NCBI GenBank assembly: GCA_018609195.1
Contig: JAHCSE010000026.1
Span: 1 to 35,935 of the forward strand
Origin: Patescibacteria group bacterium
Lineage (GTDB): Bacteria; Patescibacteriota; Minisyncoccia; Minisyncoccales; RBG-13-36-15
Length of the DNA stretch: 35,935 nucleotides
Direction of reading: 5' to 3'
Position numbers and translations under genes: made by a program. The notes beneath the pieces were generated by a model that saw nothing but the letters and a program-made list of their open reading frames with translations, was not told where the DNA came from and did no database searches. Shown piece after piece: positions 1-35,935 of this stretch (position 1 is its first letter; each line of letters starts with the position of its first letter).

Positions 1-1
1 A

Positions 2-70
2 CGATACTCGTATGTGCTGGAACAAATCGGATATGATCTAGACAGGAAGGAGGATGGTCATGAAAATTAG
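2..70 (+). CDS. C-terminal end of a gene cut by the window edge
   Basis: An open frame enters from the left edge and ends at TAG 68-70, giving 22 residues (RYSYVLEQIGYDL...). Its composition looks like real protein, and it overlaps the next start codon by about ten bases, as many genes here do. Too short to identify. It may simply be a chance frame. Confidence 0.4.
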   Translation, partial: RYSYVLEQIGYDLDRKEDGHEN

Positions 71-176
71 GATAACAAGTGACGGAACACCACAAGGCAC
101 CGAAGTGTCAACGTCTACCCAAGGAAAAGCGAACCGGGATGCCATGGATTCTTCTCTAACGGTCCAGAAGAGGTGA
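60..176 (+). CDS. small hypothetical protein (38 aa)
   Basis: The ATG at 60 follows a very strong Shine-Dalgarno (AGGAAGGAGG, 45-54). The 38-residue product begins MKIRITSDGTPQGTEV and has no membrane segment or cysteine motif. Its TGA overlaps the ATG of the next gene (TGATG), which implies translational coupling. Function unknown. The strong ribosome site is the main reason to accept such a short gene. Confidence 0.5.
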   Translation: MKIRITSDGTPQGTEVSTSTQGKANRDAMDSSLTVQKR

Positions 177-328
177 TGGTTGCGAAATACAAATGCTGGA
201 ACTGTGGACACGAATGGGAAACTAGAGTGGAAGGTGGTTCTTTTCCTTTGAAATATCCTCACTCAGATAATTGCCCTAGGTGTGACAATCTATATTTTGA
301 GTGGAAGAATTATGATGAGCAAAAATAA
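176..328 (+). CDS. small zinc-ribbon protein (50 aa)
   Basis: Starts inside the TGATG overlap with the previous gene. The product has CWNCGHEWE at residues 7-15 and CPRC at 33-36, a classic C-x2-C...C-x2-C zinc ribbon. The motif after the first pair (GHEWE) resembles rubredoxin-like and FmdB-like ribbons. Its role is unknown; nucleic-acid or protein binding is the usual expectation. Several other tiny zinc-ribbon proteins occur in this window. Confidence 0.7.
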   Translation: MVAKYKCWNCGHEWETRVEGGSFPLKYPHSDNCPRCDNLYFEWKNYDEQK

Positions 329-344
329 ATGAAGGTGAAGAAAT

Positions 345-572
345 ATGAAACAAGACGAAATGCCTCTATGTGAACGGATGGCACGACAAATTGACAAGGC
401 TCCGTTTCTTAGAATGGACAAATCTTGGAATGGAGACGGTTCCCCTCTTTATCAAGCCTGATATTTAAATGATACGGAGAGGATCGCTATTGCATACAAC
501 AGAGCCAACGACATTCTTTCCGATCTGGAAGCTGCTGGATATGTCATAACGAAGATTGATCATCAAGTATGA
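345..572 (+). pseudogene. small gene interrupted by an in-frame TGA
   Basis: ATG 345 opens a frame that reads MKQDEMPLCERM...SPLYQA and stops at TGA 459-461. The same frame then continues as YLNDTERIAIAYNRAND...KIDHQV to TGA 570-572, and this second part looks like a genuine helical protein sequence. There is no ATG, GTG or TTG near the start of the second half. The locus is therefore one 75-residue protein broken by a single stop codon, by nonsense mutation, sequencing error or readthrough. TGA is used as a normal stop elsewhere in the window, so general recoding is unlikely. Function unknown. Confidence 0.55.
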
Positions 573-584
573 GTACAGTATGAA

Positions 585-1058
585 ATGGCCTGGCACGGAC
601 AACAACGTAGAACTGACATTTTGTTCACCTATCAGGGTGAGACCATGAATTTGACGCGGTGGTCAAAACGAGTGGGTATCAAACCAGGGACTCTTTATGC
701 TCGGAGGAAGAAAGGTTGGTCACCGAAGCGGATCTTGACGACACCAGTGGCACCGAATGGTAAAATTGTTGCAAGCAAAATAAAAAGCCATGCAGAATGT
801 GTCCCCCGAAAGATCCCACAATCAGGGAGCCATCTAGTGCGGTTTGTCCTTCATCAAATGAAACAGCGGCGGATCTCTTATAAGGAGATGTCAAAGAAAT
901 CGGGGGTAGCTGTTGATACACTTATTAGAATGAGAAATCGAGGTATTGGATTAATCAACAATATTGAGGCACTGATCAATGTCCTTGGGTTCAATCTTTT
1001 GCCTGTGCCGAAAGGGGACGAACGTTATACCGATATATATGGGCAGGTTCCGAAATGA
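585..1058 (+). CDS. putative DNA-binding protein with two helix-turn-helix-like segments
   Basis: A 157-residue product. Residues about 16-52 (YQGETMNLTRWSKRVGI, then TLYARRKKGWSPKRILTTP) match the short DNA-binding module found in many phage HNH endonucleases and regulators (G-E-T-x-T-L-x-x-W-A, then L-Y-x-R-x-x-x-G-W). Residues about 85-140 look like an XRE-type helix-turn-helix (ISYKEMSKKSGVAVDTLIRM). No HNH nuclease motif is present, so it is more likely a regulator than a homing enzyme. The start is uncertain: 585 has no clear ribosome site, and ATG 642 is an in-frame alternative that would delete 19 residues. Its end overlaps the next gene by ATGA. Confidence 0.6.
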   Translation: MAWHGQQRRTDILFTYQGETMNLTRWSKRVGIKPGTLYARRKKGWSPKRILTTPVAPNGKIVASKIKSHAECVPRKIPQSGSHLVRFVLHQMKQRRISYKEMSKKSGVAVDTLIRMRNRGIGLINNIEALINVLGFNLLPVPKGDERYTDIYGQVPK

Positions 1059-1366
1059 CTGGTTTGACATATAACCAAACACAATGTTTTCATGAGTTTG
1101 AGAAAGCAGCTTTAAAAGGCCAAAGGGCACCGACGTACCTCCAACTTTTAAAAGCCGGTATTATATCCCCTAGCGAAGCCACCCGTGAATTAACACGCTT
1201 GGGTCTTATCATGGTGGAAGTTTATGGCCAAAATTGGCGTACCATTTTCATCTTGAGCGGTAAAGCGTCTGATATGAATACAATGGATTGTCCAAGAGAA
1301 GGTCCACCTTATCTTCGTTTTGACGTAAATGGACGACACGAGTTTGAGGACGGAGAATTGTTGTGA
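1055..1366 (+). CDS. winged-helix DNA-binding protein, putative regulator
   Basis: A 103-residue product starting in an ATGA overlap. LTYNQTQCFHEFEKAALKGQ followed by APTYLQLLKAG, SPSEATRELTRLGLI and a strand with NWRTIFIL fits a winged helix-turn-helix similar to the LexA N-terminal domain. No autoprotease domain follows, so it is not a full LexA. It is probably a transcription regulator of the phage or host. This is inferred from fold resemblance only. Confidence 0.5.
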   Translation: MTGLTYNQTQCFHEFEKAALKGQRAPTYLQLLKAGIISPSEATRELTRLGLIMVEVYGQNWRTIFILSGKASDMNTMDCPREGPPYLRFDVNGRHEFEDGELL

Positions 1367-1382
1367 GAAAACCAAAAGAGGT

Positions 1383-1730
1383 ATGGAGTCTAGAGTGACT
1401 GTTTTCGTTGACGACATGCGTGCTCCATACAGACGGATGCTGATGTGTCATATGATTGCCGATGACGAGACTGAACTGCATAAGATGGCGAACAAGATTG
1501 GTGTTGCCCAACGTTGGTATCAGAAGGATCACTATGATATTTGTTTGTCGAAACGTACCCTTGCCGTCAAATACGGAGCACAGGAGATCACTAAGCGTCA
1601 GTTAGGTGCTATGGTGCTAAACCGACGTACAACCGGCTCCTTGGGCAATCCTACGACGGCTGAGGACATAGCGTTTGCTCGCTTTGCTTCCAAGAAGCAA
1701 CACAAACGGAAGCGGGTGAGGTTGTCATGA
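1383..1730 (+). CDS. DUF4031 family protein
   Basis: A 115-residue product using ATG 1383, where the conserved part begins (MESRVTVFVDDMRAPYRRM). The pattern V-x-V-x-V-D-D-M-R-A-P-Y, M-I-A-D, RWYQKDHYDICLSKR and a late ITKRQLGA is that of DUF4031, a short protein common in phages and bacteria whose biochemical role is not established. The conserved histidine and aspartates suggest an enzyme or metal site. An AGAGG lies just upstream of the chosen start. The frame stays open further upstream, but the extra residues overlap the previous gene and lack conservation features. Confidence 0.75.
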   Translation: MESRVTVFVDDMRAPYRRMLMCHMIADDETELHKMANKIGVAQRWYQKDHYDICLSKRTLAVKYGAQEITKRQLGAMVLNRRTTGSLGNPTTAEDIAFARFASKKQHKRKRVRLS

Positions 1731-2260
1731 CAAAGAAGGCTCTGGAAAGTGCATTAGATTCGATACCAAGCCTTTCCGTCAAGGAGCTTGAAGAAGTCGC
1801 TCATCAGGTCAATGGCCGGCTGTCGTGGAAGAAGGAAGCTTCCGTGTTGGTAGGGACTGGCGACGAGGAGATTCTTTACCGAGTCATGTCTGATGTCTTG
1901 GGGGAGTATGGTGTTCATAGGAAGATGAAATACAGCGTGTTCGTCAGACGATCTCGAGACTATAAGATGTTCATGGAAAAGTCTGCAATGGTCTTTGACT
2001 TTACCAAGGAGTTCTTTCCTGGGGTGCTTAAGAACCAGAAGCCAAAGCTGTATACGATTCTAGTTAGGATCGTCACGACACATATAAAGGAGATGAGGAT
2101 TGGGGAGTCAAGGAAGACATTACCGATGTCGATGCACACACTGATTACATTTTTGGATCAGGCACCGGAACTCATTCACTCAGCATTCCCAGGGTATATG
2201 GAAGTAGGATTACTTTCTGTGCTCACGTCAGAAAAGCCTTTTACGGCGGATAGGTTGTAG
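1727..2260 (+). CDS. hypothetical protein (177 aa)
   Basis: Starts in an ATGA overlap with the DUF4031 gene, so the two are probably co-translated. The product is mixed alpha/beta, slightly basic and soluble, with no membrane segment, cysteine motif or recognisable catalytic signature. The N-terminus (LDSIPSLSVKELEEVAHQVN) looks helical. Not recognised. Confidence 0.7.
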   Translation: MTKKALESALDSIPSLSVKELEEVAHQVNGRLSWKKEASVLVGTGDEEILYRVMSDVLGEYGVHRKMKYSVFVRRSRDYKMFMEKSAMVFDFTKEFFPGVLKNQKPKLYTILVRIVTTHIKEMRIGESRKTLPMSMHTLITFLDQAPELIHSAFPGYMEVGLLSVLTSEKPFTADRL

Positions 2261-2274
2261 GGAGAAAGAGAAGT

Positions 2275-2628
2275 ATGAAACACCCAAGAATGTGGACGTT
2301 ACCAATGGACGACGACCAGATAGATGAATTGCTACACAGTGATTTACTGAAGACTGAGAGTTGGGAAGAGTTATGTAGGATGCTTGACGGTTGGTGGGAG
2401 GATCATGATCTACATCCAGGAGAAGGTATGATCGTTTTGATCAGGTATATATCTGTGATGGTGATGTCGATTGGAATGTCGCATGCCAAACAACTAGCGA
2501 ATGAAGAGCTTGCTGGAATAGATAAAGAACTGGTATGGCACGTTCAGGAGTTCATTTACAGTGCTTTGTCATTAAAGTTTGACGAGAACTGGGAATTTCT
2601 TGAGAATGAAGAGGAGAGAATACACTAA
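2275..2628 (+). CDS. hypothetical acidic protein (117 aa)
   Basis: ATG 2275 is preceded by GGGAGAAAGAGA. The product is acidic and largely helical, with a tryptophan-rich stretch (ESWEELCRMLDGWWEDHD) and one moderately hydrophobic helix (IVLIRYISVMVMSIGM) that could be buried or membrane-associated. No family recognised. Confidence 0.65.
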   Translation: MKHPRMWTLPMDDDQIDELLHSDLLKTESWEELCRMLDGWWEDHDLHPGEGMIVLIRYISVMVMSIGMSHAKQLANEELAGIDKELVWHVQEFIYSALSLKFDENWEFLENEEERIH

Positions 2629-2647
2629 TTGCTGTTGCTGAGGAAGA

Positions 2648-3310
2648 TTGTACGACAGAGAAATTGGATGGTTGAATCAGATGAGCAGACTAACCAACTT
2701 GATGACCCCCGGAGATTATGACATTCTTCGCGAATTGTCAACTGGTAAAGAGATCATTTTTGAATTTGGTTCTCATATAGGAGGATCGGCTTTGGCTATG
2801 CTACCACAGATAGTGGAAGCGAAAGGCCATTTATATTGTTTTGATCACTTCAAAGGAAACCCAAATGATGAGGCAACCGAAGCTCCACCTGGGGAGGTGT
2901 TGGCTGCTTTTGTAGATAGAACCATGTCTTATCGTGATCATGTGACTATTGTGGTTGGTGATATCAGTGAAGTGTTTAACTTCCCTAGATTTTTTGCGGA
3001 TATGGTTTTCATTGATGCTGATCATGTGTACGATGCTGTTTGTCATGATATCAAGGCAGCATTACATGTGACAAAGCCAGGTGGGATAATTTCAGGTCAC
3101 GATTATATAAAACATCTTGATGAGTGTGATCCAGAGTTGGTTGAACAATATGCCACGATTGAGGGTGGTGGTTCAGGAGGGGTTTGTTATGGGGTGATAA
3201 AAGCTGTCAATGATATTTTGGGGAAGCCAGAGCATAGGTCCGGAACAGCTGTTTGGTGGATAGAGTTGAAGTTGAAGATGAAGATGAAAAATAATGGAGG
3301 TGAGTTATGA
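2648..3310 (+). CDS. class I SAM-dependent methyltransferase
   Basis: A Rossmann-fold methyltransferase of about 220 residues resembling the Methyltransf_24/CmcI group. Motif I is IFEFGSHIGGSAL (residues about 36-48), the acidic residue after strand 2 lies in LYCFDHFKG, motif IV is MVFIDADHVYDAV, and PGGIISGHDY follows. These enzymes usually methylate O- or N-groups of small molecules or sugars; the substrate is unknown. A TTG start at 2648 is chosen because GAGGAAG lies four bases upstream. The next in-frame ATG at 2681 is an alternative that would keep all motifs. The end overlaps the lipoprotein gene. Confidence 0.8.
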   Translation: MYDREIGWLNQMSRLTNLMTPGDYDILRELSTGKEIIFEFGSHIGGSALAMLPQIVEAKGHLYCFDHFKGNPNDEATEAPPGEVLAAFVDRTMSYRDHVTIVVGDISEVFNFPRFFADMVFIDADHVYDAVCHDIKAALHVTKPGGIISGHDYIKHLDECDPELVEQYATIEGGGSGGVCYGVIKAVNDILGKPEHRSGTAVWWIELKLKMKMKNNGGEL

Positions 3311-3786
3311 AATACATGACAATACTATTATGCCTGTTCGTAGCAGCGTGCGCTGATCAAGCGAGAAAACATTCACCGTATTATTTCAAAGTTGTCGATG
3401 GAAAGCTAGTCACTGCTTTCTCAGACACTGGAGAAGTCATCGGTGATTCCAAAATGAGGTTCTCATCGTTACCAATAATTGACGAAAAGAGTATGGACTT
3501 TGACAAGACAAAATACAGAAGTGATTTACGTGATTGCATAGTCCTTTCATCCCGGATAAAAGACCGAACTTTAGAATCAGCTCTAGGTGCCGCAATTGTT
3601 GGTGCCGCAACTGGTGCTGCGACTGGGGCCGTTCTTGGTATTCCTAAAAGAGGGGCAATGATTGGTGCCGCTGGCGCTGGGATACCAGGACTGGCTTATG
3701 GTTACACCTCAACAATGACGAAAAGAGATGCTGTCTTGGTCCGATGTTTGGAGGGAAGAGGATATAAGGTTCTTGGTTTGGAATGA
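3307..3786 (+). CDS. glycine-zipper lipoprotein
   Basis: A 159-residue product with an N-terminal signal (MKYMTILLCLFVAACADQ). FVAAC is a lipobox, so Cys15 would be lipidated after signal peptidase II cleavage. Residues about 95-138 form a Gly/Ala-rich glycine zipper (GAAIVGAATGAATGAVLG, then AMIGAAGAGIPGLAYGY), typical of outer-membrane or membrane-inserting lipoproteins of Gram-negative bacteria. It sits just before the replication genes. Possible roles are superinfection exclusion or envelope modification; both are inference. It lacks the features of a spanin pair. Confidence 0.75.
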   Translation: MKYMTILLCLFVAACADQARKHSPYYFKVVDGKLVTAFSDTGEVIGDSKMRFSSLPIIDEKSMDFDKTKYRSDLRDCIVLSSRIKDRTLESALGAAIVGAATGAATGAVLGIPKRGAMIGAAGAGIPGLAYGYTSTMTKRDAVLVRCLEGRGYKVLGLE

Positions 3787-3789
3787 AAG

Positions 3790-5232
3790 ATGAATATTGG
3801 TCAAGAACGATTTTCAACATTCGTTCAGCATAACATCGTTGTCCTGTTGTGTTTTGGAAAGAAGAAGCAAGCAGAGGTCCTACGGGGATTGGTCGCTGCT
3901 GATCTTTTTGAAGGTGTTTATCGTGAGATAGCTGCGAGCGCTATCGACTTCATAGACAAGTACCACCGGACCCCAAAGAAGCATATATCTGATCTGCTTG
4001 AACCGATCTTGACCGGAAAGGATTCGCGGAAGGCTAGGGTCTATAAGAAGATACTCAATCAGATCCATGCAAGCAGGAAGTCGATAGATGCTGATTATGT
4101 CATCTCTGAAGTCCATGAGTTTGTTGCACAGCAGGAACTGAAGCGATCGGTCTATGAGGCAGCGCGGATACTTCAATCCGGTGCGTCTGATGCATCGGAA
4201 CAAGCGGTCGAGGTATTATCCAAGGGAGCTTCACTCAAACCAACCGTTTTTGATCCTGGGGTGTTTCTTGCTGATACGAAGCGAAGCCTCCGTTTCTTGA
4301 AGAAGGAGTGGAAGGAAAAAACGCTCCGGACTGGGATACCTGAACTGGACAATCGGTTTCTTGGTCCTAGTCCTGGGACGATACAGTATTTCATAGGATT
4401 GCCAGGACGTGGGAAGACTTGGTGGTGCATCCATCTTGGGAAGGAGGCAATCATTCAGCGTGCAAAGGTGTGTCATGTTTCGTTGGAGATCTCAGAAGAG
4501 AGGATGCTTCAAAGATATTTTCAGTCTTTCTTTAATTTGAGCAAGCGAGAAGGAGCGACTCCAGAAGCGGTCTTGAAGTTTGAAGATGATCGTCTCATTG
4601 CAATAAAGAAGAAGCGGAATGTCAGGGCAAGAGGATCACTTGATCAGCGAGGGATGCGGAAGAAGTTGATAAAAAAGATTGGCAAATGGGGAACGAAGAT
4701 GGAGAATCTGGTTGTCAAGCAGTTTCCGATGGGCCAGTTGACGATACCAATGTTGCGGTCATATCTGGATCTCTTGGAGAGTACGTGTAACTTTGTCCCG
4801 GACTTGTTTATCCTGGACTATATTGATCTTATGAAATTAAACCCTCACTATCTAAGGGTGGAACTCGGAGAAATCGGAAAAGATCTTAGAGGAATTGCGG
4901 TGGAACGTAATTTTGCTGTGGTTACTCCGACTCAGTCCAGTCGTCGTGGTGTTGAGAAGACGTTCATTACGGAGATAGATGTCGCTGAAGATTTCTCGAA
5001 GATTGCCACGGCGGACACGGTCATCACGTATAGTCAGACAAAGGAAGAGGAACGGTTAGGGCTGGCGCGTTTACACGTTTCGAAGAGTCGTGATGAAGGA
5101 GCTAATATTTCTGTCCTGATTACGCAGAATTACAACCGAGGACAATTTATCATTCAGTCAGCCGAAATGCGTTCCATCTATTGGGACACATTCTATTCCT
5201 CGTCATTGGAGCGATTGGCTCGGAAATGGTGA
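3790..5232 (+). CDS. DnaB-like replicative helicase (RecA-fold ATPase)
   Basis: A 480-residue product. The C-terminal ATPase core has Walker A GLPGRGKT (residues 203-210), a glutamate-containing strand VCHVSLEISEERM, Walker B LFILDYIDLM (339-348) and a following VVTPTQSSRRG, the order seen in DnaB/T4 gp41/T7 gp4 helicases. Residues 1-150 form a helical N-terminal domain comparable to that of DnaB. It should unwind the fork 5' to 3' as a hexamer and work with the primase encoded downstream. The last seven bases overlap the SNF2 helicase gene (ATGGTGA). Confidence 0.85.
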   Translation: MNIGQERFSTFVQHNIVVLLCFGKKKQAEVLRGLVAADLFEGVYREIAASAIDFIDKYHRTPKKHISDLLEPILTGKDSRKARVYKKILNQIHASRKSIDADYVISEVHEFVAQQELKRSVYEAARILQSGASDASEQAVEVLSKGASLKPTVFDPGVFLADTKRSLRFLKKEWKEKTLRTGIPELDNRFLGPSPGTIQYFIGLPGRGKTWWCIHLGKEAIIQRAKVCHVSLEISEERMLQRYFQSFFNLSKREGATPEAVLKFEDDRLIAIKKKRNVRARGSLDQRGMRKKLIKKIGKWGTKMENLVVKQFPMGQLTIPMLRSYLDLLESTCNFVPDLFILDYIDLMKLNPHYLRVELGEIGKDLRGIAVERNFAVVTPTQSSRRGVEKTFITEIDVAEDFSKIATADTVITYSQTKEEERLGLARLHVSKSRDEGANISVLITQNYNRGQFIIQSAEMRSIYWDTFYSSSLERLARKW

Positions 5233-6782
5233 TTCGTCAGCAACCAGTTGAAGACTTTCTGAACCGGAAGGTCAAAACCTTTGAATGGATGAAGGATATT
5301 TCAGAGGAAGAGCTGGATAAGGTCATTGATGATCTGTCCCCAGCTGTTCGGTTCCATACGGATCCTCGTCTTCATCAGAAGGTCTGTTTCCTCATCGGTA
5401 TCGATAAGGAGTGTTTAATTTTTCTCTTGGATCTTGGGACTGGGAAGACGAAAATCATTCTGGACGTCTTTTTGTACCGCAAGTTGGCTGGGGAATGTTC
5501 GTGTGGGTTGGTCCTTGTTCCAAACGTAGTCAATATCCGTGGATTTTATCTCGAGTGTAGAAAACATACACCGGAATTGAAATGTATTCGATTGAAGGGT
5601 GGGAGTAAGAGACGACTGGAGCTTTTGCAGAAGCATGGGGATTTGTTTGTGTTGAACTATCAGGGGTTGGTTGCGTTCTGTACTAAGCGTGTCAGGAACA
5701 AAGGAAGGAACAGGGATAAGAAGAAGTGGAAGACGGTCCTGAACAATAAACGGATCAAGATTCTTGCTGATATGTTTGACTTCATTGTGCTGGATGAAAG
5801 CACGGCGGTTCAGAATAAGATGTCGCTCACCTCTCGGGTCTGTAGGCAACTTGTGAAGACTATACCGTTACGGTATGAGATGACCGGAACCCCATTTGGC
5901 AAGGACCCGATCGCGTTCTGGAGCCAGTTCTTCTTGTTGGATAATGGCGCGACTTTAGGGGAGACGTTGGGATTATATAGAGCAGCATTCTATACGATGA
6001 AGAAGAACTATTGGGGTGGTCGTGATTATACTTTTGATAAGAAGAAGACTAAGATCCTTCGACGGTTCGTGAAGAGCCGGTCCATTCGTTATGAAATAAC
6101 CGACTGTTATGATATGCCAGAGCAAAATTGGGTTCCGGTGGAACTTGATCTCCCAGATGAGGCAAGGACTTATTATGATGAGGTTGTTCAGGGAGTTATA
6201 AAGGCGCGTCGGAACTTTGAGATACAGAAGAATTCGTTTATCAAACTTCGTCAGATTTGTTCTGGGTTCCTTGGTGTCAAAGATGATGACAAGAAGATCG
6301 AGATCGTGTTTCGTGGGAACCCAAAGCTGGACGCATTGATGCAGAAGGTCTCTGAGGTTCCTGAGGGAAAGAAGATGTTGATTTTCCATGAGTTCATTCT
6401 ATCAGGTCGGTTTATCGGGGAGGCATTGAAGGATGAAGGGATAGATCATGAGAGGTTATGGTCTGGGACAAAGGACAAGGACAAGGTTCTGGATAGATTT
6501 ATGTTTGATCCTGACTGTCGGTTCTTTGTAGTCAATAACAGTTCCGGTTCTTTTGGGTTGAATCTTCAGGTAGCATGTTACTCTGTGTACTATGAGACAC
6601 CAGTAGATCCATTGATCAGGGTACAGACGGAGGGGCGGACCTGGCGTGATGGGCAGGAGTTCCCGGTTGTGTACTTCGACCTGTTTATGAGAAGAACGAT
6701 TGAAGAGAAGATGCTTTGGAGCTTGGAACAGGATAAGAATCTGTTTAAAGAGTTGGTCAATGGGAGGGAGAAGTGGGTGTAG
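5226..6782 (+). CDS. SNF2/superfamily 2 helicase
   Basis: A 518-residue product; ATG 5226 overlaps the previous stop. Motif I is LLDLGTGKTK (residues about 67-76), motif Ia is LVPNVV, motif II is VLDEST (188-193), motif III is TGTPFG, and the second RecA lobe ends with NNSSGSFGLNLQVA and RTWRDGQ (motif VI). The variant DEST instead of DEAH and the GxNLQ...R-x-W-R-D-G-Q pattern are SNF2-like. Phage SNF2 helicases are thought to act in replication initiation, fork repair or displacement of bound proteins. An in-frame upstream ATG at 5181 would overlap the previous gene by 50 bases and is less likely. Confidence 0.85.
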   Translation: MVIRQQPVEDFLNRKVKTFEWMKDISEEELDKVIDDLSPAVRFHTDPRLHQKVCFLIGIDKECLIFLLDLGTGKTKIILDVFLYRKLAGECSCGLVLVPNVVNIRGFYLECRKHTPELKCIRLKGGSKRRLELLQKHGDLFVLNYQGLVAFCTKRVRNKGRNRDKKKWKTVLNNKRIKILADMFDFIVLDESTAVQNKMSLTSRVCRQLVKTIPLRYEMTGTPFGKDPIAFWSQFFLLDNGATLGETLGLYRAAFYTMKKNYWGGRDYTFDKKKTKILRRFVKSRSIRYEITDCYDMPEQNWVPVELDLPDEARTYYDEVVQGVIKARRNFEIQKNSFIKLRQICSGFLGVKDDDKKIEIVFRGNPKLDALMQKVSEVPEGKKMLIFHEFILSGRFIGEALKDEGIDHERLWSGTKDKDKVLDRFMFDPDCRFFVVNNSSGSFGLNLQVACYSVYYETPVDPLIRVQTEGRTWRDGQEFPVVYFDLFMRRTIEEKMLWSLEQDKNLFKELVNGREKWV

Positions 6783-6818
6783 TCAAACAAAAGCTAAAAA
6801 TTTATCGGGGATGTTGTG

Positions 6819-7838
6819 ATGTTTAACTTTGTTGAGTTCTTGATAGAACAGAAGATTCCGTACGTGACATCTGGTCCGAATGTTTCGTCGGGAAATGTGA
6901 ATATAAAATGCCCAATGTGCGGTCCAGCAGATCCATCTCAGCACCTTGGTATTCATATCGCTTCTGGAGTCTGGGGTTGTTGGAGGATAAAGGATCACCG
7001 AGGGCGGCGACCTCATCGGTTGATCATGGCGTTGCTCAACTGTTCTTACATGGAGGCTGACCATTACTTTCGTTCGGAACAAGCATTTATTCCTGATGAT
7101 TTTCTAGAGGAGATAGAAACCTTATTGGAACCAGGAGATGATATCGATGATGGGGAAAAATCTATCTCTAAGGATCGTGTTGAATTACGATTTCTAAATG
7201 GGTTCCGTCGGCTTCGTCATGAACGGTTGGCTCGGCGGTTTATCTGGTATCTATGTGATGGACGTGGTTTCAAACCAAAGGATATTGAATTGTTGGGAAA
7301 ACAGTATGGTCTTCGGTATGTGCTTTCTGGTGTGTGGAAGAACCGCATAATCATCCCGGTGTTCATGGGGGATCAGTTGGTCAATTGGACCGGACGAACC
7401 ATTTCTGATTTGGAAAAGATACGTTACATGTCAGTGAGCCACGAGAAAACCGCAAATCCCAGGGCACCGATGAGTATCAAGAACTGTCTATATCGTCAGT
7501 TGGAATTGATTGAGGAAAGAGGTGATATTCTAGCCATCACTGAGGGACCATTTGACGCGATTCATATGGACTATTTCTTATCTGAGCATGGTATCCGTGC
7601 GACTTGTATTTTTGGCACTGCGTTCAGTGAAGAACAGATTTGGATTATACACGAACTTTCAGATTTTTTCAAACGGGTGTGTATTGTCCTGGATCGTGGG
7701 GCTATGGAAACCGCTATGATACTCCAGACTTCTTTAGCTCCTCTTGAAACTGAGATAATCATGCTACCAAGTGGTATTGAAGATCCTGGTGAAATTACTT
7801 TTCAAAACAAAAACAGTGTGCTTTCGTTATTTGATTGA
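6819..7838 (+). CDS. DNA primase with zinc-binding and TOPRIM domains
   Basis: A 339-residue product. The N-terminus carries CPMC (31-34), then WGCWRIKDH (Cys54, His60), a CHC2-like zinc finger used for template recognition. The TOPRIM core has the glutamate motif AITEGPFDA (239-247) and VCIVLDRGAMETA (287-299). The second TOPRIM motif is usually D-x-D and is LDRGA here, with one aspartate replaced, a variant I believe also occurs in other phage primases. It should make RNA primers for the DnaB-like helicase. ATG 6819 is chosen because GGGG (6807-6810) is well spaced; GTG 6816 is adjacent. Confidence 0.8.
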   Translation: MFNFVEFLIEQKIPYVTSGPNVSSGNVNIKCPMCGPADPSQHLGIHIASGVWGCWRIKDHRGRRPHRLIMALLNCSYMEADHYFRSEQAFIPDDFLEEIETLLEPGDDIDDGEKSISKDRVELRFLNGFRRLRHERLARRFIWYLCDGRGFKPKDIELLGKQYGLRYVLSGVWKNRIIIPVFMGDQLVNWTGRTISDLEKIRYMSVSHEKTANPRAPMSIKNCLYRQLELIEERGDILAITEGPFDAIHMDYFLSEHGIRATCIFGTAFSEEQIWIIHELSDFFKRVCIVLDRGAMETAMILQTSLAPLETEIIMLPSGIEDPGEITFQNKNSVLSLFD

Positions 7839-7994
7839 TATTGAGAAGCCCCTTTATTATTTAGTCTTATGGGGTTATTGTAAGGTCATAGGGTTACGAG
7901 GCTCGGCGTATCATCTCCTCTTAAACCTGTTGGTCGACCAGGGTCCGGGTCAGTCGACTGCCTTCCTCTTTTGAGGTGACAGGGTGGCGTCAAA
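7839..7994. other. 156-base non-coding stretch with a weak hairpin and paired palindromes
   Basis: No convincing gene lies here. The one short open frame crossing it overlaps the primase gene and has poor composition. Near 7851-7880 an AGCCCC...GGGGTT pair could form a weak hairpin without a T-tract. The paired palindromes are given separately. It may be an operator, a 5' leader for the sigma-like gene or a small RNA. Confidence 0.4.
7931..7960. promoter_or_regulatory. two 10-bp palindromes 20 bp apart, putative operator
   Basis: TGGTCGACCA (7931-7940) and CAGTCGACTG (7951-7960) are both perfect 10-bp palindromes sharing the core GTCGAC. Their centres are exactly 20 bp apart, about two helical turns, so two dimers could bind on one DNA face. 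They lie 35-64 bases ahead of the sigma-like gene. A regulatory role is inferred. RNA hairpin formation is the alternative, with TCGA loops. Confidence 0.4.
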
Positions 7995-8843
7995 ATGAAA
8001 AATAAGCGGGAGCGTCTTGTATTCGTCCCCAAATTTAATAGGTCCATATCGGGCTGGTCTGTCAAATTTATAAGAAAGAACCTCTGGCGATTACATTGTC
8101 AGGGGGATTTTGATGATATGTTCCAGGAGGCATATCTCATATTTCTTGTTTGTGCTAAGAAATATGGGGGTGGTTGTGCCAAAAATGGGGCGCATTTCAT
8201 GGCGCTCTATAAGAGAGCGTTTATAAATCATTTTACAGATCTCACTAAGAAAGCGTCTAAGGATCGAGAATTATTGATCTCTAATATCAGTGAGCGGGAT
8301 GGCAAAGAGGTAAATTGTTTTGACATGATGCCAGGATCCTTACCGAACGAAGGTGAGATGAGGACGTATATTCGACAGTGTCCAAAACCAATGCAGATGT
8401 TTATTGCTGCAATGGAGTCAGGATTAATTTCACAGACCCTTCAAGCCGATGCCAAGAAAAGAGGGGTATCGGTCAAGCAACAGTATCTTGGAAAGAATCG
8501 CATAGCACGGATTATTTTCCAGGGAGATCCAAAAGATTTGGAGGTGAAAAGACACAATGGGATCCCAAATGATGCCATAATCCAAATGCTAAAGGAAGGT
8601 AATCAACGCCGTCAGGGAACCAAGGCATATGTTCGCTATTCGCTGTACGAAGACGGAATGACGGTTGTGGAGTATATCGCTGCTGGCAAGAAAAGCGGTA
8701 TGTGCACCGTTCGCGGAAACATCCATGCCGATATGAAGCGGGGGAATATTTCTCTTAAGATCCCAAAACAGAGACCAGGATTGACAGCTTTGGATTTGTT
8801 GCGATTTACGAAGCAGCGGTTACGAATAGTTGTTGGTTCCTGA
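7995..8843 (+). CDS. sigma-factor-like protein with a phage C-terminal DNA-binding domain
   Basis: A 282-residue product. Residues about 36-90 (DFDDMFQEAYLIFLVCAKKY, then HFMALYKRAFINHFTDL) resemble sigma-70 region 2: the D-L-x-Q-E-x-x-x-x-L core-binding helix followed by a helix with aromatic residues. No canonical region 4 follows. Residues 192-256 instead form a domain (NDAIIQMLKEGNQ...LYEDGMTVVEYI...DMKRGNISLK) that is closely repeated in the next gene. It may direct host RNA polymerase to phage promoters, or be a sigma-derived replication or transcription protein. A GGTG-rich stretch precedes ATG 7995. Confidence 0.6.
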   Translation: MKNKRERLVFVPKFNRSISGWSVKFIRKNLWRLHCQGDFDDMFQEAYLIFLVCAKKYGGGCAKNGAHFMALYKRAFINHFTDLTKKASKDRELLISNISERDGKEVNCFDMMPGSLPNEGEMRTYIRQCPKPMQMFIAAMESGLISQTLQADAKKRGVSVKQQYLGKNRIARIIFQGDPKDLEVKRHNGIPNDAIIQMLKEGNQRRQGTKAYVRYSLYEDGMTVVEYIAAGKKSGMCTVRGNIHADMKRGNISLKIPKQRPGLTALDLLRFTKQRLRIVVGS

Positions 8844-8864
8844 TAACGTTGTCGTACGTTTGTG

Positions 8865-8870
8865 TATAAT
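8865..8870 (+). promoter_or_regulatory. possible -10 promoter element
   Basis: TATAAT, preceded by TGTG, lies in the 77-base gap ahead of the acidic protein gene, 50 bases upstream of its ATG. No good -35 hexamer is present at 16-18 bases, so if it is a promoter it would need an activator or a phage-specific factor. It could be chance AT richness. Confidence 0.3.
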
Positions 8871-8920
8871 GTATATACGATTAATAATGACATAGGACTG
8901 GTAGGAGGAAGGATTCGACT

Positions 8921-9589
8921 ATGAATAGTAAAAAGATAGAAGACATCCTCTGTGAAGCAACAGGTATTAAGCAGGGAAGGAAAGAGTCCAGAACACACTT
9001 TCTGGAGCGTTTGGCTATTGAGGGGAACAAACTCTCTGATTCGGATTGGGAAAACTTACCAGAGCCCGTTACGGATTGGCTGAACAAAGCCATCGCTGCT
9101 GTAAAGGAAGAGGAGGAAGTTGTGGAGTTTGAAAACGTTAACGAGTCTGATCTTGAACCTGATCCCGAAGAGGATGAGGAAGAGGAAGAGGAAGAGGGTG
9201 AAGAAGAAGAAGACGATGAGCAACCTTCTGAAGAAGAAGACGATGAAGAAGGTGATGAACCTGAAGAGGAAGAAAAGGAGACGAAAGTGGCAACCAAGAA
9301 GTCCAAGAAGAAGGCGACGAGCAGCAAGGCCAAAAAGTCAGCTGAGAAGAAGACAAGTGTTGGCAAGCCTGGTCGTCCTGCTCAATTCTCCAATGATGCG
9401 ATCATTCACTTGAAAGTGAAGGAGAACCCACGCCGACCAGGGACAGCTGCATTCAAGAAGTTCGCTCTCTATAAAGAGGGCATGAAAGTGTCTGCGTACA
9501 TCAAGGCTGGTGGTGGACGCGGAAACATCCGGACGGACGTAAAACGTGGAAATGTTTCCGTTGAGGAGCTGAAGAAGAAAAAGTCCTGA
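8921..9589 (+). CDS. tripartite acidic/basic putative DNA-binding protein
   Basis: A 222-residue product with an excellent ribosome site (GTAGGAGGAAGG). Residues 1-62 are a helical domain (EDILCEATGI, LPEPVTDWLNKA). Residues 63-121 are almost entirely Glu/Asp. Residues 122-148 are Lys-rich (KKSKKKATSSKAKKSAEKK), like a histone tail. Residues 158-217 repeat the C-terminal domain of the upstream sigma-like protein (NDAII, NPRRPGTAAF, LYKEGMKVSAYI, DVKRGNVSVE). It may be a nucleoid-like or DNA-mimic protein. The function is inferred only from composition and the shared domain. Confidence 0.7.
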   Translation: MNSKKIEDILCEATGIKQGRKESRTHFLERLAIEGNKLSDSDWENLPEPVTDWLNKAIAAVKEEEEVVEFENVNESDLEPDPEEDEEEEEEEGEEEEDDEQPSEEEDDEEGDEPEEEEKETKVATKKSKKKATSSKAKKSAEKKTSVGKPGRPAQFSNDAIIHLKVKENPRRPGTAAFKKFALYKEGMKVSAYIKAGGGRGNIRTDVKRGNVSVEELKKKKS

Positions 9590-9601
9590 TCTGAGGTCTT
9601 G

Positions 9602-10489
9602 ATGACGTTTAAAAAGAGCCAGCTGAGGCGGTTCTTCTGGTGGATGAAAGAACGGCACGCTATTTATTTACGTCGGAGCATCACTAAGAGACCGTTTCCT
9701 TGGACAAAAGACAAGATACTCCAAACGTATAGGTTCTGCAATGTTTTTCGTGAACTGGACAGGACCACTATCTGGATCCGAGAAAACTGGCGGGAGCCTT
9801 ATGCAGACCATCCAATGCTTTGGTTTGCTATGGCTCTTGCCAGACAGATAAACTTCATCGACACGTTGGCTGAGTTTGGATTTCCAGAGAAGTGGGATCC
9901 TGCTCGGCTGATGAAGTTGATCGAAGACCGACGAGAACGGGGAGAGAAGGCATATACTGGAGCATACATGTTGACTGGAACTCTTGGTGGTCCAAAATCT
10001 GGTCAGACCGCTTTTAAGATACTTGATGTGTTGTACCATGATCCTCCGCCGTTTGTCCAAGGTGGTCTTTCGTCGGTGACGCAAGTTGTGACCTTACAAG
10101 AAGCGTGGAACCAGTTTCGTGGTCGGCCAGGGTTTGGTTCGTTTATAGCCTATGAGGTTGTGACGGATTTAAGACACACGCGGTATCTCCGAGGCGCAAC
10201 GGACATCATGACTTGGGCGAATCCAGGTCCTGGGGCTATCCGTGGCCTTCATAGAGTTGCTGGTCGTCGTATTAAGGGAAGGTATCGCCGCGATAGAGAA
10301 CCATTACCACGTGACCAAGCCATCGATGAAATGCGAAAGCTTCTTTCATTGAGTGGTAAGTTTCTTCCAGATGATTTTCCTGTTCTTGAAATGCGAGAAA
10401 TCGAACATTCGCTTTGTGAACATGATAAGTATGAACGTGTTCGATTAGGAGAAGGAAAAATGAGAGCAAGATTTTATCCACCATCGTAA
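9602..10489 (+). CDS. HMUDK-helical/aGPT-Pplase superfamily protein, putative thymine-hypermodification enzyme
   Basis: A 295-residue product. The N-terminal signature is FFWWMKERHAIYLRR (residues 11-25), then PFPWTKDKILQTYRFCNVF and RELDRTT (32-56). The C-terminal half has GFGSFIAYEVVTDL and ANPGPGAIRGLHRVAGR, the pattern of an HhH DNA-glycosylase-derived fold. This matches the superfamily that includes the helical domain of 5-hydroxymethyl-dU DNA kinase and the alpha-glutamyl/putrescinyl-thymine pyrophosphorylases (amino acid:DNA transferases) of phages with hypermodified thymine. No P-loop kinase is fused, so it resembles the transferase or stand-alone helical form. ATG 9602 follows TGAGG; the upstream TTG at 9599 is adjacent. 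Confidence 0.7.
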   Translation: MTFKKSQLRRFFWWMKERHAIYLRRSITKRPFPWTKDKILQTYRFCNVFRELDRTTIWIRENWREPYADHPMLWFAMALARQINFIDTLAEFGFPEKWDPARLMKLIEDRRERGEKAYTGAYMLTGTLGGPKSGQTAFKILDVLYHDPPPFVQGGLSSVTQVVTLQEAWNQFRGRPGFGSFIAYEVVTDLRHTRYLRGATDIMTWANPGPGAIRGLHRVAGRRIKGRYRRDREPLPRDQAIDEMRKLLSLSGKFLPDDFPVLEMREIEHSLCEHDKYERVRLGEGKMRARFYPPS

Positions 10490-10540
10490 TTTAAGCGTAA
10501 GTTTTTATCGTATAGTGGTGTAGGTACGGAGAAAAAGTCA

Positions 10541-10585
10541 ATGGAATTAACGTCGGCATCGTTGTCATTTTGTACATATCACTAG
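10541..10585 (+). CDS. 14-residue leader peptide ORF
   Basis: ATG 10541 has a GGAG nine bases upstream (10528-10531) and encodes MELTSASLSFCTYH, ending at TAG 10583-10585. The frame runs through the whole left arm of the hairpin at 10567-10605 and stops in its loop. A translating ribosome would therefore open the hairpin and free the next gene's start codon. Its role as a regulatory leader is inferred from this geometry. Confidence 0.45.
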   Translation: MELTSASLSFCTYH

Positions 10586-10605
10586 GAGGGTGATATGTAC
10601 AAAAT
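10567..10605 (+). promoter_or_regulatory. 16-bp perfect hairpin controlling a start codon
   Basis: Bases 10567-10582 and 10590-10605 are perfect reverse complements, separated by the 7-base loop TAGGAGG (10583-10589). The loop is the Shine-Dalgarno of the following 41-aa gene, and that gene's ATG (10595-10597) is inside the right stem. There is no T-tract, so it is not a terminator. It should block the start codon while displaying the ribosome site. As DNA it could also bind a dimeric protein. Confidence 0.7.
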
Positions 10606-10720
10606 AAGAAACTGGTTTTTGGATGCACCGTGGCCAATCGGTGCGGTTATTTTTCTTACGCCATTTGTTTTGCTCGGTCTAGGCATCGGGGTCGGGCTGG
10701 ACATCGGTTGCGCTTTGTAG
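10595..10720 (+). CDS. small membrane protein (41 aa)
   Basis: The start lies in the hairpin stem with AGGAGGG upstream. The product MYKIRNWFLDAPW begins with a short basic segment. One transmembrane helix follows (about residues 15-37: IGAVIFLTPFVLLGLGIGVG), then a short LDIGCAL end. Positive residues before the helix suggest an N-in orientation. Function unknown. Its expression seems tightly controlled at translation. Confidence 0.6.
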   Translation: MYKIRNWFLDAPWPIGAVIFLTPFVLLGLGIGVGLDIGCAL

Positions 10721-10739
10721 GGAGGATGAAGACGTACTC

Positions 10740-11438
10740 GTGGTTGTAGAAGTCATCAAATCAAAAGTTAGTTGGCCTCGGTGCCCTAACCGGCCATCTT
10801 TTGATATCTACCACCGTCCGGAGACGACGGATCTGGATCTGGTGAAGGCAATACCAAATGAGAATGAAAAGTTAGGTCTGAACTCTGATGACATCGTATT
10901 GGATCTTGGCGCACATATTGGTGGGTTTTCAAAGTGGGTATTGGTATGTGGAGTCAAGTCTGTCATTTGTGTAGAACCATATCTTCCTAACTTCAGATTG
11001 CTCAGAAGAAATTTAGGGAAGGAGTTTTCAGCAACGTTAAATTATGCTGCGTGTGTCCAAGGATGGGGGAGCGGTAAAGAGTGTAAGCTGTATGTTGCCG
11101 GTGGGCGTAGTGAAGGGCGACACAGCCTTATTGCGAAGAATAACCGACCTTATAGGACGGTTCCATCAGTGGGCTTTCTGGATCTTCTGTACCAGCATAA
11201 ACCATCGGTCGTAAAAATAGATATAGAGGGAAGCGAATTCCTACTTGAAAGTGATCTTTCGTCTCTTCCTTTGGATACCAAGAAGTTGTCGATTGAATTT
11301 CACAAGATGAATAAGGATTCTTTAAAGCGTTCCTTAGATATTGTGAAATCGTTGGTGATTCAGGGATTTTCAACGGAACGTGAACCAAGATTTACAAAAC
11401 AGTGGCGTAATACCGTTGGTGTTTGGGTGCGACAATGA
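10740..11438 (+). CDS. FkbM-family methyltransferase
   Basis: A 232-residue product. Motif I is VLDLGAHIGGFSKWV (residues about 53-67), strand 2 is VICVEPYLPNFRLLRRN, and the late VVKIDIEGSEFLLE is the diagnostic FkbM motif. The family O-methylates sugars and natural products, so with GT61 and GT-A enzymes nearby it may methylate a glycan or a DNA-linked sugar. The GTG start follows GGAGG by 14 bases, which is long. No better start exists. The end overlaps the acyl-carrier-like gene by ATGA. Confidence 0.8.
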   Translation: MVVEVIKSKVSWPRCPNRPSFDIYHRPETTDLDLVKAIPNENEKLGLNSDDIVLDLGAHIGGFSKWVLVCGVKSVICVEPYLPNFRLLRRNLGKEFSATLNYAACVQGWGSGKECKLYVAGGRSEGRHSLIAKNNRPYRTVPSVGFLDLLYQHKPSVVKIDIEGSEFLLESDLSSLPLDTKKLSIEFHKMNKDSLKRSLDIVKSLVIQGFSTEREPRFTKQWRNTVGVWVRQ

Positions 11439-11716
11439 CGCGGAATGAACTCACAGAAAAACTTCGTCGAATTGTTTCTATACATCTTGGTGTTCCTGAA
11501 CACATGGTTATAGAAACCTCCGAAATGGAAGACGATCTTGGTGCCGACGATCTTGATATGATAGAGCTTATCATGGATTGTGAACTTGTTTTCAATATAG
11601 AGATCCCAGAAGAAGAATTTGGTGATGAATGGAAAACGTTCAAGGATCTAGTCGATGTGATCGCTTCAAAACAGGTTGGTAGGGATCCTGTTATTAAAGT
11701 AGATCAGAAGGAATAA
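11435..11716 (+). CDS. acyl-carrier-protein-like protein lacking the carrier serine
   Basis: A 93-residue acidic four-helix protein with ACP hallmarks: LTEKLRRIVSIHLGV, the loop MEDDLGADDLDMIELIM, then LVFNIEIPEEEFGDEWKTFKDLVDVI. In genuine ACPs the motif is D-S-L, where the serine carries 4'-phosphopantetheine. Here it is D38-D39-L40 (GAC GAT CTT), so the prosthetic group cannot be attached at the normal position. It may be a scaffold or a protein that presents a substrate differently. It sits between a methyltransferase and a radical SAM gene, both translationally close. Confidence 0.8.
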   Translation: MTRNELTEKLRRIVSIHLGVPEHMVIETSEMEDDLGADDLDMIELIMDCELVFNIEIPEEEFGDEWKTFKDLVDVIASKQVGRDPVIKVDQKE

Positions 11717-11721
11717 ACGTG

Positions 11722-12705
11722 ATGGGAACCTATCATCAAGAACGTCCAAACACAATCAAGGTCGAATTGACCGAAGGATGCAATCTATACTGCCAGATGT
11801 GTGGTCTTCGTGGGATCCGTGAAAAGCCAGGTGGTCCATACCTGTTCATGGGTCTAGACATGGCGAGAGTAATATCTCGACGAATATCAAAGGCTGGATG
11901 GAACAGCAAGATTGAATTCACGATGCGAGGTGAACCTTTACTGAACCCAGATACGGCCAGGATCATCAGAATCTTCCGAAAGGATCTCCCAAATACACAT
12001 ATCATGGTGACGAGCAACGGGATCCCTCTGCTACGGAAACCTGGTGTCTTCAAAAATCTGGATCGGTTATTTCATTGTGGTCTGAACATCTTGGCGATGG
12101 ATTGTTATGAAGCATCCAAAAAGACTGAGGCACAAGTTCGGCAGTATAGAGACGTTCCCGTGACCGACTATCCTGGTGGCCCATCACCGTATAGTAAGGT
12201 CAAAGCGTCTGTGCAACGTATCATCTTGATTGAAGATTTCGAGAAGGCAGCAATTGAGGCGTCGAGACTTGGAAACAAAATCGTCAATAACCACTGCGGT
12301 GCTGGAGCACCACAACTTGAGGAACCCTTGGCCAAGAGATGTGCCAGACCGTTTAGAGAATTGGTTTTTCGGTTCGATGGTAATGTTCTTCTGTGTTGCA
12401 ACTCTTGGCGTGGTTTATATAAGTGTGGGGACGTTGAGGATTACGAATCAGTTGACGATCTTTGGAACAATGCTGCGTTCATGGCTGCCCGTCGTAAGCT
12501 ATATCACAAGGATCGGGACTTTGGTGAGTGTGCTGGTTGTGACAATACATCGTTCCGTGTCGGGTTGCTCCCAGACTATAGAGGGCAGAAGAAGTTGAGG
12601 AAACCAAATCTTGAAGACGAGAAAGCAATTCACCGCGCCATGAAAGGTGGTCCTTGGACAGAGCCAGTTCTCCGTCCTTGGGAGAGTGAGGAAAAGGAAG
12701 ATTAG
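11722..12705 (+). CDS. radical SAM/SPASM-type enzyme
   Basis: A 327-residue product. EGCNLYCQMC near residue 20 supplies the Cx3Cx2C that binds the 4Fe-4S cluster and SAM. FTMRGEPLLNPD is the usual GGEPLL-like strand. The C-terminal part (CARPFRELVFRFDG, VLLCCNSWRG, YKCGDVEDY, FGECAGCDN) supplies seven cysteines of an auxiliary-cluster SPASM-like domain. Such enzymes modify peptides, sugars or cofactors by radical chemistry; related radical SAM enzymes act in phage thymine hypermodification. The substrate here is unknown. ATG 11722 follows AGAAGGA; GTG 11719 is adjacent. Confidence 0.8.
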   Translation: MGTYHQERPNTIKVELTEGCNLYCQMCGLRGIREKPGGPYLFMGLDMARVISRRISKAGWNSKIEFTMRGEPLLNPDTARIIRIFRKDLPNTHIMVTSNGIPLLRKPGVFKNLDRLFHCGLNILAMDCYEASKKTEAQVRQYRDVPVTDYPGGPSPYSKVKASVQRIILIEDFEKAAIEASRLGNKIVNNHCGAGAPQLEEPLAKRCARPFRELVFRFDGNVLLCCNSWRGLYKCGDVEDYESVDDLWNNAAFMAARRKLYHKDRDFGECAGCDNTSFRVGLLPDYRGQKKLRKPNLEDEKAIHRAMKGGPWTEPVLRPWESEEKED

Positions 12706-13782
12706 ATGCGTCTAAAAGTAGGTTATATGTCTGATTCGTTTTTCTTGAAATATTCAAAATATGGTGAATCATGTATAGATTGTTTTCCTCCGTTAAATTT
12801 GGAAGATGAACCTGATGCGCATGCTTTCACCGACTCATTGGTTTCACATCATTATTCGTTAAATCATCGCGCCGCCGTGCCTTTTGTTTATGAGATTCCC
12901 AACGCTACTGTAGCAACGACACAAAACTTAGTTTTTGATGACGAGTATTTTTATCTGGACTCGTACCATAACGAGGGATTGATGAAGACGATTGTTCCGG
13001 TGCCTCCGGTATTTGGTCCGTTGGAGAACGGTACGATCCATTGCGATATTTCTACGTTAGACCAAAGCGAGTACGGAGGCGCTGCGATTATGTTTATAGG
13101 GCCTCACTCTTCAAATTATCACCATTGGTTGTTGGAAGTTTTACCTCGTCTATGGATCTTGGATGAGTTCCCTGAATACAAAGACCTGCCGTTGATAATG
13201 TCGAATATGGATCGCTCTTTCCAAGGAGAGACATTGATGAAGGTCTGGAAAGTACCGATGCGTGGTACAGTCAGTCATGACGGAGTGTTAAGAGTTGGTA
13301 AGTTAATTTTCTCATCCATGATGGCACCCGGTGGTCATTCCAGAGTACAACTTGATTGGCTCCGTTCTAGGTTCCTTCCTAGGACTGGGAAACTGGAACG
13401 GATGATCTATGTCTCACGCCGGGATGAAGTGAACCGTCGGAGTGCTTCAAACGAAGATGAACTGATTAGGAAGATACGAGAGGTGGGTTTTGAGGATGTT
13501 GTGTTGACTGGGATGCCTCATGAAGATCAGGTTGAATTATTTGTTGATGCCAAGATTGTGATGGGTATCCATGGTGCAGGAATCACCAATCATATATTTG
13601 CTCCGGAGGGTGCGCACGTAATAGAATTCCATCCATATGACTATACAAATCGAGTATATTTTTTCACAAGCAATTTGCTAAACCAAACGTATCAATTTGT
13701 TATTTGTGAGCGCGACCTGTCTGGTAATCTATGCTTGCCAATAGACAGGATATTGAAATGCATAGAACGAGTGTCCAAATAG
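12706..13782 (+). CDS. GT61-family glycosyltransferase
   Basis: A 358-residue product beginning directly after the radical SAM stop. The conserved block SSNYHHWLLEVLPRLWIL, the later MIYVSRRDEVNRRSASNED, and VMGIHGAGITNHIFAP with HVIEFHP are characteristic of the GT61/DUF563 family (xylosyl- and N-acetylglucosaminyltransferase relatives). It would transfer a sugar from a nucleotide donor; the acceptor is unknown. It could be host surface glycan, a phage protein or modified DNA. Confidence 0.8.
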   Translation: MRLKVGYMSDSFFLKYSKYGESCIDCFPPLNLEDEPDAHAFTDSLVSHHYSLNHRAAVPFVYEIPNATVATTQNLVFDDEYFYLDSYHNEGLMKTIVPVPPVFGPLENGTIHCDISTLDQSEYGGAAIMFIGPHSSNYHHWLLEVLPRLWILDEFPEYKDLPLIMSNMDRSFQGETLMKVWKVPMRGTVSHDGVLRVGKLIFSSMMAPGGHSRVQLDWLRSRFLPRTGKLERMIYVSRRDEVNRRSASNEDELIRKIREVGFEDVVLTGMPHEDQVELFVDAKIVMGIHGAGITNHIFAPEGAHVIEFHPYDYTNRVYFFTSNLLNQTYQFVICERDLSGNLCLPIDRILKCIERVSK

Positions 13783-13796
13783 AAAAGGAGACGATG

Positions 13797-14168
13797 ATGT
13801 CAGAGAAAGTCAATTACGAAGACATGACGAAAGAGGAGATTGAGCAGCACGTGCTCGATGCTCATGGTGAAAACCTTAACACGAGCAGCATGACGAAAGA
13901 CCAAATGATCGCTGAAGCGGTTGTGTTGGACGAAGCAGCAGAGGCTGGATCTGACGCCGAAACTGATCCGGATGATGCTTCTGAAGAGTCTTCCGACGAA
14001 GGTGGCGAAAACGGAGAGGAAGAGGATGATACGGAAGGTGAAGAATCGGAAGCTGAACCCGAAACTGAAGATGAAGGTGACACTGATAAGCCTGAAGATG
14101 AACCAGGCGATGATTCCGCAAGCGGACCGAGTGATGCAGATCCAAAAGGAAGATCCTTGGGAGGATAA
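13797..14168 (+). CDS. acidic protein with a SAP/HeH-like N-terminus
   Basis: A 123-residue product. ATG 13797 lies six bases after AGGAG. Residues about 8-45 (EDMTKEEIEQHVLDAHGENL, then MTKDQMIAEAVVL) resemble the short SAP/HeH helix-extended loop-helix and the repeats in the SSB tail of this phage. Residues 46-115 are nearly all Asp/Glu/Ser/Gly and likely disordered. It ends GRSLGG, just before a terminator. It might bind or mimic DNA. Function unknown. Confidence 0.65.
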   Translation: MSEKVNYEDMTKEEIEQHVLDAHGENLNTSSMTKDQMIAEAVVLDEAAEAGSDAETDPDDASEESSDEGGENGEEEDDTEGEESEAEPETEDEGDTDKPEDEPGDDSASGPSDADPKGRSLGG

Positions 14169-14188
14169 CACGCCCCCGCTTAAACTTG

Positions 14189-14229
14189 GAAGTGTGGATT
14201 ATAGAAGTCCACACTTCTTCTTTTCTTTG
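14189..14229 (+). terminator. rho-independent terminator
   Basis: GAAGTGTGGA (14189-14198) and TCCACACTTC (14208-14217) form a perfect 10-bp stem with a 9-base loop, followed by the T-rich TTCTTTTCTTTG. It closes the transcription unit ending with the acidic protein and lies only 14 bases before the glycosyltransferase start, so it could also act as an attenuator. Confidence 0.8.
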
Positions 14230-14242
14230 TTGGGATTTTGGA

Positions 14243-15013
14243 GTGAGTCTGAAAATATTCGTTCACACTGTTGGTCGTATAGACATACAGTACACAATCG
14301 CGCGGTTTCCAGAAGATGTCTTGGAACAAACGTGGTTGGTGGTTCAAGAGACGGAGGCGGATGAATATGAATATCCTCGGTTGATGGTGTTGCCTTCCGA
14401 GATCACAATGCTCAGTCCCACTCGGCAGTATATTCTTGAAAATGCAGGATCTGAGAAGATCGTTATGATGGATGACGATCTATATTTTTACAGACGGAAG
14501 GGAAAGAATGATTGGCACCTTCATTACTGTACCCCAGAAGATTTTGCCGATATGTTTTCCATTATTGAAGATTGGTTGGATGATTTTGTTCATTGTGGGA
14601 TCAGTTCTAGAGAAGGCAATAATCATGTAGAGACATTACACAAAGACATCGGTCGTATGCAACGAGTGCTTGCGTATAATGTCCCCAAGGTCTTGAAAGT
14701 TGGGGCGAGATTTGACAGGATTGATTGCAAGCAAGATTTTGACATGACACTTCAGTTGCTTCGTGAGGGGTTTCCGAATCGTATCTCTTATGAATTTGCT
14801 CAGGGTCAGTCTAGAGGATCACAATTTGAAGGGGGATGTGCGTTATACCGTGATAAGGAAATGATGGAGCGCTGTGCTCATGAACTTCATGATTTTCACC
14901 CAGACTTTGTGACCGTTGTGGAAAAGAAGACAAAGAGCGCATGGAAGGATTTTGATAACGTGCGAGTAGATGTCCGCATCGGATGGAAGAAGGCATTTGA
15001 AAGCAGTCAATAA
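14243..15013 (+). CDS. TET-associated-type glycosyltransferase (TAGT), putative DNA-base glycosyltransferase
   Basis: A 256-residue GT-A enzyme from GTG 14243. The start is chosen because the first strand (LKIFVHTVGR) begins there. SPTRQYILENA (58-68) and the metal-binding VMMDDDLYF (74-82) match the TAGT family. Further hallmarks are GISSREGNN, the FDRI and QDFDMTLQLLREG block (157-177), FEGGCALYR (195-203) and HPDFVTVVEKKTK (219-231). TAGTs occur in phages beside TET/JBP dioxygenases or other base-modifying enzymes and are predicted to glycosylate hydroxymethylated bases in DNA. No TET-like dioxygenase is seen here, so the acceptor could be hydroxymethyluracil. Confidence 0.75.
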   Translation: MSLKIFVHTVGRIDIQYTIARFPEDVLEQTWLVVQETEADEYEYPRLMVLPSEITMLSPTRQYILENAGSEKIVMMDDDLYFYRRKGKNDWHLHYCTPEDFADMFSIIEDWLDDFVHCGISSREGNNHVETLHKDIGRMQRVLAYNVPKVLKVGARFDRIDCKQDFDMTLQLLREGFPNRISYEFAQGQSRGSQFEGGCALYRDKEMMERCAHELHDFHPDFVTVVEKKTKSAWKDFDNVRVDVRIGWKKAFESSQ

Positions 15014-15090
15014 TGGTTGATAGATTTATAAATATTGAGGAAACGCCTAAGAAACAGTATAGGGTCTATAGGGGTGAGGTATTATGCTGA
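15013..15090 (+). CDS. possible 25-residue peptide
   Basis: ATG 15013 overlaps the previous TAA by one base and encodes MVDRFINIEETPKKQYRVYR...C, ending in TGA that overlaps the next small gene. It has no ribosome site beyond coupling and no recognisable motif. It may only provide coupling to the next start. Confidence 0.3.
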   Translation: MVDRFINIEETPKKQYRVYRGEVLC

Positions 15091-15218
15091 GGGCTAAGAG
15101 GCGGCGGATCATCAATAATGCGCAGAGAGTGGTGTTTACGACTTTTCTCATATTCTTTTCTGTTACAGGTGTTCTCTGGTGGATGGACTTTGTCTTTGAA
15201 TTGGTAAAGGGAATATAG
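15084..15218 (+). CDS. small membrane protein (44 aa)
   Basis: ATG 15084 follows GGGGTGAGG. The product starts with a strongly basic segment (MLRAKRRRIINNAQR). One transmembrane helix follows (residues about 16-37: VVFTTFLIFFSVTGVLWW), then a short MDFVFELVKGI tail. Orientation is predicted N-in. Function unknown. Confidence 0.55.
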   Translation: MLRAKRRRIINNAQRVVFTTFLIFFSVTGVLWWMDFVFELVKGI

Positions 15219-15229
15219 GAAGCTTGATA

Positions 15230-15256
15230 TTGACATCTTGGGTTATGTGGTATGAG
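15230..15256 (+). promoter_or_regulatory. possible sigma-70 promoter ahead of the thymidylate-synthase homologue
   Basis: A perfect TTGACA (15230-15235) is followed after 15 bases by TATGAG (15251-15256), four of six matches to TATAAT. The spacing is short of the preferred 17, so activity is uncertain. It lies just upstream of the ribosome site of the gene at 15271. Confidence 0.3.
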
Positions 15257-15270
15257 AAAGGGAGATTGAT

Positions 15271-16374
15271 ATGCATGTAATTAAAGTCCGTAATGTTCAC
15301 CAAGCACTTCCTGAAGGGTTGAGAATGCTTGAGATTGATGGAGTCAAGAGATCGTCAAGAGCTGGAGATGTTTTGGAGGTTCCTTATCCAGTAGCGACAG
15401 TGTTTACCCATCCGAGGGAGCGGGTGATTTTTCACACACAACGGGATGCCAATCCTACATTTCATTTGTTTGAATCGATTTGGATGTTGGCTGGCCGGAA
15501 CGATTTAGCATGGATTGAGCCGTACCTGGGCCGCATGCGCGAGTTTTCAGATGATGGGCTTACCCTAAGAGCCTCCTATGGCCACCGCTCGCGTGCGACG
15601 TTTACACTGGTCGACCAGGATACCCAAGATCAGTTCGTAGTTTTATCCAGACTCTTGAGGCAGCATCCTGATACAAGGAGAGCAGTCATGCAGTTCTGGG
15701 ATTGTGAACTGGATCTTTTCGAGACTGAAGATACGGAGCTTGGGATCACATCCAAGGATGTTCCATGTAATTTAGTAGCTCATTTTTATCGGCGAGATGA
15801 TCGACTTGATATGGTGATCTTCTGTCGATCAAATGACGCAATCTGGGGTGCGTATGGGACAAATGCGGTTCACTTCTCCATGTTTCAGGAATACCTCGCT
15901 GCGATGGTTGGTATAGAGGTTGGAACGTATACGCAGATAAGCAGTAGCTTTCATGCGTATGTTGATGTGTTTGAGAAGTGCCGACCAATCATTGATGGTG
16001 CAAGGGATGGGTTTCGCCGAGGACCATTTTGTCCATATACAGCTGGAATTGTGCGACCATATCCTCTGATAGAAACAAATGATTCTGCTGGTGTTAAGAT
16101 GTTTGATGATGATCTGAGTTTGTTCATGTCCCCAAGTCCTGCCGTACCAAGTTTTAAGACAAAGTTCTTTTCAAACGTGGTTTGGCCAATTCACCAGGCT
16201 CATGCTATTTGGAAAAACAAGGATAATCCACATAGATTTCAATTGGCAAAAAAGAGAATGTGCCACTGCGATGCGATGGACTGGCAAAAGGCAGGATTGG
16301 AATGGTTGGAACGTAGGAGGATTGTATATGAGAGGGCCAGGGACGATGGACCATCTTATGAAGAACAAGGATAG
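15271..16374 (+). CDS. thymidylate synthase/dUMP hydroxymethylase homologue
   Basis: A 367-residue product with GGGAG ahead of ATG 15271. FHLFESIWMLAGRNDLAWI (64-82) and YGHRSR (103-108) precede the catalytic DVPCN (Cys166). CRSNDAIWGAYGTNAVHFS (185-203) follows, then SFHAYVDVF (227-235). This is the thymidylate-synthase fold. Asn198 (GTN) aligns with the Asn that selects uracil in thymidylate synthase, whereas dCMP hydroxymethylases have Asp, so dUMP is the likely substrate. The product may be dTMP or 5-hydroxymethyl-dUMP. The motif cannot separate these; the DNA-modification neighbours favour hydroxymethylation. Confidence 0.8.
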   Translation: MHVIKVRNVHQALPEGLRMLEIDGVKRSSRAGDVLEVPYPVATVFTHPRERVIFHTQRDANPTFHLFESIWMLAGRNDLAWIEPYLGRMREFSDDGLTLRASYGHRSRATFTLVDQDTQDQFVVLSRLLRQHPDTRRAVMQFWDCELDLFETEDTELGITSKDVPCNLVAHFYRRDDRLDMVIFCRSNDAIWGAYGTNAVHFSMFQEYLAAMVGIEVGTYTQISSSFHAYVDVFEKCRPIIDGARDGFRRGPFCPYTAGIVRPYPLIETNDSAGVKMFDDDLSLFMSPSPAVPSFKTKFFSNVVWPIHQAHAIWKNKDNPHRFQLAKKRMCHCDAMDWQKAGLEWLERRRIVYERARDDGPSYEEQG

Positions 16375-16903
16375 CGTATTCGAACGGATCCGGTTGCTTC
16401 GGAAGGGTGGTAATGTCAAACGGTATCATACACTGTCAATAATTGGTGAGAACACGGTTTCGTCTCATAGTTGGAACGTGGTGGTCTTGTTGTTTGTTCT
16501 TCATCCGTCTCCTTCAAAGAATCTTCTTATGGCTGCGTTGTTTCATGATGTCGCCGAGGGTTTCGTCGGGGACCCTCCGGCTTCGATGCTTGATGAGTTT
16601 CCGAAGTTAAAGAAAGCATATAAGACTGCCGAACATGTTGTTTTGGATGGACTCGGTCTTGGTGCTGTATATTCATTGTTGACAGCGGAGGAGAAAGTCT
16701 GGTTGAAAATGTGTGATCGACTGGAAGGGGTTCTCTTCTCTATTGAGCAACGGTTGATGGGAAATACCCAGATTAACGACGTGATACATAATGGACTCGA
16801 ACTTCTTCTACATGAACAACTATTGACAGGAGAATTGAGGGATGTACTCAATATGGTACGCGTCAATCCATATGTGTTTTTTGAAAAACTGAAGAAAATT
16901 TAG
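16328..16903 (+). CDS. HD-domain nucleotidase (YfbR-like)
   Basis: A 191-residue product whose start overlaps the previous gene by 47 bases; it is chosen because AGGAGG (16315-16320) sits seven bases upstream. The metal ligands are visible: His34 (YHTLS), His47 (SSHSW), His73-Asp74 (ALFHDVAEGFVGDPP) and a late Asp in KMCDRLEG. This is the arrangement of YfbR-type deoxynucleoside-5'-monophosphatases. In phages such enzymes trim nucleotide pools, for example removing the canonical nucleotide that competes with a modified one. Position next to the thymidylate-synthase homologue supports a pool-cleansing role, by inference. Confidence 0.8.
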   Translation: MRGPGTMDHLMKNKDSVFERIRLLRKGGNVKRYHTLSIIGENTVSSHSWNVVVLLFVLHPSPSKNLLMAALFHDVAEGFVGDPPASMLDEFPKLKKAYKTAEHVVLDGLGLGAVYSLLTAEEKVWLKMCDRLEGVLFSIEQRLMGNTQINDVIHNGLELLLHEQLLTGELRDVLNMVRVNPYVFFEKLKKI

Positions 16904-16905
16904 AT

Positions 16906-17367
16906 ATGACAATGATGAAAAATAGAGATTTACAAAATCTGTTTGAACCGGCGAGTGCGGATGCATTTCCATATCATGCTCATCTGATGGAGATTGCTTT
17001 GAATGATGTTGAACTTCTTCTGGATAAAGATGTGCAGTACAAGGGATCATGTTTCAGGCGCGGTGGTTCGGGGCTGTTCCATATGTTCGCGAGGAAGTGG
17101 GATCGTATTGAGGCAATGGTTGAAGATTGTGGATACGATATTTTTGAAGCGGTAGAGAACGACACCCGGATGGAGACGGTCTTGGATGATGTTGCAGACC
17201 TCCGACGGTATCTTCTTCTAGCTGAGGCTTTTCTTCTTTGTAAGCGGTTAGAGGAGCTTGTAGGGGATAACCCTATACCCTCGTCTCAAAACTCGTCTGC
17301 GACGCTTGTAGGGGGTTCAAAAGCCCCTTCTGGTCCTGGTCTAGATGAACCAGTTCGAAAAACCTGA
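16906..17367 (+). CDS. nucleotide modification associated domain 1 (NMAD1/DUF1599)-like protein
   Basis: A 153-residue product. The core DKDVQYKGSCFRRGG (about 41-55), GLFHMFARKWDRIE (57-70) and DDVADLRRYLLLAEAFLL resembles DUF1599, named nucleotide modification associated domain 1 because of its genomic links to base-modification enzymes. Its biochemical activity is not established. Residues about 120-153 (DNPIPSSQNSSATLVGG...) are low-complexity and are encoded by a repeat element also found at 30.5 kb, so the natural C-terminus may have been extended. It starts two bases after the HD gene stop. Confidence 0.6.
   Translation: MTMMKNRDLQNLFEPASADAFPYHAHLMEIALNDVELLLDKDVQYKGSCFRRGGSGLFHMFARKWDRIEAMVEDCGYDIFEAVENDTRMETVLDDVADLRRYLLLAEAFLLCKRLEELVGDNPIPSSQNSSATLVGGSKAPSGPGLDEPVRKT
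17256..17328 (+). repeat. repeat element inside the NMAD1 gene tail
   Basis: Contains two 11-base direct repeats GCTTGTAGGGG (17256-17266 and 17304-17314). Each opens a small hairpin: TAGGG/CCCTA with loop GATAA, and AGGGG/CCCCT with a 9-base loop. Bases 17269-17292 between them are a perfect 24-base reverse complement of 30530-30553. The element provides the unusual C-terminal tail of the gene it sits in. Confidence 0.65.
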
Positions 17368-17380
17368 GGAATAAATCCTT

Positions 17381-18472
17381 ATGGACGTCAAGGAACTCCT
17401 TCCTGCACTGAGTTTGACCGGAATGGCGGTGGCACCAAAGTCATTTTATGAAGCCTTGCCGATTCTGACATGCTATTGTTTTGATGGGGAACATGTTTGG
17501 GCGTTCAACGACAGTGTTTCGATAAGTAGTCCTTGTGATGTTCCAATAGATGGTGCGGTTCCTGGAGAGCTTCTGTTTGGAGCAATAAAGAATGCTAGAT
17601 CCAAGACGATAGGGTTGGATCTGAAGGGAGATACATTGGTGGTGAAATCTGGTGGAAGCCGGTTTAAATTTCCTGTGTTCCGTCCGGAAGAAATACCTTT
17701 CGTTTTCCCAAAGGAAGTTGGTGACATCAAGATCCTTGTCAAACTCCAGATCGGTGCCAAGTTCTTCAGTGCTCTCGTTCAGTGCTTGCAATTTTCGGAT
17801 ACACAGAGTGGAAAATTGAATCAGAACGGGGTGACGATGCGTCTTCACAAGTCCCTGACGCTGTATTCGACAAACCGGGTTTCTATTACCAGAATGTTGT
17901 TGGTCCCAAAATATGTTGGGAAGAAATCCATGTCAAAGTTGCCGGAGTATCTTATACTTACGCGTGAATTGTGCAAGACTGCGATCGACATGTATAAAGC
18001 GCTCAAGGTAAAGAAAGCAACGATGAGCATTGGAAATGACAGTGTCCTGTTGGAGTTTCCTGGTGGTGAGAAGCTTCTTGGAAAGTTTCCACCGGATCAT
18101 ATTAAGCCTCTTCCATTCCGGAAGACGATTAAATCTCTTTTAAAATATTCCAATGATGACGAGTTCTTTGAGATTCCTGAGGGGTTTGACCAGTCTGTCA
18201 AACAGGCGAGCTTGTTTGTTTCTAACCTGAACAGTGCGTGTTCCTTGGTGAGACATAAGAAGGGAATCACGCTGTCAGTTGAAGGTGACACCGGATCGAT
18301 GTGGGATGATCATCCTGTAGAAGCTAAAAGAATTTCTGAGCAAGAGGTGGAGATTGATCCGCGATTAGTAGCCAAGACTCTTCCATTCTCAGAGACTATG
18401 GCTATTTCTAGTTATTGGGTAGTCTTCAAAGGTAAGAACTACTTGTCGTTTGTGACTTCTAAAAAGGGTTGA
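17381..18472 (+). CDS. DNA polymerase sliding clamp (DnaN/beta-like)
   Basis: A 363-residue product, the length of a bacterial beta clamp, made of three similar segments of strands and helices. Segment 1 contains CYCFDGEHVWAFNDSVSI, PGELLFGAIKNA and DTLVVKSGGSRFKFPVF. The middle contains KLNQNGVTMRLHKSLTLYSTNRVSITR, shown here only as a landmark. The end contains VVFKGKNYLSFV. It should encircle DNA and hold the polymerase encoded next, loaded by the clamp loader at 21100. Sequence identity to bacterial clamps looks low, so the assignment rests on size, pattern and position. Confidence 0.65.
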   Translation: MDVKELLPALSLTGMAVAPKSFYEALPILTCYCFDGEHVWAFNDSVSISSPCDVPIDGAVPGELLFGAIKNARSKTIGLDLKGDTLVVKSGGSRFKFPVFRPEEIPFVFPKEVGDIKILVKLQIGAKFFSALVQCLQFSDTQSGKLNQNGVTMRLHKSLTLYSTNRVSITRMLLVPKYVGKKSMSKLPEYLILTRELCKTAIDMYKALKVKKATMSIGNDSVLLEFPGGEKLLGKFPPDHIKPLPFRKTIKSLLKYSNDDEFFEIPEGFDQSVKQASLFVSNLNSACSLVRHKKGITLSVEGDTGSMWDDHPVEAKRISEQEVEIDPRLVAKTLPFSETMAISSYWVVFKGKNYLSFVTSKKG

Positions 18473-18477
18473 GCCTT

Positions 18478-18551
18478 CTAACAAAATTATTAGGAAGGAG
18501 TTTTAAGAGGGTGACTAACAAAATTGTTAGGAAGGAGTTTTAAGAGGGTGA
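18478..18551 (+). repeat. tandem duplication of the polymerase translation-initiation region
   Basis: Two 37-base copies (18478-18514 and 18515-18551) differ at one base. Each contains a hairpin CTAACA/T(A or G)TTAG, a Shine-Dalgarno AGGAAGGAG and a GTG. The first GTG (18511) opens a 10-codon ORF (MTNKIVRKEF, stop 18541-18543). The second (18548) starts the polymerase. The duplication thus creates a leader ORF whose stop is four bases before the real start. Confidence 0.75.
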
Positions 18552-21100
18552 CCCTTTTCTTCGCTTCAGGTCTTGACGATGAAGTTCGGCCAAAGGGTCG
18601 TCCGTCTGTTGAGACGCTCCACAAGATGGAATGTAAGGCCTGTCCTTTGGACAAGGCTGACGTGAACTCTCCAAAGATAGAACCGCATGGTGCAAAGAAC
18701 CCGGATATCTATATACTTGGAGAAGGTCCTGGGGAAGGCGAAGATAAAAAGGGAGAGTTCTTTGTTGGCCGGTCTGGTAAGTTCTTGCGGGGATCTTTCC
18801 CAAAGGAAATACGGAAGAAATTGAGGTACAATAACTGTGTTCGGACACGACCAGCAAGCACCAAGCTAGGGGAGACGAATAAAAATAGGGCACCCACCTA
18901 TTTTGAACAGGAATGTTGTCGTCCATCGGTTGTCAGAGATATAGAGAAGGCGAAGCCGAAGGTTGTTGTTGGCTTGGGGAATGTTCCACTTCAGTGGGCA
19001 ACCAAAGGGGAGAAGATATCTCTTTGGCGAGGACGTTTTGTACCTGTTAAGATCGGATCCCATGTTTGTTGGTTCTATCCTGTCTATCACCCGGCTGGTT
19101 TTTTGAGAAGGCGGAAAGAGATCCGTGGCCGGGTCGTGTTCAGTGATGAAGAGCAAATCTATGAGCGGGACATTGCCTGGCTTCTTGAGATTATCGATGA
19201 TTTGCCAACTCCAGAAGTCGAAGATTTGGATCGAGTCTACGATGGGGTGGAGACTGTTCTTGGGACCAATGGATCTAAGGATCTTCGGAAGGTCAAGAAG
19301 CAATTGGAGTACTTCGCCAAGAAACCAATAGTTGGACTGGATTATGAGACCAACATGTTGCGGCCATATGGAACGGGAGCGAAGGTCCTCTCGGTTGCAG
19401 TTGCTACAGAGATTGAGGCTTTCGCCTTCCCATTTGATCATCCACAGGCGGGGTGGACCGACGAAGAAAGGAAGGAGATATATCAGTTGTGGCTACGATT
19501 CCTCAAGAAGGCAAAGTGTCGTAAGGTTGCACACAGTCTTCCGTTCGAACTGGAATGGACAGCATACTTCTATGGGGATAAGCTTGTACGTGTTGGACGA
19601 TGGGATTGTACATTGGCGCAAGCGTTTATTCTTGATGAGCGGAGAGGTATGCTTAGTTTAGATACACTCTGTATGATCCGATTTGGATTTTGGTTGAAAT
19701 CGATTTCTCCAATAGACCGTTCAAATTTGGAGAATGAACCACTTGATGCGGTGCTTCTATATAATGCACTTGACAGTAAGTACGAGTGTAAACTGTTTAT
19801 TCTCCAAGACAAAATACTTGAGAATGAAGAGTTGTTGGAAGCGTACGAAGATCAGGTTCGTCGACCGGCCACTGTGGCACTGACGCAAAAGTTTGGAGTT
19901 TGTATTGATCAGGATGAGAACCGTCGGCTCGGTAAACAGTTGGAGAAGCAGTTGAGAGGGATCGAAGCTGACTTAGCTGATCTTGACGTTGTTCATGAAT
20001 TTGAGGATAAATTCCATCCGTTCAATGCTGGTTCTCCTCCTGATGTTGATAAAATGTTATCCAGTATCTTGGGGATTCATGATTTAGAGGATACAAAGGA
20101 AGAGACAATACAGGAAATTGATCATCCAGTGATACAGCTAATCGTGCAGTTCCGGAAGATCTCCCGTCGGAAATCGACCAACGTCGACAGCATCAGTGAA
20201 GACGGTGGAAAGTATTTGTGGCCAGATGGTCTTCTTCATCCAACACTTAATCCAAATGGTGCTCGGACTGGTCGAATGTCATCAAATTCTCCAAACGAGC
20301 AGAATTTCGAGAAGCGAGATCCGGAAGGGAGGAAGGTCCGGTCTCAGTTTAACACTCCAAAAGGATTCGTCTTTTTCTCGGTGGACTATAAACAATTGGA
20401 AACGTCTGTCATTGGGATGGCGTCTAAAGATAAGATTCTTTGCGATCTTCTAAACCAGCGAGTTGATATCCATCAGTTATGGACGGAACGGGTTGCTCAT
20501 GAGTATCCACGACGGATCGGTGGGAAGAGAATGATTAAAGACAAAGAAGTGATGGCCGAGTTTCGGTATGATATAAAGAACCAGTTTGTGTTCCCGCTTT
20601 TCTTTGGTGCCAGTCCTCATTCAGTGAGTGGATATTTGAATATTCCAATCCAAAACATTGGTCCAGTAGTTGATGATTTTTGGGATATGTTCTCTGGGGT
20701 CAAGGATTGGCAAGAGAGGGAATTGGATAAGTACGAGGAGTATGGGTACGTTGAGTGTCTGACTGGACGCCGCCGGCGGGGACCTCTTGCTGGTAATAAG
20801 ATAATCAACAGTCCCATACAAGGGACAGCAGCGGATATAGCAATAGACGCGATGAACCGACTGTCCAAACATTACACAGATACTGGTATTTCACAATATC
20901 AAGCAAGACTATATATCCATGATGAACTAGATTTCTACTTGCCTGAATCGTCCCTGGAGGATGATGTTGAATTTATAATTAAGGAAATGGTTACTTCACC
21001 GTATAGTTTTATAAACGTGCCCGTTGCAGTGGATGCGTCAATAGGCCCGAATTGGTATGAACTTGAAAGTATCGGATCTTTCTATTCGGATGATTTTTGA
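18548..21100 (+). CDS. family A DNA polymerase with fused N-terminal uracil-DNA glycosylase domain
   Basis: An 850-residue product. Residues 27-200 are a family-4-like UDG: CKAC (29-32), LGEGPGEGEDKKGEFFVGRSG (57-77, partly quoted), NNCVRTRP, ECC and YHPAGFLR (180-187), so both catalytic motifs and four candidate Fe-S cysteines survive. Residues 255-420 are the 3'-5' exonuclease: LDYET (264-268), VAHSLPFELEW, RWDCTLA and NALDSKYE. The polymerase has TGRMSSNSPNEQNF, motif A FFSVDYKQLET (Asp613), motif B RYDIKNQFVFPLFFG, SPIQGTAADI and motif C YIHDELDF (791-793). GTG 18548 has AAGGAG 11 bases upstream. Confidence 0.85.
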   Translation: MTLFFASGLDDEVRPKGRPSVETLHKMECKACPLDKADVNSPKIEPHGAKNPDIYILGEGPGEGEDKKGEFFVGRSGKFLRGSFPKEIRKKLRYNNCVRTRPASTKLGETNKNRAPTYFEQECCRPSVVRDIEKAKPKVVVGLGNVPLQWATKGEKISLWRGRFVPVKIGSHVCWFYPVYHPAGFLRRRKEIRGRVVFSDEEQIYERDIAWLLEIIDDLPTPEVEDLDRVYDGVETVLGTNGSKDLRKVKKQLEYFAKKPIVGLDYETNMLRPYGTGAKVLSVAVATEIEAFAFPFDHPQAGWTDEERKEIYQLWLRFLKKAKCRKVAHSLPFELEWTAYFYGDKLVRVGRWDCTLAQAFILDERRGMLSLDTLCMIRFGFWLKSISPIDRSNLENEPLDAVLLYNALDSKYECKLFILQDKILENEELLEAYEDQVRRPATVALTQKFGVCIDQDENRRLGKQLEKQLRGIEADLADLDVVHEFEDKFHPFNAGSPPDVDKMLSSILGIHDLEDTKEETIQEIDHPVIQLIVQFRKISRRKSTNVDSISEDGGKYLWPDGLLHPTLNPNGARTGRMSSNSPNEQNFEKRDPEGRKVRSQFNTPKGFVFFSVDYKQLETSVIGMASKDKILCDLLNQRVDIHQLWTERVAHEYPRRIGGKRMIKDKEVMAEFRYDIKNQFVFPLFFGASPHSVSGYLNIPIQNIGPVVDDFWDMFSGVKDWQERELDKYEEYGYVECLTGRRRRGPLAGNKIINSPIQGTAADIAIDAMNRLSKHYTDTGISQYQARLYIHDELDFYLPESSLEDDVEFIIKEMVTSPYSFINVPVAVDASIGPNWYELESIGSFYSDDF

Positions 21101-22071
21101 TGGTTAAGAAAAAGCAAGAAAACGAAGAAGAGTTTACCGAACTGCATCTCATCTATCGTCCGAGTAATTTTGATGAGGTTATTGGACATGAGAAAGTCAT
21201 CTCGTCCTTGCAAATAGTCTTGAAGAAAGATCAATCACATAGTTTCCTGTTCTCTGGTAAGAGTGGTGTCGGGAAGACCACTTTGGCTAGGATTATCGCA
21301 AAGGAAGTTGGATGTTTGGATCCGGAGATTCATGAAATAGACGCGGCGACACATACGGGTGTTGATGACATGCGGACTATTGCTGATCACGTTCAGTACC
21401 GCCCCTTGCTTGGGACAAAGAAGTGCCTCATCGTCGATGAAGCACATTCTCTCACAAAACAGGCATGGCAAGCTTTACTTAAGAGCTTGGAGGAACCACC
21501 ACGTCATGCTTATTGGGTGTTGTGCACCACGGAACCGTCGAAGGTGCCAAAGACGATCAAGACCCGATGTGCATATTATCATTTAGATTCTGTTTCAGAT
21601 GATGACATCTTGTCTTTGGTGAAGTTTGTCATGAAGGATGTTGGGATAAAGATACACCCAGAAGTTGTGAAGGCGATTGTTGCATCAGCGGAAGGAAGTC
21701 CTCGTCAGGCATTGGTTAATCTCGTCATATGTCAGAATTGTACTGCACCAGGTGAAGTCTACAAGCTTGTTCGGGTTGCAGGAGAAGACTCGGAGGTCAT
21801 TGATCTCTGTCGTTATCTGGTGAAAGGGAAATACACTTGGTCCAAGACAGCCAAATTTTTAACACCTCTGAAACAGTTCAACCCAGAGAGCATTCGTTTG
21901 ATCATATCCAGTTACCTGAGCGCATGTGTCCTAAATTGTAAGAGTGAGAACGAGGCTGTACGGCTGCTAAACCTTCTCAGGTGCTTTACAGAACCATACC
22001 CCTCTCAGGATAAGCTTGGCCCTGTCTTGGTGGCAATCGCCGATGCGACATTTGAAACAGAAGAAGATTAG
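21100..22071 (+). CDS. clamp loader ATPase (RFC small subunit/DnaX-like)
   Basis: A 323-residue AAA+ protein whose ATG overlaps the polymerase stop (TGATG). Landmarks are LIYRPSNFDEVIGHE near residue 17, Walker A GKSGVGKTT (53-61), Walker B CLIVDEAHSL, sensor 1 WVLCTTEPSKVPKTI and TRC (SRC-like arginine finger). The helical collar follows. It should open the beta-like clamp encoded upstream. Only one loader subunit gene is seen in the window, so it may act as a homo-oligomer. Confidence 0.85.
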   Translation: MVKKKQENEEEFTELHLIYRPSNFDEVIGHEKVISSLQIVLKKDQSHSFLFSGKSGVGKTTLARIIAKEVGCLDPEIHEIDAATHTGVDDMRTIADHVQYRPLLGTKKCLIVDEAHSLTKQAWQALLKSLEEPPRHAYWVLCTTEPSKVPKTIKTRCAYYHLDSVSDDDILSLVKFVMKDVGIKIHPEVVKAIVASAEGSPRQALVNLVICQNCTAPGEVYKLVRVAGEDSEVIDLCRYLVKGKYTWSKTAKFLTPLKQFNPESIRLIISSYLSACVLNCKSENEAVRLLNLLRCFTEPYPSQDKLGPVLVAIADATFETEED

Positions 22072-22080
22072 GATCTGACC

Positions 22081-22632
22081 ATGGTATCTAAGGAAGAGCG
22101 AAAAGAGTTCCTCAAGAAACTTGACGAGTTCCGGGGTTATTTGAAGATAGATCGTGATGCTCTGGATGAAGCAATTATCATGCAATCAGATCTATACTAC
22201 AGGGTGTCCCGTATGTTTGTCCTTGCGGTCAGCAAGAAGGACAAGCTCAAAGAAGAAATCGCAATCGTTGATGCCAATCTTGACATGGATCTTAGAGAAG
22301 AGGCAGCGAATAAAAAGAAAGGAGAAAAAGTCACGGAGGGTGCGATTAGGGGTCAAATTGCTGCTCATCGGGCGCATATTGAATCAATTCGTGAGTATTT
22401 GGATGCACGGCGAGAAATGGAAGAACTTCAGGCACTGAAAGATGCATTTTCTCAACGTGGTTATATGCTCCGTGAATTGGCTAGGTTGTATATCGCTGGT
22501 TACTATCAGTCCCCGGTGATAAGTGGTGGTCCTCGTTCCAGAGAAGAGGGAGAAACGGTGGTTAGGGGACTGCGGGCAAAGATGGGAAAAAGGAAGAAGA
22601 AAAAGAAGAAGAGTGGGAGGGAACGGATCTAA
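22081..22632 (+). CDS. coiled-coil protein upstream of SSB
   Basis: A 183-residue, mostly helical product. YRVSRMFVLAVSKKDKLKEE and a long charged coiled coil (residues about 40-130) lead to FSQRGYMLRELARLYIAGYY, and the C-terminus is Lys-rich (GKRKKKKKKSG). I believe proteins of this shape recur beside SSB or recombination genes in phages, but the function is not established. A recombination mediator role would be a guess. Confidence 0.6.
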   Translation: MVSKEERKEFLKKLDEFRGYLKIDRDALDEAIIMQSDLYYRVSRMFVLAVSKKDKLKEEIAIVDANLDMDLREEAANKKKGEKVTEGAIRGQIAAHRAHIESIREYLDARREMEELQALKDAFSQRGYMLRELARLYIAGYYQSPVISGGPRSREEGETVVRGLRAKMGKRKKKKKKSGRERI

Positions 22633-22634
22633 TC

Positions 22635-22799
22635 ATGTTTCCTTGGGACAATTTACTAATTATTGCGGTCTTGGGGATCGTCGCTATCCTAGTAGGACGA
22701 TATGTGATTCTTACGTGGTATGCAGAGAAGTGGAAATTTTTCCGAAAATTCAATGAGCCAGAGGAAGGAGATAAGGACTATGGTGACAAAGAAGAGTAG
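22635..22799 (+). CDS. small membrane protein (54 aa)
   Basis: ATG 22635 lies three bases after the previous stop. One transmembrane helix spans about residues 7-28 (LLIIAVLGIVAILVGRYVIL), followed by a charged cytosol-like tail (EKWKFFRKFNEPEEGDKDY). It overlaps the first 20 bases of the SSB gene in another frame. Function unknown; membrane anchoring of the replication machinery is possible but unsupported. Confidence 0.5.
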   Translation: MFPWDNLLIIAVLGIVAILVGRYVILTWYAEKWKFFRKFNEPEEGDKDYGDKEE

Positions 22800-24318
22800 C
22801 AAGTCGACAAAACGCTCTAAGAAAAAGAGCCGGAAGGCTTTCAAATACCGTCCACAAACAGCCGCAAAGATCAAAGAGCGAGCGGAACGAAGTCGTGGTG
22901 GATTTGACCGAATGTTGAAGGACAGTGTCCCCGAGTTCCGTCCTGCTGAACATGAGAACAGGATTCGGATTCTCCCACCGACGTGGGGGGATGAGGAATA
23001 CTATGGACTGGATGTCTTTGTACATTACGGCATCGGTCCCGACGAGCAGAGTTATCTTTGCCGTGAGAAGACGGTCGATAAAGATTGTCCTATCTGTGAT
23101 GAGGCAAAGGAAGCCCATCGAAAAGGTGAAGAAGAATATGTCAAGGAACTTGGAACTTCAAGTCGAGTCGCTGTCTATGTCATTGATCGTGACAAGGAGG
23201 ATGATGGTCCAAAGGTTTGGTTGATGCCGAGTGGAGTTGAGATCGATCTTGCTTTTCTTGTCTATGATAAACGTTCTGGTGAGGTCATGCAAATTGCTGA
23301 TCCTGAGGATGGGTATGATGTTGAATTTGAGCGTATAGGGACAGGACTCAAGACCAAATACAAGGGTCTCAAGATCGTACATCGTTCGACTCCGTTGTCT
23401 GAGGATGAAGAACTGGCTGAGGAGTGGATGGAGTTCGTTGTTGAGAATCCTATCCCGGATACACTCAAGTTCTATTCAGTCGGGTATCTTCAGAAGGTGT
23501 TTGGTGGAGAGATTGAACGTGAGGACGACGACGAAGCTGAAGATGAGGGTGGTGCTCCTGATGAAGACGAAATCATGGAGATGACCAAGAAAGAACTCCA
23601 GGCTGAGATTGATGAACACGATCTGGATATTGATCTCGACAACTTTAAGAAACTGAAGGATAAACGTTTCGCTGTTGCCGAAGCATTACATGGTGAGGAA
23701 GGTGATCCTGAGGAAGATGACGATGATAAAAGTTCTGAAGTTCCAGATGAGGATGAGATCAACGCTATGAAGAAGAAGGAACTTGAAGAAGTAATCAAAG
23801 AACATGAGCTTGACGTAGATCTCGATGATTATGAGAAGCTCAAGGAAAAACGTGCTGCTGTTGTTGAGGCAATCAGCGATAGTGGTGGTGGTGAAGAAGA
23901 AGAGGGTGAAGAAGAAGAAGAAGAAGTTGACTCCGACGAAAGTGGAGATGATGATGGACCTCCCACAGAAGATGAGATGGACGAGATGGACGAGGGTGAA
24001 CTTGAAGAAGTCATCAAGGACTACGGTCTGGATGTTGATGCATCACAGTTTGCTGATACTAAGAAGGGTCTGAAGTCTCTACGTTCTGCGGTCTGGGAAG
24101 AAATCTCTGACCAATATGATACCGAAGACAGTGGTGAAGAGGAGGAGGAAGATCCAGAAGGCGAAGATGAAGAAGAAGCTGAGGAAGACGAAGACGACGA
24201 AGACGACGATAACGGTGATGAGCAACCTGGACCGAGGAGTGTCAGGAAGGGTTTGAATAAGATCCGAAAAGGGAAACGTAAGTCTGACAAGAAGAAGTCT
24301 AAGAAGAAGAGGAAATAG
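22780..24318 (+). CDS. gp32-like single-stranded DNA-binding protein with SAP-like repeat tail
   Basis: A 512-residue product; GGAAGGAG precedes ATG 22780. The N-terminus is Lys-rich. The OB-fold core starts at ENRIRILPPTWG (59-70), and His82, Cys94, Cys103 and Cys106 (spacing X11, X8, X2) closely match the zinc site of T4 gp32. After residue 245 the tail holds three diverged repeats (about 260-305, 322-366, 396-444) starting P-D-E-D-E and K-K-E-L, with H-x-L-D-[IV]-D-[LA]. They resemble SAP/HeH motifs and are joined by acidic linkers. The end is basic (KSDKKKSKKKRK) instead of the usual acidic tip. Confidence 0.8.
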   Translation: MVTKKSSKSTKRSKKKSRKAFKYRPQTAAKIKERAERSRGGFDRMLKDSVPEFRPAEHENRIRILPPTWGDEEYYGLDVFVHYGIGPDEQSYLCREKTVDKDCPICDEAKEAHRKGEEEYVKELGTSSRVAVYVIDRDKEDDGPKVWLMPSGVEIDLAFLVYDKRSGEVMQIADPEDGYDVEFERIGTGLKTKYKGLKIVHRSTPLSEDEELAEEWMEFVVENPIPDTLKFYSVGYLQKVFGGEIEREDDDEAEDEGGAPDEDEIMEMTKKELQAEIDEHDLDIDLDNFKKLKDKRFAVAEALHGEEGDPEEDDDDKSSEVPDEDEINAMKKKELEEVIKEHELDVDLDDYEKLKEKRAAVVEAISDSGGGEEEEGEEEEEEVDSDESGDDDGPPTEDEMDEMDEGELEEVIKDYGLDVDASQFADTKKGLKSLRSAVWEEISDQYDTEDSGEEEEEDPEGEDEEEAEEDEDDEDDDNGDEQPGPRSVRKGLNKIRKGKRKSDKKKSKKKRK

Positions 24319-24327
24319 CGTTCAGGA

Positions 24328-25404
24328 ATGAGAAACAAGCGTATCAGGTTGAAAGGCAATGGTGTTGAAGAGGCACCGCCGAAACGGAAGCGAAAGAAGC
24401 GTCGGAAGAAAAAGGCGAAAGCGGAAGACGGTGGTGCCTACTTCGATGTCGAGCCGACTGTGGAGTTCATTTCTTCAGGTTGTCGGCTTCTGGACTGCGT
24501 TCTTGGGGGAGGTTATGCGGTCGGTCGTATTATCAATATCATCGGAGATAAATCGACGGGTAAAACGTTGTTGGCGATCGAGGCAGCGGCGAATTTTGCG
24601 AAAACGTACGAAGATGGTATCATCTGGTATAATGAAGTGGAAGCGACTTTTGATAAAGGGTATGCTGAAACGTTGGGTATGCCGGTTGAACGAGTTAAGT
24701 TCGTGGAAGAAGCGTTTACCGTGGAAGAATTTTTTAAGACGCTTCAGATCTCTGTCAAGGAAACATCTAAGAAAGGCGTTCCGGGCCTGTACATCCTGGA
24801 TTCACTCGACGCTCTGTCTGATGAAGCGGAGCAGAGACGTGATATGGACGAGGGTTCGTATGGGATGGAGAAAGCCAAAAAGCTCGGAGAACTCTTCCGA
24901 CGACTTGTTCGTAATCTTGGAAGAGCGAATGTCACCGTCATCATTATCTCCCAAGTGCGTGATAGGATCGGAAGGACATTTGGTAGGAAGACCCGTCGAT
25001 CAGGAGGACGAGCATTAGATTTCTATGCATCTCAGGTCTTCTACCTTTCTCAGCTCAAGGAAGAGCGGAAGACTATTCATAAGATCAGGCGGACGGTTGC
25101 TATTCGGGTAAAGGTAAAGTGTGACAAGAACAAGGTTGGCCTTCCTTTTCGAGAGTGTGAGTTCCCTCTAGTGTTTGGGTATGGTGTTGATGACGTAATG
25201 GCCAGCCTGGAGTGGTTGAAAAGTATTGGGAAGCTGACAAACAAGTGGGGTAGGACAAAAACAATCAAACGGTTGGCTCAGAAGATCGAGAACCTGCCAC
25301 CGAAGAAACGGGCTAGAACAATACGCCAGATATCGAAGTCGGTGACAAAGAACTGGAATGCTATCGAGACATCATTTATGCCTAAACGGAAGAAGTATGA
25401 ATAA
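24328..25404 (+). CDS. RecA/UvsX-like recombinase
   Basis: A 358-residue product. Walker A is GDKSTGKT (73-80), the catalytic glutamate strand is IIWYNEVEATFDKGYAETLG, Walker B is GLYILDSLDAL, the loop 2 region and VTVIIISQVRDRIGRTFG follow, and RRSGGRALDFYASQV matches RecA-family folds. Residues 18-32 are an unusual highly basic extension (KRKRKKRRKKKAKA). It should form filaments on SSB-coated DNA for strand exchange and recombination-dependent replication with the SbcCD pair downstream. Confidence 0.85.
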   Translation: MRNKRIRLKGNGVEEAPPKRKRKKRRKKKAKAEDGGAYFDVEPTVEFISSGCRLLDCVLGGGYAVGRIINIIGDKSTGKTLLAIEAAANFAKTYEDGIIWYNEVEATFDKGYAETLGMPVERVKFVEEAFTVEEFFKTLQISVKETSKKGVPGLYILDSLDALSDEAEQRRDMDEGSYGMEKAKKLGELFRRLVRNLGRANVTVIIISQVRDRIGRTFGRKTRRSGGRALDFYASQVFYLSQLKEERKTIHKIRRTVAIRVKVKCDKNKVGLPFRECEFPLVFGYGVDDVMASLEWLKSIGKLTNKWGRTKTIKRLAQKIENLPPKKRARTIRQISKSVTKNWNAIETSFMPKRKKYE

Positions 25405-25440
25405 GGAGACATCTTAGCAACGTCCGTCCAGGAGACAACA

Positions 25441-25617
25441 ATGGTGCTAATTGATTGCCCACATTGCAAAGGGACCGGAGATTTTATGGACGGTTCAAAG
25501 CTCTACCCGGCTTGCAAGGGCACCGGACTAATTGATGATAACCCGCCATCGTTGTTTGAGCGGGTGACTGGATCCGGGCGGGTGACCATGCCCCCGAAGA
25601 CGGCAAAGGAGAAGTGA
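25441..25617 (+). CDS. DnaJ-type zinc-finger-like small protein (58 aa)
   Basis: Starts after CCAGGAGACAACA. CPHCKGTGDF (6-15) and YPACKGTGLI repeat the CxxCxGxG motif of DnaJ zinc fingers. In the second repeat the first cysteine is Tyr, so only three ligands remain and zinc binding may need a partner. The second half is Pro/Gly-rich. Its stop overlaps the next start (TGATG). Function unknown. Confidence 0.6.
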   Translation: MVLIDCPHCKGTGDFMDGSKLYPACKGTGLIDDNPPSLFERVTGSGRVTMPPKTAKEK

Positions 25618-25895
25618 TGCCCTTTTACATTATTCAAGACAGCGATTGGGATTGGGACAATGACGAAGGTGGGACGGCACCGCCAATCATCGTTGAAGCA
25701 GATACGCCCGAATTGGCGTTGACCCTTGGTGCCGTCATCAGTTTCGGAAGGGACAAGTGGGACGGTGCGTGTCTCATGGTGGCTGAGATTAAAGCTTCCG
25801 GATTTCAGGGGTTCGAGCGGGGAGCCGATGGCCAAATGGTTAGTGATAAATACACGTCGTTTTCGTCCGATCAGGAAGCAAAAGATGATGTATGA
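25617..25895 (+). CDS. hypothetical acidic protein (92 aa)
   Basis: Begins in the TGATG overlap. The product MPFYIIQDSDWDWDND... is acidic with alternating strand-like segments (PPIIVEADTPELALTLGAV) and no cysteine motif. It overlaps the next small gene by eight bases. Not recognised. Confidence 0.55.
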   Translation: MPFYIIQDSDWDWDNDEGGTAPPIIVEADTPELALTLGAVISFGRDKWDGACLMVAEIKASGFQGFERGADGQMVSDKYTSFSSDQEAKDDV

Positions 25896-26082
25896 AACGA
25901 AACGGCATGGAGAAACGGGCCATTTTCTACCTGACAACTGTCTTGACCCTCATTGTGACGGTCGTTTGGTGACGGATGAAAATAGAGGGGGAGAGCCCGT
26001 TTGGCGCTGTGACGGTTTAACATTCGTAGATATGGGTGGACCACTAATCCCTTGCCAACGCGAATATCCGAGGTCCATCTAG
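25888..26082 (+). CDS. small zinc-ribbon protein (64 aa)
   Basis: ATG 25888 has AGGAAG upstream. The product shows DNCLDPHCDGRL, WRCDGLTFVD and IPCQREYP, four cysteines in a zinc-ribbon arrangement. I believe similar short WRCDGLT proteins occur in other phages; none has a function I know. The frame remains open far upstream but that part overlaps another gene. Confidence 0.55.
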   Translation: MYETKRHGETGHFLPDNCLDPHCDGRLVTDENRGGEPVWRCDGLTFVDMGGPLIPCQREYPRSI

Positions 26083-26733
26083 ATGGCAAAGAAGAAACGG
26101 ACTCCACAACAAGTTGGTCGTCATTCTTCAAAGAAGGGAGGGGGTTACGAACGTCTAATGTCAAAGCGACTTTCTTTGTGGATCTCGAACGGTGAACGGG
26201 ATGATTTGCTTTGGCGGTCCGCTATGTCTGGTGGTCGTGCTACTCTCAAGGCAAAGAAGGGAGGTGGATCTAAATCTCAGTCAGGGGATCTTTCGGCAAT
26301 TGATCCTCTCGGATGCAAGTTTCTTGATCTCTTTGTTGTCAGCCTTCGTCATCGTAAAGACTTCAAGTTCCATCGGTTGGTCACTCAGAATAAAGGATTG
26401 TTTGTAGAGTCTTGGCAAGATGTTTGTAATGAAGCTCATCGTGAAGGCAAACATCCAATGCTGATCGTCCGGCAAAATCGGTGTCCTGACGTTATTGCCG
26501 TCGATAACGATGGGATAGATACTATTGAAGAAGGATTGAAAGGGGTCGGGATCGTTCATGAAGAACATGGTGATGTGCTACTTTCGGACTTCTTTGGTAG
26601 GTGGTATCTTGCACGGATTTCGTTGTCAGATTCAGATATGTTCATTTATGGTCTTGAAGGGTTTCTTTCAATGGTTCCAATGGCTGGTATGTGGCCACAG
26701 GAAAAGAAGAAGCAAAAACGAGAAAGGATGTGA
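26083..26733 (+). CDS. putative PD-(D/E)XK nuclease-like protein with altered active site
   Basis: A 216-residue product starting right after the previous stop. KGGGYERLMSKRLSLW (18-33), LWRSAMSGGR and SGDLSAIDPLG (67-77) match the layout of phage Holliday-junction or RecB-like nucleases with E...G-D. The strand that normally reads VECK is here FVVSLRHRK (84-92), so the Glu and Lys of E-x-K are replaced by Ser and Arg. It may be a structural relative without nuclease activity. Position before SbcDC supports a recombination role. Confidence 0.45.
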   Translation: MAKKKRTPQQVGRHSSKKGGGYERLMSKRLSLWISNGERDDLLWRSAMSGGRATLKAKKGGGSKSQSGDLSAIDPLGCKFLDLFVVSLRHRKDFKFHRLVTQNKGLFVESWQDVCNEAHREGKHPMLIVRQNRCPDVIAVDNDGIDTIEEGLKGVGIVHEEHGDVLLSDFFGRWYLARISLSDSDMFIYGLEGFLSMVPMAGMWPQEKKKQKRERM

Positions 26734-26736
26734 TCA

Positions 26737-27774
26737 TTGTTATTTCTCTATACCACCGATCTACATCTCCGCGCCGTTCCAGAAGATGAGTATAAGTTCA
26801 AGCTCTTTCCATGGTTGAGGAAAGTCGGAAAGAAGTATAGGATTGATGCGTATTTTATTCTTGGGGACTTGACGGATCGGAAGGATAAACATCCGTCGGT
26901 GTTGGTTAACCGTATTGTGGATGAACTCCAGAGGCTTGCTAAAGTAGCTCCGGTGTACATTCTCCGGGGGAACCACGACTGTATAGATCCAAACGATCCG
27001 TTCTTTCGGTTTATCTCTGGTCTTAAAGATGTGTTTTTCATCACTTCACTGATTCAGACCAGTGAGGTTGGAACTATCCCATCGTGGTTCAAGCCACCAA
27101 GCAAGCACAATTATATTTTCGTTCCTCATGATCGAGAGGGTGATGTAGATTGGGAAGACTTGGATTTTGAAAACGCTGATTTTGTCTTGCTCCATCAGAC
27201 GATAAATGGAGTGCTTGCTTCCAACGGTCGGAGGTTGGACGGTCTGTCAACAAAGCTCTTTCGTCGAGCGAAGGGTTTGGTCCTCTCAGGAGATATACAT
27301 GTTCCCCAGAAAGTTGGAAAGGTGATCTATATAGGTTCTCCCTATCATATTCACTTTGGTGATCGGTTCGAGCCACGTGTGTTGTTGGTTACAGGGAAGG
27401 GCAGATTGAAGGTTCTGCGTTTTCCAGCGCCACGGAAGCACGTTCTGAAAATTCGTTCCCCAAAATCACTCCTTTCCTTGGATGGGGTTCATGAAGGGGA
27501 TAGTATCCGAGTGACATTACGGATTCCAAGATCTTCGTTTGTAGATTGGCAAGTTCTTAAGAAACAGGTGGTCCGAAACTGTAAGAAGATTGGGGTGGAT
27601 CTTCGTGGTGTAGAAGTAGAGGAACACAAACGAGTGCGTTTGGATGATGACGATCTAGAAGTTGAGATCAGGGAAGAAAAGCCAGTTGTCACTTTCAAAC
27701 GGTTCTGTAAAAGTCAAAAGGTTCCTACGGATGAAAAGACCATCGGTTTAGAGTTGTTAGACCATGGAACTTGA
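26737..27774 (+). CDS. SbcD/Mre11-like exonuclease subunit (T4 gp47-like)
   Basis: A 345-residue product from TTG 26737, eight bases after AGGA. All phosphoesterase motifs are present: TTDLHLR, FILGDLTDRKD, LRGNHDCID, VLLHQTINGVL and LVLSGDIHVPQ, followed by IYIGSPYHIHFGD. A two-metal Mre11-type nuclease would process DNA ends with the SbcC-like ATPase, whose gene it overlaps by 11 bases. Confidence 0.85.
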   Translation: MLFLYTTDLHLRAVPEDEYKFKLFPWLRKVGKKYRIDAYFILGDLTDRKDKHPSVLVNRIVDELQRLAKVAPVYILRGNHDCIDPNDPFFRFISGLKDVFFITSLIQTSEVGTIPSWFKPPSKHNYIFVPHDREGDVDWEDLDFENADFVLLHQTINGVLASNGRRLDGLSTKLFRRAKGLVLSGDIHVPQKVGKVIYIGSPYHIHFGDRFEPRVLLVTGKGRLKVLRFPAPRKHVLKIRSPKSLLSLDGVHEGDSIRVTLRIPRSSFVDWQVLKKQVVRNCKKIGVDLRGVEVEEHKRVRLDDDDLEVEIREEKPVVTFKRFCKSQKVPTDEKTIGLELLDHGT

Positions 27775-29617
27775 GAGTCTTGAGATCGAGAATTTTCGTT
27801 CTTTCCGTGGTGTCCATGAGATGGAATTTGCCGATCGCCTTCCTGGACTATATTTCTTGACGGGTGATAATAGAACCGAGCCAACGTTGGGAGCTAACGG
27901 AACCGGAAAGACCACTTTATGGGAAGCGGTCTTCTGGTGTTTGTATGGAAAAACGAGCCGAAACCTGAAGGGAAAGGCCGTTAGGACGTGGGGCGCTGAT
28001 GGACCATGTAGGACGGTCCTCCGGTTTAAGGTAGGACCGGTCCACTATGTTCTAGAAAGGAGCTGGCGACCTAACAGGCTTCTTCTAGCCATGGATGGAG
28101 CGGATTTTAAGGTAGTAGAACAGGAAACGATCGCCAAAATACTTAAATTAACGCCAGAGATGTTCCAGCATTCTATGATGATCGGTCAATTTTCTACTAT
28201 GTTCTTTGAACTCCCTCCGGCAAGCAAGTCTGCGATATTCTCAGAGCTTATGGATTTGAACGTTTGGATCGAAAGCAGTAAAAAGTCGTCACGAGTTGTT
28301 ACTGAACTTGAAGACGAACTTTACGAAATCGAGATAGAGAAGGCGAACGTGACAGGTCAGCGAGAACAATTGAAGAACCAGATTCATGAAGAGAAGATTG
28401 AAATCGCTGATTTCAAGGCTGAGAAGAAAAAGAGGTTGAAGAAGCTCCGGTCTTCAATCGAGACGGAGCAAGCCAAACAGATAGATGTAGAGAAGGATCT
28501 TGTCAAGGAAAAGACAAGAGAGAAAGCGGCAAGAAAAAAGCTCGGTGAATGCGAAAGGATCGATACAAAGATTGCAAAGGGTATTGATCGTAATCGTGAT
28601 AAATTTGAAGGGGTGCAGACAGCCTTGGCGACGGTTGGGGAACGGAAGAGAAGTTTAGAAGAAGAGTTGGAAAGGTTCACGGGAGTAACAGATATCTGTC
28701 CCTATTGTCTACAGAAAGTTTCACCGACCCACCTCAAGAAAGAGCGAAAGCGTGTGACCACTGAGCTTAAAGAGATCTTGTTAGAAGCAGATGAATTATT
28801 GACAGAATTGGAGGAGTCCAGAAATCGTCTTGACACTGCTATTTTGAAGGAACAGGAAAACAACGAGAGGAAGCAAGATTTAAACGAAGACCTGAATGAG
28901 ATTAATGACTACATTCAGAATTTGAAAAATATGGAAGATGGGTGTGGTGAAGAAATAGAGTCGTTGAGATATGAGATTGCCGAATTGAAGAAAGACACTC
29001 ATCAGGAGATCTCTCTTTCGAAGAAGCGAGAACAACTTCGAGAACTGACAGTCAGGAAGAAGGAACTCCAGTCAAAATGTGATTCTATCGGTCAAAAGAT
29101 CGTGGCAACCAAGTTCTGGGTGAAAGGATTCAAGGATATCCGGTTGATGCTCATGTCGGAGGCAATAAAGACGTTCGAGATAGAAGTCAACAATAATTTG
29201 ATGCAATTAGGATTGGAAGACTGGATTGTGACATTTGATATTGAGCGGGAAACTCAGTCTGGCGGTGTATCTCGTGGGTTCCAGATGTTCGTCCATTCTC
29301 CTGAGAGTGAAGACCCTGTCCCATGGGAATCTGTGTCAGGTGGGGAAACGGCACGATTGCGATTGGCCGGTACGATGGGATTGTCTAACCTCATCCTTGG
29401 TCGTATGGGTATAGTATCAAATATCGAGATCTGGGATGAGCCGAGCCAGTTTTTATCAGAAGAAGGAATTGAGGATCTTCTGAATGTATTGTACCATCGG
29501 GCAAGATCCCTTGGAAAACAGATATGGTTGGTCGATCACCGTTCTTTGGATTATGGTAATTTTGAAGAAACACTTATTGTAAAGAAGACGAAAAAGAGAG
29601 GATCGTTTATACAGTGA
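27764..29617 (+). CDS. SbcC/Rad50-like ATPase (T4 gp46-like)
   Basis: A 617-residue SMC-like protein. Walker A is GANGTGKTT (43-51), a long coiled coil runs from about residue 175, CPYC (312-315) is the zinc hook, the ABC signature is SVSGGETARLRLAG, and Walker B is IEIWDEPSQFLSEEG. The final D-loop histidine region is WLVDHRSLDYG. It forms the Mre11-Rad50-type complex with the preceding gene for end resection and recombination. Confidence 0.9.
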   Translation: MELESLEIENFRSFRGVHEMEFADRLPGLYFLTGDNRTEPTLGANGTGKTTLWEAVFWCLYGKTSRNLKGKAVRTWGADGPCRTVLRFKVGPVHYVLERSWRPNRLLLAMDGADFKVVEQETIAKILKLTPEMFQHSMMIGQFSTMFFELPPASKSAIFSELMDLNVWIESSKKSSRVVTELEDELYEIEIEKANVTGQREQLKNQIHEEKIEIADFKAEKKKRLKKLRSSIETEQAKQIDVEKDLVKEKTREKAARKKLGECERIDTKIAKGIDRNRDKFEGVQTALATVGERKRSLEEELERFTGVTDICPYCLQKVSPTHLKKERKRVTTELKEILLEADELLTELEESRNRLDTAILKEQENNERKQDLNEDLNEINDYIQNLKNMEDGCGEEIESLRYEIAELKKDTHQEISLSKKREQLRELTVRKKELQSKCDSIGQKIVATKFWVKGFKDIRLMLMSEAIKTFEIEVNNNLMQLGLEDWIVTFDIERETQSGGVSRGFQMFVHSPESEDPVPWESVSGGETARLRLAGTMGLSNLILGRMGIVSNIEIWDEPSQFLSEEGIEDLLNVLYHRARSLGKQIWLVDHRSLDYGNFEETLIVKKTKKRGSFIQ

Positions 29618-29844
29618 AGTCCCCAGTAGAAGTCTTGCCAATAAAGAAAGGTGGATGTCCAAATTGTCATCACGGATTGAATTCTGAAGGTGTGTGTCCA
29701 TGGTGTGGTTGGCCCGATCCTAAAGCAGCAAGAAAGCGGACGAAAGCCATATTAAAGGCATTAGATGCAGTTCCAGAAGGTCATCGTGTTCTTGAGGTTC
29801 AAAGGATAACTGTATCGGTGCCAAAGAAAGAGGAAGAGAAATGA
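29614..29844 (+). CDS. small zinc-ribbon protein (76 aa)
   Basis: GTG 29614 overlaps the SbcC-like stop (GTGA). GCPNCHHGLNSEGVCPWCGWPD (partly quoted: CPNC at 15-18 and CPWC at 28-31) is a clear treble C-x2-C pair zinc ribbon. A charged helix and an IT-V-strand follow. It ends by overlapping the next ORF (ATGA). Function unknown. Confidence 0.65.
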   Translation: MKSPVEVLPIKKGGCPNCHHGLNSEGVCPWCGWPDPKAARKRTKAILKALDAVPEGHRVLEVQRITVSVPKKEEEK

Positions 29845-30050
29845 TCGTTATCGAGACGACATATTTGGTTGTTGTGTTAGTATCAATATTTGTAAGCTTC
29901 TCTGTAGTCGTTGTCATCATAATGCTTGTTGGTGACTATCATACTTTGAAACGAGCTGATGCACTTGCGATTGCGGCAGCAAGATTTATCATGGAGTTTG
30001 AGGAGCAATCTTCGAGATTGACGGTTCGTGATGGTACCTCAGCACTGTGA
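29841..30050 (+). CDS. small membrane protein (69 aa)
   Basis: Starts in an ATGA overlap. One strong transmembrane helix covers about residues 7-31 (TYLVVVLVSIFVSFSVVVVI), followed by a soluble helical tail (RADALAIAAARFIMEFEEQS). Function unknown. Confidence 0.6.
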   Translation: MIVIETTYLVVVLVSIFVSFSVVVVIIMLVGDYHTLKRADALAIAAARFIMEFEEQSSRLTVRDGTSAL

Positions 30051-30140
30051 GAATTAAATATTGTGTACGAACTCACAAAAAGATACCTGACGATAAGAGG
30101 TATACGGAAGTGAGACGATTGTAAATAGGGAGTGAAATCT

Positions 30141-30494
30141 ATGTTCTCAGTAATTTTTATCAACAACAAGACAGGAGTTCCATTGGAGCTTTTGTTTGAC
30201 GATCTAAAACCTGCCGAAGCGGTTGCTCTTCTGTTCGAGAACCAGGTAAGAATAGCACCGTCGAATCCAATCAGAGTGAAAAGCAAATATGTTGAAACGG
30301 TGTTGATCCCAGGGATGTATTGTTCGGTATCAATTTCCGATCTGGATGAGACGGAGAAAATGATGGTTCTTATTGGATATCGAAACCATTGCATTCAGCA
30401 AGAGATCAATAAGAAAGCTCAAATGACAAGTTTGGCTTCTGCAGGTGGTATAATGGGGCAACCTCCAGTTCCTGGGGGTTCACGACGGCAGTAA
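30141..30494 (+). CDS. hypothetical protein (117 aa)
   Basis: ATG 30141 follows GGGAG at eight bases. The product begins MFSVIFINNKTGVPLELLFD and alternates strands and helices. It ends in a Gly/Pro-rich tail (GGIMGQPPVPGG). An intrinsic terminator follows directly, so it closes the transcription unit that includes the recombination genes. Not recognised. Confidence 0.6.
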   Translation: MFSVIFINNKTGVPLELLFDDLKPAEAVALLFENQVRIAPSNPIRVKSKYVETVLIPGMYCSVSISDLDETEKMMVLIGYRNHCIQQEINKKAQMTSLASAGGIMGQPPVPGGSRRQ

Positions 30495-30506
30495 TGGATA
30501 AATGAG

Positions 30507-30535
30507 ACCCCTCCAAGACCGACTGAGGGGTTTTG
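30507..30535 (+). terminator. rho-independent terminator
   Basis: ACCCCTC (30507-30513) pairs with GAGGGGT (30525-30531) across an 11-base loop, followed by TTT (TTTT counting the last stem base) and G. The T-tract is short, so termination may be partial. The 24-base inverted repeat begins at 30530, overlapping the right arm. Confidence 0.6.
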
Positions 30536-30553
30536 AGACGAGGGTATAGGGTT
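30530..30553 (+). repeat. 24-base perfect inverted copy of 17269-17292
   Basis: This stretch is the exact reverse complement of 17269-17292, more than 13 kb away. Similarity continues more weakly on both sides (for example CTTGGAGGGG on the minus strand against CTTGTAGGGG). It lies in a 121-base gene-free gap right after a terminator stem. Both loci are on the transcribed strand, so their RNAs would be complementary. Confidence 0.75.
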
Positions 30554-30615
30554 TTAGTAGGTGTAAGCTAGTCCTCCTGTGTGGGCTTGTGAGTAAAAGA
30601 GGAAGGAGATTGATA

Positions 30616-31110
30616 ATGCTAAAGACGAAACAGAGGAGAAGTGATATTATGAATACACAAGAAGGGGCATTTTGCTGTACGATGGGATTGTATTGTATGG
30701 TGGCTATCTTATCCGTTCTCTATGGGAGTGCTTATGCTAAGGAAATTATCTCTGGACCGATAACCGCAGAAGTGGTAAAAGTCTATGATGGAGACACAAT
30801 ATATGTCTTGGCTAAACCATGGCCTGGAATTCTCATCAAGACAAAGGTCCGGCTGCGTGGGATTGATACACCGGAGATAAGGACAAAATGCAAATCGGAA
30901 AAAGACGCGGCCAAATTGGCTAAGAAAGCGTTGGATAAGTTGATTGGCGGGGAACGGATTGTTCATCTACATAATGTTCAGTTGGGAAAATATGCGGGAA
31001 GGGTGATCGCAGACGTGAACGTGTCCCTTGGTGATGCAGCGACAATCCTGATAAATGCGGGATATGGCCGGCCATATGACGGAGGAAAGAGGAAAAGTTG
31101 GTGTCCATGA
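30616..31110 (+). CDS. exported staphylococcal-nuclease-like endonuclease (SNase)
   Basis: A 164-residue product from ATG 30616 (GGAAGGAG seven bases upstream). Residues about 18-41 form a hydrophobic signal or anchor ending LYGSAYAKE, so export to the periplasm is likely. The SNase core has VVKVYDGDTIYV (54-65), VRLRGIDTPE (78-87) and GKYAGRVIADV (124-134), keeping the catalytic Arg, Asp and Glu. It could degrade host, competitor or incoming phage DNA outside the cytoplasm. Confidence 0.75.
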   Translation: MLKTKQRRSDIMNTQEGAFCCTMGLYCMVAILSVLYGSAYAKEIISGPITAEVVKVYDGDTIYVLAKPWPGILIKTKVRLRGIDTPEIRTKCKSEKDAAKLAKKALDKLIGGERIVHLHNVQLGKYAGRVIADVNVSLGDAATILINAGYGRPYDGGKRKSWCP

Positions 31111-31121
31111 GGTATTGAGTG

Positions 31122-31580
31122 ATGAATTTCTCCCACAGTGACTTAGTCGAGATTGCAGTAAAGTGGTTGAAACGAGACGGTTGTCATATCGTGGTCTCGG
31201 AGCTTGTCACATCCGCGTTTCAGACACCGGATGCGCTTGGGTTTAATATGGGGAGTAGTGTCCTTGTCGAATGTAAGACAAGTCAGAGAGACTTCAAGAA
31301 GGATCGTAGGAAGCTCCATCAGCAAATGTCTGGTAGATCCATGGGGGAATATCGGTATTATCTTTGTCCGATGGGAGTGATCAGGATAGAGGATCTCTCG
31401 GAAGGTTGGGGATTGTTGTATGTCATGGATGATGGTTCTGTCAGGGACATGATGCCTCACAATTGGAAGAAGGGTGAGATGCATCCAGCGTATAATAGAG
31501 AGTATAATGTAGGGGCGGAACGATTGCTATTACTCAGTATTATAAGACGGATGAAAAAGGGAGAGAAGGTGCTGAGATGA
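31122..31580 (+). CDS. PD-(D/E)XK nuclease-like protein
   Basis: A 152-residue product. QTPDALGF (35-42) supplies the Asp and SVLVECKTSQRDFKK (46-60) supplies the E-x-K of a restriction-endonuclease-like fold; HQQ and REYNVGAERLLL follow. It may be a DNA-end or structure-specific nuclease. Specificity unknown. ATG 31122 is chosen over the adjacent GTG 31119. Its stop overlaps the Nudix gene start (ATGA). Confidence 0.65.
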   Translation: MNFSHSDLVEIAVKWLKRDGCHIVVSELVTSAFQTPDALGFNMGSSVLVECKTSQRDFKKDRRKLHQQMSGRSMGEYRYYLCPMGVIRIEDLSEGWGLLYVMDDGSVRDMMPHNWKKGEMHPAYNREYNVGAERLLLLSIIRRMKKGEKVLR

Positions 31581-32105
31581 CACCAGAATATTACACTGTA
31601 GGATTCTGCTTTGACGATCTGGGAAGCAATCTTATCCTGATGCGTAAAGGACGACCTGATTGGCAAAAAAGGTCTTCTCAATGGCATTGGTGGAGAGATA
31701 CAAGAACATGAATCTCCAGTCAATTGTATGGTCCGGGAGTTCAAAGAAGAAACAGGTGTCGAAACAGATCGTGATAATTGGTATAAACTGGGTGTCATGA
31801 TTTCTACATTGCCAAAAACGGAAGTCTATTACTTCAAGATGTTCAATCAGGAAGCATTCAATTTTGCCAAGGCTCAAGATGAGGCGGAACCGTTGGAGCG
31901 ATTTGATACAAATTCGTTTCTTGACAGTCTTCTTACACGGTTGGATATTCTTCCGGATCTTTATTGGATCCTTCCTATGATTGGTCTTGATCATTCTCTC
32001 CGTGGGTGTAATCCGTTCATTATACCATTTAGTATGTTTTCGATTGTCCAACAGTGTCGACAGCGTCAACAACTTTTGGGGATAGCTGAAGAAACGGATG
32101 GGTAA
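31577..32105 (+). pseudogene. Nudix hydrolase gene with a frameshift in an A6 run
   Basis: The gene starts MTPEYYTVGFCFDDLG and runs to PDWQK. The frame then shifts at the A6 run 31665-31670. Only after a one-base shift does it read GLLNGIGGEIQEHE, then VREFKEETGV, the Nudix box (GGx5Ex7REUxEExG). The corrected protein would be about 175 residues and would hydrolyse a nucleoside diphosphate derivative. As written, translation stops early in the original frame. Causes could be an extra A from sequencing, a true mutation, or +1/-2 programmed slippage. Confidence 0.7.
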
Positions 32106-32286
32106 GGGACGTGAGATCTTTAAGTCTGGTATTTCTCACAAGGAGAAATACAAATTGCTGAAGGAGCTTGTGATGTATATCCTTGGTGGGAATTTATCTG
32201 CCCACAGGAGGGTTATGTTAAAACAGAGAGCTAGAGAAATATGGAGTAAATGCTATGACCGAAAAGACAAAGATGGAACGAGATGA
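32098..32286 (+). CDS. small basic protein (62 aa)
   Basis: ATG 32098 overlaps the end of the Nudix gene. The product MGKGREIFKSGISHKEKYKLL... is basic and helical with no known motif. It overlaps the next gene by 32 bases. Function unknown. Confidence 0.45.
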   Translation: MGKGREIFKSGISHKEKYKLLKELVMYILGGNLSAHRRVMLKQRAREIWSKCYDRKDKDGTR

Positions 32287-32539
32287 TATCAAAAGAGCCA
32301 ATGTTCTCATTGACGTAATGGATGACTATCAACATTTGGCAACGGCAGTCAATAGTGGTGATAAGCCAAGGAAGGGTTATGCTCTGAAAGGGATTGTCAT
32401 CTCCGTTGCTCATATTGCTCAAGATGGTTTTTTGGAGACTGAGGCCAGTGTCGTTCTGGATCTCCAGACGGGGGAATGGTTGGTTGATCACATTCCGGAT
32501 CTGATTCGTGCTGAATTGAATAAATTAGGAGTGGAATGA
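32255..32539 (+). CDS. hypothetical protein (94 aa)
   Basis: The product begins MTEKTKMERDDIKRANVLID and has strand-like ALKGIVISVAH and VVLDLQTGEWLV. Its TGA overlaps the next ORF start (ATGATGG). No family recognised. Confidence 0.55.
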   Translation: MTEKTKMERDDIKRANVLIDVMDDYQHLATAVNSGDKPRKGYALKGIVISVAHIAQDGFLETEASVVLDLQTGEWLVDHIPDLIRAELNKLGVE

Positions 32540-32727
32540 TGGAGAAAAGAGATTTAATGAAAATCATTGATGATGGCCTGGAAATTCTATATGAGCCAAA
32601 TGATGATATCACTCAACCTAATGGAATGAGATGGGTTAAAAACGAGCTAAACGCAAGAGAGATAAACTTATTACTGTGGGATGTATTGGTCCCATTGAAA
32701 CGGGAGTTGAGAGAATTGGGTGTATAG
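32536..32727 (+). CDS. small hypothetical protein (63 aa)
   Basis: Starts at ATG 32536 or 32539 overlapping the previous stop. A charged, helical product (MEKRDLMKIIDDGLEILYEP). Not recognised. Confidence 0.5.
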   Translation: MMEKRDLMKIIDDGLEILYEPNDDITQPNGMRWVKNELNAREINLLLWDVLVPLKRELRELGV

Positions 32728-32728
32728 A

Positions 32729-33082
32729 GTGAGCAAGCCATCGTACTCAACACTGGAACTGTGTGATAAGGCAGCAACCATGGTGAAGGACGCTGGGTTC
32801 GTCTTGTTTGAGGCATCAAGAGGTTCAGAAGTGTGTTACTATCGCTGGCCTGACAGACCACAACTTCTTCGAATATCTTGCCATTCCAGGAAGAAGATGC
32901 CGATCGGTATAAGGAATGACGTTGTTGCAAAGATCACATTCTCAGGAAACTGTGGTGATACACCAGGAAGAATGCGCCTTGCCAATGGAAAGTTTGAGGG
33001 GATGGTTGCACAGGCGATTGGACGATATTTTCTAAAATCAAAAGAGAGAGGAGTTATTTATCATGGCGAAAGAAACATCTAA
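32729..33082 (+). CDS. hypothetical protein, remotely HicA-like
   Basis: A 117-residue product from GTG 32729 one base after the previous stop; GTG 32720 is an alternative. LCDKAATMVKDAGFVLFEASRGSEVCYYR followed by LLRISCHSRKK (quoted in parts) has a helix-strand-strand order a little like HicA/double-stranded-RNA-binding folds, but the catalytic His pattern is not convincing. Treat as unknown. Confidence 0.5.
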   Translation: MSKPSYSTLELCDKAATMVKDAGFVLFEASRGSEVCYYRWPDRPQLLRISCHSRKKMPIGIRNDVVAKITFSGNCGDTPGRMRLANGKFEGMVAQAIGRYFLKSKERGVIYHGERNI

Positions 33083-33518
33083 ATTATTTGATGAACTGCA
33101 GAATGAGCCTGGTGGGGCCTGGAGTGCTACCTGGTTGATAAACGCACCGTGGGCACATCCTGTTTGGTCTCAATATATGGTTTTATTATATGATTTGACA
33201 ACTGTTGTAGAAGGAGGACAACCACTCATTCTTTACAAACCAGATGTAACGCATGAACTGATGATGTATGCTGTGGACCCAAAGATAAGGATAGACGAAG
33301 AAAAGCCGTTGACGGAACAGAAGTTTACCCTTCTTCAACCAGCCAACTATGGTTATCAGTTCGTTGCCGAGAATAATGAAGCAGCACAACAGCGAGTGCA
33401 AAAGCTTGTTGATAGGATTGATGCATATACTCTCAGTCCGGATACGGACTATCGATCGGTATGGAACGAGTTGTTTAACGACGGATATGCGTTGGTTCAT
33501 TCTTCTTTTGGAGATTAG
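33063..33518 (+). CDS. hypothetical protein (151 aa)
   Basis: ATG 33063 follows GAGAGGAG. The Trp/Tyr-rich N-terminal half (WSATWLINAPWAHPVWSQYM) leads to a second half with FTLLQPANYGYQFVAE. It looks soluble and globular. Not recognised. Confidence 0.6.
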   Translation: MAKETSKLFDELQNEPGGAWSATWLINAPWAHPVWSQYMVLLYDLTTVVEGGQPLILYKPDVTHELMMYAVDPKIRIDEEKPLTEQKFTLLQPANYGYQFVAENNEAAQQRVQKLVDRIDAYTLSPDTDYRSVWNELFNDGYALVHSSFGD

Positions 33519-33571
33519 ACATAATGCTTAATATTGATGAATTAGAATAGTTCTGAGGAAGGAGGAGTGAC

Positions 33572-33802
33572 ATGATGTATCTTCCGACATATTCTAAGTG
33601 GCATACGGTGTCTCGAATGGATGACAAGACCCCGTTGTTCATACATGCCGGATGGTGGAAGAGATTGATATGCATTCATGAAGAGCTTGTGGAGTATCTG
33701 AGGATTGATCATCGGTCGGGAACTGGATCAGATACCGATTATTATGAGGGGAAGGTATGCAGTTCATGTGGTCGTATTCTTGAAGAAAACCGGCTTAGAT
33801 AG
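33572..33802 (+). CDS. small protein with a C-terminal CxxC (76 aa)
   Basis: A very good ribosome site (GAGGAAGGAGGAG) precedes ATG 33572. The product ends KVCSSCGRILEENR, half a zinc ribbon, and contains LFIHAGWWKRLICIH. Two more cysteine or histidine ligands may come from that segment. Function unknown. Confidence 0.55.
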   Translation: MMYLPTYSKWHTVSRMDDKTPLFIHAGWWKRLICIHEELVEYLRIDHRSGTGSDTDYYEGKVCSSCGRILEENRLR

Positions 33803-33833
33803 AGGAGAAGGAAAAAAAAAGGAGGAAATAAAA

Positions 33834-34568
33834 ATGATTGATAAAACTTGTCTCTCATACTGGTTCCCAAAAATAGAAGCAGCCGGTCTTCCAGTTCCAG
33901 AAACTAGGATTGTGAACATGCCGAATGAAGCATATGAAGACGTGTTTAACATTTTTGATGGTAAGCCAATGACTGGGAAAGCTGAACCATTTTTTGATGA
34001 GATCAAGGCTGCTGCTGATATTATCGGATATCCATGCTTTTTACGCACGGGTCAAACGTCGGCAAAGCATGGTTGGGACGAAACGTGTTTTCTTGAATCT
34101 TCGGAACAAGTTCCTCAACATATGGTTGCTATTGTCGAATATTCAGAAATGACTGGGCTTGTGGGACTGCCATGTGACATTTGGGCAGTACGGAAATTGC
34201 TACCTGTAAATCCTTTTGCTATATGTCCTGGATATGGAAATATGCCGATTTGTCGAGAATTTCGTTTGTTTGTTGATGGCGGTGTAGTTCGTTGTTGGCA
34301 TCCGTATTGGCCGTTGAAAGCACTTATGAACGGCGGTGTAGGAAGAATTACAGACGATGATGTAGGTTCTATCTTTGATCGATTGAGTAAAGAGGTGGTG
34401 CTTTTACCTGACAAGGATCGTTTATTCTATTTAGCATCAAAAGCTGGTCTGGCTCTTGGTGGATCGTGGTCGGTGGATATTCTGGAAACAGAGGAAGGTT
34501 GGTATCTGACTGACATGGCTGAAGCTGATAAGTCATATCATTGGGAAGGGTGTGAATTGGGAGGTTAG
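33834..34568 (+). CDS. ATP-grasp fold enzyme
   Basis: A 244-residue product from ATG 33834 with AAGGAGG upstream. The nucleotide-binding strand YPCFLRTGQTSAKHGWDE, the lobe EFRLFVDGGVVRCWHPYW and the metal-binding end GSWSVDILETEEGWYLTDMAEAD (quoted in part) with a final HWEGC follow the ATP-grasp pattern. Such enzymes ligate a carboxylate to an amine or thiol using ATP. The substrate is unknown. The frame stays open upstream but overlaps the previous gene. Confidence 0.65.
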   Translation: MIDKTCLSYWFPKIEAAGLPVPETRIVNMPNEAYEDVFNIFDGKPMTGKAEPFFDEIKAAADIIGYPCFLRTGQTSAKHGWDETCFLESSEQVPQHMVAIVEYSEMTGLVGLPCDIWAVRKLLPVNPFAICPGYGNMPICREFRLFVDGGVVRCWHPYWPLKALMNGGVGRITDDDVGSIFDRLSKEVVLLPDKDRLFYLASKAGLALGGSWSVDILETEEGWYLTDMAEADKSYHWEGCELGG

Positions 34569-34584
34569 GTAAAGGAGAGATAAG

Positions 34585-34758
34585 ATGTATGGAAAAGCAA
34601 ATCCTGTCGACACTCTAGATCGCATCGTTGCTGGCGAATACCATATTCCTGTTGTCAATGATGCTAATACTCTGTTCATTGGGGAGTTGCTTGATGTAAT
34701 TGTTTTGCTCAATAGAAAGATTGTTGAGCTACAGAAGACCGGCAGAATCATGGAATAA
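34585..34758 (+). CDS. small hypothetical protein (57 aa)
   Basis: ATG 34585 follows AAAGGAGAGATAAG. The product MYGKANPVDTLDRIV... has a helical second half (LFIGELLDVIVLLNRKIVEL), perhaps a short coiled coil. Not recognised. Confidence 0.55.
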   Translation: MYGKANPVDTLDRIVAGEYHIPVVNDANTLFIGELLDVIVLLNRKIVELQKTGRIME

Positions 34759-34799
34759 GAAAAAGCAATGTTGAAAGTAGATGGAAAGGAATAACTGAA

Positions 34800-35048
34800 A
34801 TGAGTGCCAAGACAAAACCAGATAAACGATCTTTCACACGATTTGTAATCACGACCCCTTCTGAGCAACGTGCGTTACTACTTGCAGGTATGGTTGCAAT
34901 AACTGAAGGCAACATGAATACCAAACAAGCAAATGCACTTACGAGCTTATCGGGAGAGGTTCACAGAAGTTTGGAGTTGGAGTGGGATATGCGTTGCTAT
35001 GTAGAGGAACATCTATTTCTGGAAGAAGGGGCTATCATAAGAATATAG
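34800..35048 (+). CDS. hypothetical protein (82 aa)
   Basis: An AAAGGA lies ahead of ATG 34800. The product MSAKTKPDKRSFTRFVITTP... has a mainly helical central part (QRALLLAGMVAITEGNM, QANALTSLSGEVHRSLEL). No family recognised. Confidence 0.55.
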   Translation: MSAKTKPDKRSFTRFVITTPSEQRALLLAGMVAITEGNMNTKQANALTSLSGEVHRSLELEWDMRCYVEEHLFLEEGAIIRI

Positions 35049-35059
35049 AGGAGATGACG

Positions 35060-35689
35060 ATGCGCTATCTGGACTACACATATCCAGTGCCAAAATTCAG
35101 ACCATATGAGCTACCAAAAGAATTTGATCTGAAAAAGGAACTGGAAAAATGCATTAGCCCTGGATACAGATGGAACAAAGGATACGACGAACAGCTTCTT
35201 CGTGATCATCAGATCCCAACTAAAATTCGTTTGAGGCTGAAATGGTTTGAGCCAGCAGTATTTGCTGGGCCCTGTGTTCCTAGGGTACAGTTCTATAGGG
35301 AACTCGGTCGTCGTCTAGCAAGACGTGTAGATCACAGTAAGGCTATTCAGAAGTTGTGTGTGAATGCGAATGGCAAGGGCACCTTATGTGGTGTCTTGGC
35401 GTGCGCTGGTGTACACAGAGACAAGGTGGCTGGATTTGATGTACATGAAAACACAGTAAGAGCTCTAATGAATGATCAGAGAAAAGATCGTAAGGAATAT
35501 TGGGATTGGAATACATCGTTGCGTGATTGGTCTGCTGAAGCTCTAGTCTGTCGTCCAGCAATATTGTATGAAGGTTTTTTATTTTTGCCAATGGTTCTGG
35601 AACACTGGAAACACCTCCGTACTTTTTTGGAAGTTGGTGCAAGAATTGTTCAGTTGGAAAACTGGAGGAGAAGGAAAGATTACTCCTAG
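35060..35689 (+). CDS. hypothetical protein (209 aa)
   Basis: ATG 35060 is six bases after GAGGAG; ATG 35054 is an alternative. The product begins MRYLDYTYPVPKFRPYELP, is basic, and contains a Gly/Cys stretch (CVNANGKGTLCGVLACAG) and an aromatic WKHLRTFLEVGARIV end. No signature motif recognised. Confidence 0.6.
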   Translation: MRYLDYTYPVPKFRPYELPKEFDLKKELEKCISPGYRWNKGYDEQLLRDHQIPTKIRLRLKWFEPAVFAGPCVPRVQFYRELGRRLARRVDHSKAIQKLCVNANGKGTLCGVLACAGVHRDKVAGFDVHENTVRALMNDQRKDRKEYWDWNTSLRDWSAEALVCRPAILYEGFLFLPMVLEHWKHLRTFLEVGARIVQLENWRRRKDYS

Positions 35690-35750
35690 CCCGATTGGTA
35701 TCCATAACTCCCTACCTTAATGCCTTCGGGATATTTTCTGCGCAGACGAG

Positions 35751-35885
35751 GTGGAGCGCATCAGTGCAAAAGTGGCATGGATGTTCGGTCAGGACTCTGA
35801 CAACCCTGTGATATCACCAGACGAAGTTCAGCGAGCATTTAGGAGAGTATTTTCTAAAGAAGCAGCAGGGGTAGGTGTTGGTTAG
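35751..35885 (+). CDS. small ORF of uncertain start (44 aa or longer)
   Basis: The frame reads ISAKVAWMFGQDSDNPVISP then DEVQRAFRRVFSK and stops at TAG 35883-35885, which looks like real protein. GTG 35751 is the only usual start in frame, with no good ribosome site, and the frame opens at 35721. A start-bearing frame from ATG 35720 (MPSGYFLRRRG) runs one base off, so this may be another frameshifted gene. Confidence 0.4.
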   Translation: MERISAKVAWMFGQDSDNPVISPDEVQRAFRRVFSKEAAGVGVG

Positions 35886-35887
35886 GG

Positions 35888-35935
35888 ATGGAATACTACC
35901 CTGGTTGGTGCCAAACCTCGCCTGTGCTCCTTACA
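35888..35935 (+). CDS. possible start of a gene cut by the window edge
   Basis: ATG 35888 two bases after the previous stop opens a frame (MEYYPGWCQTSPVLLT) that is still open at the window end. Too short to judge. Confidence 0.2.
   Translation, partial: MEYYPGWCQTSPVLLT

Follow-up and report, generated by a model that had tools for sequence, protein, structure and literature searches.

The question raised by this locus is what its closely packed enzymes build in phage DNA. From the window (the whole 35,935-nucleotide stretch of DNA analysed here), the original prediction was a thymine-hypermodification cassette in which hydroxymethyluracil (hmU) is made and then glycosylated, methylated or otherwise built up. 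Our HMM family search of the window proteins, the basis of the gene labels in Table 1, recovers the predicted HMUDK-helical protein (HMUDK_hel), TAGT glycosyltransferase, thymidylate-synthase homologue and YfbR-like nucleotidase in their expected places, together with the radical SAM (rSAM)/SPASM, ACP-like, FkbM and GT61 proteins. The NMAD1 label given to the small protein at the end of the cassette falls away, as none of 15 family members matches any Nmad model at E ≤ 1; this family recurs beside cassettes, in 16 of 40 rSAM clusters. The clustering of the cassette genes is far beyond chance, and the neighbouring DNA polymerase A is possibly connected with them. The hairpin within the cassette has 13 pairs, the longest among nine sites listed; shuffled sequence gives about as many such sites (mean 7.2, sd 2.4). 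We put at roughly 60% the probability that this cassette equips phage DNA with a glycosylated thymine analogue, the sugar of which is reworked by the rSAM enzyme.

Table 1. Features of the cassette and its neighbour, with the matches that support each label
Feature	Position	Strand	Matches and remarks
HMUDK_hel protein, 295 aa	9602..10489	+	PF18723 1.4e-48
FkbM-family methyltransferase	10740..11438	+	Methyltransf_21 PF05050 1.9e-5; TIGR01444 7.7e-13
ACP-like protein	11435..11716	+	PF00550 6.7e-7
Radical SAM enzyme, twitch/SPASM-type C-terminal domain	11722..12705	+	Radical_SAM 2.9e-9; SPASM 1.7e-8
GT61 glycosyltransferase	12706..13782	+	PF04577 2.8e-24
Acidic protein	13794..14168	+	0 families matched; in-frame ATG present
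Hairpin and T-rich tail, terminator-like	14188..14218	+	Between acidic protein and TAGT
TAGT glycosyltransferase	14243..15013	+	PF20691 7.1e-17; phrog_842 3.9e-42; GTG start inferred, ORF opens 14186
Thymidylate-synthase-like protein	15271..16374	+	Thymidylat_synt 4.5e-13; phrog_5131 4.8e-107
YfbR-like HD phosphohydrolase	16346..16903	+	PF12917 1.4e-7; phrog_6047 1.9e-37; start inferred, ORF opens 16202
Small conserved protein	16906..17367	+	Without match to Nmad models
DNA polymerase A with N-terminal uracil-DNA-glycosylase-like domain	18524..21100	+	PF00476 5e-58; PF03167 1e-17

HMUDK_hel and its partners

The window HMUDK_hel lacks a kinase domain. Over 50 aligned sequences, window included, 19 columns are invariant, and the model predicted from 50 sequences (pLDDT 93) finds its best fold match in the glycinyltransferase PUGT (Z 11.9, rmsd 3.7 over 218), a modest match that lies below the caution level of about 13 for helical proteins; queuine-salvage enzymes and DNA glycosylases follow. 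Sequence searches for solved relatives of HMUDK_hel, TAGT and the GT-B-like proteins described below give no credible match. With the window sequence as query, HMUDK_hel is found in 111 of 50,697 phage records at E ≤ 1e-5, a figure comparable in scale only with its presence in 25 of 40 rSAM-seeded clusters, as the collections and methods differ. The window TAGT scores 62.4 bits against PF20691 (cut-off 27.5), and its acidic motif KIVMMDDDL is invariant in the four sequences compared.

The partner of HMUDK_hel changes from phage to phage: it is a kinase in YuA, Sonora, CN2 and RHph_I65 (with a weak kinase match in Epa43) and a TAGT in the cultured phage LuckyBarnes, and the five cultured phages that match the kinase show no TAGT. 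The model and its fold matches lead us to propose that HMUDK_hel may be an hmU-DNA binding or base-flipping subunit. That PUGT, which transfers glycine to 5-PmdU, is the best solved fold match would also fit HMUDK_hel being itself the transferase, of a non-sugar group, with TAGT working on another substrate; we regard this as unlikely, given that HMUDK_hel accompanies whichever partner is present, kinase or TAGT, and has TAGT no more than 100 nt away in 22 of 42 clusters.

Recurrence and fold of the radical SAM enzyme

A search seeded with rSAM alone (source L004) yields 63 loci in 40 clusters, the window phage and L004 included; loci were clustered where they share more than 70% of 4-mers, which by an uncalibrated estimate is roughly 90% identity, and L069, where no rSAM ORF scored, was left out. 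Neighbourhood profiles were built in-house from one to six seeds and mostly iterated (one sequence each for GT61, ACP and methyltransferase-24), counts span up to 10 kb on each side (8 kb for the TAGT scan) unless whole contigs are stated, and no family was excluded on a missing aligner listing alone. We find the synthase in 28/40 of these clusters, TAGT in 23/40, and at least one of synthase, HMUDK_hel and TAGT in 38/40. In 31/40 clusters a glycosyltransferase of one of three kinds is no further than 100 nt from rSAM, and in 34/40 no further than 1 kb, the corresponding figures being 19 and 21 for TAGT alone and 11 and 14 for a GT-B-like protein, which at 18 rSAM loci is present with TAGT absent from the stretch examined. 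Of 19 GT-B-like members, 5 match Glyco_trans_1_2 (best 2.7e-5), a weak indication that these may be glycosyltransferases. One phage, L043, encodes a natural TAGT-rSAM fusion of 581 aa.

Chance clustering of rSAM is dropped on the synthase count and on the 34/40 glycosyltransferases within 1 kb, and rSAM is a true cassette member. It is nevertheless optional, since it occurs in only 8 of 42 TAGT-seeded clusters, which carry the synthase in 37, HMUDK_hel in 32 and the HD protein in 30. The window phage and L004 share 66% identity in rSAM, 63% in HMUDK_hel and 61% in TAGT; five replication proteins share 36–49%. Whole-contig checks for synthase and HMUDK_hel in 17 records, together with the TET scan described below, show five rSAM clusters (L015, L016, L050, L057 and L061) to be without all three, and in L056 a fragment of HMUDK_hel stands at the contig end. 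Cultured phages offer one weak 20% match to rSAM, and a genome-contig scan with the rSAM pair returned 62 pattern matches and no relatives.

Within the 58 members of the family, the rSAM cysteines C20, C24 and C27 (CxxxCxxC) and the auxiliary-cluster cysteines C207, C225, C226, C270 and C273 are invariant. A model predicted from 48 sequences is closest to BtrN, 2-deoxy-scyllo-inosamine dehydrogenase (Z 25.6, rmsd 2.4, 237 aligned, 21% identity), with which it shares the radical SAM and twitch fold; the next other protein follows at Z 15.7. DesII and SpeY, which act on sugars or cyclitols, are among the Foldseek matches, and peptide-acting rSAMs also rank high, well below BtrN. In antibiotic synthesis BtrN takes a free aminocyclitol as substrate, whereas the window enzyme comes from a phage and has a DNA glycosyltransferase family as its partner, in one case as a fusion. 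We propose that the enzyme reworks a sugar, most likely through oxidation of, or some other change at, a single ring carbon. Its recurrence in many phages, the TAGT fusion and the fold together support its predicted place in the same pathway.

The other accessory genes are distributed more narrowly. Among 133 loci the ACP-like protein occurs in the window phage only, as does GT61 among 51 records; GT61 is thus lineage-specific as far as seen. The ACP-like protein keeps its family match but has Asp where solved ACPs hold the phosphopantetheine Ser, in both alignments, and an ordinary acyl carrier is dropped on that account. FkbM is present in 4 of 48 IMG/VR contigs, one being the window phage itself. 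Apart from the window phage, L004, L073 and L108 have it within their cassettes, and a home-made profile places it also in L115 and L119, at a distance from TAGT of about 5 kb; sugar O-methylation is its possible role. FkbM and GT61 families also work in glycan pathways. This, the confinement of GT61 and ACP to the window phage among the records examined, and the terminator-like hairpin that parts TAGT from the upstream block would suit a cell-surface glycan cargo (FkbM, ACP-like protein, rSAM and GT61) inside an ordinary hmU-TAGT cassette. We consider this quite unlikely for the block as a whole, as rSAM recurs near glycosyltransferases and HMUDK_hel or synthase in divergent phages and is once fused to TAGT, and FkbM is found in three other cassettes; for GT61 and ACP it stays viable.

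In six clusters TAGT and rSAM are accompanied by a TET/JBP oxygenase, and the whole contigs show neither synthase nor HMUDK_hel. The TET/JBP oxygenase (PF12851) is matched in 9 of 51 records (50 loci plus G000), and not in the window's bin. A scan of 21 records, TET-linked contigs included, finds no C5-methylase (PF00145), with 10 of 14 control genomes positive, which weakens the case for these loci acting on cytosine; with no PF00145 match, TET may there act on thymine.

Activation route and choice of base

Scans for kinase, amino acid:DNA transferase (ADDT), FkbM and GT61 covered 50 loci plus G000, some of which are closely related (L002 is the same phage as the window's bin). Neither the 5-hmdU DNA kinase (PF18748) nor ADDT (PF18724) is found in any of 50 records, including the whole bin of the window, with both positive in the YuA control; absence from the IMG/VR contigs, probably in part fragments, is not proof. 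The predicted activation by a ViI/M6/SP10-type route thus finds no support, and a glycosyltransferase seems to have taken the place of kinase and amino acid transferase. The Yuavirus M6/YuA cluster shares with the window a hydroxymethylase-type synthase (46% identity), HMUDK_hel (about 44%) and a YfbR/HD protein in the same neighbourhood, but carries a P-loop 5-hmdU kinase, ADDT, a PLP enzyme, Nmad5 and a different rSAM, where the window phage has TAGT and a BtrN-like rSAM.

An undetected kinase could still feed an M6/ViI-like pathway, in which phosphorylation of hmU precedes the attachment of an amino acid or another nucleophile, and rSAM rearranges the product as in M6. HMUDK_hel is common to kinase-bearing phages, with identities up to about 45%, YuA too has an rSAM gene (gp12), and PF18748 can miss divergent kinases: it matches neither SH-Ab 15599 nor PhiW-14, which is thought to use a kinase according to the accessible part of PMC6449724. 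We judge this pathway very unlikely, and its amino-acid form is dropped, on the absence of kinase and ADDT from the records searched; the cultured kinase-match phages, moreover, show no TAGT, and gp12, with a bit score of −0.5 against the window rSAM family, is rejected as the same enzyme.

The synthase bears on the choice of base. Its profile finds CMP 5-hydroxymethylase (1.2e-30) ahead of thymidylate synthase (2.6e-20) as nearest solved relative, and the window protein has C166, N167 and N198, the last being the predicted uracil-selecting Asn. Across 76 rows, from which exact or contained duplicates alone were removed, this position is Asn in 73 of 74 readable members and Asp in one, L115, a related TAGT locus; CMP hydroxymethylase carries Asp, the cytosine form and T-even hmC hallmark, where the window protein has Asn. 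Because the uracil-type Asn is kept and the nearest solved structure is a pyrimidine hydroxymethylase, the window protein most likely makes hydroxymethyl-dU from dUMP. Action on cytosine, with hmC made and TAGT working as in T2/T6, where the available text of PMC13216743 has it put a second glucose on glucosyl-hmC, could draw on the L115 Asp and on Yuavirus-type relatives annotated thymidylate synthase (several), two of them also dCMP hydroxymethylase, but is highly improbable, and dropped, on the window's Asn and its near-invariance, the company of HMUDK_hel, other annotations of such relatives as deoxyuridylate hydroxymethyltransferase, and the hmU-derived base that the accessible part of PMC6449724 reports in M6 DNA. 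The window TAGT shares PF20691/PHROG 842 with the T2/T6 beta-glucosyl-HMC-alpha-glucosyltransferase but, unlike the T-even enzyme, stands beside an Asn-type (uracil) synthase.

Proposed pathway and its implications

In the pathway that we favour, the synthase-like protein would convert dUMP to 5-hydroxymethyl-dUMP, which would enter DNA via the phage polymerase, with the HD protein probably cutting back the pool of competing nucleotides. HMUDK_hel, helical and with a fold like base-flipping DNA glycosylases, would present hmU in DNA as the partner of TAGT, which would put a sugar on the hydroxymethyl group; the BtrN-like rSAM may then alter that sugar on DNA, or may act on the sugar donor. In the window phage, FkbM might supply a methyl group and GT61, less surely, a second sugar. 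We infer every reaction, the order of steps and the identity of the sugar, the computed basis being gene content, residues, predicted folds, recurrence and one fusion. The predicted making of hmU followed by its glycosylation is supported; the activation route, NMAD1 and an ordinary acyl carrier are not.

The predicted product resembles base J of kinetoplastids, also a glycosylated hydroxymethyluracil in DNA. Base J is made by JBP oxygenases and JGT, as given in the accessible part of PMC6449724, whereas the window cassette is predicted to draw hmU from the nucleotide pool. The TET/JBP-TAGT phage systems likewise share TAGT, and in six clusters rSAM, with the window, where the hydroxymethyl group is instead predicted to come from the synthase homologue.

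Glucosylated 5hmdU, or glycosylated hydroxymethyluracil, is described as unreported in phage in the accessible part of that 2019 paper (PMC6449724), and solitary TAGTs, in 288 of 753 phage genomes, are flagged as possible new transferases in the available text of a 2026 study (PMC13216743). Such TAGTs now gain a concrete candidate substrate and partner proteins. With HMUDK_hel, two TAGTs and an Asn-type synthase all present, LuckyBarnes is a laboratory phage in which the hmU-sugar part can be tested. If rSAM acts on the sugar, antibiotic-type sugar radical chemistry would be brought to DNA and phage escape from restriction probably widened. More tentatively, and at somewhat less than even odds, HMUDK_hel may be a general hmU-DNA base-flipper that pairs with kinase or glycosyltransferase, and a portable glycosyltransferase-rSAM module may do radical chemistry on a DNA-linked sugar; if so, DNA would hold thymines bearing keto-, deoxy- or epimerised sugars, fed by a hydroxymethylase or a TET/JBP oxygenase.

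The phage contig and its gene inventory

Pfam matches to a DnaB-type helicase, a UDG-polymerase A fusion and a clamp-loader-type protein mark the window as a phage contig, and reading of the translations adds primase-, RecA- and SbcCD-like proteins. It is contig 26 in a bin of 39 contigs (854 kb), and is 99.97% identical to IMGVR_UViG_3300032105_000035 across 20,825 bases compared and 99.89% identical to a second-sample contig across 9,898 bases. Family searches confirm the families named in the original prediction of a thymine-hypermodification cassette, except for an NMAD1-like protein, which they do not support. Gene starts were refined from sequence.

Features of the window and of two related phage loci (L-numbers)
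Feature	Location	Observation
Two adjacent proteins	7995-8843; 8921-9589	Common C-terminal stretch, 47% over 64 aa; found again upstream of HMUDK_hel in L004 and L005
ACP-like protein	11435-11716	Start refined; Asp at phosphopantetheine Ser position
Radical SAM enzyme (rSAM)	start 11722	Start refined
Hairpin	14188-14218	Terminator-like, T-rich tail; between acidic protein gene and TAGT
TAGT glycosyltransferase	start probably GTG 14243	Start refined
YfbR-like HD protein	start probably 16346	Start refined
Small protein	16906-17367	Family conserved beside these cassettes; RGG and ARKWDR stretch invariant
Polymerase A	18524-21100	N-terminal uracil-DNA-glycosylase-like domain
ATP-grasp (R2K_3)	33705-34568	Sub-threshold match
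Cytidylyltransferase-like, mannose-6-P-isomerase-like (cupin) protein	L032:6401-7453	Inside HMUDK_hel/GT-B-like/rSAM/synthase cassette
TAGT locus	L115:7025-7744	Its synthase homologue bears the Asp (cytosine-type) residue

The small-protein family has no consistent Pfam family, and its PHROG matches are weak and confined to some members. Polymerase A aligns full length with that of the related phage L004 at 44% identity, and its UDG-like domain may sense modified or uracil-bearing templates. The hairpin implies that the cassette block may not be a single transcript. Among the extra genes, the ACP-like protein occurs only in the window phage among 133 loci and, bearing Asp where the modified Ser belongs, could not be loaded with acyl groups in the usual way. 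GT61 is likewise confined to the window phage among 51 records, and its part in the pathway is doubtful; FkbM, which recurs in three other cassettes (L004, L073 and L108) and in L115 and L119 lies ~5 kb away from TAGT, has about even odds of belonging. Between the window phage and L004, identities are 66% for rSAM, 63% for HMUDK_hel and 61% for TAGT, against 45% for the synthase-like protein, 38% for HD and 29% (part only) for FkbM. The five replication proteins compared (the DnaB-like, the primase-like, the polymerase, the clamp loader and the RecA-like one) fall at 36-49%. From this one sequence comparison, rSAM, HMUDK_hel and TAGT may travel or be constrained together.

Lee et al. 2022, Wen et al. 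2024, Iyer 2013 and Burke 2021 may contain related predictions. The cassette is not described in the titles or abstracts among the literature matches listed (in some cases the best 15 of 16, 28 or 1,829 papers), a scope with few subscription papers. One paper gives TAGT without alpha- or beta-GT in 288 of 753 phage genomes (PMC13216743), and related literature includes PMC13390438, PMC11946847, PMC12783734 and PMC10853773.

Choice of base and the kinase/ADDT route

The closest cultured-phage relatives of the synthase-like protein are of Yuavirus type (46%); among the matches listed, most are annotated as thymidylate synthase or lack annotation, some bear the name deoxyuridylate hydroxymethyltransferase, and two are labelled thymidylate synthase/dCMP hydroxymethylase. 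The family profile matches CMP 5-hydroxymethylase best among solved structures (1.2e-30, versus 2.6e-20 for thymidylate synthases), and in the printed alignments the family's selecting Asn pairs with Asn of thymidylate synthases and with Asp of CMP 5-hydroxymethylase. This residue is Asn in 73 of 74 readable rows (76 family rows, two of them cut short) and Asp in one, from L115, whose TAGT has near-identical counterparts in L118-L120 and L128. Immediately following the catalytic Cys, 71 rows carry Asn and three carry Thr; the printed thymidylate synthases carry His there. We read the protein, from its sequence, as a predicted dUMP hydroxymethylase, and the cassette very probably makes hydroxymethyluracil (hmU).

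In M6, ViI and PhiW-14, a kinase presumably phosphorylates the hmU of the DNA before it is elaborated further (PMC6449724). YuA, a relative of M6, carries by Pfam an ADDT (gp10), a PLP enzyme (gp11), a P-loop HMUDK kinase (gp13), HMUDK_hel (gp14), Nmad5 (gp15) and a YfbR-like HD protein (gp18), together with an rSAM under the Pfam cut-off (gp12) and a synthase by annotation (gp17). The window phage keeps HMUDK_hel, synthase and HD, whereas kinase and ADDT were not found in it. Searches of whole contigs in 51 records (48 IMG/VR contigs, the window's bin, the isolated phage LuckyBarnes and YuA as positive control) matched the kinase family PF18748 and the ADDT family PF18724 in none of the other 50 records, and each in YuA. 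Across ten named phage records, the kinase is matched above cut-off in YuA, Sonora, CN2 and RHph_I65 and below it in Epa43, and TAGT in LuckyBarnes, MW202897 and DLP_6. No record matches both families, and two match neither, SH-Ab 15599 and PhiW-14; the PhiW-14 result means that a kinase can escape PF18748.

TAGT and its proposed helical partner

A TAGT-profile seed recovers 61 loci in 42 clusters, which hold synthase in 37, HMUDK_hel in 32, HD in 30 and rSAM in eight. TAGT lies within 100 nt of HMUDK_hel in 22 of these clusters and within 1.5 kb in 28, and in LuckyBarnes, whose laboratory host is Brevibacterium iodinum, HMUDK_hel is lined up with two TAGTs and a synthase that itself bears the Asn. 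TAGT is predicted to add a sugar, a step we consider likely. The HMUDK_hel model (pLDDT 93) comes closest in fold to the 5-PmdU glycinyltransferase PUGT (Z 11.9 and rmsd 3.7 over 218 aligned residues). Next, among the rows shown, come queuine-salvage enzymes and DNA glycosylases, with Z between 9.6 and 6.5; Foldseek returns no match below E 0.001. Since the fold margin is modest and helical proteins call for caution, base flipping is an inference, and a role as flipping subunit is slightly favoured.

The radical SAM enzyme and its partners

Seeding with the rSAM pair of the window phage and L004, both of which are included in the resulting clusters, gives 63 loci in 40 clusters. These hold synthase in 28, HMUDK_hel in 25 and TAGT in 23, with at least one of the three in 38. 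In 31 clusters rSAM has a glycosyltransferase (TAGT, GT-B-like or GT61) no more than 100 nt away, and in 34 no more than 1 kb away; for TAGT alone the counts are 19 and 21. Eighteen rSAM loci have a GT-B-like protein and no TAGT seen. The glycosyltransferase label of the GT-B-like family comes from weak Pfam hits, made by 5 of its 19 members with a top value of 2.7e-5; a sequence search found no solved relative. In L043 a single open frame joins TAGT (residues 3-253) to rSAM (267-581). Two genes each for rSAM and TAGT stand in a row in L050 and L051, with a B12-binding radical SAM protein upstream in L050. The L032 cupin-bearing protein is possibly a dedicated sugar-nucleotide supply.

Tet_JBP is matched in nine of 51 records. 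Eight are contigs with both rSAM and TAGT, forming six clusters; the ninth, L095, carries TAGT but no rSAM. Synthase and HMUDK_hel were not found on these nine whole contigs, with L002 (the same phage as the window) and LuckyBarnes positive as controls, and synthase and TET co-occur in none of the 40 rSAM clusters. In five of the six TET clusters TAGT sits next to rSAM; in the remaining one (L065/L066) 6 kb lie between them. Both synthase and TET are missing from six rSAM clusters, among them L056, whose contig ends in an HMUDK_hel fragment. No C5-methylase was found with the TET proteins of L058, L059, L060 and L062-L066, which makes thymine a possible base there too, and a possible target of the oxygenase.

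The 58 rSAM family members share eight invariant cysteines, of which three belong to the radical SAM motif and five to the C-terminal domain. Among solved structures BtrN scores best with the profile (2.6e-7, spanning both domains), and the model (pLDDT 95) superposes on BtrN with Z 25.6 and rmsd 2.4 over 237 residues; the next other protein is the peptide-acting ChlB (Z 15.7). Below BtrN, Foldseek lists DesII and SpeY, whose substrates are sugars or cyclitols, and also peptide-acting enzymes. Across the synthase- and TET-bearing clusters, the steady partner of rSAM is a glycosyltransferase and not one hydroxymethyl source, which argues that rSAM acts on the sugar, a prediction to which we assign a probability of about 0.6; the favoured reaction would oxidise a single carbon of the sugar, or alter it in a related way, while the sugar is either on the DNA or still on its donor.
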